Assembly (NCBI GenBank): GCA_905221615.1 | Contig: CAJNDT010002001.1 | Location: 1,731,881 to 1,795,880 of the forward strand | Length of the DNA stretch: 64,000 bases | DNA from: Symbiodinium sp. CCMP2592 | Taxonomy: Eukaryota; Sar; Dinophyceae; Suessiales; Symbiodiniaceae | Direction of reading: 5' to 3' | In this document: positions 1 through 64,000 of the stretch, one piece after another | Layout of the letters: each line of letters opens with the position of its first letter | How positions within the stretch are numbered: the first letter of the stretch is position 1 | The notes under the pieces: model-generated | The model's database searches: none | Seen by the model: only the letters and a program-made list of their open reading frames with translations | Told to the model about the DNA's origin: nothing | Made by a program: the position numbers and the translations under genes

Positions 1-483
1 CGATTTATCGTTCGATCGATGTGTCCATCTCTCTACCTCTCTCTATCTAGCTTTCTATCTGTGCACATGTACACATCCTTGCTCTAGATCTTCAACCTAG
101 TGCCTGCTTCAGGTGATGATTCGTTTCACCGAAACCGGAGGTGCCTCCGCCCCCAGGCGGAGCCCTTTTGTCCCTGCTGGACGAAAACACCTTGCTCCCT
201 AATCCCACATCCCAAATGCTTAAAATCCAAGTCACCTCGATGTGCAGGACTACCGAACGGGGTGTTTCAGGTCGCATGCTCGTTCACAGCAATTGAGGGC
301 GTTTGAATTGCCGATGTGATGATTACGGTTTTGTTCTGGTCTCTGTGCGTGTTAGGATTTCGTGGTCGAGGCTGATGTCGAGTTGGATCCTAGGGTTCCA
401 TGTTTGGGACTGGGGCGAAGAGTCTCAAAGCTTGAAGCCTGGGAGGAATCTGGTGTACCAGCAGGCGAGCGGCACTGGAGGCA
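1..483. other. Intergenic or intronic DNA, no gene seen
   Basis: The first 60 bases are a degenerate CTAT/CTCT simple repeat. The rest has no open frame with convincing codon bias. Short telomere-like words (TTAGGATTT, TAGGGTTCC) occur near 350-400, as they do throughout the noncoding part of the window. Confidence 0.4.
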
Positions 484-498
484 AGTCCATCATGCCAT

Positions 499-721
499 GA
501 TCATCAACAACGGCAACGTCGTCATCAGCGTGGCCAGGATGTGTGCAAGCCGCATCACCATCATCATGGTTCCCTCCACCGCCACCATTTTCGTCATAAA
601 TTATCACCCCCTCACCTTCGTCGGCATCATTACAATTGGTTTTTTCCCCTTCATCCGGACGAATGCAACAACGGTGGTCCCCATGCTAGCTTACACACAG
701 AGACGTGCTCAATACATCTGA
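499..721 (+). CDS. Candidate host exon with hydrophobic segments
   Basis: One + frame reads many ATC and GTC codons and gives two hydrophobic stretches (RITIIMVPSTATIFVI and LTFVGIITIGFFPFI) separated by a few polar residues, as in a membrane protein. No start codon or splice edges are certain. The opposite strand is also partly open (His/Asp/Gly rich), so the tract could be only a CATCAT-rich simple sequence. Family not recognised. Confidence 0.3.
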
Positions 722-783
722 GTGATATGCCGCAGGCTTTGTGTTGCCACTGCAAGTCCTTATGACCCTGTGATCACATTGCG

Positions 784-1020
784 TTGAGCATGACTGCTTT
801 TCTCATGCTCAGAATAGAGACCGCTGAGCGCGAAGATCCCCACTTTACAACCAAACGTCCCTTGTGCATCCACATAGCGCCCTTCATTAAGGGTTGTGCG
901 CTCTCTCGGGATGGCATGGCAGGCTGCTGTTGGCCTCGGCGACTGCCGTTCTGGACGACCACCAAGCCTACGCCGCTTACCAGGTCAACCTTCGAGGGAT
1001 GGTTTGCGGCTTGTCGCATG
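784..1020 (+). CDS. Candidate host exon, unknown function
   Basis: The + frame is open across about 80 codons with mixed, protein-like composition (MLRIETAEREDPHFTTKRP, then IAPFIKGCALSRDGM). The minus strand is open over the same interval, so strand choice is uncertain. It lies between two other + strand candidate exons, which is the main reason for preferring +. Product not recognised. Confidence 0.28.
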
Positions 1021-1154
1021 TCTCCCTGCAGCAGTCGTAGCAGTCGCCGTCTCGTCGCGTCGTCGTCGTAGTAGTCGTCCTATAATAATAGTCGTGGCAG
1101 TGGTGTTGCAGTGATACTCGTAGTAGCAACAGCAGCAGCAGCGTCAGCAGTCAG

Positions 1155-1436
1155 GTGAGTCCATACAGCAAGCAGCTGTTGTTGTGGGTGGTGCTTCTGC
1201 GTGATAAGCTGGATGTCAAGTTGCTATGCTCTTGCAGCGACCCAACCCAGAGACTCTACAAAGTGAGCGCCGCACCTCACGCAATGAATTACAGCTCTCG
1301 AGAGCCATTCAGGTACTCCTACTTTAGAAACTTCAGGTGTTTAGAGCCACACGCATTCTTCATCGAACTGGCATCAATCCCTTTCATCCCTGGTGCCGTT
1401 GGCCTTCTTTTGATCCTGACGAAGTCTGGAGTTTAG
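1155..1436 (+). CDS. Candidate host exon ending in a membrane helix
   Basis: The frame is open for 93 codons and ends with a strongly hydrophobic segment (FFIELASIPFIPGAVGLLLI) after a polar stretch rich in Arg and Tyr. The TM-like segment argues for a membrane protein exon. The upstream part (1100-1160) is a CAG/GTAGTAG simple repeat, so the exon probably starts later than the open frame. Splice edges are not determined. Confidence 0.35.
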   Translation: MSPYSKQLLLWVVLLRDKLDVKLLCSCSDPTQRLYKVSAAPHAMNYSSREPFRYSYFRNFRCLEPHAFFIELASIPFIPGAVGLLLILTKSGV

Positions 1437-1651
1437 AGAGTTGCCTCGAATACTCCTCCTGCCAAAGCATTCAGGGCTTTAGGGTTCGGCTGTTTGGTGT
1501 GCGGGTACGCATCTGTTGACCTGCGGAGAGTTCCCTATGCCCACAGTTGACGCCTTTGAAGCTTCACACCGGTATTAGTGAACGTAATTCTGAGTAAAGC
1601 TGAGCAAAAAAAAGCGTCTAAAGGCTTGCAGACCGTCCCCATGATGTCCAA

Positions 1652-2257
1652 TCACAGAGCTGAGACAAGCATGAAAGTTCCACAGCACTCATTTCTTCTT
1701 GGGGTCCGTCCGTCGAGACCTAGCAACGTAATGAAGCGCCCTGCACTGTCTATGACATCCTCTTTGTCTTTATAGCTTTTGCATACGCTATGCCAGACCT
1801 GAGAAAAACGCTCCCCCAAATTTGGAGGCCGTGCGCAACTCCGTGGCATCACTGGGAGCCACCCTTTGCTGAAAGATTGAGGAAAATGCTTCGCACTGGA
1901 GTCGAGGGTTACGGATGCAAAATACTTCGCGATTTCAGAATTAGTAGCAGAGTTGCTGTACATAGTACTTGTGTCTTTTGAACAGTGAGTTTCGTCATTT
2001 TGTTGAGCATCCCACTGCCTTGAGAGGGTAGGGCCCTTTCTCAGGTTTGGGGTCAAACCCGCGCCCCCTAAACCCACTGTGAGTCTGCCAGATTGAACCC
2101 TGAATCCAGCATCAGCCCTTTCGGAGAGAAGCCCCAATAGCCCGACTAGATGGCCATTTGACCAGAAGTGATAGTCTCTAGGAAGAAGCGGGAGCCAATT
2201 CCTGTTTGCTGAGCAACGTTTCATCGTCAGCAGCGACTTTGGCGTTGACGTTGACAA
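1652..2257 (-). CDS. Open frame, 201 codons, unknown function
   Basis: This minus-strand frame is open for 606 nt. The C-terminal half (from about 1985 down to 1652) has protein-like composition, with mixed charged and aromatic residues (for example RFSQVWHSVCKSYKDKEDV). The middle (about 2030-2100) reads through a telomere-like tract (CCCCTAAACCC), so this may be two exons around an intron rather than one. No family recognised. Confidence 0.32.
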   Translation of the reverse strand: MSTSTPKSLLTMKRCSANRNWLPLLPRDYHFWSNGHLVGLLGLLSERADAGFRVQSGRLTVGLGGAGLTPNLRKGPTLSRQWDAQQNDETHCSKDTSTMYSNSATNSEIAKYFASVTLDSSAKHFPQSFSKGWLPVMPRSCARPPNLGERFSQVWHSVCKSYKDKEDVIDSAGRFITLLGLDGRTPRRNECCGTFMLVSAL

Positions 2258-3168
2258 CTACCATGTCTGGTCAACAGCTTTATTCCCATTCTTTGTCGGA
2301 GCCCTTATTCACAGACAGCGGCACAATAGGAATCGGATGAAATCTGATACTATCACTCAGTCGTTGACTTTGTCCTGGGCAGAAACATGTTGCAGGAGTC
2401 ACGAAGGTCGCCTTAGGCTCTATGGGCTTCCTCCAGGTACAGGCATATTGACACGCTTTCGGTGATCAACGTCCCAGAGATGGAAAGCTTCATAGGATAT
2501 TGGCGCCGGCCCCAGCCAGCTTGCGAGATCTAAATCCTGAACGTGCGCCCACACAAATATCACAAATTCCAGTATGCCTTGGCCCGACATCTCTCCAACG
2601 TGATCTTGTCATCCGGAATCCTAAGTACACCTTAAACCCCGAACTCTTGAACCCCGAAAAGCTTCTTCTGAGCTGCATTGTTCCAAGCTTCTAATAAGTT
2701 TAAGCCCGTACAGTACGCATAACCCCCAAACTATAAGCCCTCATAGTAAAATCCAAGACCCAAAGACCTTAATGGCATGTCAGTGACCCTCAGGGGTCCG
2801 GGTTGCGAGTATTTTCAGCCAGGATTTTCATATATGCACAGTAGAACCAGTTGAGCATTGATGTAGCGGCCCCAGTCGTCGAATCTTTATACAAGAGTTT
2901 ATCAGATGTTACAGACAGAACCTGTCCGCATGGTTCCGCGAAAGGCATCAACATTTCCGCGACAGTTGTTGCATGACGCGACACTGCATTTGTTTAATGA
3001 AAATACATTCAGTCTGCAGGTGTGCAGGTCCCAAGCCCTTGATTGCACAATGCCACAGCAGGCTCCATGCAGGGACGTGCCACAATCAGGATCCGGCACA
3101 GCGAAAAGAATGAAACTTCCGAATAAGTTTCGCTAAAGTCGAAGTGACCAGATTTAGGCAAGGGCTCA
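2258..3168. other. ORF-poor stretch, no gene seen
   Basis: Short open frames occur on both strands but none has distinctive codon bias. Telomere-like degenerate text (TTAAACCCCGAACTCTTGAA) is present around 2630-2660, the signature seen in introns elsewhere in the window. Confidence 0.35.
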
Positions 3169-3194
3169 TTGTATTTGTGCGCTGAGCTCCCCTA

Positions 3195-3202
3195 CACTAC
3201 TG

Positions 3203-3245
<43 letters not shown>

Positions 3246-3246
3246 G

Positions 3247-3289
<43 letters not shown>

Positions 3290-3358
3290 GTTCTACAACT
3301 ACTAGTACTACAACTACTAGTAGTAGTAGTAGTAGTAGTAGTACTACTACTACTACTA

Positions 3359-3414
<56 letters not shown>

Positions 3415-3431
3415 GTACTACTGTACTACTG

Positions 3432-3465
<34 letters not shown>

Positions 3466-3541
3466 GCTACTACTACTACTACTACTACTGCTACTACTAC
3501 TACTACTACTGCTACTGCTACTGCTACTGCTACTGCTACTG

Positions 3542-3580
<39 letters not shown>

Positions 3581-3582
3581 TT
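3195..3582. repeat. (TAC)n microsatellite with internal strand switch
   Basis: About 390 bp of ACT/CTA trinucleotide repeat. At about 3316-3342 the + strand changes from (ACT)n to (AGT)n and back, so the two strands of the repeat face each other and could fold back. Later units are interrupted by TGCTAC. Poly-Thr and poly-Ser frames through it are repeat artefacts. It lies on the 3' side of the LINE. Confidence 0.95.
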
Positions 3583-4361
3583 TTTCAATTGAACGCTGTG
3601 CGAGCGGGCTCTGCACATAGCGGGCGATTGCCGCGGTGCACTCACTTTGGTGTGAAACTGACTCAGACCCTATAGCTGATCCGCCCAGGTCAAAAGACCT
3701 TTGAGTGGTTGCGGCCTACAGGCTTTGAGCTAACTGGCAGTGATCAGCCAAAGCGAGTTTGCAGGCTGCAGGGTATCAAGCTCCAGATTGTTGTATGTAC
3801 CTGAACATTGAAACGGAATTCGCGTTGTGTATGCTGTCAGCAGAGCAGCAGTAGCGCGACCGGCAGCAGGCTAGGGCATGATTTCCGACTGACAGCGGCG
3901 GCATCCGGCAGAAGGGCCATCAGTCTGTCTCGGAAGAGACGCAAGTGAGAACAGGCATGGCCTCCGCGACTTACTGCTTAGTCTGCCAGTGGCACCATTG
4001 GTTGCAGCGTTGGAGAGGGCATGCAGGGCGCTGCCTTGCCGCTGCTTGCCGCCTCCGGATGTCTGGCGTCGAGTGTCGACCCCAAGCGGCTCAGATGGCT
4101 CTCCCATTAGTGAATCTGGAGCCAGGGGAGAGGCGGTTCGACCACTTTTGTGGTCCGGGCTGTGGATCGTGTCAGCCATGCTGGGTCAGCCTGAAAAGCT
4201 GCGGGTAAGCCTGCGCATGCCTAAAGCATGCTTGGCCTTGACGTGGGGGGGGCCATGCCCACCTATTGTGGGGTCCGGCCTTCCCACGCACAGGCACCCT
4301 ATTGGTGCACGCATTCCTAGGTTTGGAGGGCCAGCACTCACCCCTTGAGGGTGAGTCAGAG
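3583..4361 (-). other. Probable 3' untranslated region or flank of the LINE
   Basis: These 780 bp follow the LINE stop codon (the LINE reads right to left) and run to the (TAC)n repeat. No coding frame with a recognisable domain is present and no poly-T marking a poly(A) tail was seen. The LINE 3' end may therefore lie at the trinucleotide repeat, but the exact boundary is not visible. Confidence 0.4.
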
Positions 4362-7300
4362 TCACTCCTGTCTTCTCAAGAAAAGGAGGTAGCAGTCTTC
4401 CATAACATGTTTGCGATCTGAGGCCGAGGCTGGGTATGGGCGGGTGGCATCATCCCCCACATACAGCGCGCCTCCATTTGGGTGAATCCAGAAGGACCGG
4501 TAGTGGCCGGAGTGTATGTCAGCACCTATGTGAAAAACTCCCGAAATGACTGCATATTGATGCCATTGCCGGCCCTGACCCTCAATCCAAGACGGCATTG
4601 AGAGGTGCCTGCGCAGGTCCAGCGGGGTGCGTCGTTTTGTGCCGTCCATCCATCGAGCGATTGTGACTGGCAGGATGTCAGGGGCCCATGCCAGGGCGCG
4701 CTGGAACGTGTGGTCATACCATGCCGTGCAGGCCTGCTGCAGTGTACGACAGGCTGAGGAAAGGGGCAGCAGCAACGGCGTGAGGCCGTCATCCTCACTT
4801 TCCGGCACTCCATTAGTGCGTCCTTCCCAGCGAGCGGGTTGCAGAGTCCCCGTGTTGTGCTCTAGCATGTATGTGACAAATTCGGAGGCGTCTTGTTGAC
4901 GGCCATCGAATCGCCATCTAGGCACTAAGGACCGGAGAGCGAATAGGCTTGGAGGGTTTATGTGCCTCGTATCCATTGGATCCGCTTCCGGGTTGATGCA
5001 GTGTTGGACCAGTGGTCCCAGTTCCGCTACATTGGACGCAGAGTCTAGCGCGGCTAGTAGGGCCTGAATGGTCGCATTGACATAGCAGGTGTTACCCGAG
5101 TTCACCATGTGTCGCATACGAGAATACAGGCCTGGCGGGAGAGTGCTGCCGACGGCGCCCGTCGTTGCCATGGCAACAGTGGGTGATGCAGCCGCGGTAG
5201 CTGGCTTGTCTGCAGCCCCAAAAAAGCCACTAAGTGACATTGTCACCGCGGTCTTGGGATGAGGCTTGGAACATTGTTCCCGCATCTTGTCCGTGCCTTG
5301 CACCTTGTGCCACCCAAGCAGAACCTGAAACAGGACAATGCATTGCTCAGGGTGTTTGCGTTTGTCATAGACCGGCAGCCTGCAAAAGGGGCAGGGGTGC
5401 CCCTTTATCATCTGCACAGAATAGGCCTTGCAAAGCTGAAGTGCTGCCGGACCATCTCGCTGCCATGCTTGTGCATGGGCCTGTCGTTGATGATTCTTCA
5501 TCTTGGTATGGTCCGGGGTCCAAAAACCGCACAAAATGCACCGATGCTTAAGCTCCTGAGCCTCTGGACGGGTGGCAATGGCACTGAGTTTGTTGCTGGG
5601 CGAACTCTGCACCTTGGCGCGAAAGGCCGCCAGGCCCTGGAGGGCCTGACCCTGCATCTGTTCCTCAGTGGTGAGAGAGATCTGACGCAGTCGTTCCGGC
5701 TGCGTGCAGGCCCCCGATAAGAGATGGTCACGTAGGCCTTTCCATTGATGGAAAGCCTTGTCGCATGCAGAACATACAGGTAGACCATCCTTGGAGTGCC
5801 GACTGCGATCAAAGGAGGGGGGAATGTACCTTTGCACGTGCTCGCGATGCATTCGCGTGACGTGCATGTGTAAGCCATGTGCAGAGACAAAACCCGACTC
5901 GCAGTGAGGGCAGGCGTGTAGCCGCTGCTGTGAGGCCTCGGTGCTCGCCGGGAGGTTTTCCACCTCTCTCAGCATGTCCTGTAGGTCCTGTACGACGTGG
6001 CTCAGTTGCGTGACGTCACCGTATGTATGTGGTTCAGACGGCTGCTGGTGTGTTGCTAGGCCCGTCGCTGGTGGACTCAGCCTGGCCCATGGGCCCCGCG
6101 TCGCTGAGGGTTCACTGGGAGTGTGTGCAGGCAGGGCTGTAGTGGTGGCTTCGGAGGGGGCTGTTCTCTTGCACAACCGCTTGAGTCTAGAAGCCATCCT
6201 TGTTTGGATTTTGGCTACCGGGTCTTGGATTGAATATAGTCGGTACAGGTCAGCTGTAGGTGTGTGGCCGACGTGTGCAGGCTGATTGAGGACCGAGCGT
6301 ATCTTGTGCGCATACCAGCCTCTAAGATGCCTGGCCGTCTCCTCCGTGAGGCCGACTTCGGGGAGTCCCGTGACCAAGGTGGCCCAAACGGTGGTGAACC
6401 AGACCTTTAGCCTGGCCATTGGCCCCGCGGTGCGGCGATTGTAGACGAATCGCTTGACCTGCTGGAGCTTTTTGGCAGCCTCCGCTATGCGGAATCGCAG
6501 CGTCTGCATTTCAAAGTTCCCATAGGAAATTTGGATGCCCAGGTACTTGATTTGCACCTCAAGTTTGTATGCAGGGAAGGATCTGTGCTTGCCCAGTCGC
6601 CAATGCCGCTGTAGTGTGCCCGTCGAGTCGGGCAGCCAGCAGGTGTGCTTCTTAAGCACGGCTTCCGCCTCTCTGCCGTTAAGCTTGACTAGCATGGCAC
6701 ATTTGGCCGGGTTGACGCATAATCCCAGTTTCGTCACCTCCGACAGAAGCTGTAGGATCATCTTGTGAGCAGCGTCCACGTCTGTTTGGCTGCGGATGGT
6801 GCGATGCATGGTGAAGTCGTCCGCGTAACCTGTAAAGTATCTGCGGACATTGTCCCAGCCAAATGCGTCTATCAGTCTATGAAGGAGGCGGCCTGTGAGC
6901 ACGGAAAACAGCGTGGGGGCCAACTTGCAGCCTTGTTTGATGCCAGTGGTAGTTTCCACGTCCTTGTAGGCCCCCTGAGAATGAAGTCTGTATTTAGATC
7001 GATGATGAAGGCCGTGTATGAGTTTCTTAAGCGGGGGATCCGCGCCCAGCTCATCTAGCAGGGACAAGATCTCACTTCGGGACACAGTGTCGAATGCCTG
7101 TGACAGGTCTAGTGCGAAAGTGATGCCGCCGACGAGACCTACAGGACATTGTCCCCGCTGCTGATCCGCTCGGGTGAGATTCGCATTGCGACAGAGCTGC
7201 CTTGCTTCCCTTAAATGCTGAACCACTCTGCTCTGTGCATCCGAAAGACCTCTCCCAGGGAGGTATGCAAACTGGGGTAGAGGCTTCATGTATGGCAGCG

Positions 7301-8574
7301 TGAAAGGCTCCAGGAGCTCCTTGGCCGTGCCCGCCAGTCCTTTAGCATCCGGGCGAAGAATGCCCAGCGGCCTGAGTTGTGAAGGCTTGTCAGCCGGCTT
7401 GCCCGGTTTTGGGATTAAGCAGAGATCTGCGCGAGTCAGATCGTCGTCCAGTGACTGGTCCTGCGTCAGGCTTGAACAGTATTGTGAAAGCGCCGCAGAG
7501 ATCGGCTGAGCACAGAGCTTCCAGGCTGCGGCCGGTGCCGCTCCTTTCGGAACTGCCTTGCTAGGCTTGATCGAGGCAATATGTTTTGCTAACTTGGTCT
7601 GTGGCAATAGGGGCAGGAGTCCCGAATCAGACGGGAGCTGTGGGTGCGCCGCAAAGACCTTAGTTGCATACTTCCCCAGTTCATCCAGTTCGTTTGCAGG
7701 ACTGAGCAGGAAGCCGTGCGCGTCCTTAAGCTGAGCTTTCAAAGCCGGTTTCCACGGCCGGAGGTGCTTAAGAGTCTGATATGCCAGGTGCTGATCGCCC
7801 TGGCTCAGAGCCTGATCAACCTCAGCAAGAAACCGTTTGGTCTGGTCCTTGCGAGCCTGCTTAACCGCCTGTTTATGCTGATCACACAGCCTCTGCCGGG
7901 CTTCATCCTCCGGCGATGGCTCCGCACTGGGGTGAGCATTGCTCCCACGCGCCGAGCGCCACATGCGTCTGGCAAGGCTCGTCTCCGGACTATCTGGCAT
8001 TGCCACTGGGGTCTTAGGGAAAAACCTGGATGCGGCTTCGCCAAGGAGGCGATCCCATGACGCCGGCTGCATGTCCGGAGTGAGTCGTGCTGTAACCCAC
8101 TCGAGCATGTGCTGAGCTGGCAGCGTGTTGTCCCTGACAGCCGCTTGCAGAGCAGCGGTGTCATAATGATGCTGCTGTATCTGAGGGGCTGGCAGGTTCC
8201 AGTGCCGAACTGGTTTGACAGCTGCACTGATGGGTAAGTGCCCGCCTTTCTTCCAGCTTCCAAGCGGGAAAGCTGCCAGCGGCGTAGAGTTTTTGGCAGC
8301 TCCTCCAGCAGAGACCTCCCTCGTAAGCACAAAGTCAATTTGAGTGCGCGTATCCCCTTGCTGAAACGTATGTGGCGGCTGAGGCCTCCACGTGTTGAGG
8401 GCAACCAAGCGATGATTAAGCAGAAAGTTGGTAAGCTCTGGCTCATCAGATCTCGGTTCCTGTGGGCTAATGATCTCTGGACCAACCAGCCTAGGCTGCT
8501 TTTGCAAGGAACTATTGAAATCTCCTGCCAGGATAAGCGTGTCCCTGTGCGGCACGCGTTGCACGCATCTGCTA
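4362..8574 (-). CDS. LINE polyprotein, distal part: endonuclease end, reverse transcriptase, zinc fingers, USP deubiquitinase
   Basis: About 1,400 codons without a stop. Residues counted from 8564: the EEP endonuclease C-terminal half has LILAGDFN (D15, N17), TQIDFVLT (D77) and KKGGHLPI (H109). The reverse transcriptase spans about 380-690: IPKPGKP and LRPLGI, motif A FALDLSQAFDTVSR (D486), motif B GIKQGCKLAPTLF, motif C YADD (580-583), then YLGI. Four zinc fingers lie at about 884-1080 (CPHC, CSAC, CILC, CPFC starts). The last 250 residues are a USP-type cysteine protease: Cys box NSGNTCYVN (C1160), QQDASEF (1223-1229), His box HSGHY (H1354), YVGDD and terminal YLLFL. Reverse transcription and target priming follow from the family; the deubiquitinase role is inferred. 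The gene is broken from its 5' part by the transposon insertion. Confidence 0.93.
8573..8574. other. Target-site duplication TA, left copy
   Basis: TA directly outside the left terminal inverted repeat. Using TA as the duplicated target restores the LINE reading frame exactly; assigning TA to the repeat instead would shift the frame out of the GDFN endonuclease motif. Confidence 0.8.
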
Positions 8575-8595
8575 CCAGATGCCCCGCTTTGCTTA
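8575..8595 (+). repeat. Left terminal inverted repeat, 21 bp
   Basis: Begins CCAGATGCCCCGCTTTGC and is an exact reverse complement of 18223-18243. Similarity continues weakly inward: TAAGTTAG follows on both sides after an 8-base length difference. Confidence 0.92.
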
Positions 8596-8710
8596 TAAGT
8601 TAGTTAAGGAACTCAGGGAACTTATAAGTGAACTTATCTTGAAGTTATGTAAATGAGTTATAAGTAAGTTAATCAGAACTTAGAGCTAACTTATAAGTTG
8701 AGTGTAAGTT
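8592..8710. repeat. Left subterminal palindrome cluster (ACTTATAAGT)
   Basis: CTTATAAGT or close variants occur at 8592-8600, 8619-8629, 8656-8665 and 8688-8699; the last is the perfect palindrome AACTTATAAGTT. The same motif recurs at the other end of the element (18075-18084, 18143-18153, 18208-18218). Clustered subterminal repeats are typical transposase-binding sites in CACTA-like elements; binding here is inferred. Confidence 0.8.
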
Positions 8711-8762
8711 CATTTGTGTTTTGCTCCAGGGGCTTTTTTTCCACTGCAGACTGTTGTCATCG

Positions 8763-10751
8763 TCAATGCAGACACGAGATTGTGTTGCCTACGCATCTCA
8801 TGTAAAGTGGCAGATTGATGTCTGCAGAAGGTGTCAGGGGCAGCAAGGTCTGTCTGTCAGTAGTTTGCCAGACGGACCCCCAAGCATGCTTCCGTAGAAG
8901 CTGCAGGCGCACTGTGAGCACACAGAAGCCGGATCTTCCGCGGAAGCATTCCAGCACTTGAGCAGCTTTATCATCCCACATGATGACGTCTTGAGGCCGG
9001 ATTAGCAGCTTGCCGAAGCGCAGTGCTTTGCCGGACTGGAGATCGGGGTCGCTGGCGAAAGCTCGCAGTTCGCAGGATGCTGGTCGGAAGGGCTTCAGCA
9101 ACTCCGGAGGCAAGAGTAAGCCATGTTCCTCAGACTCTCTCAGCGTCACATTGAGCAGGCGAGAGAGCAGCGCGATCTGGAATTTTGAACTGACATTGAC
9201 GTGAGCTCTTTGGTGCGCAGCGATGTAGGATTTGTAGACCCTGTGCTTGGATTCCTGGGTTTCGCAGTTGGGGAGAAAGGACAGAGTGACACAGCCCGCA
9301 GGCAGGTGCAATCTATGATGATGCTTAGGCCGCATGGTTTCGCGACCCCACGCCTGCGGCCAGGCTTCTTGATGCTGCTGCTGTAAGCGATGGAGCATCT
9401 GCACATCAGCTGAAGCCAGGGGTCGCTTACTTGCCTTGAGGCGTCGCAGCTCCGCAGAGATGCTTTTCAAGAGGAAAAAACTCCTGCAGACTGCGGGCTT
9501 CAGCTCTGCCTTGTGTAGGAGCTTGTGAACAAGATAATAGAGCAAGAAAACAAAGTTCCAGCACAGGGCACCGTTGCCTTTGAAACCATCATTGGAGTCG
9601 TAGAGGGTAGACCGGAAGCAAGACTTCAGTTCTCCAGCAGTTTCTGCGCGCGGTTGCCAACCTTCGTCTTGCACCAGTTGCCACAAGGCATCCAGATCGC
9701 GGATGCTTTGGAGCTCGCGCATGGCGAGTCCTACCTCCCAGGAGGCCACCCCGTTAACAAAGTAGGCATGCAACACGTCATTGCACGCGCAGGAGGGAGG
9801 CAAGCGTTCTCGAGTGTCTGCGTCTTGAAGCAGTGACCCTGGCACGAAGTTGAAACCATATGCTTTCTGCATCCTGGCGCGTTCGCCTGCAGTGGCAATG
9901 GCAGCCAAGTGATCCGCCGCGGCGAAGATCTCAGAGTCAGATGCGATGTGAAAGCTGTGAAATCTGCTTTCGCAGATATCAACAAACCTTCCAGAGCCCG
10001 TTGCGGCCTGTGGAGCATCGCGCTTGAGCAAGTTCGCGCACCAGAGGCAGGGCTTGTACCCGCTGGAACCTTTATTGCAGTAAGTGGCACGTTGGGCATC
10101 GTGATCTGCAATGAAGAGAGCAGTGGGAGCGAGCTGAACTCGAGCCCGTGCACCATGGGCACCCATGTTCAGGTCGAAGCCTTGCCTGTTGGCAGGCTGC
10201 AGGATATGCTGCAGCACCTTGACCGTGGCAGCTGAGACACCGCCCAGCACGGTATCGGCTACGTGATGCTGCAGCAGCGCCACGGGCAGCCATGCATTTT
10301 CCTTGGCCGCAACATGGCCGAACTCTTGGAAAGTCAGGTACCAGATGGTGGCCTTGAGCTTCTTCTGGGGACTTAAGATGTTTCCCGCTGTGCACTCGTC
10401 GTGATACAACAGGACGCGAAGAGTTGCAGTCCTCGCGAGCGCGGCTTGCAGCATGGAGCACCATTGCGAGCTCTTAGCCGCGACTTCCTGCAGCATCGCT
10501 TGGGCGTCTGCCACCCAGAAGTCTAGCTCTGAGCCCCGGGTTCCTTGCAGCGTCAAGCGGCAGTAGCACTTCTGGAGAGGGGCGTAGTACTCACTAACGC
10601 GGCGCCAGAAAGTACCCTTGGACCATTTCTCATTTTCCTGCGCGCGTCGATTCTGGATAGCCAAAACTGTGGTCTCACTTGCACCACGCAGGTGCAGGCA
10701 AGAGGCGACAGCTTCTGCGTCCAGAATTTTTCGTTTCTTGTTGTTGACCAT
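8763..10751 (-). CDS. DDE transposase, CACTA/Mirage/Chapaev-like
   Basis: 662 residues from ATG 10751 in a GCCATGG context. Candidate catalytic residues: D118 in LYHDECTAGN, D216 or D218 in FIADHDAQ, and E500 in CETQESKHRVYK. Between them are a C-x2-C pair (PCLWC, 235-238), a D-x2-H motif in CNDVLHAYF (325-328) and a His cluster RPKHHHRLHLP (475-485). Spacing and these extra motifs recall the CMC and Plavaka-type transposases rather than Tc1/mariner, although the TA target is the one Tc1/mariner also uses. The role inferred is cutting and rejoining at the 21-bp repeats 190 bp downstream. The frame is unbroken, so the element could have been autonomous. Confidence 0.72.
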   Translation of the reverse strand: MVNNKKRKILDAEAVASCLHLRGASETTVLAIQNRRAQENEKWSKGTFWRRVSEYYAPLQKCYCRLTLQGTRGSELDFWVADAQAMLQEVAAKSSQWCSMLQAALARTATLRVLLYHDECTAGNILSPQKKLKATIWYLTFQEFGHVAAKENAWLPVALLQHHVADTVLGGVSAATVKVLQHILQPANRQGFDLNMGAHGARARVQLAPTALFIADHDAQRATYCNKGSSGYKPCLWCANLLKRDAPQAATGSGRFVDICESRFHSFHIASDSEIFAAADHLAAIATAGERARMQKAYGFNFVPGSLLQDADTRERLPPSCACNDVLHAYFVNGVASWEVGLAMRELQSIRDLDALWQLVQDEGWQPRAETAGELKSCFRSTLYDSNDGFKGNGALCWNFVFLLYYLVHKLLHKAELKPAVCRSFFLLKSISAELRRLKASKRPLASADVQMLHRLQQQHQEAWPQAWGRETMRPKHHHRLHLPAGCVTLSFLPNCETQESKHRVYKSYIAAHQRAHVNVSSKFQIALLSRLLNVTLRESEEHGLLLPPELLKPFRPASCELRAFASDPDLQSGKALRFGKLLIRPQDVIMWDDKAAQVLECFRGRSGFCVLTVRLQLLRKHAWGSVWQTTDRQTLLPLTPSADINLPLYMRCVGNTISCLH

Positions 10752-11263
10752 GGCACGCAGCGTTGCTTCTCATGTACTTACTAACCGAGGCTTGCAGGGA
10801 TTTGCGGCTATACCAGAGGGTTTCTTTTCAGAGGGCTTCGTTTCAGGCCGCCATGTCTTTATTGGGTATAGTCATGTTTCCGTGACCACACTAAGCCCAT
10901 AATTTCTAAACCTAAACGGCCCGAACTTTGACTATAAAGCCTCTATAGAAGCCTATTGGATACCAGGGCTTCCCGACATCCTAAAACCTCTGTAACTTCT
11001 TCCCCTATGAAAAAATGTGTGTCTGTATTCATCTTTTAAGCATTTTTAATAAGAACGGTTTTTTAGGGTTTGTATATATGTGGGGTGTAGGGTTGGGGGT
11101 CTACTGTTTAAGATTAGAAGTCTGCACAAAAGCTGCGAAGAAGAGCTGGTCCCAAGAACTTAGTAATTGCAGAAGTCCAGGCAGCAGCTGTAACAGAAGG
11201 GTTTTGAAACCATGGCTGAGCATGTGAAAGAGACCTTCTTTTTTGTAGCACCTGCAGCACTCC
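10752..11263. other. Spacer between transposase and Cys-repeat gene
   Basis: No gene seen. The stretch contains telomere-like degenerate text (TTTCTAAACCTAAACGGCCC near 10905; TTTTTTAGGGTTTG near 11060), the same signature as host introns in this window. Confidence 0.5.
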
Positions 11264-11761
11264 TCAGTCGAGACTGTGTAGGTCCAGGTCTTTTGGAGTC
11301 GTCTCGAAAGAGAGGTCTCCTTTGAGATCAGAAGCGGAGGTCGCCCCGAAGACATTCCCGGGCATTGGTGCTTGAGACGAAGACCCAGTGCCAGCAGCTG
11401 AACTGCTTGGAGCAGTACGCTCAAGAGCCGCAGCTCGTTTGTTGCATCCGCGCGTATGTCCTCTGTCGGGGGTGCGATCGCAGGTGCGACAACAGTAGAG
11501 GCGCATGGACGAGACCCTGCGCGGGCAGTTCAAGCAAAATTGCCCAGCCCTCTCAGCTAGCCGGCCAGAAGCACTAGCTGCGGCCAGCCTCTCAGCACGT
11601 CGCGCACAGTCTTCTGTATGCAGGCCTTGCTCTCGGCAGAGACTGCAGCAGTGTCTGTGCCTAGCGTCGTAAACCCTGACAGGGCAGCCTGGACTTCGGC
11701 AAGGCCACGACTCCGCGTGAAGGACCGGCACGGAGCTGGGGACTGAGCTCTGGACAGCCAT
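11264..11761 (-). CDS. Small protein with two Cys/His-rich knuckles
   Basis: 165 residues from ATG 11761 (GTCGATGGCTG); an earlier in-frame ATG at 11797 is possible. Two related modules follow each other: C-x4-C, then HCC-x2-C-x5-HT-x3-C (GCPVRVYDARHRHCCSLC) and C-x2-C, then YCC-x2-C-x5-GHT-x3-C (RLYCCRTC). Each could bind one or two zinc ions. The C-terminal 50 residues are Ser/Ala/Thr rich and look disordered. It lies between the transposase gene and the Lys/Ala-rich gene in the same orientation. A DNA- or protein-binding helper of transposition is the natural guess; I do not recognise the family. Confidence 0.55.
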   Translation of the reverse strand: MAVQSSVPSSVPVLHAESWPCRSPGCPVRVYDARHRHCCSLCREQGLHTEDCARRAERLAAASASGRLAERAGQFCLNCPRRVSSMRLYCCRTCDRTPDRGHTRGCNKRAAALERTAPSSSAAGTGSSSQAPMPGNVFGATSASDLKGDLSFETTPKDLDLHSLD

Positions 11762-12068
11762 CGACGCTAACACCTTGAGCCAACCCAGGTGGTACATGGA
11801 AAGAGGTATCACAGCTATATTGATCGCAGACAGCAGAAGCACAGGACTGCTGCCAAAGGGATAATGCACATCTGAAGTAAAGTCAATTCAGAAAATCAAA
11901 TGCTCTGGGCATGGGGCTCCTTTTATTCTTTTCTGCGAACCCAAGACTTATGCTGGTATAGATTTGCTGCCGAGCAGACAGGCAGATGCAGATACACCGC
12001 GCATCCTCTGGGAAGATAACACGGTCAAACGCAAAACCACAAAACGGCTCTTAGCCGGAAGAACTCTC

Positions 12069-13184
12069 TCAAGCCGCTGCTTTGGCTTTCCCATTGACGC
12101 GGTGCTTAGGCTTAGCCTTGGCTTTGCCTGCGGCCTCAGCAGCTGCAACAGCCTCGTCTTTCTTGGCGCGGACAGTACTGCGCAGCTCCTTCACAGTAGC
12201 TTTGCTCGCCTTCTCGTAGTCCGAAAACGTCTCCGCAGTGAAGGGCAGAGCAGGGAGAGACTGCACCGGAGCCGCCGGGTCCTTGCGGGCAGCGTTTTCG
12301 TAGTTCTCCTGGAACTGCAGAGCCGAGGTGGCAGCGGTCTTCCAGGCGAGAGCCGTAGCTAAGGCCTCGGCGAAGCTTGTGCGAAGGTCAGGCGCGAGGT
12401 CGTCCCAGAACTTCGTGGCGAAACCCTTAGCCGAGTTGAGCGAGGACACCAGCGTGGAGAGGGGGCCAACAACCTTGGCTGCCAGAGCAGCCGTTGTCTT
12501 GTTGCTTTTCAAAACCAAGCGTTCCGCTTTGGCTTCCTCCTGCGCCTCCTTCTTCTCAGCTTTGTTGCTTTCGGAAGCTTTGCTTCCTGCAGCAGCGGAA
12601 GGAAGGTCCAGGTCTGGCTCCTGCTGCTCTCCCTCTTGCAGCTTCCTTTTCTTGCCCTGCCGGCTCTTGGTCACCTCCTGCTCTTTCGTAGTGAGCTCCT
12701 CGTCGATTTCTTCGTCGATCTGGCGAACCGTCTTCTCCATGACGGGAACACGCCACACCGTGCCCAGCTGGGCATCCTCCATGAAGTCCTCCTTGGCCCG
12801 GACCTGGCTCTCGGTCCAGCCAGCAGCCAAGTGAACGTTCATGGGAAGGTACTTCCCTCCCACACTGACTTCACTTTGCTTGATTCTCCGCAGAATCATG
12901 TGCTCCTTGACGAGGGCCCGCACGGTCTTCCACTCCAAGCGGCCAGAGCCTGTGCTCTTGATCTTCTGGTAGAAGGTGACCTTGTCCTCCAACGTGGTAG
13001 CGACCTTGCCGCCCAGCTTGTGCTGCAGCATGGACGAAACGTTCACGCAACACGAGCAGACAAGCTGGGCCCCACGTTTGCTCACCTTCTCACAGAGCAG
13101 GAGGCAAAGGGCGCACTTTTGACGCTCTGGCTGCGCAGGGGCTTCGGCCGCAGCCGAGGCTTCACGCAGTGTCGAATCCGCCAT
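12069..13184 (-). CDS. Lys/Ala/Glu-rich protein with N-terminal Cys cluster, unknown function
   Basis: 371 residues from ATG 13184 in good context (CAGCATGGCGG); the frame stays open 24 codons further without ATG. Near the N terminus is KCALCLLLC followed by LVCSCC, a probable zinc site, then a region with WESQ-like helices. The middle (about 150-230) is highly charged with a basic KSRQGKKRKLQE stretch that could be a nuclear localisation signal. The C terminus is Lys/Ala rich (KAKAKPKHRVNGKAKAAA), reminiscent of histone-like tails. Eleven ATACAAGA motifs lie 108-345 bp upstream. Family not recognised; a DNA-associated accessory protein is inferred. Confidence 0.55.
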   Translation of the reverse strand: MADSTLREASAAAEAPAQPERQKCALCLLLCEKVSKRGAQLVCSCCVNVSSMLQHKLGGKVATTLEDKVTFYQKIKSTGSGRLEWKTVRALVKEHMILRRIKQSEVSVGGKYLPMNVHLAAGWTESQVRAKEDFMEDAQLGTVWRVPVMEKTVRQIDEEIDEELTTKEQEVTKSRQGKKRKLQEGEQQEPDLDLPSAAAGSKASESNKAEKKEAQEEAKAERLVLKSNKTTAALAAKVVGPLSTLVSSLNSAKGFATKFWDDLAPDLRTSFAEALATALAWKTAATSALQFQENYENAARKDPAAPVQSLPALPFTAETFSDYEKASKATVKELRSTVRAKKDEAVAAAEAAGKAKAKPKHRVNGKAKAAA

Positions 13185-13291
13185 GCTGTGGCGGGCAAAG
13201 AAACGGCGAGGCGCAGAGGAAGCTAAAGCGACTGGAGGAGCTGGAACTGCGGACAACCCCGAAGCTTGGATTCGGCCGGTGCGTCTTTAGT

Positions 13292-13527
13292 ATACAAGAA
13301 AATACAAGAATTATACAAGAATTATACCTGCGGAAGCATACAAGATATACAAGAATGCGGTTATAAACCAGAAAGGCGGTTGACCAGGCTTCTGTATTTG
13401 TATGAGTGTATACAAGATTTATACAAGAATTGATGCTATCCTAGAAAAGCAGGTTTTGTATAGTTATACAAGAATAATACAAGAACCCTACACGATAACA
13501 AGTTTTTCCATACAAGATTATACAAGA
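13292..13527. promoter_or_regulatory. Eleven ATACAAGA motifs in helical-phase pairs
   Basis: ATACAAGA starts at 13292, 13302, 13313, 13338, 13347, 13410, 13421, 13466, 13477, 13510 and 13520. Within each cluster spacing is 9-11 bp, about one DNA turn; clusters are 25-63 bp apart. Most copies continue as AT. The array lies directly upstream of the minus-strand gene starting at 13184. This looks like a binding-site array; the binding protein is unknown. Confidence 0.7.
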
Positions 13528-13529
13528 AT

Positions 13530-13855
13530 GACAAGGCCATGGTTTTGTTACGGGCATGGCTAAACAACATCTCACAGGGATACGCGGGCATTGACTTCTC
13601 TAAAAAGCGACACGTCCACATCTGCAGACCAAAGGCGAGAGTAACATCTACGAGAGCCTCGGACCTCGGTCTTCAATTCGCTACGTGGGGTTATGATGGG
13701 CAGAAGGGTTTAGGGCTCAAGAGAAGTGAAAGTATAGCGGAAGCTTAAAGCTCGGGTGCGGTTCGGGAGTTATTTGGGGTTTAGGTTCGGGTTGCTAAGA
13801 GGTTTAGGCGGGTTACATTATTTTATCCCCCAAAACGAAGGCTATAGGAAGCTAC

Positions 13856-13886
<31 letters not shown>

Positions 13887-14023
13887 GAGGATTGTGTATT
13901 ACATGTGCTTGTTCTCGAACTCTATATAGGGTTTAGGCTCGGGCTTGCAGGGTTTCCGGGGTAGAAGCCTTCAGGAGAATGGAGCGCTTTTTGTCTCGAA
14001 GCGAACCTTGTCTGCGCTGCGTC
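13530..14023. other. Spacer within the transposon
   Basis: No convincing gene. Contains telomere-like text (GTTTAGGTTCGGGTTGC near 13780, GGGTTTAGGCTCGGG near 13927) and a CATA/TA microsatellite at 13856-13887. Confidence 0.5.
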
Positions 14024-14842
14024 TCACCAGTTGCGCAGCTCTTGCGCCGCCACTTGGAAAAGAGCCGTTAAGACCTTGCCCCGGTCCCCTGGACCCCACC
14101 CCCCCGGGCCGTCAGGGGGGTCTTTGGGTCCAGCCGGCAAAGCCTTTGCCCGCGGGCTGGGCGAGCGCTTTGCGGCAGGTGTTTTGGTCGTGCTGGACCA
14201 CAAAGCCTCAGCTTTCTTTTTGCCGCGGCTCTGGCAGAGGTGCCAGGGCCGCAGCCCTGATCGGTACAAAAGCATGGCCTGGTGTGGGCCAGACCGACAG
14301 TGCTGGTCCATGCCAGAAGGCCCTCCACGCACCTCCCGATTGCAGAGTCTGCAGTGTCCGACAGCATCCTTAGACTCTGTCGGTGCTTGAGACGCAGCAC
14401 GGCCGCTCCTGTCCCTGGGCTCCTTCTTCGCCTTCTTGCTGGGGGCAGCTTGGCCACGCTCAGACCTTCGGCGGCGGCGGCGGTCGTGGCCGCCGTCCCG
14501 GCGGCTGCGCCTGGACCTTGACCGCCCTCTTTTTTCCTCCTTTTTTCCTTTGTCTTTGTTGCGCTGCTCGGCACGGGCTTTGGGGCTTCTTGTGCGCTCC
14601 CCTTCACGGGGGCGGTGTCTGGACTCCTCCGCGGCGGCTCGCGCGTCTCTGTTGGACAGGAGTCTCGCGCGTATGCGCGCTGCCTCGCTTGGCGGGTCAG
14701 CAGGTTCTGGAGGCGCCGTGCTCTTGGTCGGTGCCTCAGGAACCGGCGCCGGCACAGGCAGACTCGCAGCCGCCGGGGCAGCCTCTGAAGAGTCCTCGGA
14801 CTCGGAGCCGCTCTGGTCGTCCACCTCCTCGATCTCCACCAT
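14024..14842 (-). CDS. Arg/Ser-rich protein with a C2H2-type finger
   Basis: 272 residues from ATG 14842. The N terminus is acidic ([19 protein letters not shown]), followed by a Pro/Ala stretch, then a long basic Arg/Ser/Lys region with RS and RRRRRRS runs (about 95-150) that should be nuclear. At about 165-190 lies [20 protein letters not shown] with a later H, a finger similar to those of RNA- or dsRNA-binding U1-type fingers. The C-terminal quarter is Pro/Gly rich. It is in line with the other transposon genes on the minus strand. The overlapping 264-codon frame is a shadow: it lacks the ordered acidic, RS and finger layout. Function unknown; nucleic-acid binding is likely. Confidence 0.55.
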
Positions 14843-14862
14843 GCGGCCTGCAGCATGGACAC

Positions 14863-14957
14863 GTATATCTATACATATATATATATATATATATACACAT
14901 ATTTATTTATTTGTTTATTTATGTATGGTCTTCGATACAGTACATATATATATATAA

Positions 14958-15008
<51 letters not shown>

Positions 15009-15085
15009 TTATATATATATATATATATATATGTATATTTACAGTGTGTATATATATATATATATATATATGTACTTCCTGATTG
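14863..15085. repeat. (TA)n microsatellite, right-hand side of spacer
   Basis: Several blocks of (TA)n broken by TTTATTTATT and TGTATA. The poly-Tyr/Ile frames through it are artefacts. Confidence 0.9.
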
Positions 15086-15099
15086 TTGAGACAGGGCCA

Positions 15100-15489
15100 G
15101 CGGCCAGAATTTGTCCTCAGACCGGCCCGGCAATGCAACCAGTCCGCAGACTGGAGCTAAGAGATTGCATGCGGCCGCAGCCGCAGAGGCAGATTTCTGG
15201 GTATCAGTCCGCAGACAGATCCCGTGCAGGAACGGTCCGCAGACCGAACCTGCCATACTGCATCCACACCATGGTGCCGCCGCAGGCAAGACAGACACAT
15301 GCGTGCAGCCGCAGCCGCAGAGGCAAGTGCCGCTGCCCTGGAAACAGTCCGCAGACTGAGCCATTGGCAGTCCGCAGACTGAAGCATCCTCCACACCGCC
15401 GCAGCGGTGGAGGACATCAACGTCATCTCCGCAGAGATCCGCGACACTGAGCAGTGTTTGGTTTGTGTCGCCGCAGCACGACAGCTGCG

Positions 15490-15490
<1 letters not shown>
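15100..15490. repeat. Array of short hairpins with constant CGCA loop
   Basis: A GC-rich 390-bp island between two (TA)n tracts. It holds at least seven perfect small palindromes of the form stem-CGCA-stem: 15139-15154 (CCAGTC/GACTGG), 15171-15184 (GCGGC/GCCGC), 15233-15246 (CGGTC/GACCG), 15345-15358 and 15368-15381 (CAGTC/GACTG), 15394-15409 (CACCGC/GCGGTG) and 15425-15438 (ATCTC/GAGAT), plus one with a single mismatch at 15203-15220. Stems differ but stay complementary, so pairing rather than sequence is conserved. Confidence 0.8.
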
Positions 15491-15552
<62 letters not shown>

Positions 15553-15800
15553 GTGGCAGGAACCTTTATGTATAATGTGACTTCCTCTTTGGCCTTGCTT
15601 TAAGCCTACTAATAAACTAAGTGTGTACTACATCTTGAAGCCTGTATATAATATACTATAATATAATATAATATAATATAATATAATATAATATAATATA
15701 GTATAGTATAATATAATATAATATATTATAATATATTATAATATAAATGTAAATATATAGTTATATATATATATATATATATATATATTATGTGTGTTTT
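15491..15800. repeat. (TA)n and (ATATA)n microsatellites
   Basis: (TA)n at about 15497-15552, a TATAA/ATATA pentamer array at about 15648-15745, and further (TA)n to about 15790. No gene. Confidence 0.9.
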
Positions 15801-15934
15801 CTAAATGTTGTATAATCTTTCATTTCTTCATTTACTATATGACTTGACGACACCCAGCGTGCCTTGTGGCTGCCGGGGCCACCGTGACCCGGAGCCGGCT
15901 TCGCAGACCCTTCTTGAGCCAGAAGAGTGCGTAT

Positions 15935-16027
15935 TCGCTTTATGCGCATGTGCATGTGTGCGTGTGTGTGGGTGTGGGTGTGGGTGTGCGTGTGGGTGTG
16001 CGTGTGTCTCTGTGTGTGTGTGTGTTT
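15935..16027. repeat. Imperfect (GT)n microsatellite
   Basis: GTGTGTGTGGGTGTGGGTGT-type dinucleotide array just downstream of the minus-strand gene ending at 16178. No gene in it. Confidence 0.85.
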
Positions 16028-16177
16028 CTAACCCTAGACATATACGGCCTATAAAACTTGGCAAGACTATAACAGCCGACTTTTCTTCTTCAAAGCAGAA
16101 CTCCACGTGTTTCTCAGCCAAGAAGGCACAAAACCTTGGCCTCAAGATAGATAGAGGTAAATCTCAAGATCAAAAGA

Positions 16178-17425
16178 TCAGGCCGCAAACTCAGCCTTAG
16201 CTTTGCGGTAGGCACGGCGGCCAGCTTCAGCAGCGGACTCTTTGCTCTGACCCGCAGCCAAAGCGCGGTTTCGGGCGCCGTGGTAGGCTCGAGAAACCAC
16301 ACAAGCAAAAGTCTGGGAAAGAGCCTGCTTTCCTGCCGCAGCAGGCTTCTTGCAAGCAGCTGGCTTCTTGTGTTGTGACTGACGCACAACTTTGGGCTTC
16401 GTGGCAGCTGCCGGGCGAGCAAAAACCTTGGTCTGAGCAGCCGGGCGGGCAAACCTCTTGCCCTTCTGTGGCTTCTGGTTGTCCTGGGACTGCTTGAAGG
16501 CCGAGGCCAGTTCCAGAGCGTTGTCGCGCAACGTGCAAGCCTTGGGCGGGGGGCTCTGCAAGTCTAGGCAAGCCGACGAAGGTGGCTGCTCCTCGCCCGC
16601 AGGCGGTGTCACAAGCGACACCTGCTGTGGCTGCTGCGTGGCGGCAGGCGGAGGCGGCAGCGCCAACTGCTGTGCTTGCACTGTGGAAGCCGAGGCTGCT
16701 TCGCGAGGCGGCGTTTGAAGTTCCAGACTTCTCTTACCTCTGAAGCGACGTCCCGGGCTGAGGATCTGCAGACCTGGCAGACCTATGCCAGTGTCTGCTG
16801 CTGCAGTTTGGCGACCACCCTGCATCATCATGGAGACGAGCGGTGTCACCGCAGCTTGCACAACGGCTGCAAGTTGGTGCCCCGAAGGCTGCGCCCCGGA
16901 AGCAAGAGCCTGGCTGGACTGGGCCGTCTGCTCTGCCACAACGCGGTTGGTCTTGCGCAACGGCACACGAGCCGCAAGCTCGTCTAAGCGTCGCTGGGGA
17001 ACAGGCCACTCAGCTTCCGGCAACGGTGGCTCGGCTGGGACATAAGGCTTCGGCAACTCATCCATGTTTCCAGGGAGCTCCTGCAGCCAAGGCTCCAGAC
17101 CCTCTGAAGGCAACTTCGAGAGCCTGGAGTACAGCTGCTTCCACAAACGTTTCACCGTCAGAAAGTTCTGGTGCAACTGAAACGAGCTGCTGTCGCCGTT
17201 GCGAAAGGTCACAGCAGCAGTCAAGTAGGCCACTGTCAGCTCGCTGGGAAGACGAAGCCCCAGCCCAAAAAGAAACGTTCCCAGCTTCTCTACAGAGTCA
17301 ACCAAGAACTGTGCCTCCTGCAGGTACCGCCACAGCGATGCCGGCATGTAACGGATGAAGCGGCGATAATCCTGAGGATTTCGCCGCTTAGCAACAGTCT
17401 CCTGCTGCTGCTGCTGTGAGGCCAT
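16178..17425 (-). CDS. Gln/Pro/Ala-rich protein with KKPAA repeats, unknown function
   Basis: 415 residues from ATG 17425; the frame is open 15 codons further upstream but without ATG. The N terminus has a polyglutamine run (MASQQQQQ), followed by about 120 residues of apparently folded sequence (ASLWRYLQEAQFLVDSVEKL). The middle is Pro/Gln/Ser rich and probably disordered. The C-terminal 100 residues repeat K/R-PAA units (RFARPAAQ, VFARPAAA, KKPAACKKPAAAGK), lysine- and alanine-rich like histone-H1-type tails, ending in a helical KAEFAA. It is codirectional with the other transposon genes. A chromatin- or DNA-associated accessory protein is inferred; the family is not recognised. Confidence 0.5.
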   Translation of the reverse strand: MASQQQQQETVAKRRNPQDYRRFIRYMPASLWRYLQEAQFLVDSVEKLGTFLFGLGLRLPSELTVAYLTAAVTFRNGDSSSFQLHQNFLTVKRLWKQLYSRLSKLPSEGLEPWLQELPGNMDELPKPYVPAEPPLPEAEWPVPQRRLDELAARVPLRKTNRVVAEQTAQSSQALASGAQPSGHQLAAVVQAAVTPLVSMMMQGGRQTAAADTGIGLPGLQILSPGRRFRGKRSLELQTPPREAASASTVQAQQLALPPPPAATQQPQQVSLVTPPAGEEQPPSSACLDLQSPPPKACTLRDNALELASAFKQSQDNQKPQKGKRFARPAAQTKVFARPAAATKPKVVRQSQHKKPAACKKPAAAGKQALSQTFACVVSRAYHGARNRALAAGQSKESAAEAGRRAYRKAKAEFAA

Positions 17426-17715
17426 TGCAAAAGCCAAGCTGTCTAAAACGAGCCTACACGAAAAGCACACTGTACAAACTCTATATCAATTACATTTGAG
17501 CCAACCAAAACAACCACAGAGGAACAGAGAAAGAGAGAATGACCATCAAATAACTTTTGCAGGGGAGTCTCGTCCTGCCTTCAGCTTTTCTTCTTGCAAG
17601 CAGGAAATCCAGAGTGCAGAGATGTCTACAGCTCCGAGTCGGTGCAGCTTAATTAAAGAAGCTTCAGCTGTGGAGTTTTCGGTGCCAAAGGCCCAGCAGA
17701 CCTCAATCTGCTATC

Positions 17716-17928
17716 TCAGTCTTCGTCTTGCTGCTCCGCATGCTTCTGGAACCAAGCCTCGTCGAAAGCATGTCTCCTCAAAAGCTCCCAGCGAAGCTTC
17801 AGGCCCAGGTTCCTCGCAGGAGCCTGACGGCTGCTCATCAAGTACCGATAAGTAGCTATCAGTTTGCGGTCGCTGCTCTTCTTCAGAAGATGATTCTGCA
17901 CTTCGTGCGGATTCACGACCTCCGCCAT
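17716..17928 (-). CDS. Small 70-residue protein, first gene of the transposon
   Basis: 70 residues from ATG 17928 in strong context (AGCATGGCGG). The sequence is mixed and protein-like, probably helical (HEVQNHLLKKSSDRKLIATY, then LLRRHAFDEAWFQKHAEQQ). It is the transposon gene nearest the right end, 315 bp inside the inverted repeat. Function unknown. It may be a short first exon of a longer gene, since its stop is followed by a 290-bp gap before the next frame. Confidence 0.45.
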   Translation of the reverse strand: MAEVVNPHEVQNHLLKKSSDRKLIATYRYLMSSRQAPARNLGLKLRWELLRRHAFDEAWFQKHAEQQDED

Positions 17929-18001
17929 GCTCAGGCTCAACCTTTTTACACAGCGCAACCACTAAAACTCCCGCGAGCCCAAGCTGCGGAGATGACAGCA
18001 A

Positions 18002-18222
18002 TCATGCTAAAAAACTATTTTGTAAGTCCATCCTAAGTCAAAGCTAAGTTCATTCTATGTATTTTGGACGCCATAACTATAAGTCACTTATAACCTCCGG
18101 CGAAGTAGCCTTAGTAACATATATGTCCAAGCGAACTTATCGAACTTATAAGTAGCCTAACATACCTTATGTGTAGGTTACCAAATTTATAACTTGCCTT
18201 GCATCCTAACTTACAAGTCCGC
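18002..18222. repeat. Right subterminal region with ACTTATAAGT-type repeats
   Basis: AACTATAAGT (18075-18084), AACTTATCGAACTTATAAGT (18134-18153) and AACTTACAAGT (18208-18218) mirror the cluster at the other end. No gene in this stretch. Confidence 0.75.
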
Positions 18223-18243
18223 TAAGCAAAGCGGGGCATCTGG
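18223..18243 (-). repeat. Right terminal inverted repeat, 21 bp
   Basis: Exact reverse complement of 8575-8595. The adjoining TA at 18244-18245 is the second copy of the target duplication. Confidence 0.92.
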
Positions 18244-18973
18244 TAAGAGCCTTCAGGACATGTGCTCTGTCCTGACGATTGGTCTGTACCTGCTTGGCCG
18301 GTGACCAGACGTGTTGATACACAGCAACCAGGTTGATGCGGGCCCCGTGCCAGTCAAACCTGACCTCCAGGGCTCTGCCTATGACATGTTCCTGCCAGCG
18401 CACACTTTTGGGCAGTATGTGTGGGGACAGGAAAACCATAACCCCGTCCGCGCGAGTTGTTGAGGGCTCCTTGCGGGGTGGGGTCATCTTATCGTCATTA
18501 GGCATTGCCTCTGCAGGTGACTGTTTATGGGCCTTGCCCCCGCGTTGCTTTCGTCTAGAGGCCTTCGGATCTGCAGCAGAAGCAGACGAGATGCAGTACC
18601 AGCCTGCAACACTAAATTCGGCCGTAGCCTGCCAGTGGGTCTCCTGCAGGACGAACACATCACAGGTGTGGTGTGCCTCAGTGGAGAGCCATGATTTGAC
18701 TTCCGACCATTGTTGCTGGCCAAGATGGCCTGCATTCCAGGACAGTACTCGGAGAGGCCTGGTGGCCTGTCCTGCCCGAGATCGTGGTGCAAAAGACTGC
18801 TTGGAGCCCGGCTGCGGTGGGCAGTTGCCCATGCGCCTGAGAAGAGCTGGGGTCAGAACCTGACCTCGGTAAGAAACAGGCTGCTGGCTTGCAGCCACCT
18901 GTCGGCAAACATGCTTGAAAGAATTCTTCCTGATCTGAGAATAATTTTGTGAGTGCACTGGGAGCAGCGCCAT
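18244..18973 (-). CDS. LINE polyprotein, proximal part: N-terminal half of EEP endonuclease
   Basis: Starts at ATG 18973, with an in-frame TAG two codons upstream. After about 70 residues comes the EEP core: LRVLSWNAGHLG (the Asn motif), VFVLQETHW (catalytic Glu), DGVMVFLS and INLVAVYQH. The frame then meets the transposon terminal repeat at 18243 and ends at a stop about 40 nt inside it. Removing the insert with one TA joins Leu-Ser-Arg-Cys-Val and runs directly into the GDFN motif at 8518-8525. An endonuclease of this class nicks target DNA to prime reverse transcription. A second minus frame (19127-18678) overlaps it and may be a remnant of an upstream reading frame. Confidence 0.88.
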
Positions 18974-19258
18974 CCGCTATTTCGTCACAAGGCAAGCCGA
19001 GTGACTCCCTCCACCACGCGGCTAGTGGAAACCCTACCGCCTGCCCAGTGGGCCCGTGTTGAGACAGGGTACTGGGTCCAGGAATTGGGACCTGGCGGCT
19101 CAGACGCAAACAGTTGGCACATGGCACATGGCTCAGCGCGAGGCACCAACCCTTAGTCGTTCAGAGAGAGGCCTGTTTGAGACCTCTAGCAACGAAGGGT
19201 TGGAGTCCAGAGCCTGTTCGAAAGCCAGCGCGAAACTTCCAAAACGTCTGAGCCGTGG

Positions 19259-19261
19259 CGG

Positions 19262-19319
<58 letters not shown>

Positions 19320-19470
19320 CACTACTTCTACGTTTGCTACTTCTGCTATTTCCACTACTTCTACTAGTTCTGCTACTCCTGCTACTTTTGCTTCTTCTGC
19401 TGTTTTTGCTGCTTCTGCTTCTGCCTCTACTTATACGTCTATGTCCTGCTGCGGCTGCTGCTGCTGCAAG
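19259..19470. repeat. (CTA)n microsatellite decaying into (CTN)n
   Basis: A clean (CTA)n run at 19259-19316, then a degenerate pyrimidine-rich triplet tract to about 19470. It lies beyond the 5' end of the LINE coding region and matches in strand the (TAC)n on the other side of the LINE. Confidence 0.9.
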
Positions 19471-19661
19471 CGCTGTTACAAACATGCCGTGCGAAAGTTC
19501 CGTGGTGGTTCCGAGAAGTCATCCCCACAGTTATATTCGTCACCGTAATGGTATCAAAGGTTTTTTGATGTTTGGGCGTCGGACTCAGGCTGCCGGATTT
19601 TTGTGCTGACTTTGACACTGCACCCCGCTTCGCCTTCAATTCACAATCCAAATCCATCTTT

Positions 19662-19815
19662 ATGACAACCCCCCAAGACCCAGATGACTCGAAGCCCATC
19701 GGAAGCAATTGGATACCTACCTCGAGACACAGCAGCCCTGCAGTAAGGCACGGAGTTCTTCTCGAAAACGCGATGCAGCGTGCCGGCTTCATGTACGGCT
19801 ACTACTTGGAGGACT
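19662..19815 (+). CDS. Candidate host exon, possible gene start
   Basis: A + frame opening at ATG 19662 with MTTPQDPDDSKPIG and ending RHGVLLENAMQRAGFMYGYY with two acidic codons before a TGA. Codon use is G/C-ending and the composition is that of a folded protein. The stop may really be an intron boundary (GACT then GATTTC, a GA donor), because another strong exon follows at once. Product not recognised. Confidence 0.5.
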
Positions 19816-19844
19816 GATTTCTTGGTGTGAAGCCCTCGCGGCAG

Positions 19845-20028
19845 GCACAAATTCTCTGACTTCGCATATGTTGGTTCCGATTCGGTGAACAAAAATGGCA
19901 CAACACCTGCCAGCGTGGAAGCCTTCGAGGCTCATGGCATCTGTGCCAGTCAGGACAAGAACTACGACGAGGGCACACGCGCCATCATGGAGGCCTGGCA
20001 CTTGGGCCGCCTTGGGTCGTCAGGCTTG
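19845..20028 (+). CDS. Candidate host exon, unknown function
   Basis: Strongly coding + frame: FSDFAYVGSDSVNKNGTTP, then SVEAFEAHGICASQDKNYDE and TRAIMEAWHLGRLG. Third positions are largely G/C. It could join the exon ending near 19815. The DEGTRAIMEAWHLGRL helix has some TPR/SEL1-like flavour, but not enough to name a family. Exon edges estimated by eye. Confidence 0.52.
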
Positions 20029-20044
20029 AAGTGTTTTTGTAACT

Positions 20045-20500
20045 TTACTTATTACTGTTCTGTGGTTCGTTCCTTTTCCACCAATTTGAAAGTCGCTCTT
20101 TTTCTGAGGCAGGATCAAGCTTGAAGATTGCAGTGCGTGGAAGTCGTGCATATACAGTGAAGGTACGGTTCCTTACCAAAAGGTGCTTAAGGGAGATGCC
20201 TGAAAAGGTTGAACGCATCTCAAACAGTTTCAAACCACCCATCCCCATAGCTCCCAAACCTAGCCTTTCCCCCGATCCTTGAGAAACTAACCTGTCAACT
20301 CCATGCTTCTCTCTTGCATCTCTCTTGCAAGCGGCAGAGGTGCTAATTTGATCGGGTGACTTCGCTGTGATGCCCCGTGTCACGTCAAGGTCTGAGCCCA
20401 CAAGAGCAAGAAGCCACATACGAAGAACCCATGCAACTACGAAACCCTGAGGAACTGCATGCATTTGTGGCTCAACTGGTGCTCTGACAGCATCTTGCAT
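20045..20500 (-). CDS. Open frame, 151 codons, unknown function
   Basis: Starts at ATG 20500 and has one hydrophobic segment near residues 19-36 (GFVVAWVLRMWLLALVG), then a long polar region. The codon bias is weak and neighbouring candidate exons are on the other strand, so it may be spurious. Confidence 0.3.
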   Translation of the reverse strand: MQDAVRAPVEPQMHAVPQGFVVAWVLRMWLLALVGSDLDVTRGITAKSPDQISTSAACKRDAREKHGVDRLVSQGSGERLGLGAMGMGGLKLFEMRSTFSGISLKHLLVRNRTFTVYARLPRTAIFKLDPASEKERLSNWWKRNEPQNSNK

Positions 20501-20815
20501 GGACCAGGGTGCTGGGTTTCGGGCTTTGACATTTACAGGTCGCTTTGTGTGTTGTGGTGCACAGCACCATCAGCCGCCTGACAGAGCTTGACTAGTGACT
20601 AGAGTACAACCTCAGGACGTGGGACCTTTTTTGAGGTGGTCAAGACAGGAAGACAGAAGGCTTAGCTTCGGGTGGCCGAAGGCTATGCACTCCAGAGTCG
20701 ATCGTACTTGCAGACCCTCCGGTACGTAGCTTCGGGCATAGTGATTCTTCTTGATGTTAGGAGGTAGCTGGAGCAGTAGAACGTGGAAGTTCTGAGTTCT
20801 GCGTAGCCGAGAAAC

Positions 20816-21502
20816 ATGGCATTCGTGAATGCCGCCACGGTGCGGCCACCCTCGAGCTACTCGGGCTATGCCTCTCCAGGCTTTGCAGGCGCCGGCTTCT
20901 CCTCTCCTGGATTTGTCGGATCTCCTCCCAGGCTTGGCCAAGTTCGACCCGAGGGTCGGCGAAGCCGAACCAGCCTGAGCCCTGTAATGCCCCAGGCCCC
21001 TCTTGGACCCTCCTACAGTGCCACGAGCCTGGTGTCCTCGGAAAGTGGGCCCAGTGCCCGAGCACCGCCTCGCAGCACAGGGTCGGTGCTGGGGCAAGGC
21101 CAGGTGTTGCAGGCTCCTCCCTCGGTTCAACCGGTGATCGCCTTGCAAGGGCCCCTGCAAGCGGAGCAGAACTTGGTTTGGCCACCGGATCCGACTGGAC
21201 GATCGGTGCCGCAGCCAGTACCGCTGTTTGGAAGGACTTTGAGATCCTCACCGGGCTCTACCACATCCCTGCAAGGTGCAGCTCAGAATACCCTGGTGAT
21301 GCCTGCACCTGTGGCCAAGCCTATGTGGGTCATCGAGGAGGTAATCGACTTCGATGTCGAGGAGAAGGAGGAAGATCCTGATCTTGATGATTTCGGACGT
21401 GTTTGCCAGTCACGATTCTTCCCGGCTTCGCTCTTGGAAGGCTGCATGCTGTGGAACTGCAGCGAGGATGAGGAGATCCGCAGACAACGACTATCCGAAC
21501 AG
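20816..21502 (+). CDS. N-terminal exon of a host gene, low-complexity then acidic
   Basis: 229 codons from ATG 20816 (GAAACATGGC). The first 170 residues are Pro/Ser/Gly/Ala rich with SPGF repeats and look disordered. The last 60 become ordered and acidic: MWVIEEVIDFDVEEKEEDPD, then SRFFPASLLEGCMLWNC. The frame ends at a TGA in the context ACAGTGAGTCC, which is a good GT donor, so this is probably exon 1 of a longer gene. Another frame just downstream (21511-21660) is also open and protein-like. This is likely a cytosolic N terminus of a membrane protein, since TM-type exons follow; product unknown. Confidence 0.6.
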
Positions 21503-21751
21503 TGAGTCCAACATTCAAGACAATTATCGATGAGAGATTTGTTCATGGGTTCAGTGCCAAGGGAGCTGTGAATCTTCGTGTTCAGCTTCTACGGCAATTG
21601 CGAGTAGATGGCAACAGACAATCATCCCAAACATACCTATCACAAGAGTACTTAGAATTATAGCCACATTATGAAGAGTTCGCCGGATGTGATCATTTAG
21701 CCGTAAGTACGACACGGCCACGAAGCATTTGTTAGTTGTGGGCATTTCCAG

Positions 21752-21902
21752 ACTAGAGTTCGTGATCACATAGAAGAAGCAGATACTGATGCGATAGGTG
21801 ATGCTACGGCAATAGCTGAGGCAACTCGCACTGCTGATGGCAAGAACTGGAATAGTCCTCGTTATGAGGACAAGAGGTCCAGTCTAGCTACACAGCAGAA
21901 AT
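21752..21902 (+). CDS. Candidate internal host exon
   Basis: Follows a clean acceptor (GGCATTTCCAG) and reads TRVRDHIEEADTDAIGDATA with ATRTADGKNWNSPRYEDKR further on, a soluble, acidic, Ala-rich segment. It ends before TGA at AAAT/GAGAG, which would be a GA donor. Joining to the exon at 21992 across that donor keeps the frame. Confidence 0.5.
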
Positions 21903-21991
21903 GAGAGTAGGGATGTTCGCCTTGGCTCATGGCCAGAGACGTGTGCTGAATGAGTGCTAATGATCTTGCGCTTCCTCCCTGTTTCTTACAG

Positions 21992-22126
21992 ACGACTCGG
22001 AAGACAGAGTTTACCTGCAGCGGGCCCTGGAAAACAGGAGCTTTCATGTGCCATTTGGGCAGAGTCAGAGACGATGGGACGCAAAACGTACATCCTCGCT
22101 GCCGTTTTCCTACTCTAACTTGTCAT
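21992..22126 (+). CDS. Candidate internal host exon
   Basis: Follows the acceptor GTTTCTTACAG. The favoured frame reads DSEDRVYLQRALENRSFHVP then FGQSQRRWDAKRTSSLPFSY. Two other frames are also partly open, so frame choice rests on agreement with the preceding exon. Confidence 0.45.
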
Positions 22127-22176
22127 GACCATCACAGCGGAAGTCATCTCGTCGTCATCTTCCAGTAAGCTAGTGC

Positions 22177-22281
22177 TCGCCATCAACCTTTTTTCTCATC
22201 ATCTCTGTTATCTCGTCACACCATCAATGCTTTCTCGTCTCCGTTGTCACTATCCTCGCCATCCATGTTGTCAGCAACAGG
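22177..22281 (+). CDS. Candidate host exon encoding a membrane helix
   Basis: Reads STFFLIISVISS and then FLVSVVTILAIHVVSNR, ending at CAACAG/GTGCGAG, a plausible GT donor. The run of ATC/GTC/CTC codons gives a TM helix. It lies 50 bp after the preceding candidate exon. Confidence 0.4.
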
Positions 22282-22389
22282 TGCGAGTACGAAGCTAGTC
22301 AGCGATGTCCTGAGGGTTACTGCTTGGAGTTGCGGAGTCTGGATTCGGCGTTTACTTTTTGGCGGACCCTGCCAAAAGCCTTGTGATTG

Positions 22390-23260
22390 ACATGCCGCCC
22401 GTGAGGACAATGCAGAGGACGTGTAGGGTCATGTTTGTGCTCGGGTCACAACAAGACCTCTGTCACCGCCGTCGATTAATTCGATAGTGCGATGCTTTTG
22501 GCCTTGAGTTATTGAAAGGTTTTCGGAAGGAGTAGCAAGCAAAAGGCGGCTTCGTGCTCATTTCGTCTCGATCTCATGCATGACACCACACTCTAACGCC
22601 CCCCCCCCTCAACAAAAACACAGCTCCAATTGCTCCGCTTTTGAGGGTTTGGAGTGTTTGGGAGCTCTCGACTCTATCCCTTCGTAGGGGAAGGAACTCT
22701 TGACGGCGGCCTTATCGACACAGGCCATCTATGAACCGCAGCAAGAGCCCCTTGGCTGATCCGCGGGGATGTGGGCCTTTGTCATCCCTCGGGAGCTGTT
22801 CAAAGCTAGCACCATGGGATTTTATTGTACTGTGAAACTCTTAACTACTACATATCGGCAACTGAAGCTGGCCTGAGTTCGAGCAACTCCAGAGATCTCG
22901 TGTCTTCGGGCAGTACGAATCTGATCGTGTTACTTTACAGAGTGCCTGCGTGACACCAGTTTCATCGTGGAAGCACAGCGGAAAGCCGGAGGAAGCACAA
23001 CGCAAGAGCCGGAATCAGAACCTCACAGTGGGGTTTATCTAGGAAGTGATGCGGTGGCGATCCTCATCCCTAAGCCCGTAAAAAGCCTTTGTCACACTTT
23101 GAACTCCCTCAACACTTGAATCTCAATCTGGCAGCCCAGACCATAGTCCTTGCACTGGCTGTCCCACATATCTGCTCAGCCGAATCTGCCCTGCCTTCTT
23201 GAATGTAATCAGCGTTCTAGAGAAGTTTTCCAAGTCCTAAACCCCAGACCCCGAGCATTC
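22390..23260. other. ORF-poor, probably intronic
   Basis: No exon I would defend. Contains GCCCCCCCCCTCAAC and several telomere-like words (CCTAAACCCCAGACCCC near 23235). Confidence 0.35.
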
Positions 23261-23264
23261 ACAG

Positions 23265-23450
23265 CGAGGGAATCGTAGTCGTAGCCGGCGCAATCATAGG
23301 AATCGCATCCTTGCTTGCACAAGTATCACTGTCTCTAGACCCCAGGCAATCGCTCGAAGCCCTAAAGTGGACAGAAAACTGTTCGCTGAGGATGGCCGGA
23401 GAGGTTGCGGAGATGGTCAAAGATGACCAGGAGATGTCCCGAGTCAACAG
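23265..23450 (+). CDS. Candidate host exon: membrane helix plus soluble helix
   Basis: After the acceptor GCATTCACAG the frame reads EGIVVVAGAIIGIASLLAQV (a TM helix), then DPRQSLEALKWTENCSL and MAGEVAEMVKDDQEMSRVN. The following DNA turns into telomere-like intron text (GGGTTTCGGATTCGGG). Topology suggests one TM segment followed by an amphipathic helix. Family unknown. Confidence 0.55.
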
Positions 23451-23619
23451 GAGAGGGATTTGGGGAGACGATGGACGATGGACCTGGACCCGAAACCGCC
23501 AGTCCCCAGGGTGTAAGAGGGGTTTTGGGATCGAGGGGGGATGGGTTTCGGATTCGGGCTTGAGGAGGGGAGAGCATTCCGCAGTTGTCGGGAGGCCTGG
23601 GAAGTCTGGTGGTTTAGTT

Positions 23620-23765
23620 GTTTCACAATCCTTTGAGTTTTACATGCTTGCCAGAAGCAAGATTGAGCAGGCCCAGTCCATGTCCGCTGCTGGGGGCCGG
23701 AGGTTTGGCTTGAAGTTCAGCAGGATGTTTACCAGGCAGTTATGGCATGAGAGCCCGCGAAGTAG
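23620..23765 (+). CDS. Candidate host exon, unknown function
   Basis: Frame reads SFEFYMLARSKIEQAQSMSA with a basic C-terminal part (RRFGLKFSRMFTRQLWH). Coding-like composition, edges uncertain. Confidence 0.35.
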
Positions 23766-24563
23766 GGTTTGTTGATAGTTACAGGTTCAGTTCCTTTGGT
23801 CGTTCTGTTGCTTGGAACCCAACACCCCACCTGCCAGATTTCTTACATCACCCAGAATGCCCTTCACCTAGATCCCACAACCTTACTCTCTGCCTCTTCG
23901 CAGCCCAATGTTCTACATCCTGAAGCTGGAATCAAGCCGAAATCCTGGTGGCCCAGTCGCAGGTGACTCTAGACTTCTTGAACCCTCGACCGAAAAGCCC
24001 TGCAGAAGATCAGGCAAAGTGCCATTGCGGCCCTCAATCCGAGGCCCCAAACGCGCTAGCACAAAATGAATATCAACAAAGCAAAGACAATCCTGACGGG
24101 CATAATGCGGATCACCACAATGACTGCAAGCAATCTTGAAGAATCATCGTCATCATTCCTCTTCAAGCCCTGAGCAGTTTCGAGGATAGCTGAAGCCCTG
24201 GGGCTCGAGTGCATCGGATGGGTCTTTACATCTCTTCCCTTGGCTCCCGGCTCAGCGTTTTGTTTACAGGATCGCAGGGTTAGTTCAGCGATTGGGGTAT
24301 GCACTGATTTCTATGACAAGTTGGAGGGGACTGGCTAGCGGCTAGCATTACCCACCCTTTTCCTTCTTGAGCCCCGGGGTGAGCATCTTCAAACTCCAAG
24401 AGTGTTCATACCCCACACACGAGCCCCACAGACCAAGTGGGTCGATTCCAAAGCCTGAACTTCGAAGCTCCAAAACACGGGGGAATTATACCATCTACTG
24501 TTTGCCACTGTCACGATCCTGACCCTTGTCATAGAACCTACGGCCCTGGCTTAAACCCTGGAG

Positions 24564-24672
24564 GCGGAGCCCCTCAAAGCCACGAATGTCACCAAGGAGG
24601 ATGGCCTTCTTCTCTCCCCCGAGGAGGTGGTTCGAATCGCGAGGCCCTGGTTCCGTGGCAGCTATGTTGAAG
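24564..24672 (+). CDS. Candidate host exon, possibly extracellular
   Basis: Strong codon bias. Reads AEPLKATNVTKEDGLLLSPE and then VVRIARPWFRGSY. NVT is an N-glycosylation sequon. Preceded by intron-like text ending TTAAACCCTGGAG. Followed closely by two further good exons (about 24795-24926 and 25006-25114), so the three probably belong to one gene. Confidence 0.58.
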
Positions 24673-24794
24673 CAGCTTCACCCCTTTGTGGGCTGCGGCT
24701 TCAGAACCCTACTGTAGGGACACTGTAGGCGCTAGGAACATGGGGGTTTAATGTGACGGTTCGGGCTTCGGGCGCTGGCCTGGGGCCCTGGGGC

Positions 24795-24926
24795 TTCCAT
24801 GGGCTTCCCTTCTTCGGCACGAAAGCCGATCCCGAGGTCCCATGCGGGGGATGTGTAAAGGATTTCGGATGGCACAGTCCCGGAGTCAAGGCATACTGCT
24901 CCAAGAATATCGGAGGCAAGCCTCCG
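24795..24926 (+). CDS. Candidate host exon with paired cysteines
   Basis: Reads LPFFGTKADPEVPCGGCVKD and then FGWHSPGVKAYCSKNIGGKP. C-x2-C and a third Cys suggest disulphides or a zinc site; together with sequons in adjacent exons, disulphides are more likely. Edges estimated. Confidence 0.55.
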
Positions 24927-25005
24927 GTCCGTACACGTACGTAACGGGGGCCAGTAGTCGGACGATCTTCAGTATGTGGCCCATACAGCTCGCACACAGT
25001 CACAG

Positions 25006-25114
25006 GTGTTCAAGCGTCTGCACTACCTACCTTCTGGCAGGCTTCAGAATGATCACTCGACCGACAAGCATTTTACAAAGCTGGGCCCCCGGAACTTCAC
25101 TGCTTGTGGCTCAG
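25006..25114 (+). CDS. Candidate host exon, soluble with N-glycosylation sequon
   Basis: Follows a clean acceptor (CACAGTCACAG). Reads VFKRLHYLPSGRLQNDHSTD and KHFTKLGPRNFTACGS; NFT is a sequon. Third positions are mostly C or G. Confidence 0.55.
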
Positions 25115-25207
25115 TGTTTAAGTGTATGGCGTTTCAGGGTTCGTGGGTTCAAGACGATGGGGATTCCGTTGGCAGCTCGGAGACTGTTTAGGGTCTCCTT
25201 TATTTCT

Positions 25208-25294
25208 GCTCTCACAAAGTTCGCTGCCTGCATTGTAACAAAGCCCCTGTCACCGACTCTCCTGGCCTTGGGGCAAGAGAATGGCACGGCCCAG
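25208..25294 (+). CDS. Candidate host exon ending at a GT donor
   Basis: Reads LTKFAACIVTKPLSPTLLAL then GQENGTAQ and stops at CCCAG/GTATGC, a good GT donor. NGT is a sequon. Confidence 0.5.
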
Positions 25295-25422
25295 GTATGC
25301 TTTGTCCAAGTTCGTGTCGTGCGCCGTGCGCTTGGGGCTCGGTGTGTCTGAGGACCGCACTTCGTGGGAAGTAAACTTCTTGGTGCTTGAGACTTCTCGC
25401 CTTGCAGATCATGGTACAGCTA

Positions 25423-25620
25423 GTATGAGGCGAGTGAGCGGGCATCCATCCCCAAAAGCATCCATGTCGTACCGCATCTCACCAAGAGCATGCACACATT
25501 GGCCTTTGGAATCGGCTGTCCAATCTTGATCCCACTCCTGTCACTGTCATCATTGTCAGCAACACTATCGTCGTCTTCATTGTCCTTATCATCCATCCTC
25601 GCCACTGTGCTACGCTGGAT
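25423..25620 (+). CDS. Candidate host exon with membrane-helix character in two frames
   Basis: One frame reads SIPKSIHVVPHLTKSMHTLA followed by FGIGCPILIPLLSLSS; the neighbouring frame reads PVTVIIVSNTIVVFIVLIIH. Both are hydrophobic because the DNA is a run of CATTGTC/ATCATC. Only one can be right and the switch point may hide an intron. Confidence 0.3.
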
Positions 25621-26032
25621 GTTGCCATAGCCTCTCCTGCTTGGAGCTCCAAAACATCCGGCTGCCGGTCGGCACCGAGATTTGATTCAATATGTGCCAC
25701 AAGCAGCAGCAGCTGCATCTAATGAGCAGCCACCTGTAGCCGTAGCCTATAGCCTAGAACTAACCACAATAGCGTTGCTGGCACCTTTACAGATCGTGGC
25801 AAACAACCGTTTGCTTTCTGCTTGCTTCGGCCTGGTTCGTTCGTTCTGGGTCTGACGGTCCACATGTTTAGAGACAGTTTAGTGACCAGATTGGCCTCTG
25901 CGAACGTAGCTGCATGCACGGGCCAGATTAGGCTGAAGGGTTCAATGTGATGAAATCGGCAGAATGATGTGCTACAATCGTCACTGGCCCGTTTGTTCAA
26001 AAATGTTCAAAGCAAGTGTTAGTGTTACATAG

Positions 26033-26437
26033 TCAAAGACTTGTCCTGCTTCGATAATGCACCTGCGATATGAAGCTTATCTGCCAGTGCTTTACGCAGT
26101 TCGTAAATTCCTCGCACTGCATCTTGCATCTCTCAACTCTCAACTTCCATGATATCCTATCATGTTGAACCTGCGTGAGAAGCTCAGAAATACCAACAAC
26201 AAACAAGGGACAACCGACATTCGGTCGTGCATTGTTGCAATAGGTTTTGCAGCAGTAATTCGGGCAGGCTCCAGTTATCAGCCCTGCTGTATTTCCGAAG
26301 AACATATGATCTTTATCCCAGATAGCTTTACACACATCTACCTGTAGTGCGTAGCTATCCTTGCATGTGTTTTCCGTAAATCTGCTGGAGCGCGGAAGCT
26401 CGGTTGCAAAGTTCCGATCATAAGGCTCAGAAACCAC
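26033..26437 (-). CDS. Open frame on the minus strand, Cys-rich
   Basis: 134 codons open with no ATG at the edge. Composition is protein-like and Cys-rich (NYCCKTYCNN, RVERCKMQCEEFTNC). The right edge is intron-like text. Codon bias is weaker than in + strand exons. If real it is the best evidence for a minus-strand host gene in the right part of the window. Confidence 0.35.
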   Translation of the reverse strand: MVSEPYDRNFATELPRSSRFTENTCKDSYALQVDVCKAIWDKDHMFFGNTAGLITGACPNYCCKTYCNNARPNVGCPLFVVGISELLTQVQHDRISWKLRVERCKMQCEEFTNCVKHWQISFISQVHYRSRTSL

Positions 26438-27026
26438 ACCCCAAGCCCCAAGTCTTGGATGCGAAATCCTGAAAGCTTAAACTCTACACCTTTAACATCC
26501 TTGAGCCTTGAAGCCCTAAATGCCCTGAACGCTTGAGACGCCAGCAAAACAGCTGTCCCATGGCTGCCGTTGCAAGGCCCCGACCCTGCACATAACGGAG
26601 CCCCTGGCATCAACCCTTTCATGGCTCGATCCTCGAGGGACTTGTCGTTTTTGTTGGTTGCATAGCTACGGACCGTGACGGCAGGTGGAAAAGGGTCCTT
26701 TAAAAAAAGTTGGCAGGTCCAATAAATCGCACCGGGAATTTCGGTTTTCTCGCTCCGGAGTCCGATGACTGGTGAGGTTCCGTTGGGAGTTCCGTATTCT
26801 GGACTACCCTAGCGGGCCCTAGGTGTGAGTAAATGTAAAAGGGCTAGAAGGATTCAAGCTCAGAACATAGAAACCACATAGCCTACAAGCCCAAAAGCAC
26901 AACAGACATTCTCGCACGGGACGTCCGACGACATCAATGTTGCATAAGCCCCAAAACCCGAAACCCTAAACCTAGGCCCTCAACGCTATAAGCCATCGAA
27001 AACCCCTGACCTCATAAGCCTGACAG

Positions 27027-27220
27027 CCTTACGTAATCTCCCGCTCCCCCAAGAAGGTCTCGGAGCAGGCCTGCTCCATGCTCCGTGATGGAATCCTGAC
27101 GGCTACGCCCAGCGAGAGACGGGCCTGCGTGGTCCGCGAGGCCCAGGGCCGGCAAGGATGTTGCATTTTTGTGAAGGGGTGGAGGCTCGGTGGCGCATCT
27201 TGCTTTTTACTGCTGCTGGC
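27027..27220 (+). CDS. Candidate host exon, soluble
   Basis: After the acceptor GCCTGACAG the frame reads PYVISRSPKKVSEQACSMLR, then DGILTATPSERRACVVREAQ and CCIFVKGWRLGG. G/C-ending codons dominate. The 3' edge is unclear; the frame runs on into a TATACA simple tract. Family not recognised. Confidence 0.6.
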
Positions 27221-27450
27221 ATGTGTATATGTATACATACATTACACATAGTTTTAGAAAGAAAAAGCATAAATACTGAACAGTCGGATCCTTGCCCAAA
27301 CCCTGCGAATAAATAAGGGTGAGAGTGGGTTTGTGATTCTAGCACAACAAGAGCCCAAAAGCCATAGATACGAACAAAACTTGCCCTAGAAGCTGCATTC
27401 GAAACCCAAAATCCTAAATTCCGCGCTGTAAGAAGCCCTGCAGACGATAA

Positions 27451-27616
27451 AGTGTGCACCTGGTGCCGGATTGCCCAGCACAACAGCATGTACCCGGATC
27501 AGAGTATCCCTTGGCACGAGCCCAGCCACCTCTCTTCTGCCCGCGGGTGCAGCAAGCTGAGGCCGGCAAAGACGAGATGATTCCGGACTTCGTTTGCGAA
27601 GGTCCCAAGATGGAAG
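27451..27616 (+). CDS. Candidate host exon, Pro-rich
   Basis: Reads VHLVPDCPAQQHVPGSEYPL, then ARAQPPLFCPRVQQAEAGKD and EMIPDFVCEGPKME, ending near a GGTGTC donor. Preceded by CTGCAG and an in-frame stop, so the exon starts close to 27451. Telomere-like text (GGACTCAGGGGGTTCGGGGG) follows. Confidence 0.48.
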
Positions 27617-27950
27617 GGTGTCACGGTTTATGGACTCAGGGGGTTCGGGGGTCTAGGGATTTTGCGTTTAAGGTTTACTTCTGCATTTGTGCTACAGGAA
27701 CTGCAGGAAGTTGGACTGTTCAGAGGGGCGGTGGTGCTGAGCTGACATGACCCGCTGCATGTTACTTAAGTCTGGTATTCGGAGGCCGAGGTCGACAGGT
27801 AAGCATTTTCGCGATGGGGCTCGCATAGGGTGGTTGTAATACAAGTTCACTTCAGTGTAACTACGTCAACCGGACGTAAAATTTCAATACTCCAGATGTG
27901 TTTCTGGGACACTTGAAGAGCACCCTCGATGATGCTCGTCAACCTTAAAT

Positions 27951-28330
27951 CTAGGTCTGACACAGTCTGTATGGCTTTGTATGCCCCAACAGACATTGCA
28001 TATCATGAATATATACATGCATACATGTATAAACATATGTATTTATGCAAGTGTTTAAAGAAGTAGACGTAAAATATAATATGATATGACATAATATTAT
28101 ATGTATAAGTATATATAGATACATATGTGTATACATACACGTGTATGCATGTACGTATGCATATATGCATGCTTGCATGTATGTATGTACGTATGTGTGT
28201 ATCTATGTATGTATGATTATAAATGTATTTATGTAGGTCTGTATGTATGCATGTATGTACGCATGGCGTGCTAGTGAAGATGTACACATGCTATACCTAT
28301 CGATACATACATACCTATCTTCATCTATTG
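27951..28330. repeat. ATGTATGT/ACATAC tetranucleotide-rich tract
   Basis: Degenerate (ATGT)n and (ATAC)n repeats; poly-Tyr/Ile/His frames across it are artefacts. Confidence 0.8.
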
Positions 28331-28469
28331 CTGAATCCCCGCGGTAAGTCTCAGAGACATCTAGAGTACGCATGTGTTTCGGCCAGTGGAGCTTCATCGG
28401 CGCATCAGAAGGTCATGGGCCAGCGGTGTCAGGTAGATCCCTACACTCTAAACTTAGACTCTAAACCCT

Positions 28470-28585
28470 ACCGGATGGCGTCAGGTAGATCTAGCAAGAA
28501 GATTGCCACCGACTTCTTCATTGTGCGAGTAAACGATACTGCGCCGAAGAAGGCAAGGATTGCAGCGAACCGCTCCGCGGGCTTC
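28470..28585 (+). CDS. Candidate host exon, basic
   Basis: Reads MASGRSSKKIATDFFIVRVN, then DTAPKKARIAANRSAG, with intron-like text (CTCTAAACCCTA) before and (TTTAGAGCTTCGGGGG) after. NDT is a sequon but the context is basic, so cytosolic is equally possible. Confidence 0.48.
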
Positions 28586-29094
28586 GGTGTCGTAGGATGG
28601 GCTTTGGGCTTATGGTTTAGAGCTTCGGGGGTCTGAGAAGGCTGAAGTATGGGGCTTTCATGGGCTTTCAGCATTCATGGGTTGGGTGAGTTTTTTTAGG
28701 GCGTAAGTGACGGCTTGACCTGGAGAAGATGTTCTGAAGCAACAGGGCCGATCTACGCTACCCCGGACCATATAATCAGAGCTAGCAGAGTTAGCTGTCT
28801 ACTGCACTGGCAAATTGAGTCACTTGATGCCCACCTGTTTCGTGTTCTGGTGGCTCAGAAGAGCCGGTGATTTCTAGAATCCTTCAGCTGGGCCACCAGC
28901 TACCAGGACTTCATGCAGTGGAAACTGTAGCGCTCAAGCCATCTTGGTTTAAATATCAAGTACGAAGATGTGCAAACCACATGCACTATCCTACGGAGTA
29001 GTAGGATATTGTGGCCAGTTTGCATGGCTCCATCTAGGCCGAATGGGATGTGTGTATATGTATTATTTATTTATGCATAGATATTTGTATATGT

Positions 29095-29147
29095 CGTGTA
29101 TATATATATATATGTATGTATGTCCACATAAAGAGATAGATAGTTAG

Positions 29148-29200
<53 letters not shown>

Positions 29201-29210
29201 GAGAGCGAGA
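29095..29210. repeat. (TA)n and (GA)n microsatellites
   Basis: (TA)n at about 29100-29111 and 29150-29166, then (GA)n at 29166-29210. Confidence 0.9.
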
Positions 29211-29273
29211 GACGTGCGGAGAGTTGAAAGAGATCTCCGGTATCCACTGCCGTGCGAAGCATGCACCTCAGGC

Positions 29274-29525
29274 TTCTTCAGTCTTCAATTGCCAAATGTC
29301 CCGGCATCCCGTGCTCAATGCTGAGCTCCACAAAAACAGATCACAAGCCCAGCTTGCATCGCAGCTCGCTTAATGCAATCTCATCCTGTTTACTGAATGT
29401 TGTTGATGGCCTTCCGGCACCCTGCAGAGCCCTGCAGGGTCCTCTAGTGAAGCTATTGAGTAAGTTGTCCAACACCTTGCAAGTGGCAGTGTTGCTGCCA
29501 AAGGAATTCGAGTCTCGGGCCAGGT
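29274..29525 (+). CDS. One or two candidate host exons
   Basis: After GGCTTCTTCAG the frame reads SSIAKCPGIPCSMLSSTKTD and later SLNAISSCLLNVVDGLPAPC. A second piece reads VAVLLPKEFESRARY and ends near CCAG/GTACG, a GT donor. The minus strand is also open here, so strand is not certain. Confidence 0.38.
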
Positions 29526-29619
29526 ACGACTTCAGATGTTGCCTGAAAATCTTGGGATGCCGCTTGTTGCCGTTGAGTTCGTGTTGCTGCCGTGGGGAGT
29601 GGGGGGAAGGGGGCAGTCT

Positions 29620-29826
29620 GCAGTGACCACGAGAACGCTCGAGGATTCTTGCATCGAAATGAAGTTGCCATCCTGTCGTCAGATGTCGTGGCAGAAGAGC
29701 GACAGCCCACATACGCTTCCATCAGTGTGTCGCCACACTATACTGGTGAAATTTGTCTTCCAACATGTAGGGGTTGTATCCATGGCCAGCCAGCCATCTT
29801 TTGCAGTTACTCAGCAAACAACACCT
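29620..29826 (+). CDS. Candidate host exon, Cys-containing, probably extracellular
   Basis: Reads NEVAILSSDVVAEERQPTYA, then SISVSPHYTGEICLPTCRGC and IHGQPAIFCSYSANNT. Four Cys within 30 residues and a terminal NNT sequon suggest a secreted or lumenal segment. Confidence 0.45.
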
Positions 29827-30074
29827 AACCTCACGATTCCGCACCCGCTGCTGAGCATCATTTTACCAAATTCCTTGATGCCTTGTGCCCTGCAGCATCA
29901 GCGACTGCTGACGCACGCGGAGTTTCCACGGGAAAATCGTCCCACGCTCCTTGTCAGCAGACAGCTTGGTCAGCGCAGCACAACACGCCCACACAACGAA
30001 TAGGACTTAATTTAAATCATGTTCTGGACATCTTTCTGAATACGTGCAACATAGTGCGCTCTTTTTGGCCGAGA

Positions 30075-30243
30075 GCCGTTGGCTGCGTGCGCTGCATAGC
30101 CTGGACACTGCAAGATGTCGGCCATGGCGGGATAAACATCGCATCAGCGTACGACAGCTTCAGGAAACAGCTAATCCTCATCCAGATCATAAAGGCCCCT
30201 GAGGAGGAAGCCCGACTGTCAATATCTCCATCTCAGCATCTTG
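30075..30243 (+). CDS. Candidate host exon ending at a GT donor
   Basis: Follows a GCCGAGAG acceptor. Reads AVGCVRCIAWTLQDVGHGGI, then NIASAYDSFRKQLILIQIIK and APEEEARLSISPSQHL, ending at CATCTTG/GTAATC. Strong C/G third positions. Family not recognised. Confidence 0.58.
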
Positions 30244-30807
30244 GTAATCAGCGCAAACAGAGTTTGGCTATCTACATTTGCAGGTCATTCAGGGCTTGGG
30301 TTTCGATGGATTTTGAGGTTCAAGTTGTGCGGCTCCGGAGGATGTTCAGAGGCGTCGGATCCTCCACTCCCGTGGGCATTAACTCCTTGATCCCAAGACA
30401 ACGGTGAGGAGGCAGACAATGAAACTTGGACCATTCCAGACAAGGCTTCAAGAAGACGGGCAGAACCGGTTCGCAGTACGAACAGCAGCAGGAAGCGATC
30501 AGACTACATCATCTCTCGAGACGCTGAGGCACCCTCAGCGAAGAGAAGACTTGAAAAAGGCCTGGGGGGCACTTGCCTGCTTATGTTGTTTAGGGTTTAG
30601 GCTTAGGGTTTAAGATGAGCTTCTGGTGGCGGTGGGTCCACCTGAGGTGGTCCTCCTGGGCCTCTAGACTCTAAATCCAGAGCTTTCACACTCTCATCCC
30701 TAAGGGTCAGGCTTTGGGAGATCTGAGTCTGAGTTGAGGGTCGTCTCATGACCCGAGGCTTGAGGCTCAAGCTTTGGAGAGTTGCTAATTACAGCTGTTC
30801 ATTTTTG

Positions 30808-30956
30808 CGGATAGACTGCCCGAGTGATATCTTATCGACCATCATCGTCGTCTCCATCACCATCTCCATCATCACCGCCATGAGTAAAGACCACCATGGC
30901 CATCAAAAGAAGAGGAGCGTCGTTCGACTGTTGCTTCTTGTTGTTCTGAGTTGCTT
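30808..30956 (+). CDS. Candidate host exon encoding a membrane helix
   Basis: Reads CPSDILSTIIVVSITISIIT then AMSKDHHGHQKKRSVV: a TM helix built from ATC/GTC codons followed by a basic, His-rich loop. A positive-inside arrangement would put the loop in the cytosol. Confidence 0.42.
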
Positions 30957-31079
30957 ATGGCGCTTCGGTTGCAATCGGTGTTCGGGGTTTGATTTTTAGG
31001 ATTCATGAGAGTGGCGTACAGCTGTAGTTGTCCTCGCGGTTTTTGTTTTGTCCGTGGAGCAGGCATCAGTTGGGCACTA

Positions 31080-31194
31080 CTAAGCCTGTGCTGGCCAAAC
31101 TCAAACTGTTCTTTCCAATTGCTGCTACTGCGGACGACAGGCACATTCAGTTTCTTGAATTCTGCACCCGGCTTGAAGTTCTCGGAGAGCCCCG
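31080..31194 (+). CDS. Candidate host exon, soluble
   Basis: Reads TKPVLAKLKLFFPIAATADD then RHIQFLEFCTRLEVLGEPR, ending at GAGCCCCG/GTGTAAG, a GT donor. Convincing composition; family unknown. Confidence 0.52.
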
Positions 31195-32279
31195 GTGTAA
31201 GTCTCGTCGGAAGCAGGAGTTTGGCTTAGGTTCCGCCATTCCTCCACAGACAGGTCTATCACACCCTAAATGCCTTCAGCCTCAAGGCTTCACAAGGCCG
31301 CCGTGACGTCCATAGGTCCGAAGCCCTGAACTACGCTTAACGTCGTAAGCCCTCAATCCCCCTTCTGCCAAATCGGCCGCCAGTTCTTCAGCAAAATACC
31401 GAAGTCGGAGCCTTCTTGGCGGCTCAGCTGTTTTAGCGCAGCGGTTTTGGGGTTCCTGTTGAGTTTGTGTGTATGTGTGTGTGTGTGTGCGGGCTTTAGA
31501 TCTTTATTCTTGGTTTAACTTGGTGACTGGTGCTAGGGTTTGTGCCTTGCTTTTTGTTTGCATTCTGAATTTGGCATGGGGCTAGTTGGAATTGCAGGTT
31601 TCGCTTCTGAGTTGATCCGGTTCCAAAGCAAAGTGGGCATCCCAAAATTCGAGCCTTCTCATCGTCCGACTACTGGGACACGCTGTTCAAGCCGATGCTG
31701 TGAAGCCTGGAAAAGATCAGACTTCATCTTGACGTTCAGGGTGCAGGGACCCCGCTGTGTCAATGCCTGTGAACTAGGTTTGCCTTTCGATGCAGCGCCA
31801 GAAATCGTCGTAAGCATCGAACTCGGTTGATGGCCTGCTATCATATTCGAAGCGGACGGTGCCTTCGACAAGTGATGAGGAGGCCTTGAGGTCAAAAGGC
31901 CCTGCTGGCAGCACAAACTCCAAACTACGGTTGATTACTGCTACTGTAGAGAAGCTATTACGAGCTGCAGCCGAAATCCATTGAACTTTCCATCACAGGT
32001 CTCGTTTCGCAGACTTCCACCTGCTCCTGTATATTGCCAAGGCTCTTGTGAGCTCTAGCGTGGGATTCGGATCAGGGAGATTTTTTACAGTGTCAACAGA
32101 AACATGAGTCAGTATCGAAAAGGAACTTAAACAGGATCAAGAATAAGCTTAAGCTCCACTGCTTCCTGTCCCAACTGTTATTGCCCTTATTTCTTCTACC
32201 AAAAATAGTAGTAATCTTACGACTATTGCAGTTCTTACAAGTCTTAATATCATTACTGCTGTTGCCATGTTGACTACTT

Positions 32280-32500
32280 GTCCTATTATTATTATTATCA
32301 TTTCTACTCCTCCTCCTCCTCCTCCTCCTCCTCCTCCTCCTCCTCCTCCTCCTGCTGTTCCTGCCACTGCCGCTGCCACTGCAACTGCAACTCTACTGCT
32401 ACTGCTTCTAATTGCCACCACCACCACCACCACCACCACCACCACCACCACCACCACCACCACCACCACCACCACCACCACCACCATTACATGATTATGA
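32280..32500. repeat. (TCC)n and (CAC)n trinucleotide arrays
   Basis: (CTC)n at 32306-32354 and (CAC)n at about 32414-32487, with ATT/ATC-rich DNA before. Polyproline, poly-His and poly-Val frames are artefacts. Confidence 0.95.
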
Positions 32501-34119
32501 TTCTGATTATTATGACCATGATTACGATGGTGACCGTCATTGCTGGGACCAGTTTCATTGACAGGAGTCCACGAAGAAACAACCAGGAGACCGCCACGAG
32601 GTCACCAGGAGCACCAGGAGACCACCAAGCACTGGCGCATTCAAACAACGCCTCCAATGCCTTGAATCAAGTACTGGTGGGATTCAGACACAGTTGAGAG
32701 CACGACGAAATACTGGCGGCTCGGGTACCATCGCGAAAACACTTTGCACCAAATGTTGGCACATTTCTGGCGCAGGCGACATATCATTCCCCCCAATCGT
32801 TTTCTCCAAGTACTGCCGCGCGATTCAGGGTTATCGTGGTCCATGTCGTATTATGCCTACAATGTATCCCGGCCCCGGACCGTGCGCAGCAGGCGAATCC
32901 CCGTAAATAATGGCTCAGCGAAGACAATGTGCCGCACCATAGCGGCTGACGTGCGCCGCGAGCATGTGCGCAAAATCGGACATGGGGACCAGCTGTGCAG
33001 CATCTGCTGTATATAGTAGGACGTACAGAGCTTCGTTTTGATTCCCGAAGCGGGACAACATTTATGTTTCATACGGTTTGATTCTTTATTTGATCCCGCG
33101 GGGCTAGATTTTTGTTGACCCTGGGTTTTTGTGGCTTCCGGCCTGTATTTGTCCCTTGTCGTTTTTCGTGCTTCGAGGTGTTAAAGGATTGGCTTTCGGG
33201 GCGTTGGTCCTTCCAGGATTGAGTGTTTAGAGATCCAGGATCTTTAGGGTTCGGTCTGTAGTAGGGGTTCAGATAGGTCGTGACGTAGCCATAACTGCAG
33301 GGGCCGCGTATGTGTTGCACACACCGGGTTACCGCTCTCAAGCCGTCGCATCCACGACTTCGACTTCTGCCGTGGAGCTGTTAACAAGGCACCTCGACAG
33401 CGCCAGGGTGCTTTTTGTTAAACCCCCCTACATTATGTAGCGAGTGTTCGCTCGGATGTTGTGCAGTGTCTGGCGCTTGCGATAAACTTAGAGATCGTAC
33501 ACAGACTCGCTCGGCAACATTTCAGCTCAGAGCCGCCATAAAAGAGATAACTGATGTCCTTCTTGTGCCTAGTCGCTTTTCAGAGAAGCTCTCTTGCAAA
33601 GTGCCTTGGTCAGGAGATCGACGTCGACACAGCGGTGACGATCGCCGAGTGTGTGCGTGATCGAAAGGAAAGTGCTAGGGCTGCTAGGGAATCCTGTGAA
33701 GTCAAACCAAGCCGCGAAAACCAAGAGGAAGCACGAACAAATTGAAAGCTCCTCCCTGCCCTTTTTGTCCGGGACCGACTACGAGAAATCATGCACCTTC
33801 AACAGTCTTCGTATAGAACCCTTCCAAACCCCATTCCACACATGTATGCCCTGCAAGAGTAGCGCAGGACATCCCAGAAGGAGTTACGATGATCTTCAAC
33901 GAGCTTACGCAGTAATAGGTCCGGGCCATTGCATGGGGTCGGGACTCACACAGTTAAGCTACCATGACGGGATCTTTCTTCATCCGACAAGCTTTTAGAC
34001 TACAACGACAAGCTGTCTTTACCTCGTCGCGGTAGCAGCGCGCCCTCGAGCAGGCAAACCTGAGATACCCCCTGCAAGCTTTAGCAGGCTCCGAGCCTCA
34101 ACCTGCAGGTGCGGCTCTG

Positions 34120-34593
34120 GTGCTAGTGCTTCCGCGCCGCAGAGTGAGAGCGCATGAACAGTGGGCCCCTGGTCAGGGCTCAGAAAACAGTGTGTTCCAA
34201 CTGCCCTGGCGCGAGGGCGGGAGCACCAGAGAAGCCATGAATCAGACAGTGAACCTTTGCTTCAAAAAGGATGAGTATGCTGCATACAATTTGATGCATA
34301 TACCCCCTACATCAAAACAAATCCAGCTACAGTGCCCTCAGTCTTGTCGTAATCAGACACCTGCAAAGCTTGATTGCAATCATTCCCCCGGAATCGACAT
34401 CCAAACTGGCCGCTGGTGCTCCCTGCTCATCCAATTCGGTAGCTCTATACATTTCATGTCACCGGGCCTCGCTGTCAAGCGGCGCGTGCCGGTGACACGA
34501 AGTGAGCTTAGCACAGGGTCCTCAGATTGGCTCTCCGATCCAGCCGTGGCCTTCTGCACGACTCACAGGTGCGGGAAAAGCCCTGGGACGTGA
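34120..34593 (+). CDS. Open frame, 157 codons, possible exon with sequons
   Basis: Open for 474 nt. The middle reads STREAMNQTVNLCFKKDEYA, then QIQLQCPQSCRNQTPAKLDC; both NQT triplets are N-glycosylation sequons and Cys are frequent, as in an extracellular domain. It probably spans more than one exon. Family not recognised. Confidence 0.4.
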   Translation: MLVLPRRRVRAHEQWAPGQGSENSVFQLPWREGGSTREAMNQTVNLCFKKDEYAAYNLMHIPPTSKQIQLQCPQSCRNQTPAKLDCNHSPGIDIQTGRWCSLLIQFGSSIHFMSPGLAVKRRVPVTRSELSTGSSDWLSDPAVAFCTTHRCGKSPGT

Positions 34594-35521
34594 GGCTGCA
34601 TGCTGCCACAGCTTGCTCGAGTCCTGCCTGCAAGCGTGTGAAGTGGAAGCAGAAGCAGAACATGCAGTCGCTCTTCTCTAACTACACCTGAGAGAAACAG
34701 TGACTTCTTGAGGCTAGCTGGCTCAGGCTGGAGTTGGAGTTGTTGCAAGCCATGTTTTTTGTTCCCTCATGCGCAGCTCTTTCATGCATATTCACGTAGC
34801 GTTCAATCTGAATCCCACAAATACTCGGAACAAACAATATTGAAGACGTCCGACGGCTGCCAGCATGCCAGCCGCCAGCATGTTCAAGTCTGAGGTCCGT
34901 TGAATAAGCCCCCTTAGCCTTGGCACTGGGGGGTTACTCATGTTTCTGTGCTGCCTTGAGTGCAAAGCCATGTTGTGCGGACTGCGAGGGCCGCTTGTTT
35001 TCCCAAGGACGAGGGGTTGGTTCCAGTGTCGACTCCATTAGAGTCTTAGGTCTATGGTATATAGGGCTGCAGCTTCGGGCTGGAGGAGCTTTTCCACATC
35101 AGGGTAGAGGGCGATAGCTTTGTTGAGCTGACGGCTTGAAAGGCTTAATGCGAAAGCAGGGTTTGGTGAAAGACCATGCTCGACGACCTCAAGCACTGCA
35201 GCTTTGCGTTGCAGGGAAGAACAAGCCAAGCCCACCAGAATAGTTGTAAAGGCCAGAGCTGATGGTTAAAGACCTTCTTCCGACACAGCGTGGCCGATCC
35301 TTACCACATCCTGAAATGCCTATGCATCAGAGGAACACCTGAAAGAACCTCATGCAGAGCACTCCTACATCTCTCTTGCAGCATTTCGACCTTCAGAGCT
35401 TTACACATTTCTTGTGAGGGCGTGGTGCAGTACTGGGGTTCCAGGATTCGCGTGTTGGGTTGTGCGTCTCTGGCCGTTTAGGGCGGCACAGAGGCGAAAC
35501 AGGCAGTACCCACAGGAGCAG

Positions 35522-35602
35522 GTTTCGAAACCTCGGTGTGAAGCCAACTTTCCTCACGACCCTCTCCGCCCGGCGCGGCGTCTCTTGACATTGATCGAAC
35601 AG
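35522..35602 (+). CDS. Candidate short host exon
   Basis: Follows CCCACAGGAGCAG and reads VSKPRCEANFPHDPLRPARR then LLTLIEQ before TAA. Short but G/C-ending codons; the TAA may be in the next intron. Confidence 0.42.
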
Positions 35603-35860
35603 TAAACTTGGATGTTCACACACACACAGACAAGGAACTAATCTGGCCTCGGGGTTGGTTTACGGAATAGCTAGAGTCATGGGCTTGGAGCTCGATGAAC
35701 AGGGTGATGGAAGGGCAAAGTTTCCAGCTCAGTTCCTTTAAGTCCCAGACCTCCAACTTCTAAGCCCTAGCCCTTTCTCCATTACAAGGGGCATCTGCTG
35801 GTGCCGCTTACTTCGGACTCTGACTGTCTAGCCGTAGCCTAAACCCACAACGCCACTCAG

Positions 35861-35952
35861 AAAACAGGGTGGTCCAGGAGACCCTCCTTCGCAGACTCGA
35901 GAAGTTCAACATCTTTGACGGGCCCAAACCCAAACAGCTCTACCCCATTAGG
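35861..35952 (+). CDS. Host exon upstream of a telomere-like intron
   Basis: Follows acceptor CGCCACTCAG. Reads NRVVQETLLRRLEKFNIFDG then PKPKQLYPIR, and ends exactly in phase 0 at ATTAGG/GTTTAGGG. The next exon (36022) continues in frame. Product not recognised. Confidence 0.6.
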
Positions 35953-36021
35953 GTTTAGGGTTTGGGGTTTATTTGGTTTAGGGGTTAGGGGTTTAGGGTT
36001 TAGGGTCCAAACCCTAGGAAG
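35953..36021 (+). other. 69-nt GT-AG intron made of TTTAGGG-type repeats
   Basis: Begins GTTTAGGGTTTGGGG and ends CCAAACCCTAGGAAG. Between are TTTAGGGG, TTAGGGG and two TTTAGGG units. TAGGGTTTGG near the start is the reverse complement of CCAAACCCTA near the end, so the intron has short terminal inverted repeats. Both flanking exons are open in the same phase. Confidence 0.6.
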
Positions 36022-36096
36022 CAACCTTTTCTGCTTCAACCCGAGGCCCGGCCGATCCATATCCAGGCCGATGCCTTGCTGCGGCCGGGAGTCCGT
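36022..36096 (+). CDS. Host exon downstream of a telomere-like intron
   Basis: Follows CCTAGGAAG and reads QPFLLQPEARPIHIQADALL then RPGV, with strong G/C third positions. Continues the frame of the exon ending at 35952. Confidence 0.55.
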
Positions 36097-36948
36097 TTTT
36101 AGGATTTCAATGCAGGCGGTATGCTTTGAAGCTTCGACGGGTTGATGCAGACCTTCGTGCCTTATAGCTTGTAGTAACTGTATGAAGTCGGGGATTCTGA
36201 GGAGACATCGGTACGTGCAGAGTGCTTAAGTTGACTACAATAAGGCTCGTACATTTTTGCTTCCCTAACTGTTTCGGTTTCCTTCTGCGCCTGCAGGGTT
36301 CAGGCAGGGGTACAGGTGTAGGAACTTGTCACTTTTACTGTCTATACGAGGAACTCTACTGGTTTTACGTACGATCCTTGTTAAGAGGACTGGCGCAAAT
36401 CTCGCCGTCACCTTCAGAAATGCTGAGCTCTTCGCAGGAAAGCTGAGGTTGAGAAGCCCCGAGTAAACAACCCGAACCTTGCATACCCCATACCATGAAG
36501 CCCCCTAGCTCCAAACCCGAAAGGGCCATGCCACCAAAACCTTGCAACCCTAAAGCCCCAAACCCTACGCCTGTTGCCCTCAACTCTAAGCTTTGAGAAG
36601 TTTTGAAAGGGGTGGGGTGGGCTGGGGTAGGGTACCAAAAAGGCGTTAGGGGAATGATGGCCTCCTTTGCCAGCTTGTGGCTCAAGAGCATTAGCAACTC
36701 GTCTTGATGGGCTCTAAAACGCTGCTTTACCTCCCCACTCTTCAGTCTCTAATCAATCCTCTGCAAGATGTCCAACCCAAGCCCTCGAAATTCAGCCCTT
36801 AGCCCGGCTCTCGTCCGCCATGTTCGGTCGATCCAGACTGCCTTTAGAGATAGGTTCAGGCTATGACATCTACGCGTGTTGCTGAAGCTTAGAGTCCTAT
36901 CGGAAAGCTAGTCACAAAAGCAAGCTAATTGTGAGCCTCCCCGTGGCG

Positions 36949-37104
36949 ATGCAGCCGAACGCACGATGCATCGTTTTGCTGGCGTTGGCAACATGGGCAG
37001 CTGCAGGCCTTCTACATAAACCCTCTGAATTGTTACCGCTGTCTTGGGAACTGTTCTTGTGGATTTCATCGGCTTCCGGGCGGGGGTCGAAGCCAAAGAC
37101 ATGA
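36949..37104 (+). CDS. Short frame with signal-peptide-like start
   Basis: ATG 36949 opens a 51-codon frame beginning MQPNARCIVLLALATWAAAG, a basic end followed by a hydrophobic core, then LLHKPSELLPLSWELF. It looks like the first exon of a secreted or membrane protein. Candidate sequon-rich exons lie downstream at 37442. Confidence 0.42.
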   Translation: MQPNARCIVLLALATWAAAGLLHKPSELLPLSWELFLWISSASGRGSKPKT

Positions 37105-37441
37105 ATGTGATAATCTAGAACACACTTCTTCACTTCTTAGACTCTTAGACTGGAGGACACTGTTGTGGTTTGTATTTCTGTGCTCGGGGTCCAAGTCCTA
37201 TGATCATAGGGCTCTAGGAGACTCGTTCTGCTTGAAAGCGAGATGGAAGGCAAGGTCGCAGTCCTATGGCCAGGGGTTAGGGCTTAAAGGCATTTTTGGA
37301 GATTGCGGATTCGGGCTTTGGGGCACTGCAACAATCGGGGGGTTTATGTGGGGGGTTTGTTGCGGCTGGACGTGGTGTAGTTGGTATGAGCGTTTGGGGG
37401 CCGTGGCCCAAGAGTCCTTCGACATATCCCTGCCGCCAAAC

Positions 37442-37640
37442 TGATGTCGAGCCTCCTACAGCGGATCTCCTTAGCTCAGAGACCACCCTTACAGAATTCC
37501 TCGAAAGTGTAGCGAATGCAGACAACGTCTCGCTCGACGCGAGCTCCTCCAATGCCACTGCGGCAAATGTCACGCACCCGGGCGGGGAACTGATGCAAGG
37601 TGTGAACTACGGAGCAACTCATATCCCCTGTGCAGTCCCT
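37442..37640 (+). CDS. Candidate host exon, glycosylated extracellular type
   Basis: Reads VEPPTADLLSSETTLTEFLE, then SVANADNVSLDASSSNATAA and NVTHPGGELMQGVNYGA. Three sequons (NVS, NAT, NVT) lie within 20 residues. Third positions are largely C or G. Ends near CTGTGCAG/TCCC. Likely an extracellular loop. Confidence 0.58.
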
Positions 37641-38772
37641 GGCTGATGTACCCAAAATTATTTGTGTGTTCATTCCTCATGCCCACCAGTTTAGATTTAG
37701 TGCTTCCGGAGGCCGGAACTGTGAGAGTATCTGAAATTTTCTCGGGACCACAGTTTGGGATTGTTTGATGTCAGCCAGCCCACTTGCGACGTCCTTTAAC
37801 CTCAAACCACAAACTCAACAGCCAGTACCCTCGACCTTCAGCCAAAATCAATATACGCATTCTTGGACTTGGATCAGATCCCCACTTTACGATGAACAGA
37901 GGTCGCGGTGGAGCATAATGGTCTTTGGCTTCGTGATTTGCTGTCAAGCTGCAAGGACCTACTGGGAAGTCAAAACCGATCCAGACACACAAACCTGTGC
38001 AGGAAGCACCAGTTTTTTTCGACTGGGATCCTGCTGTCCGGCCTCGTAAGATCTTGGCGGGTTTAGGATTTTCCTCGGGAGTTTGTGAAGGAAGAGCTAA
38101 TACCACAGGACTATATGTTTGTTCGTATGTCTCTGTCTGCATTCGATAAGCCAAGGCGTGATACTCCAAGCTCAGAGTCCCAAGCTTGTGGTGCCTGGCA
38201 CACGAAAGCCTGCAGCGTAAAGTTCTAAAGCCTTTCGTGTTGCCTTCCAAGGCAGCTCGCAGCTGAAGTCGAGGACACTCAAGAGGCCAGCGGAGTCAAA
38301 GCTCAGCCAGTTTCTTTGAGTTCCCCGGCATACGGAATTATTCAGGGTTTGCGATCTGATTCTTTGTCATGTACCTAAAAGGGCTTCAGGAGGCAAAGGG
38401 GGAAAGTTCAGGCGCTGCCGTGTAGGAGACGAGTGTTCCCGATGGTTACACAGGAACCAACCTTTGTGACTGAAGGGTTTGGGATTTAGGCAGCAGAGGT
38501 AGCTTATCGCCTTGCTTATTCGGCACTTGAAGCGAAGCGAATAATGATTGTCCATTGCAGTGGGTGACCCCTCCCCCCACGAAATTTGACTAACCCCGAC
38601 ATGTGTCCAAGTTAAGCCACATTGGGTACAGCACAGGACACAGTTCCAGCAAACTCCACATGCCATGTAAAGCCCACGACGGCCGCAAGGTTTGTTCAGC
38701 CAATAAGCTGTGCTTCTTGCAAGCGGAGTTTAGGATTCAGGGGTGCCGAAGCCCCGAAGCACTTGTGCGCAG

Positions 38773-38894
38773 GGCGCGAAGGCTGCAGAGCCGGCCACCG
38801 ACGCGCCCGGGGAGCTCCTGACGAACAGCACTAAAGCCGATGTTGGAAACAGGCGACTCCGTCGCGGCATCCAAGCCGGGAGTGGGCCTACCTG
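38773..38894 (+). CDS. Host exon with very high GC3
   Basis: After the acceptor TTGTGCGCAG it reads GAKAAEPATDAPGELLTNST, then KADVGNRRLRRGIQAGSGPT, ending at CCTACCTG/GTAATT, a good donor. Most third positions are C or G. NST is a sequon. This is one of the clearest exons by codon bias, though it has no start codon. Confidence 0.65.
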
Positions 38895-39178
38895 GTAATT
38901 TTTTGGGTCCAATCAATCGAGAGTTTTCTGCAGATGCCTGGCATGAGAGTCGTATAGGAGGCTGAGAGGCCCTCGGAGCTGCAGATGGATCCAGTTCCCT
39001 CATGCATGTGCACGCTGATGACTTGTTATGGTTTGATCTGATTCGGTTATTTGGGGTGTCTACCAACCGAAGCACGAGGCTGAGCTTTCGGCTGGTTCAT
39101 GGATGCGATTTGTGCGCACCCTTGCAATCACTTCGGTCTGAGTTCAGACTTGTTGGATCCTGACTGTATCGCTTGCAG

Positions 39179-39274
39179 GAGCAACACCACGCTGCGGGGC
39201 ATGCTTCACGGACGCCATGGCCGCAAATTCTTGTGTCTCCCGTGAGCTTCGGGCACCTTACACCACCGAAGGGA
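39179..39274 (+). CDS. Candidate host exon
   Basis: Follows acceptor ATCGCTTGCAG and reads EQHHAAGHASRTPWPQILVS then PVSFGHLTPPKG. A GTGAGC donor at 39245 could end it earlier. A second frame across the same DNA is also open. Confidence 0.42.
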
Positions 39275-39379
39275 TGAAACAAAGGTCTGGAAAGAAGTAC
39301 CTGCCCTGCGTCCGACAGAATTCAATCGGCAAAGATCTCAGTGTCAGTGGTAGTTGTAGCTTCAGAGTTGGCGAAAGGC

Positions 39380-39380
<1 letters not shown>

Positions 39381-39418
<38 letters not shown>
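39381..39418. repeat. (GA)n microsatellite
   Basis: Clean (GA)n run of about 38 bp. Confidence 0.95.
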
Positions 39419-39420
<2 letters not shown>

Positions 39421-39503
39421 CCTGGGACCCTAGTACGCAGTCGACACTGAAGCCAGAGACACGGCACAGTCGCGCCCTAGGCTCTCCAACCATTTTTTGT
39501 CAG

Positions 39504-39703
39504 AAACAGACCCGACATCGCAGCATTGGCCCAACTTTGCCGTTCTGTGGATCCAACTTCAAGCAGCATTCTGCGTGCCAGAACCCTGTGGCCGCCACGT
39601 GTCGAGGTTGCCGCCGACATTCCACAGCCCAAAGACCTCGAAACCCCCCGCCAACTCCGAGACTTCGAGCGTGCCTTTGAGCCGCTTTCAAGCAAGCTTC
39701 AAT
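39504..39703 (+). CDS. Host exon, soluble, penultimate of a gene
   Basis: Follows TTTTTTGTCAG. Reads NRPDIAALAQLCRSVDPTSS, then ILRARTLWPPRVEVAADIPQ and LETPRQLRDFERAFEPLSSK. Ends at CTTCAAT/GAGCTG, a GA donor, and joins in frame to 39788. Convincing helical, charged sequence; family not recognised. Confidence 0.6.
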
Positions 39704-39787
39704 GAGCTGTAAGTAAACCTATGATCCGTGAAACACCAAACCCTTTAGCCCTAGATCCTTGAGTTGAACACTAACCCTCTTCGTCAG

Positions 39788-39885
39788 TGTCTGAGATTGA
39801 AGGAGATGTGGAGGCCGCCCCTATGCAGTCCGTGCTTCTGCTGCAGACAGCAGTCAAGCACAGCGGTTGGGTCGACTGGACCTAG
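39788..39885 (+). CDS. Host exon with probable stop codon
   Basis: After CCTCTTCGTCAG reads SEIEGDVEAAPMQSVLLLQT then AVKHSGWVDWT and TAG at 39883. Joined through the GA-AG intron at 39704-39787 it continues the previous exon. It may be the C terminus of that gene. Confidence 0.55.
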
Positions 39886-39995
39886 AACCTAATTCAGCCT
39901 AATAGTAAACTCGATACTTAAGCTTCAAGGTCACAGGGGTTTCGAGCTGGTGTCCTTGGAAGTTGACTTGAATCATCACCGCCGCCCGGGCAAGT

Positions 39996-40241
39996 GTGTC
40001 CAGCAGTCGTATCCACTGCGTAGCTCACATCATGTCCTTGACTGCTGCGCATATCGAGCTTCAGCAGTGTGGTCAGCCAAGCTTGCAGCTAAGATGGCCT
40101 GGCTTCTTGTGTGGATCTGCTGCTGCTCTTTCTGCTGCTACAGCGCGTCACACCAGGACGAGGCGCGGCAGATTCCAGTCTTTACGGGGTCGGCCGGGTC
40201 GTGCCTTCGCTGAGGCCAATAGCAGCATCATCATTGCTTCA
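39996..40241 (+). CDS. Candidate host exon, frame uncertain
   Basis: Three + frames are open. The favoured one reads AAHIELQQCGQPSLQLRWPG, then LCGSAAALSAATARHTRTRR and AFAEANSSIIIASG, ending at GCTTCAG/GTCAGCG. Another frame holds a TM-like WLLVWICCCSFCCYSA. Unresolved. Confidence 0.35.
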
Positions 40242-40390
40242 GGTCAGCGGACACATACATATGGAATCTGGAAGGATTTGCTTTTGCATACTGCTGATGG
40301 GAGAAGGCCTGCAAGTAAACTTAGGGCTCTCAAGCACTCTCCTGTGTTGCACGCGTAGGGTGTATCTTTACTTCGTCATGGCTGCCTAGC

Positions 40391-40762
40391 ATGCCGGGCC
40401 CCTTCGTCGCATCCCAAAAAAGTGTGAAGTCCTGCTTTCGGCGTCATGATCAGATGCGCAACTCGGCATCTTGCCTGAAGTTTGTGGCATGCCCCAAGCT
40501 CTTGGATCTCAAGCGACCGAAGTGCACTGCACCTTCGACGCCGCCCCATAGATTCGGAACGGGCAGAACACGATTAAACTCAGACCCTCTAGACTGTAGG
40601 AGCCCCAGGCGAATTCTCGAAGCCCTTCGGAGCGTTCGATCAGACATGCAGCCCCGAGAGTCCTCAACGCTCAACTCGGAGTTCACCTCATGTTCTTTTT
40701 CTCAGCTTTGCATGTGCGAGGGACATGTCTGCAGCCACAGTTGTGTGTGCAATCGCCGGTGA
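40391..40762 (+). CDS. Open frame, 123 codons
   Basis: Open for 372 nt. Core reads KFVACPKLLDLKRPKCTAPS then DCRSPRRILEALRSVRSDMQ. Basic and soluble. It may be one exon with flanks. Product not recognised. Confidence 0.38.
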   Translation: MPGPFVASQKSVKSCFRRHDQMRNSASCLKFVACPKLLDLKRPKCTAPSTPPHRFGTGRTRLNSDPLDCRSPRRILEALRSVRSDMQPRESSTLNSEFTSCSFSQLCMCEGHVCSHSCVCNRR

Positions 40763-41930
40763 TTTGAGCCTGTGCCCTGTGGAGGTTCGCACGATGATCC
40801 TGCGGAGAATCTGTGCAGCATCCTTGTGTGTGAACCTGTGGGGCTTCCAGGAAACCCTCCGACTTAATCAGGGGTTTTGAGTGTTGAGTTGAGATTCGGA
40901 CAGACTGAAAACGTAAGTTTCGGCGGTCTTCGGAGTTTTGTTAGGGCTCAGTGTGTAAGGACGTCGAAGACTGTGGCAAACAAAGGCTTAGGCTGCTCAG
41001 GCTGCTGATTATACATACGGCGGATTGATCTCTTGCAGCTTGACCAAGAGAAACATCACAACTCCGGGGCTTTGAGGCTTGAGGGTTGATTGTAAAGCCG
41101 GAATATTTGGGAATTTATGAGTGGTATTCCTCACGGCCTGAATTAGGCCTGCCCATAAAGCCTTAACCTAACTGTAAAGAGCCCTGCCGCCAAAGAAGTC
41201 TGTGCCATGTACCAGCTAACACCACGGATGCAGTGCTGGTGTAAACCCCTGTGCGTTTCCCTCCAACGTTTGGTTGACAGGCGAATAAGCTCTTTCAGCT
41301 GTGAGGCCAGATGCTTGCGAGTCTGGCCTGAAGACTACGTTGCCAAATTACGTGCGCGGAACGCTTCAATACTCTAACACACGCTTGAACATCAACAAGG
41401 CAACGAATCACTCCTGAAATTCTTGAGGATGCCCGAAACCATCGATTGGCTAAGGAGACCAGCGACAGAAAATGGCGGAAATTGTCGAAAAAGAGATGGT
41501 CACACGATCAGAGCAGACAGCGGCTGGCTTTAAATGTTGGTCTGGCTAGTCACATTATCGTCCTTACGTGCACCAAAACCCATTCACATCCGTCGATGCA
41601 ACCATAAGGCCTGCGTATTCCTTACTTACTTCTTCATGGTTTCAGGATTTGACACAGCAGTATTGGAGTTAGGAAAACTGTTGCAGGCTTCGGGGTGTTT
41701 GGCGATTTGAGGCCTAGTTGCAAATTTGTCAAGTCTTTGAGGGAGTCTGGTAGCAAAACACAAGGCCTTCAGGATCCGCAAGCCGCTCAAGCATACATGG
41801 CTTTGTTTCAACACACTGGTTCGTTCATAAACAGGTTCCAGGTTCAGGAGTACGGTAAGGGTATTTGGCAACCCCTTAAAGTAATCTGTATATGGTCGCC
41901 TCGCAGTTGGTACAGTAACCCCATGGTCTC

Positions 41931-42143
41931 ATGCCTTTCGGACCGATCTCGTTCGAGCTTGACAGCTGGGACATTCACTTACAAGAAAAACCTGTCGCTG
42001 AGCTTATATCCCCGACAATTGATCTGTGGTTTGCTGAAGTCCTTCGCATGCCTTCGCTATTAGCCTTTTTGGATTTTGAGGGCTCTGCAGTTGCCTGTGG
42101 CTTCGGTGCAGCGGAACCCTTAGCCTCTGGAGGCATCTCATGA
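41931..42143 (+). CDS. Candidate host exon, acidic and soluble
   Basis: Reads MPFGPISFELDSWDIHLQEK, then PVAELISPTIDLWFAEVLRM and LLAFLDFEGSAVACGFGAAE before TGA 42141. Strongly protein-like. A frame just upstream (41695-41930) is also open, so an intron or frameshift may lie near 41930. Function unknown. Confidence 0.45.
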   Translation: MPFGPISFELDSWDIHLQEKPVAELISPTIDLWFAEVLRMPSLLAFLDFEGSAVACGFGAAEPLASGGIS

Positions 42144-42539
42144 GTCATTTACACACATAGATCCCGACGTCATTTTGGGCCTTGCAGCATCCGATGGAAC
42201 AGGATTTGTACAAACACTCTCTGAGGTGGGGTCTGCAACATCTTTCGACGGGCTGCTTGGCAATAGCATGCAGCGTCCAGGATACAGGACAACAGGCTAT
42301 GATGTTCTTTCGTTACCGCCGTAAAGTAGTGCCTGTTGTTATCGTATACTGTCGCTATGTCCTGGTATAACGGTATAATGTTTGTTCGGGTATGTTCACA
42401 TGTCTGCTTGTTGTTATTGTTCGTGCGGCCACTGCCGCTTGTCGACTTGCTGTGAACATCAGATTTCACGAGTTCGCCAGCAACAGTCTAATGATCCGAT
42501 ACCAGCATCAGCGTCATTACAATCTCTTCAACTAGGGAT

Positions 42540-42893
42540 ATCATTTAGCTCAAAAAGCACTATTACCCGCAACAGCAGCATCAGCAACATCAACCAACAA
42601 GGCATCCGCAGCAGCAACAGCAAAAACAGCAGCAGCGCAGCAGCAGCAGCTGCAGCCGCAGCAACAGCCACAACAACAGCAATAACAACAGCGACGACAC
42701 TATCAAACTCAACAACCACAACATCAACTACGACGACGACAACGACGACAACAACAAAAGCAGCAACAGCACCACCACCGACAACAGCAACAACAACATC
42801 ATCAACAACAACAACAACAGCACCACCACCACCACCACCACCACCACCACCACCACCACCACCACCACCACCACCACCACCACCAGTAGCAAT

Positions 42894-42924
<31 letters not shown>

Positions 42925-43410
42925 ACAACGACAACGACAACAGCAACAACAGCAGCAGGAGCAGCGACAACTGCGACAACGACACTAATAACTACTATCA
43001 ACTCCAGCAAGAACAACAACTCGAACACCAGCAACACCAACACCACCACCAACAACACAAGCCACAACAAATATAACAACAACAACAACAACAACAACAA
43101 CCACAACCACAACCACAACAACAACGACAACGACAACGACAACAACAACAACAACAACAACAACAACAGCAACAACAACAACAACAACACCACCAACAAC
43201 AGCAGCAACAGCAGCAACAGCAGCAGCAGCAACAGCAACAAGAGCAACAACAACAACAACAAGAACAACAACAGCAACAGCAACAGCAGCAACAACAACA
43301 ACAAAAAAAAAAAAGACACGAACAAGAACAACAACAGCAACAAGAACAACAACAACAACAACAAGAAGAAGAACAATAAGAACACCAACAGCAACAACCA
43401 CAACAAGAAT

Positions 43411-43501
<91 letters not shown>

Positions 43502-44240
43502 GCAACAGCAACAACAGCAACAGCAACAGCAACAGCAACAACAACAACAACAGCAGCAGCAACAGCAACAACAGTAACATCAGCATCACCACCAACAAAA
43601 GCAACAGCAGCAGCAACAACAACAGTAACATCAACAGCAACATGAACAACTAATTGCAAGACCAACAACAACATAAAACAACAGCGCCATTATCAGCACA
43701 AAAAATCCACCACAAGCAGCAACAACAACAACATCGCCCATACCAGCAACAGCAACATCAACAGCAAGATCACCACCACCAACAGCAACAACAAAAGCAC
43801 CAACACAGACGCCAACACCGCCGCCGCCACCCCCACCAGCATCAGCAGCACCAGCACCAGCACCACCACCAGCACCAGCACCAGCACCACCACCAGCCAC
43901 CACCAGCCACCACCCACCACCCACCACCACCACCACCACCACCACCACCACCACCACCACCACCACCACCACCACCACCACCACCACCACCACCACGACC
44001 ACCACCACCACCACCACCACTACCGCCAACAACAACAGCAACAAGAACAACATTGTTTGTATTGGACCCTGAGCAAGAACAACGACGACAACAGCACCAG
44101 CAACGGCAGCAGCAACAGCCGCATCAACAACAACAGCAACAACCAACAACCACAGCGACACCAACGGCAACAGCAGCTGCAGCATCAGCAGCACCAGCAG
44201 CACCAGAAGCAGCGGCAATAGCCACCACGACAACACCGGC
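42540..44240. repeat. 1.7-kb compound trinucleotide array, A/C on the + strand
   Basis: CAA, CAG and CAC units: CAG/CAA to 42825, pure (CAC)n at about 42826-42889, mixed CAA/ACG to 43650 with long (CAA)n at about 43412-43500, then CAG/CAC with (CAC)n at about 43913-43997, fading by 44240. Thymine is nearly absent from the + strand. Frames giving poly-Asn, poly-Gln, poly-Thr or poly-Leu are artefacts. Confidence 0.93.
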
Positions 44241-44929
44241 AGCATTCTCGTTCTTTTGCTTTCAGTCTTCGCAAGCTCCGCCTTCTCGTTAGTCAGTCCC
44301 GATCATGAGCCCGGGTCAAGAAGAATCAGCCTGGGTTTGGCCGTCGGAGTCGGAGTAATTGTCCTAACCACGATCAGAGTGTTATCTTCAAGGGTACTGG
44401 CTGGTCACGATGTTTATCATCGCAAAATCTTTATCCACAGCAACAGGTGTATAGAAGCACAGTTGCAACGGTAACGGCTGCATTAACCATGGCTGATCAG
44501 CACCGATAGCACCATCAGCCTCAGACATCCCATGCGTACTGCATGAGTATGTAGAGCTGTGTAAGAATGAGCAGGGCACTAAGCGCAGGTAGGGCGTGTG
44601 AGCACATCGGCAGGTAATGTACAGGGCAACGACACGGATATGGGACTGGCTATCCATATCAACTGCGGCCGGTTCAGCATGAACGCATAAATCAACTGAA
44701 ACGTACGTGCACGGTAATACATCGCAGCCAAACGAAACGCACTCGACACAGCGATTGCATTTTGAAGTCGCAACACACCTCAACAGTGAGTTTGCCAACG
44801 CTGAATTGAAAACCCTCTCCTATAACTAATAACTAATAATGAGAGTGCAGCATCTGAAGCCGCGGGTGTAAGGATTGAGGTTTTCGGGCCGAGGGCAAAG
44901 CTCGAGGGTAAGCCTCACGCTACCATGTA

Positions 44930-45029
44930 TGTGTGTGTGTGTGTGTGCGCGCATATATAAGTACAAATAAGTGTATAAACATGTATGTGTGTATGTATAT
45001 ATATATACATGTGTATGTACATTTATATA

Positions 45030-45063
<34 letters not shown>

Positions 45064-45095
45064 ATATATATACATACATTTTATTTAATCATATA
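44930..45095. repeat. (TG)n/(TA)n microsatellite
   Basis: (TG)n at about 44930-44947, then several (TA)n blocks to about 45075. Confidence 0.9.
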
Positions 45096-45798
45096 TCTCT
45101 ATTTCTCCGGCTTTGGCCTGCAATAGTGAATCCAGATCGCTTCTCCTATGATTGACTCAGGCTGCTCGCGCCTGGCTCCTACTCCAGCTACACACCGCCG
45201 CAACTCTGAGAGGGCCGTGTCCGGCCCTTCTATAGATTTTGTTTCTTTTAAGCCTTGAGGCATTATCATGCTAAGCATAAACCCTAAGCTACAAGAAGCT
45301 ACCGCTTCCAAGTCTTACACATGGCACACCGCAGACGGTGTGTTTACAGGCCACTGCTCTTTACGCTAGTGACTTAGATTCCGTTGGAAGTGGTCGTTTA
45401 TCAGATTCCGGAACCTGAAACTTGGCATTGTGCTTGCTGTCCTTGGTAGTCTATCGGTCCTCTTCGTCGTGTTGTGGTAGTTCGCATCTTTTGGCTTCGG
45501 ACTTTTTGCAATTTGTCTTTATTCTTCTGCGTTTGTTGCTAGTATCGCAAAAGTTTTCTCCGGGACATTCCGCTCTCGGCTGGAAAGACTTGCGCTGCGC
45601 AAGTCGTGTGCAATATTTAGCTTTTGTTGCAGCGCCGCGTGGCCTGATGAAGTGCTGCTTAGCATGGTCCGGGTATGAATCGAAGATCATTGAATGGCAG
45701 TATTCGGATTTTGCAGTTCGTTTTGCACTTCTCCCGTCACCAGACGATGGTTTTCATGTCAGTACATATGGGTTAGGTTGTCTACTGGAGTTTTACAG

Positions 45799-45927
45799 GT
45801 GACTGAAGACATTCAGGCTGCGCGGCCAGCACTCCACTGTTGCACAAAAAACTTTCATGCTCTCTGGACCGAGGTCTTCAAACAGGCTTCCGGGCCCACC
45901 GATCCGGATACCCTCTCTTACTGCCGT
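45799..45927 (+). CDS. Candidate host exon, soluble
   Basis: Follows acceptor GAGTTTTACAG and reads VTEDIQAARPALHCCTKNFH, then ALWTEVFKQASGPTDPDTLS before TAA. The opposite strand (46038-45793) is equally open and protein-like, so the strand is uncertain. The clean acceptor favours +. Confidence 0.42.
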
Positions 45928-46299
45928 TAAGGATAGGAGTGTGACGGCACGTGATTCAATGGCAGCGGATGGCCGATGCTGAACAAGTTCAGAGGCTAGA
46001 TTTGCGAAGTCATCTCTCAACATATGAGCCCCGTACATTCAAGAATCCTCGGCACCCCAACGCTGAAACACAAGCCTTGCATAGACGAACAGACGGGCAG
46101 CGAGTTTTCTGTGCTCCCGACGTGGCTAGACGTGGCCACCGGCCAAGGCTCGGTCAAGTCCCAAGGACTTGGCTGGCTGTGAACAGTTTTGGCTCCAACT
46201 TATGCAGAAAAGGTATGAGGTGCACACTAGTTAATAGCCGAGAACCAAGGTTCGGCGACCTATGTTGGGGCGACTGGTACTAACTCTTCATTCTTGACG

Positions 46300-48450
46300 T
46301 ATCTGGATATGTGGATGGGTGTGTTGCGGGCGTTGGCTTAGATGAGTATGTATAAACATATATATATATATATATATACATGTATAGAGGTACTACATAA
46401 AAGACATGCATAGAAATATAGATGGGAATGTGCGTACACGTAAGCATGCATGTGTACAGGCGCACAAGATGTTGTTATTGTATCCCATAGCCCCTGTTTC
46501 GGGGCAGGGAGCTACAACACAACGAGAGTGATATTCATGGTCATCGGGATACGACCTTCACTCGTAAGGAGCTTTTCCGGATCCCTGATCTGCCTTATAG
46601 GGGTTCAGGGTTTGATTCATACGGCTTGGTTGACGAGTCCAAGGCCAGGGAGAGTCCTGCTGTTTCTTAGAAGTTTCTGCCAGGCTGCTTCTGTTGTCAG
46701 GAGACGTTCGTGACTTGTGGCCTGCCCGCAGCTTTATTTCGGGGCAAACTTCCCATTGCCCTGTTCCTCCGTGCGACTCGACATAAAGATTGAACGGGGC
46801 GGGGGACCCGGGCGGTTCATTATACACACCCGAAGCCCAGACTTCAGCCAGAGTTCCAGTCTCGAAGTTTGGTTAGAAATGTTTGAGAGCAAGCTGCGTA
46901 CAGGTCTTATACAACATATTTGCCTACACTATGACGGGTAGCATCCAAGCAACACACATGTGTTCATATCATTTGCACATGCGCCTGCATCTACATATAC
47001 GTACTTCTATATATATATATATATATATATATAGATGTACATATACACACACACACACACATATACGCTTCCCCTTCAAAGTTCCCCTCCCATTTGGAGT
47101 GAATTCCATGACCGTTTAGACATAGCAGGTACTGTGTACAATCTACCAGAACTTGACGATGAACCGTAGTTGTTTTGCTATACAGTGCCTGCACAGCCCA
47201 GTTATGTACGTGCTGAAACGTGTGTGCGCTGTCTTTCGTACTAGCATCTATGACATGACAAATACATATCTGAAGTTTTTTGTGTGATAAAGTGCCGACA
47301 GTGGTAGTAATTGCATGTTAGTGCGCTAACCAGCCCACCTATTGTACGACCAAGGGATGTAGAGAAGAACGGTGTCCAACCGCGAATAGTGGTCCTTGCA
47401 AACAACAAGTATTCATGCCCGAGTCGTTAACTACTTTCGTCTTCAAGTTCATCATTACAGAGATCCTTAGATATGCTAAACCAGAACCCATCAGACCCCA
47501 CCATTTGCCCAAGATTGCTGCCGGCACCGTGCCTCGCGTGTCGGACCTTTTTCGTCGTCCCTATTTCCATCTTACTTCGGTGGCCTTCACGTAGATTATG
47601 AAACGACTTTTTGCGCTAGCAGACCAACGTTCGAAGAACGAGTTCTGCGAATCATACTGCGTCTACATTTCCTGACAACTGACCCAATATGCTTTCAGGT
47701 TTATTGCGTATGTTGGCATCTTTCGTGAATTGGCATACTTCGTGACTGGAAGCGTTGATAGTTTGGTATGGCATCGGCCGGATGAGAAGCCTTGCTGCAT
47801 GTACCACGGTTCAACAATGACAACAATCCGATGACAGCATATTTCGATGTCGTAGTGGCATAGATACTACCTAAACTCTCCCGAATCATCCGATTCACGT
47901 CCCAACCGTGTTCGGTTCGACCCGGATCCAAGATCTAAGAGTGCCCAGAGATTCTGACCCAAGAATCTTGGATTTTGGATCCGAGCTCCAAGCAACAACC
48001 ATTGGGATGCTTCGGGTGTGCACTGGATCCACGTTGAATCTTGGACTCGGCCACGAATCACAGAATATTCGGATGTTTCGGGGAGCCGTGCAAACATCCA
48101 AATTTCGGAGCTCGAGATACCACATACACGGATAGATAGAGAGATGTCTCTATGTTTTTTAATCACGCGCGTAATTAAGTTTTTTTGATTGACCAAGGTA
48201 ACTGAACCGACTTGCAAACGACGTCGCGGGCCAAGTGTGAGCACGAGCGGATAGGGTTTCAGTTTGCTGCTCTAGGAGCTTGTGTCCGACGGGGCTTGGC
48301 ACTGTTGAATCATGTCTTCAAGTACGACTCCAAGCGTGCAGTTACGTGTTTGAGTCGGGTTCAGCTTTGGGCATGCAGTTCACAATTGGTTCCAGCTGTT
48401 CGATTTAGTTCCCCAGCCCCAGAAGCCTCAGAAGCTAAACCCCGCTGATA
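46300..48450. other. ORF-poor, microsatellites, no convincing gene
   Basis: Contains (TA)n at 46358-46378 and 47009-47034, (CA)n at 47045-47062, and scattered short frames with no codon bias. A tract at 47880-48130 is AT/GA rich and open on both strands but not convincing. Confidence 0.35.
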
Positions 48451-49854
48451 CAGGGGTGTCCCTACGTAGCATGATTTCGACGTATGATCCACGCAAGTTG
48501 ATATCACCATCGAGCCCCCACCCTGTGCCCCGGACCGAATCCGGGGCGTTCAACTGCTGCATCCTCGCCCCCGCGCAATGTCTTCGCAACCACACTCCCC
48601 GACCCCAGATCCTTTCCCTAGAACCCGAGCTTTACGCCGAACACGCAGTCGTCCACCCGAAAATGTCTTAAGGGCAATCCTCAACTCAGATGCTGGTTGA
48701 TTCCTGCTGCTCCAGACCGCAAAGCCTCAGTCCTCTCCATGCAGCCTGCGGGTTCCGAGCAAAGCCACACAAAGTGGATGAAAAAAGTTTACAGCGTATA
48801 TGATGTTAGAGGTTTTCGTATCAGATGCAGAAGGAGTAGCAGAAGCTGCAGAAGTGGCAAAGTAGGAGGAGGACCAGGACCAGGAGGAGGAGGAGGAGAA
48901 GGAGGAACGACCAAACAGCTCACTAGCAGGCAGCGAAACCACAAATCCAGTACCAGGTGTCGGCTGCAGGATTTGTAGAAGACTGTCAGCTGAGGTTAGC
49001 AGGATGCGCCTCGTCGTTGCTCGGCTGCCCCAGTGTGCCAAAGGAACCTGAAGCTTAAACTTGAGGTCCTGCTTCCGGAATAGGTGAGCCATGTTTCGAA
49101 TGTGAAATCAACCTACCCGTCTGTGAACACTTCGCCAACTGGCACAAACTCCGAAGATTTCCCAACACTACAACACTACGAGCCGGGTACACTTTCTGCT
49201 TGGAAGGTTCGCAGTTTCAGGGTTACTGACGGCCTGCAGGATCAGTCTTCATGCCGAAACCAACTTTTCACCCCAACTCTTGAACCATAAGCTCAAACAG
49301 TTAACATCGTTAACACTTGAAGCGACAGTTTCAGATACGCACAGCGCCCTTCAACAAGACCCAAACTTGAGCCCAAACAGAGGCCATTCTGCTACTTTAT
49401 CCATGTCTTGCAGAGCTCCAGTGCGTGTCCACAGATGCTGCTGGGCTTCGACTGTCGTGATCCGAGCTTGTGGGTGGGGGACTCCGAAGCCTAAAGGGCC
49501 TAAAGACTTGAGGGTATCAGGCCTCAAAATGTCAAATCTGGCTTAGCCTTTGTCCGCTCTGAGTAAATTTTAGGACGGAGCAGGAGTCCGGTCTGGGCGT
49601 TTGGCTCTGTGCCGTTTCTTGGTTGTCTAGTGGGGTTGTGGCGGTTAAAGTTGAAGAATTTCGCAGCTTTGTCGCTCCAAGACAGAAAGTAGGTCCTGCA
49701 TGTCATGCGTCTGTCACCGGATATGTTTCGGCCATCAAATACATGTCGGTTTGGAATACGAATGTGTAGATGCCACATCCCTTATCTACGAACTAGTGGC
49801 AGCAGTACGACAAGGTACTGCTGCTTCTCAATGGTAAGTAGGTAGCGGTAGTGG

Positions 49855-50090
49855 TCGTGGTCGTGGTGGTGGTAGTAGTAGTACAGTAGTAGTAGTAGTC
49901 GTCGTCGTCGTGGTGGTGGTGGTGGTGGTGGAGTGGTAGTGGTACTAGTACTAGTACTAGCACTGCAGCAGTAGTGGTGGTGGTGGTGGTGGTGGTAGTC
50001 GTAGTAGTGGTGGTAGTAGTAGTAGTAGTAGCAATAGTAGAAGTAGCAGTAGTAGTAGCAGCAGCAGTGATGATAGTAGTGATGGTATTG
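49855..50090. repeat. (GGT)n/(AGT)n trinucleotide array
   Basis: GTGGTGGTAGTAGTAG-type repeats on the + strand, G/T rich; poly-Val and poly-Thr frames are artefacts. Confidence 0.93.
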
Positions 50091-50274
50091 AGCACGGCTA
50101 TCACGACGATGACCTGGATACTGCTTCTCCTACTACTACCGGGGCGTGCCAATGGCACGTGGGACCTGTAAGAGGAGGCACTGCAGTCCCGCACAGGTGA
50201 TGCTCTCAAGATTTACTGCGTTTGTCTGACTCACGTGTTAAGCAGAACTGCAGCAGAATTACCGCTTGAGGCTG

Positions 50275-50356
50275 ACGACGACTACTACTACGACTACTAC
50301 TACTACTACTACTGCTGCTACTACTGCTGCTGCTACTGCTACTGCTACTGCTACTG

Positions 50357-50413
<57 letters not shown>

Positions 50414-50478
50414 TTACTATTACTACTGCTACTACTGCTGCTACTACTGCTGCTGCTACTACTACTACTACGACTACG

Positions 50479-50519
<41 letters not shown>

Positions 50520-50565
50520 TACGACGACGACGACGACTACTACTACTACTCCTACTGCTCCTGCT
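50275..50565. repeat. (CTA)n trinucleotide array
   Basis: CTACTACTGCTACTACTAC-type repeats on the + strand: C/T/A here, G/T/A in the array 190 bp upstream, so the two arrays face in opposite strand sense. Confidence 0.93.
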
Positions 50566-51949
50566 ACTGTTACGCCTTTGCCCCTGCTACCGCTAATGAT
50601 GCTGCTTCTGCTACTGCTACCGCTAGTGCCACTGATTCCTATTGTTCTTCTTCTTTTTCACAACGACCACGACGCAGTCTTACTTCCTAAAGCCTAAGCG
50701 TTAAGATCCCAAAGGTCGCACCCCGAAGCCTGATGCCTTGCAGCTCTTATGATTCAGTCTGACCCCCATAGTACCTTCGAACCCCAAGCGCTGAACTCAA
50801 GGACCTGAGCTGTGACCGCGAGGGCTCCGATGAGCTGTCTTTGTCGCAGTGGGGCCCGGGCTTCCTGCAGGAGACCTACCAGGCCCTTTCTCGCAGGATG
50901 GAGCTCTGAATTGTCAGTATATAACTATATCCCCTGATATTGAGTTCAGAGCCTCTGGCCTCTGAGGATCCCACTTCCCAGGCCCGAACTGCTGAATCCT
51001 GACATCCGCTCGCACCTCTAAGGGTGTGGACTTGGGCCGTAAATTCTGTGGTTCGGGGATTATGTGGGTGTTTTGGCTTGAAAATAGTTGGGGGCTTGGG
51101 TTGTGGGGTGTGACTTGGCGTGGGCCTAAATTTGGGGCCTGGGGTGCAAGGTGTTGGGGTGCGGATCTTTGACTTGGTGAGGTATGTAGGTGAGGATCAA
51201 TGATTGGGATCACAATCGTCCAGTTTTTTCGCATGGGTTCGCATTTTTAAGATTTCGGGACACATGCGCCGTTGGTGACTCAGTGTAAAGAATACGTGTG
51301 TTGGATTATCTGTTTCAGAGGGTTTACATAGACATAGCCGAAAGCCCTCTTCCTCGAAGGTTACGATCCACACCCGAAGGAATACCACACACCAACTGCC
51401 ATGAACACAAGAACCTTTACAAGACTCTAATCCGAACTCTAGACTATGGACCTTAAATCATTCTCGCCTTTGCACCCTAACCCCTCAACCCCAAACCACC
51501 GAAATCCAGAGACCGCATACCCCGAATCGTGAAACAAGCTCAAACCTTCACAGCGCCCAGACCCCTGGACCCATCCGGAAGCAGGTCCGAGAGAGAGAAG
51601 AAAGGCAGCTTTCCGTCAGCGTCGTCACCGCAACAAAGGTCCGAAGAGTGGGGGTGGAGGGAACAGTGGGGTTGCAGGGGGAGACCGAACCGGCTGCATT
51701 AGATTCGTGAGCGAATCATGGGGGCTTCCGTGTTTTCGGAAAATCCTTCTTCTGCCGAGGACATGCACGCCTAATGACTTGTAGGCCATTGCTGTGCGTA
51801 GGGCCGAGGGACAAAGTAGTTTGGGTTTATGCGGGAAGCGAAAAGAGGGTTTCGGACTCTCTGGAGCTGGCAAGCTGTTGTCAGATTTGCTGTTTTCCTC
51901 CTGTGGCCAGGCTTCGGCAGAGAAGCCTCTTTCATCAGCTGCCTTGGCT

Positions 51950-52176
51950 CTGTTAGCCTTCGTAAGAGCAGTTGCAGTTGCAGTACCGGCAATCATCATT
52001 GCCCCCCTCATCGTTGCTCCAGCATCACTGTTTCGTCCAGATTCCCCTGTCGTCTGGTTCGTCAAGTTCGGTCTACTCATGCCACCATCGTCATTTGCCT
52101 CCTCGCCACCATCAGCACGCCCGCCATCATTTTCTTCACCGGCATAGCACCTTCCCACACCTACCGTGCAGACTGA
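51950..52176 (+). CDS. Candidate host exon or exons with membrane helices
   Basis: One frame reads VAVAVPAIIIAPLIVAPASL; the neighbouring frame further on reads HATIVICLLATISTPAIIFF then TGIAPSHTYRAD. Each is a TM-like run of ATC/GTC/GCC codons. Two short exons in different phases would explain the switch near 52080. Confidence 0.4.
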
Positions 52177-52905
52177 TTTTGGAGCACAATGCACGCGTTT
52201 TCAAGTATTGACTTGCAGGTTGAGGAACTGTTGGTCAAGCATCTTACGGCTTCATTTGGTGGTGAACCTCGTCCCTGCTGGAAATGTGCTAATTCGCTTT
52301 GCGTCCGCTCCCCCTGATTATTTGATGAATAGATCTGAACCTGCACCAGCAAGGCTGCTCTAGACTACAAAATGTACCATCGGCAAGCATCTTAGCATCA
52401 ACACCGGGCCTTTGGCCAGAGGCCGAGTGCACACACTCTCTGCAACAAGGCCATCCAAGGCGACACTTTATACGCGGGAAAGAGGGCAACTGCTTCTATT
52501 CTAAACCTGAGCCGTAGGTTCCACCTCATTCATTTCAATCACCACTGCTCGAATGCCCTGCACCAAATGCTTCAGCCCGCGGGGTTCTTGCTGAGCCCTT
52601 AAACTCTGCAGACGGAATCTGCAAAGTGTCACGGACTGATTCACTTGTTGCGTCAAACCTTCCAAGTTGAAGTAGAACGTCCACAGCAAGCCCGCAACCT
52701 CATGTTTGAAGCTGCAACCCCTTTAACTATAAAGCCCTCGCATAAGAGAATCATCAGAAGCCGGTGCCCCTGGAAGCCACCGGGATCCTTTTAATTTTTT
52801 TTTGCTTGTTGGCTCTTGAAGGTCATGGCGCCTCGGGCAAATCCAGGAGCATGAACAGCTTGCAAAGCCTTAACAGGGTGACAATTTGCGCGCTTTCGTT
52901 TGTAG

Positions 52906-52989
52906 TCCCTACCAAGGCTTCTTGGGAGCTCATCGACCGCGCCCTCTTCGGCACGCGCATCGTGCACTTCCCGTGGTGGGTCTATGCAG
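52906..52989 (+). CDS. Host exon, membrane-proximal
   Basis: After TTTCGTTTGTAG the frame reads PTKASWELIDRALFGTRIVH then FPWWVYAG, ending at TATGCAG/GAG, a GA donor. All C/G third positions from 52911. The WWVYAG end is aromatic, as at a membrane surface. Family not recognised. Confidence 0.58.
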
Positions 52990-53309
52990 GAGTTCGTCTT
53001 TCAGGCTTTGCCAGTGTCAGGGAACTCGACTGTGACATGGCAGCGACTTCCATAGTAAAAGTAGGCAGCATTTGCCCACTGGCATGTCGCAAGGTTTTGA
53101 CACATCAGCCTTGTACTGGAGTGCGACACGCAAGCCAAATTCAGATGCAGCAGGAGTCTTTGGATTCTTCGTCATCGTCTTTTTTCACGAAGTGTGACCT
53201 GGCGAGTAGCATGCTGTCCTTGCTCCATCCGTCTAAGGCTTTCGGTTCATGGGCATGTTTTTAGGTACCAGGGGGCTCTTTCAGCGTGTCATCCACAGCA
53301 GCAGTCAGA

Positions 53310-53474
53310 TTCTGGTTTGTTGTCAGGAAGTATTATTGCCATTTGCCCGATTCCCCCGGTTGCGGATGTTTGATGGACTCCCGCACCTTTTCTGTCCTCC
53401 AAGGCACGTCTCCCGAGGCGGTGTTCCGATCTGCCAGCCGAAAAGACTGGAAAAGTCCATCGGATGTCAGCTGA
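53310..53474 (+). CDS. Candidate host exon, strand uncertain
   Basis: Reads RKYYCHLPDSPGCGCLMDSR, then TFSVLQGTSPEAVFRSASRK and DWKSPSDVS before TGA. The minus strand is open too. Confidence 0.35.
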   Translation, partial: FWFVVRKYYCHLPDSPGCGCLMDSRTFSVLQGTSPEAVFRSASRKDWKSPSDVS

Positions 53475-53875
53475 TGGGAAGCTCGCTCTGAAAGCTCTTT
53501 CTGCTTCGAGTTTTGTGGGACTCAAGTGAGAATCCATCGGTCTCCACAGCCGTCAAGCCGTCCTTGAAGTGAGAGGGGAGTGGCCCTGCCGTCCTCATGG
53601 CACGCATGGTGCGTTCTAAGCACGAAACCCCAAAGCAAAACCCTTGCCCTGAGCTAAGGCTTGTGGACAAATGCTTCTCCCTTTGTAGCCATGCTCCCTG
53701 TCCAGCAAAAAGTCGGGCTGGTGTTTGTGAGCTATTGCTATAGTTGCTGCGCTACAAGATGTTTCCTTCACAAGGGGCTAGTGCAAGCAACAAGCCTGCG
53801 GTTGTGTGCTTTGTTTGAGTCTGTTCACTCGATGCGGTCGAGTCTCCTTCTGAGTGTAATTGGTGCAGTTGTGGT

Positions 53876-53958
53876 CCCCAAAGTAGTTCCTTTTTGGGTG
53901 TCTCCTCTTTTTTGATTAGGGACTCTAATATACTACCCAAAAAGGAACTACTTTGGGG
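53876..53958. repeat. 24-bp perfect inverted repeat with 35-nt loop
   Basis: Left arm 53876-53899 (begins CCCCAAAGTAGTTCC) and right arm 53935-53958 (ends GGAACTACTTTGGGG) are exact reverse complements. The loop is AT/TC rich. It could be a small foldback element or an RNA hairpin. Confidence 0.92.
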
Positions 53959-54429
53959 CCCCTGGGTAATCGCTTCTTTGATAGCCAGGGCCAGGCCACA
54001 GCTCCTTGGTTCTGGCTGTGTTGTGTCGGTGAAGTTCTCTCCCGCTGTCACATCGCTTGCTAGTTTCGCTTCGTCTAGCGCTAGTATGAGTATTAGGATT
54101 AGGATTCGTAGTAGTATTAATTAGTATTAGTGCTACGAGTTTGAGGCTCGGGTATCTACTCGTCACGTCTCACGTTTTGCGTCATGTTTACCACGGCTTC
54201 GTTTCTCTTTGAGGTCCATGCAGGTGCCCATCTCCTTGGACTTCGCCCTCTCCCTTCGCCAAGGATCGGGGTGGGGGGGCAAAGCTCAGGTCCCAGTCAA
54301 ACGTGGAGGGTTTAGAGTTTGATAGAGTTTAGGCTTACCCTACTCGTCCATCCTGCTCGTTAAATGAGCAGGTTCCCAACCTGCTTAAAAATCACGCACG
54401 TTGCGCCAAAGCCTATTTTTAGGGTTCTT

Positions 54430-54620
54430 CAGCCGGGGCTCAATAAAGCTACAGAAGCAGCAGTGGCATTGCTCATTTTTCCCTTAGGGATTGTTTAGGG
54501 GCGGGCCAAGGAAGCTGAAGAAACAGCAATGGGACTGCTCATTTTTCATTTTTTCTTATGGGGGAGTTCACGGAAGCTGGAGAAACAGTTGGCCTCCTGC
54601 TCCACTGCTGGCTTGGCTTC
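54430..54620. repeat. Degenerate tandem repeat, about 70-90 bp period
   Basis: GAAGCTGAAGAAACAG followed by ACTGCTCATTTTTC recurs two to three times with changes (near 54440, 54510, 54565). Confidence 0.6.
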
Positions 54621-55057
54621 ATCCTTTTTTCTTGTCATCACCATTCTTCGGAGCTGCCTCCTCATAGGCAATTCCTGCCAACACATAGATATCATATTTA
54701 TATTGTTGTATATTATAGCTCTATACTAGCATTTATAAATAGCTCCAGTTGAACAAATAAAACTTCTACATGTACACAAATCAATACATATTGATTCGTC
54801 GCGCCGTCCTTTCAGAGCTCTCTTTCGTAACTCTTCAGCAGCAGCCAAAGCTTGTTCAAGGCTGAAAACATCCACGGGCATGTCTAACCACAGCAGGGAT
54901 CTAAAGGGACGGAGCACAATAAGCAGGGCCAGACCTAGAGATCAGCAGGTCGTTCTATGGTCGATAGTATGTGGGATCTGAGAACCGGTGAAGCTTGGAG
55001 CCACCCAAAATTCTCGCTAGATAAGAGAAAGGCTGCAGCCGGAAGGCACCAGGCTCA

Positions 55058-55190
55058 GGTCACTCTAGAGTCACGCTAGAGCCACGCTGGAGTCACGCTG
55101 CAGTCACGCTGGCTGGTCTCTTATTTATAAGCAGAGTCACGGAAGAATCACGCTAGAGTCACGCTGGAGTCACGCTAAAGTCACGCTCCC
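55058..55190. repeat. 11-bp tandem repeat AGTCACGCTRG
   Basis: AGTCACGCTAG, AGCCACGCTGG, AGTCACGCTGC and similar units run in two blocks (55068-55110 and 55133-55187) on either side of a TTATTTATAAG interruption. Confidence 0.85.
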
Positions 55191-55429
55191 CAGGTCCTGG
55201 CCTAAACTCTGCTATTTGTATTAAAATATTGCAAAAGAGATTGCAAATGGAAGTCGGAATCGAAGGGCTCGGCGCATTTGATGGGAGAATCATGCCGAAA
55301 AGGAAGCACAAGAATCCTACATGGGATGGGTTCCAACCCTTGCCCCGAGTCCAAATTTGAGAAAGTTCTTACGAATCAATGTCGTCCAATGCAGAAAAGA
55401 TCCATGCTCAAACGAGGTTTGCCTGGGTT

Positions 55430-55810
55430 TGCGCCCTTTCTCAGAGCGGCTGAAATCTGTTGCAAAGCCAGCTTGAAGCACTAGCCAGACATTAAACTAG
55501 AATCTACATCTGATGTAAACCGAGCTCGAACCTGTAGAATGATCGTAGAAAGCCCATCTCGAAGCTCCAATTGAAGCACTTGCTCTAAGCCAAAACCCAT
55601 AATCCTGATAGTGACCCACTATATATCTCTTGTAAACCTCCTGTAAACCGTGCTTGAAGCATTAACGAAATCCTCGAAAAACCCATCTCGAAACTCTACT
55701 TGAAGCAATTTACACCCGATATGGAACACTATAATCTTAGCTGAGCCGGGCTTGAACCACAAGTGGATCGTCCAACAGTCTTCTTGAAACTCAGCCTGCA
55801 AGGGACATGT
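55430..55810. repeat. Diverged direct repeat
   Basis: AAAGCCCATCTCGAAGCTCC near 55551 and AAAACCCATCTCGAAACTCT near 55679, each followed by TTGAAGCA and preceded by TGTAAACC, look like two diverged copies of a unit of about 125-130 bp. No gene seen. Confidence 0.55.
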
Positions 55811-56070
55811 CTCCGACCAAAAAAAATAGATAGAGTGAATCGCGCAGGTTGCGTCAAAGATATAACAGGCGTGTTAAACGAGCCCGTTGACGTACAGGGT
55901 TAGGGTTTAGGGTTGGATGGAAGCTCAGTTGGTGCCGGTTGAAGAGACCTCTCTGCTTCTTTCTCCTGAAACCAGGGTGAAAGCCTTCAAGAACACCCCA
56001 GACCCCAAACCAGTCTTAGTTTTCGGTACATTCAAACTGCAGGAGCCACATCCTCGGGCTTCTTTCTCAG

Positions 56071-56199
56071 CTGTGGGGTGATCACCGGATTGCAGCTTGG
56101 AGCAGACTTGGTTCTAAAGTTTTTGAAGCCGCCAGACTCTACAGAGATCCGGGTGCTGACATCTTATGGGCTCAGGCTGCAGGCGGTTTTGGGCAGGCT
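56071..56199 (+). CDS. Host exon, soluble
   Basis: Follows a clean acceptor (TTCTTTCTCAG). Reads LWGDHRIAAWSRLGSKVFEA, then ARLYRDPGADILWAQAAGGF, up to GGGCAG/GCTTGA, a GC donor. Composition and codon bias are convincing. A different frame also open here begins at GTG 56078 and is less plausible. Family not recognised. Confidence 0.55.
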
Positions 56200-56228
56200 T
56201 GACGCTAGATACAGCCTCAAACACCAGA

Positions 56229-56420
56229 GTTACAGCATGCTCTTTTTTGAAGAGCTGATCCGCCTCAAGATGTCCGGTTCCAGGGACCCAGAGGCGCCAT
56301 ATCCGACTCAACCAATCCTACCCGGACATGAAGATAGCATGAACGAGCCAGATACCCTTCCAAGGTGCGCGATGGCAGTGGTTGCCTCAGACGACTGGGG
56401 GCCACAACTCGCTAGCTTGC
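56229..56420 (+). CDS. Candidate host exon
   Basis: After CAAACACCAG reads SYSMLFFEELIRLKMSGSRD, then PEAPYPTQPILPGHEDSMNE and CAMAVVASDDWGPQLASL before TGA. Follows the exon at 56071 by 29 nt, which would be an unusually short intron, so one of the two edges is probably wrong. Confidence 0.42.
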
Positions 56421-56554
56421 GTTGACGTTGTTCTCTCTGAAGCGGGCCATAGCGTGAAGAAGGTTCCCATGGTCATAAAAATATTGATGCCGTGTCACTC
56501 CAACCCTGAAGCCAAACCTTCCGATTCTAAGACAGCCCTTCATGCCTACATGTG

Positions 56555-56679
56555 TATGTATATAGATATATATATATATGCATGTATTCATGCATAATTA
56601 AAATAAATGAAAATACAAACATAAATATGTACATACATACATCCAACATACATACATACATACATACATACATACACAC

Positions 56680-56736
<57 letters not shown>

Positions 56737-56765
56737 TTACACAAACATAAATACATACATCCCTC
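56555..56765. repeat. (TACA)n and (CATATA)n microsatellites
   Basis: (TACA)n at about 56630-56685 followed by (CATATA)n to about 56736. Confidence 0.92.
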
Positions 56766-57821
56766 TCTCTACAATGCACCAGATATATAAACAATTATAT
56801 TTATACACACACGCACACGTAGAAGTAGCTGCCCCCAGTCCCCCCAGCCTCGGAATCAGCACTGGACAGTTTCATCCTGCACCAACTTTCCCGCGACGCG
56901 ACTTTGATCCAGACACACAGTCACAGGACCCCGAAACCCCAAACCTTAAACCTGACCTACCGCAACCAGGATTGCACTAGGCAACCTAACACTGATGGCA
57001 GGGCATTTAAGTTGTCAGGGGCTCACTGTTGATGTTTTGTCTTCCCTGTTTCACCCCGAAGCCGAGTCTTAAACAGGGTTGTCGGTGAAGCGTCTGCTCA
57101 GACAAACTACAGTCCGCAATGGGAATAAGCAGAAGATTCAATACGGGGATCAGAATTAGTGTTTGTGAACTTCTCTGCAGTAATGGCATGAGCTCACTGG
57201 AAACTGAGGCTGGAAAAAGACTCGTGGATGAAGAGAACTGGAATCAGTTCCTTGGGGCCCACAGACGTTTAGGGTTATCCGGGTTGAGGATCACATAGAT
57301 ACCTCATGAAGACAGGCCCCAGACAGCAAGTGCCATAATATGATGAGCCTGTAGTTCGGGATTGTGATCCTCGTGAGCGGATGCGGGAGGGGTTGTCCTG
57401 ATCAGGGTTCCAAATGATCACTGTGAACGGTGTCGGCGCGGGTTGTAGGAGTCAGGGCATCAGGTTTGTCGGCCTTGTCTAGGGTGTAGGGTACCGGCCT
57501 TTTGGTTTGGGGGTAAGAGTTCAGCATTTCACTGAACCAGTTCTGATTTCGCCAAGCAGCTTAGTCCTCGAAGACGGTCAAGGCCTGTGCTGGATGTGTA
57601 GTTTTAGTCTTGGAGGGTTAGCCATGCCATGCATTGCGGCCAGCATCCGGAGGCGCACTTTTTTGGTTTCCTGAACAGAACTACGAATTTCTGAAGCTGC
57701 GAGCCTGAAGCTCAAGACCCACATCAGTTTAAGTACTGTTTACGTTAACCAAGACCCTAGTTAACATCGCGAAGCGAAGCCGAAGACCAACAAGAGATGT
57801 CTCTATCTCTCCGACCTTCAG

Positions 57822-57916
57822 GTTTTATGTGCGGCGTTTGCTGATCGTTATTCCTCTCATTGCGATGGGTCTTAGCTTTGCGTCCGCCATCTTCATTAAC
57901 GAGACATCAGGCGCGG
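57822..57916 (+). CDS. Host exon encoding a membrane helix
   Basis: Between the acceptor CCGACCTTCAG and the donor GGCGCGG/GTGAGAG. Reads FYVRRLLIVIPLIAMGLSFA then SAIFINETSGA: two Arg before a TM helix and an NET sequon after it, which fits an in-to-out membrane segment. One of the best-defined exons. Family not recognised. Confidence 0.62.
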
Positions 57917-58106
57917 GTGAGAGAATCTGTTTCGGACCTATCGAGGGTATCCGAGCCTAGGTCGAGAGCGTTCACCGATTGTTCAAGAGGCACCGTGGCA
58001 GCGATAACTACTGTAAGATCACCAGGAACCCATACAAGACAGAACAACAACAGCCGCTAGTACCCCAAACCCTTAGCCTTGACTCGAATCCTGATGCTTG
58101 TGGCAG

Positions 58107-58257
58107 GCAGCGAGCAGGTGTATCTGATCTGGTGGGACGCTCAGGGGATTATGCAGGTCACGAACTGCATGACTGTGATCAGCACTCTGAATTTGATGAG
58201 ACTTTCGCCACACCCTCGTCTCTCGACGCTTGCTGTAGTTGCATTGGATTGCCAAGT
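58107..58257 (+). CDS. Host exon, possibly ion-channel-like
   Basis: Reads SEQVYLIWWDAQGIMQVTNC then MTVISTLNLMRLSPHPRLST and LAVVALDCQ, ending at CCAAGT/GTGTAAG, a GT donor. The hydrophobic helix, MRL and HPRLSTL followed by another helix recall the segment before the pore in polycystin-type cation channels, but this is a visual resemblance only. Confidence 0.55.
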
Positions 58258-58679
58258 GTGTAAGGATGACATTTTGCCTCATAACTTCTTTCGTAACGAC
58301 ATAGCTTCATTCCTTCGGCTTCGGCAGTAGTGACTAGTACAATCTGAGTATTTTGCGTTTGCGGGTCTGACATACACCGGAAGTATTTATTTGAAGGAGG
58401 AAACTCAATATTTCTGAATATTCCGGCCCCTGTATGTGAGTTTGGGGTGCTTGCATAGTTCCGTATGTTTGGTTGCAGTTTCCATAGGCTTTTTGCAACG
58501 TCTTGAACATCTGCGATTGTCCTGGGTATTATTGAATTGTGGTGCTTTGTGGGACCTTTGCTTCGTTTGCAATAGCCAATGTGGTTTAGTATCTTTACAG
58601 CGGCCGTTCGCTCAACACTGGAACAATGACTTAGGCAACTGCCGTGAATGCAAATCCCGAGGCTCCAGAACTCCAGAGT

Positions 58680-58848
58680 AGTCGGGCAAAAAATCGAATC
58701 CGGACCACGCCCCAAAAAGCTCCCGACACCACCGCCGAGCCGAAAGGTGGGTGATGATTGGCTTCACAGTCGCAGGATCTTTCATTGGCCCCCTGTCCGT
58801 GATCCCGGGCATCATCTTCTGGACGAACCTGGCATGCATGGAATTCTG
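58680..58848 (+). CDS. Host exon: basic loop plus membrane helix
   Basis: Reads SGKKSNPDHAPKSSRHHRRA then ERWVMIGFTVAGSFIGPLSV and IPGIIFWTNLACMEF. A basic stretch directly before a TM helix follows the positive-inside rule. The frame ends at TGA near a GAATTC. Confidence 0.6.
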
Positions 58849-59539
58849 AACCCCGTGATCCCAAAACTCGTGACGGTCTCCGCAGACTACCAAACTTGCA
58901 AGTCTTCAACTCTCGTCTCCCAAGTCCAGAGACTAGAGGCCAAGGCTTCAAGCAAAGGGCACGGTGGCATGTATCGTAGTAGCTTGTGCGGCCCTCCGTC
59001 CGAACACCAGCTGAAGGGCCAAGGGTTCGCACTGAACCTCTGTCAGTGCTCTCAGGTGCCTACCGGAGCCTGCATCCCAAGCCGCAAGCCCCCTACCTGT
59101 GCTCGGGACATCTACTTGTAGCAACCTGAACCTGGACCATCCTAAAACCGTGACTGGTGGGAGAGGCAAACAACAAGTTACACTCAGGAAGATTACAAAG
59201 TCCAAAAATCGAACCTTCTGGATGCCACCTGGCTCAATGAGTTCCGGGTTCTTGGGTTTAGGGCCTGTTTCGGGTCTAGGTCTTCGGGTTCGGGTGGGGT
59301 CAGGATGGGATTTGGAAGTTTACCGACCCAGTCATCATGTCGTAGGCTTGTGGATGAAAGTTCGTTCAGGGACTCATCGGCCCCGCCCCAAATCCCCCAA
59401 CTCCTGGGATTTTGGTGCGTAGAGCTCACAGTTCCCGCTAGGCCCCGATCACCCTGAAGCAGAGACACTGAACACAAAACTTGGGTGGAGTGCATTTCCC
59501 TAAAGCTTGACTTTTGGGGAATTCTAAGTGTGTTGCATG

Positions 59540-59660
59540 TCTGGGTGGGAGATGTTGACCCACATGTCCGGAACAGTAGGAGCTTAATGGCAAGGGTGTA
59601 CAACAAGACAGAGTCCTTTGACATCACTGTTCAAGCCCAAGGTGTCCCCAGAGCCTTCAA
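59540..59660 (+). CDS. Candidate host exon with sequon
   Basis: Reads HVWVGDVDPHVRNSRSLMAR then VYNKTESFDITVQA; NKT is a sequon. Edges uncertain. Confidence 0.42.
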
Positions 59661-59764
59661 CCGGGCTAGCCCTTGGAGCCTGGACCCCACACGCTTCAAT
59701 GCCTGTATTTGGCCCTCAGGCCCTGCAGCGCAATGCCCTGCGCCCTGAATCCGAAACCCCAGGA

Positions 59765-59992
59765 TTCTGACGCAGTGCGCTCGAAACCTTGGCCTGGTAG
59801 TTGGGCCCGGTCTCTTTGCAATCCTGCGGACAGCTGTCACTGGTGGAGGTGACAGAGAAACCTGGCTGCACACAAGGGTCTGTCAGAGCCTATGTCGAAG
59901 TAGCTACGCACTGACAGTAAGGCCAAACAGCCCAGAAGCCTTGAAGCTGCAGGGGCCTGTTTACTTGTTCGAACCTGGGTTGAGATGATGGC
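59765..59992 (+). CDS. Candidate host exon, possible membrane segment
   Basis: Reads LGLVVGPGLFAILRTAVTGG, then DRETWLHTRVCQSLCRSSYA and LTVRPNSPEALKLQGPVYLF, open to TGA 59986. G/C third positions. No start codon. The 5' edge lies after CCGAAACCCCAG. Confidence 0.5.
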
Positions 59993-60199
59993 TTCTTTCA
60001 TTTTTGTGGTTGATCCTTTCGGCCACGTTTCAGGATCTGGCCTCGAGTTCTAGGATCCAATCACCGAAGAGAGCAGCCTACCCTGCGTGTCTGAATCTGC
60101 TGCGCTTGGACACTGCTGATGATCCTCCGGACTTCAGGTATTCCAACCCTTGTTTAAGCCCACGCCGCAGACCCCGGACTTGAGGTCTGTCCACGCAGC

Positions 60200-60448
60200 A
60201 TGATGGGATGGGTGAACCTGCCACCTGGTGGCAGTGCATGGTGTGCTTTCCGCGGCATGTTTCCACATAGGGCGTTCCTATCGTCCATGAAGGCTACTGC
60301 ATCAACAACATCAGCCGACGACCCTTTACAACTTTACACTTGCCAGTTTCTGAGAGTGTCGACTGTTTCGTACATGGGTTTTAAAGGTTGTTCGTCCTCA
60401 GATGATGGTTGTGTGGTGCTCTGCACAGGCAGTGGGCCTCAGAGACCG
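60200..60448 (+). CDS. Open frame, possible exon
   Basis: Reads WCAFRGMFPHRAFLSSMKAT then DDPLQLYTCQFLRVSTVSYM. Coding-like but not distinctive. Confidence 0.38.
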
Positions 60449-60755
60449 TAAGTCCCTCATCTGCCGTTCTGATATGAGCCCTTGACTACTTTTAGTTTCA
60501 CACAGACAAGATGCACACTTGCAGTTTTAACTGCTTGGAACTCGATAGCGAACATATTCTTGCACCACAGCTTTTGCGTGTTGGCTTTCGTTGATCCGTT
60601 CTCTTGACCTTCTCGAAGCGGGTTTCGGCCGAACCCTGTACCATCAAGAAAAGACCCTTGCAGGGGGGAAGAAGCTGCAAGCAGCACCTGTTCTCCTAGC
60701 ACCAACGGTCAGCATATATCAGCATACTAGTCTGGTTTCGTACGGGAAGTTCAGA

Positions 60756-60756
<1 letters not shown>

Positions 60757-60796
<40 letters not shown>

Positions 60797-60831
60797 ACAC
60801 ACACACACACAGACACACACACACACACACC

Positions 60832-60862
<31 letters not shown>
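60757..60862. repeat. (CA)n microsatellite
   Basis: About 106 bp of (CA)n with a few CG and AGA interruptions. Confidence 0.96.
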
Positions 60863-61046
60863 TGAACGTGGGTGCTGAAAGAGATGGAGGATCCTGCTCG
60901 TGTCAGATCCTCGCCAGATATAAATAAACATGAGTCGTGCAGAGCCCCTACAAGCACGACATATGGGTTGCGTTCTAAATTCGCGTGTGGGTGGAGTTAT
61001 TTAAATTGACATTAATGCATTGAGGGGGTATCTTTTTTGCTCTTCG

Positions 61047-61200
61047 CTATGAGGCGGCACGCAAGTAGAGCCACTTATTACCGAAGTTGGCGCTAGGAAA
61101 ACCGCTAGATTCGCGCTAGGCAGGAATCGAACCGCATGATGTCGTATGCTCAAGGTTTTACCAAAGCGCCCCAACCCGCAGGATCCGTAATGAAAACCTA
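61047..61200 (-). other. tRNA-like degenerate sequence, possible SINE fragment
   Basis: The minus strand reads GGTTCGATTCC (complement of 61122-61132), a perfect box-B-type T-arm consensus, and upstream TTTGGTAAAACCTTGAGC. A full cloverleaf does not form: T-stem and acceptor pairing fail and the length is short. A SINE or tRNA pseudogene fragment is possible. Confidence 0.25.
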
Positions 61201-61692
61201 AAGCCATGCATCTTCAAAACCCGAAGATTTCCGGAGCTGAACAGCACTCGTTGTTGTCGTAACAAGAGTACTCGTAGGTGTCTTCAGGAGTTCTCTGCCT
61301 CGCTGCCTTTGTGCCGCCTCATCCGAGCTTGCAGCGAGGTCATTTTTCAGGCATTTGTAAGAGAGGCCAGTGCGCTAGATCCGCGCTAGGTGGGCGCTAG
61401 CAAAAATTCAACGCAACCTGCCTTGGAAGACCCGGGCCCATTCAAGCTCGTCGGATTGCAGTTGCCGGACGCCTCCATTCCGACTTACAGCGTAACTTTC
61501 GAGTAACTTTCGCGTAACTTGCTCGTAACTCGTGCGCGCCGGGGGTTGCTCATTTATGCCGAGATCCGCAGTGGTGACTGCTCAGGGAGGCCTACGTTAG
61601 GCCCGTTAGGCCCGTTAGGCCCTTCCCGTCATCCTCCCCACATTGAATACAAGGGGCCTGGTTCGCACTCAGGACAAATAGGGTTGTTGAGC

Positions 61693-61711
61693 CACCGTGG
61701 ATTCCACGGTG
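61693..61711. repeat. Short perfect hairpin
   Basis: CACCGTGG-ATT-CCACGGTG: 8-bp stem and 3-nt loop. No context to assign a role. Confidence 0.7.
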
Positions 61712-62358
61712 TTTGTAACAGCCACCCTGCTTTCCACGGGGGTCAGAGGTCAAGGGCAAGCAACACGTTACTGTCGAACCCGCGCCATGCTCGCAAGCAG
61801 CAGCAGCGGGACATCTTGCATTCCCGCCAAGAGTCCAGTAGCAGCAGCAGTAGCAGCAGCAGCGACAGTTCTTCGGACAGCAGCTGCTGAAAAGCCTGCG
61901 CGCTAGTACCCTTCTTAAGAATCCACGCATGCATTCCCAAACTCCTGCGTTTGCTGGTATGTATCTGTAAGCCAGGGTTTCTTTTGCCACATGAAGCGGC
62001 ACGCAACTACAGCCACATTAACGTTAGTTTCGGGAATAAGCATTTTGACAACAACCCATATCCCACACCACGAATCGGAGTTATTCCTTCTCGCGAGCAT
62101 TGTGCCGTTTACTCCTCTGACAGTTGTGTCAAAGCGCCAACCAAACCCTCTTCGACGGCTTCTTTCGATCAGGATGATGTGCCAGTAGCCGAGGCTTTCA
62201 TACTGTCCAGATAAGCTTTACAAGCTTGGGGCCCCAGTTCAGGGCAGCTTCTATGAACAAAAAGAATAAAGGAATCCACTCCACTAAAAAACTTAAACTC
62301 CACAGGCCCCTGAGACCTCAGAATGCCCCGTTCTGACAAGAGCTCGGCGTAAACACAG

Positions 62359-62489
62359 ATTATCAAGCGGAACTCTGCATCCCGACAAAGCCACGTTGAA
62401 TACCACAGCAACAGAGCCGGCGAGCTGAGGACTCTACTGGTCTTCTCCCTGATCTCCGCCTCCTTCGGTGCCTTCGTCATGCCAGCAAG
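62359..62489 (+). CDS. Host exon with membrane helix, GC donor
   Basis: After AAACACAG reads IIKRNSASRQSHVEYHSNRA then GELRTLLVFSLISASFGAFV and MPA, ending AG/GCCGG. Joined over a GC-AG intron (62490-62843) it continues in frame into the next exon. One TM helix with a basic N-terminal flank. Confidence 0.65.
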
Positions 62490-62843
62490 GCCGGTGGAAG
62501 GGCTCGAGGTTGGCTTTTAGGTTTGGGAGCTCTACTTAAGCGCTCGCGGGCTTTAGGGCTCTCAACTCATAGCTTTTGAACATCAGGGCGTAACTCATTG
62601 GTGCTTTTCGGTGTTTTTTGCAGAGGCTTGAACTTCAGGCCTCTACAGAAGGGAGGGCCGCAAGGGTTTCGGGTTGGGGGCCCGGAGCTTGGGGCTGCAG
62701 GAAGACTGAAGCTGGCACGAAGCATTTGGACATAAGAGGTTGATGATCTTGATGCTCGTTCGTTCGGGCGCATGCCCCAACTCTCCGTCCTGAATGTATA
62801 AACGGGCCACTATAGAAATACTCAAGTCATTCCACTGGCTCAG

Positions 62844-62940
62844 GATGCCTGACTATCCTTTGAACTTGGAGGAGGACGACGAGGCTTGGCGGTTCAGGGC
62901 CTGGGGCTTTACGAGCAAACTGTGGCTGCCTGTGGCGGTC
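62844..62940 (+). CDS. Host exon following a GC-AG intron
   Basis: After CCACTGGCTCAG reads (R)MPDYPLNLEEDDEAWRFRA then WGFTSKLWLPVAVS. Acidic then aromatic, continuing from the preceding TM exon in phase. The 3' donor is not certain (GTCTCG at 62928 or GTGAAC at 62940). Family not recognised. Confidence 0.6.
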
Positions 62941-62949
62941 TCGAAACTG

Positions 62950-64000
62950 TGAACTCATACATCCAAACCGCCAACTCTTATAAGCCTCAAGCTTTGCAAA
63001 CAATCAGGCATGACCCTAAAGCCACAGCCCCCTAATCTACAGCCTCCACACCCGAAACCAACTCGAATGGATGAAACCTTAAACTCTAAGCCCCAGAGCC
63101 ACCATCCCTTGGTCTTGGTCTAGAGGTACTGTACGGGTCTAGGAGGCTAGGATGCAACAATTTCTAAGGGCATGTGGCTGCGAGCGGCGCAAGACGGTGC
63201 GAACAAACATCGGGGTTGGGGATTTTAGTTTCAGGTGCAATATGGCGTGCTGCGACGATTCTGATTCTGCAATGCGCAGTCCTAAATCCACTTAAGTCAC
63301 CTGGTGTTTGCAAGACAGGCGGCTAGAGCGCAACACACGAAGCTGCCACAACCCACGAAGCCATACCAAACAATTCTTAGCTCCTGGAGCCTCTGCAAAC
63401 CTCGTCCTGTAAAAGTAGTAGTGAACCGGCAGTCATGGTACCAACGCTGGCGACGCGTTTTTTTTCGGGAGCAGGATGACTTTGTGATCTACTTGGTACT
63501 GTGTTGAACATGACGGTGCTAAAACCTATAAATACAGTGATTGTGTCATGCTCGTGGCCGGCTTATTTGCACTTTCTCAGGGTCATTCAACACGAGACCG
63601 TAGCAAAAAGACGAAATCCTGAAGCGTGAGCCTTGAACCACAATGCGCAAAACTCGGAACCGCCAGACTCACGCCAGAAAGCGTGACTTCTTTCCTCAGA
63701 CGTCTTGAAAGTACCGGTGGCTAAGAAAATGTTGAACCCTCGCCTTGCTCTTCAGCCAGGACGATCCGGACGAGCTGGCACCTTTGCTTTCTTATGAGCA
63801 AAAAAGAACAAGAAGAATGCACTGATTCTTCGGTAGTTGGAACTTTATGGATCAATATTGCTTAAATGATGTTGGAACAAACCTCTTCCGGGTTTAGGTT
63901 GTCAAGGATTGTGACAGGCCTTGGAAATTACTCAACGGATTTATAGAATCGGAGTTGGTGTGTTCCTGGCTATAGTGTTTTGGCATTGGGTTGCCGTTGC
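62950..64000. other. Window end, weak exon candidates only
   Basis: Telomere-like CCCTAAAGCC and TTAAACTCTAAGCCCC text at 63000-63110. Weak coding candidates at about 63400-63500 (SWYQRWRRVFFREQDDFVIY) and after the acceptor CTCTTCAG at 63756. Neither is firm. Confidence 0.3.

Follow-up and report, generated by a model that had tools for sequence, protein, structure and literature searches.

A LINE of the dinoflagellate Symbiodinium sp. CCMP2592 with a putative ubiquitin-specific protease domain at the C terminus of its polyprotein

We describe a LINE of the dinoflagellate Symbiodinium sp. CCMP2592 whose single open reading frame continues from the reverse transcriptase (RT) into a ubiquitin-specific protease (USP) domain at the C terminus. 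Computation gave the domain with its conserved catalytic residues, the fusion in multiple copies and multiple lineages, purifying selection, an open RT-USP frame, (AGT)n flanks and near-identical copies. Our preferred reading, to which we assign a probability of about 0.5, is that a USP captured long ago would deubiquitinate in cis and protect the LINE protein or its ribonucleoprotein (RNP) from proteasomal loss. The window, that is, the whole stretch of 64,000 nucleotides that was analysed, holds one split copy of this element, with the following features:

3190..3580 (left limit approximate), minus strand: (AGT)n/(ACT)n microsatellite on the 3' side of the insertion site
3581..4361, minus strand: 3' UTR, which ends ...TTCAATTGAAAAA and is followed by (AGT)n; its 3' end word is common to 29 of 30 copies (L009-L038, the window copy being L015)
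4362..8574, minus strand: 3' part of the single LINE ORF, with the end of the EEP endonuclease, RT, Cys/His fingers and USP; stop codon at 4362-4364
4365..5117, minus strand: ubiquitin-specific protease (C19/UCH) domain, from Pfam, motifs, catalytic residues and PDB profile matches
5300..6000 (approximate limits), minus strand: Cys/His fingers and linker from RT to USP, from the sequence; the fingers also occur in a sister family
6528..7415, minus strand: reverse transcriptase domain, RVT_1, residues 397-692, E 1e-21 (Pfam)
8575..18243, no strand given: DNA transposon inserted in the LINE copy, splitting it, and not itself LINE sequence; 9,669 bp, 21-bp inverted ends, TA duplication
18244..19261, minus strand: 5' UTR and N-terminal portion of the ORF, cut off from the rest of this LINE copy; from the match to copy L040
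19262..19316 (right limit approximate), minus strand: (AGT)n microsatellite on the 5' side of the insertion site

The minus-strand frame that holds RT and USP together is stop-free over 1413 codons (4362-8603), and its last part, beyond 8574, is reached by reading through DNA-transposon sequence. Position 8603 was considered as the start of the element and rejected, since the 5' UTR and the initial ~730 nt of the ORF were found at 18244 to about 19261. This severed part matches copy L040 at 98.9% over 1095 nt (window 18236-19329, both ends slightly overrunning the element). The uninterrupted site of the transposon was recovered in three of six other copies tested (L039, L040 and L041, of the window copy's subfamily), and the exact-match search word for that site had no match in the remaining three, from diverged subfamilies. 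The window copy is dead, being split by the transposon, and its RT-to-USP part alone is intact. Within this part RVT_1 and UCH lie in one frame with zero stops between them, which upholds the sequence-only reading in its claim of a frame continuous from RT to USP. Part of the EEP endonuclease is also seen in the window frame (Exo_endo_phos_2, E 0.0011, under its Pfam cut-off), and the Cys/His fingers of this frame had no match above the Pfam cut-off. Compared with solved structures, the RT frame matched eight sequences at E<=0.01: three of R2, four of LINE-1 ORF2p with a best E of 6.3e-8, and 8c8j (E 2.5e-8), which bears the name RNA-directed DNA polymerase. The EEP placed before the RT, the LINE-like RT and the dispersed near-identical copies that share their ends identify the element as a LINE, that is, an APE-type non-LTR retrotransposon.

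The inverted ends of the DNA transposon nested in the LINE copy, 21 bp each, are exact, and TA is duplicated. Five of its frames were scanned, including those of 668 aa (8763-10769, minus strand), 405 aa and 435 aa, with no Pfam match at E<=0.05, and it possibly belongs to an undescribed family. Elsewhere in the window, the region 42379-43653 has long frames on either strand and lies in a zone, at 42-44 kb, whose strands are strongly skewed in composition (GC skew -0.42, AT skew 0.58); it is probably a simple repeat array.

The sequence-only reading had named five USP motifs in the translation of 5117-4374, and NSGNTCYVN, QQDASEF, HSGHY, YVGDD and YLLFL do occur in that order, in one frame of the minus strand. 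It had also suggested a search with the UCH profile (PF00443), and here the match is significant: E 2.4e-10 for the full frame, 40.9 bits against a cut-off of 23.9, over residues 1166-1385 and profile positions 3-232 of 254. The C-terminal piece alone gave E 7.2e-12 (Pfam), and the UCH region coincides with the last ~260 residues of the frame. Residues N18, C23, Q86, H217 and D235 are invariant in eight of eight aligned USPs, which are 21-92% identical to that of the window; we take these positions to be the oxyanion Asn, the Cys, His and Asp of the catalytic site, plus the Gln. As a single sequence the USP reached a best E of 1.1e-4 with solved USPs. A profile of the eight LINE USPs retrieved 103 distinct PDB sequences at E<=0.001, of which the best 60 are all USPs, with USP46 at the top (E 1.1e-16). 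The zinc-binding Cys pairs of USP fingers, which are common and not universal in this family, are absent from the aligned LINE USPs and present in the alignment in the USP of another locus of this genome, L004. The structure predicted by AlphaFold2 from the single sequence had a mean pLDDT of 37.6, and this weighs against our preferred reading. Taken at the level of sequence, the domain would be expected to have ubiquitin hydrolase activity. P0002 was without a match in NCBIfam, and viral contigs had no match to patterns derived from it.

Other USP domains of this genome, in L004, L008 and L049, are N-terminal in long open frames of up to ~1.8 kaa, and several matches of this type occur on each of the contigs C994, C1987 and C2844. 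Above the Pfam cut-off, L004 and L008 gave UCH-type matches only. A Helitron label for the three frames was dropped, as Pfam gave for L004 and L008 just UCH-type and weak matches.

The genome searched comprises 1.10 Gb in 5383 contigs and yielded 25 matches to DVNP (PF19060), a dinoflagellate marker with zero matches in 14 control genomes. The USP piece has at least 129 matches in it, at least 23 of them identical over 312 aa (the window's own included), and other USP matches among those listed show 82-91% identity. As counted by eye among the USP matches listed, 38 of 129 belong to frames that are 1647-1651 aa long (1647 aa in 18, 1649 aa in 4 and 1651 aa in 16), and whole-frame LINE-USP copies are present elsewhere in the genome. 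When 113 RT matches at >=82% identity were set against 127 typed USP matches among those listed, a USP of the same strand followed within 4 kb downstream in at least 104 of the 113. The fusion is thus recurrent in this genome, a point that the sequence-only reading had put forward for checking. In 84 of the 104 pairs the distance from RT to USP is 1200-1299 nt. Nine of the 113 close RT matches are without a downstream USP among the matches listed, which counts against our preferred reading.

In the full-length copy L039, Pfam places Exo_endo_phos at residues 78-330 (E 2.4e-8) and RVT_1 at 631-926 (E 5e-22); L042, L043 and L044 have these domains at the same positions, all four with UCH from ~1400, and the order of EEP before RT is also found in L054. 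The 5' UTR measures 288 nt in all five copies with a complete 5' end, and with so short a distance from the start of the element to the ATG there is no space for an ORF1. From the 5' end to the 3' end motif the element is about 6.0-6.2 kb long (three of six copies, in which both ends were located). Using our own NG86 script on four subfamilies, we obtained a dN/dS of 0.09-0.12 for the USP in all six pairs; in the same pairs the values were 0.07-0.11 for the EEP, 0.02-0.07 for the RT, 0.08-0.17 for the fingers and 0.12-0.64 for the short linker before the USP. The similar ranges of USP and EEP denote a constraint on the USP about equal to that on the endonuclease. The USP domain is maintained by purifying selection.

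Regarding the insertion site, in 27 of the 29 copies with the 3' end word a pure run of (AGT)n, >=9 nt long, lies no more than 120 nt from it, the exceptions being L012 with an interrupted run and L037 with none. The 5' ends follow directly after (AGT)n-type sequence of the same strand in five of six copies with long 5' flanks (imperfect in L044); the sixth, L041, begins inside the 5' UTR, and the (AGT)n flanks hide any target-site duplication. Since (AGT)n flanks both the 3' and the 5' ends, the element sits within (AGT)n. Microsatellite-specific LINEs have been reported from other clades (PMC4640811). The 30 best-matching copies differ on average by 1.24 nt per 936, and this near-identity indicates a recent spread of the window subfamily. 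The LINEs of Symbiodiniaceae are described in published surveys as mostly old remnants (PMC8045281; PMC6123633).

The fusion extends to more distant relatives. A sister family is represented by 19 RT matches at 60-61% identity. None of the 19 is paired with a USP among the matches listed, which reflects the extent of that listing: three of the 19 copies were fetched, and all of them have the EEP-RT-fingers-USP architecture of the window element. The protein of one of these, L054, is 46% identical to that of the window over 1432 aa, end to end, USP included. The UCH matches of the sister family pass the cut-off of 23.9 narrowly (24.2-25.6 bits, L054 24.2), which weighs against our preferred reading, and between the two families the USP, at 36% identity, is more diverged than the RT, at 60%, which weighs against close constraint. 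L047, L048 and L050 are distant LINEs whose RTs are 26-32% identical to those of the window and sister families, and they also carry a C-terminal UCH (E 4e-20, 4e-14 and 3e-18, respectively); in L050 the EEP lies in a different frame. For seven elements, the RT and USP trees contain identical groups as unrooted trees, and their midpoint roots differ. The LINE USPs form a cluster separate from six further USPs of this genome with a support of 92/92, a value that lies under the 95/80 star of the tool, with two long-branched sequences among the outside USPs. Because the RT and USP trees agree, a single old acquisition of the USP followed by vertical descent would fit these sequences best.

Upstream in L048 (L048:1-9438, plus strand) we observed a copia-type RVT_2 in one open frame of 3423 aa together with EEP, RVT_1 and UCH; it is either a chance in-frame neighbour or a chimera.

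Across the RT-USP linker of L047, L048 and L050 we found a further ORF of 337-445 aa in the +1 frame, named ORF X, at these positions:

L047:6849-7859, plus strand: ORF X
L048:7316-8650, plus strand: ORF X
L050:1296-2543, minus strand: ORF X

The X proteins of these loci are homologous to one another (E 7e-31, 3e-19 and 2e-15, with the low-complexity filter and composition correction off), the main-frame linkers of the same three loci show no comparable match between them, and X has no Pfam match. X is present with a constant frame relation in 11 of 12 further UCH loci (L057-L068, the exception being L066), eight of which were chosen for frames >2000 aa and four with shorter ones. In the resulting 14 loci (L047, L048 and L050 plus these 11), the USP frame is stop-free within X in 13 and has one stop in L065, a shorter-frame locus. 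Synonymous shuffles predict 6.7-12.6 stops in the USP frame within X, and none had zero stops except 1 of 5000 for L061; in the third frame 10-25 stops are observed. Frame length guided the choice of most X loci, and picking long frames favours open ones; among the shorter-frame picks with X, two of three are stop-free. Because several X loci are closely related (L058/L059/L068; L048/L064; L047/L057/L067; L050/L061), they amount to about eight groups and should not be counted as 14 separate instances. Inside X, amino-acid conservation is no higher in the USP frame than in the third frame (e.g. 0.52 vs 0.51), so that selection would act on openness and not on sequence. The USP frame is held open through X, and therefore the ribosome would pass from RT to USP. 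The X frame itself has 2-4 stops per locus in 11 loci, counted across the aligned region with 90 nt added, and X is accordingly a shorter stretch (268-445 aa) in them. Judged by sequence, a conserved X within a nearly stop-free polyprotein frame points to dual coding. To our knowledge, dual coding of this design has not been described for LINEs. X was sought in L039, L044 and L054, with no match at E<=0.1. An overlapping frame of 264 aa in the window element (7805-8599, minus strand) was set aside as chance: it is open in L039, where a run as long arose in only 6 of 1000 shuffles, and not maintained in L042, L043, L044 and L054.

LINEs with other accessory domains are already known. We found no LINE with a USP described in the open-access literature, as partially covered, in agreement with the statement of the sequence-only reading that it knew of none with a C19-type deubiquitinase (DUB); such agreement is no proof of absence. 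The closest likeness is SymbioLINE-Dnmt, reported as a dinoflagellate LINE with EEP (PF03372), RVT_1 and a captured modifying enzyme under purifying selection (PMC5890265). There, however, the enzyme is a cytosine methyltransferase in an upstream ORF1, whereas the window LINE has a C-terminal USP fusion and no room for an ORF1; in all five copies with a full 5' end, the 288 nt before the ATG contain no DNMT-coding ORF1 ahead of the ORF with the RT. The word 'ubiquitin' occurs 0 times in the main text of that paper, and we found no UCH domain named there (PMC5890265). Many matches to a ~563-aa DNMT frame also occur in the genome, in line with what DNMT-bearing retroelements would give, and one stretch read for a DNMT-bearing LINE (L069) showed a kinase-like frame and a gap. 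C-terminal additions to endonuclease and RT are reported for R1-clade insect LINEs, with a viral SF1 helicase, and for plant LINEs, with an archaeal-type RNase H; unlike the window LINE, these are described without a deubiquitinase and from other hosts (PMC4686597). Utopia/NeSL elements resemble our LINE in bearing a cysteine protease with ties to the processing of ubiquitin-like proteins (PMC4640811), but theirs is an N-terminal, C48-type Ulp1 beside a restriction-like endonuclease, and ours is C-terminal, C19-type and accompanied by EEP. Pfam found no Ulp1 in the window frame or the full-length copies. With cellular USPs (peptidase C19, e.g. USP46, USP12 and USP35) the LINE USP shares the Cys, Gln, His and Asp boxes; it differs in being shorter, in fingers without zinc-finger Cys pairs and in being part of a retrotransposon protein. 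Viral DUBs such as TYMV PRO/DUB and the OTU of the nairovirus L protein are encoded with a replicase, and the logic proposed here resembles theirs; their folds are OTU- or papain-like and their carriers RNA viruses, so they offer an analogy only (PMC8123002).

According to our preferred reading, a LINE lineage of this dinoflagellate would long ago have gained a compact deubiquitinase of USP type, placed C-terminally in its single polyprotein, and the polyprotein EEP-RT-Cys/His fingers-USP would be made as one piece. The USP would then work in cis or on the co-assembled RNP, removing host-attached ubiquitin from the element protein, and an RNP so spared would last to reach (AGT)n targets and finish target-primed reverse transcription. 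We place the deubiquitinase on the element's RNP because it is joined to the RT. By analogy, the substrate would be the element's own protein, and deubiquitination would aid retrotransposition: in mammals L1 ORF1p is reported to be polyubiquitylated and degraded (PMC5570191), and TYMV, a plant RNA virus, has a DUB directed to the viral polymerase, according to the title of a reference cited in PMC8123002. An intact-looking USP under selection suggests that the element may guard its own proteins from the protein-disposal system of the cell.

Some cellular USPs target histones and PCNA, and the LINE USP is tethered to an endonuclease-RT that acts on chromosomal DNA. It might thus act in trans on ubiquitinated chromatin or repair proteins (histone, PCNA) at the nick and help target-primed reverse transcription, which we consider unlikely. 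No substrate-specific domain was seen, and histones are thought to be minor in the packaging of dinoflagellate DNA (PMC4751559); given this and the DVNP genes of the genome, a histone target is weakened. The sequence-only reading had offered chromatin trimming beside rescue of the RNP, and in our view it is the weaker of the two. It is improbable, as well, that the domain merely binds ubiquitin or that what it hydrolyses is a different modifier of the ubiquitin-like kind (SUMO-, NEDD8- or Urm-type): its compactness, the missing finger Cys pairs and the USPs of other lineages, only 21-37% identical to that of the window, would allow it, but the catalytic residues are invariant in all eight USPs and the best 60 of the 103 profile matches are ubiquitin USPs. 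USP-type enzymes are not known to act on anything but ubiquitin tails, and the window frame has no ubiquitin-like unit by Pfam; both points speak against a polyprotein-processing protease that would cut the LINE protein as in viruses and LTR elements, to which we give little credence. What favours such processing is the presence of cysteine proteases in other LINE proteins (N-terminal and Ulp1-like, in Utopia/NeSL; PMC4640811). Lastly, chance read-through from a LINE inserted before a host USP gene or retrocopy, conceivable given the many retroposed genes that a review reports in dinoflagellate genomes, is refuted by the constant junction spacing across dispersed copies (84/104 at 1200-1299 nt), the copy number, a USP lying inside (AGT)n-bounded element ends and in several lineages, and a dN/dS of ~0.1, in line with the earlier claim that the USP is not a neighbouring host gene.

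Extending the preferred reading of RNP protection, we tentatively propose an old dinoflagellate 'DUB-LINE' clade that would have acquired one finger-less minimal USP, kept it while the RTs diverged to ~30% identity as a counter-defence on its own RNP and, in part, come to dual-code X; we hold this wider proposal with less confidence.

LINEs are usually held to depend on host machinery for what lies beyond endonuclease and RT. The DUB joins the DNMT among the enzyme types borne by dinoflagellate LINEs, and the LINE USP provides an example of a compact USP without finger Cys pairs. If our preferred reading is true, ubiquitin-based restriction of retrotransposons in these algae would be strong enough for an element to carry its own antidote.
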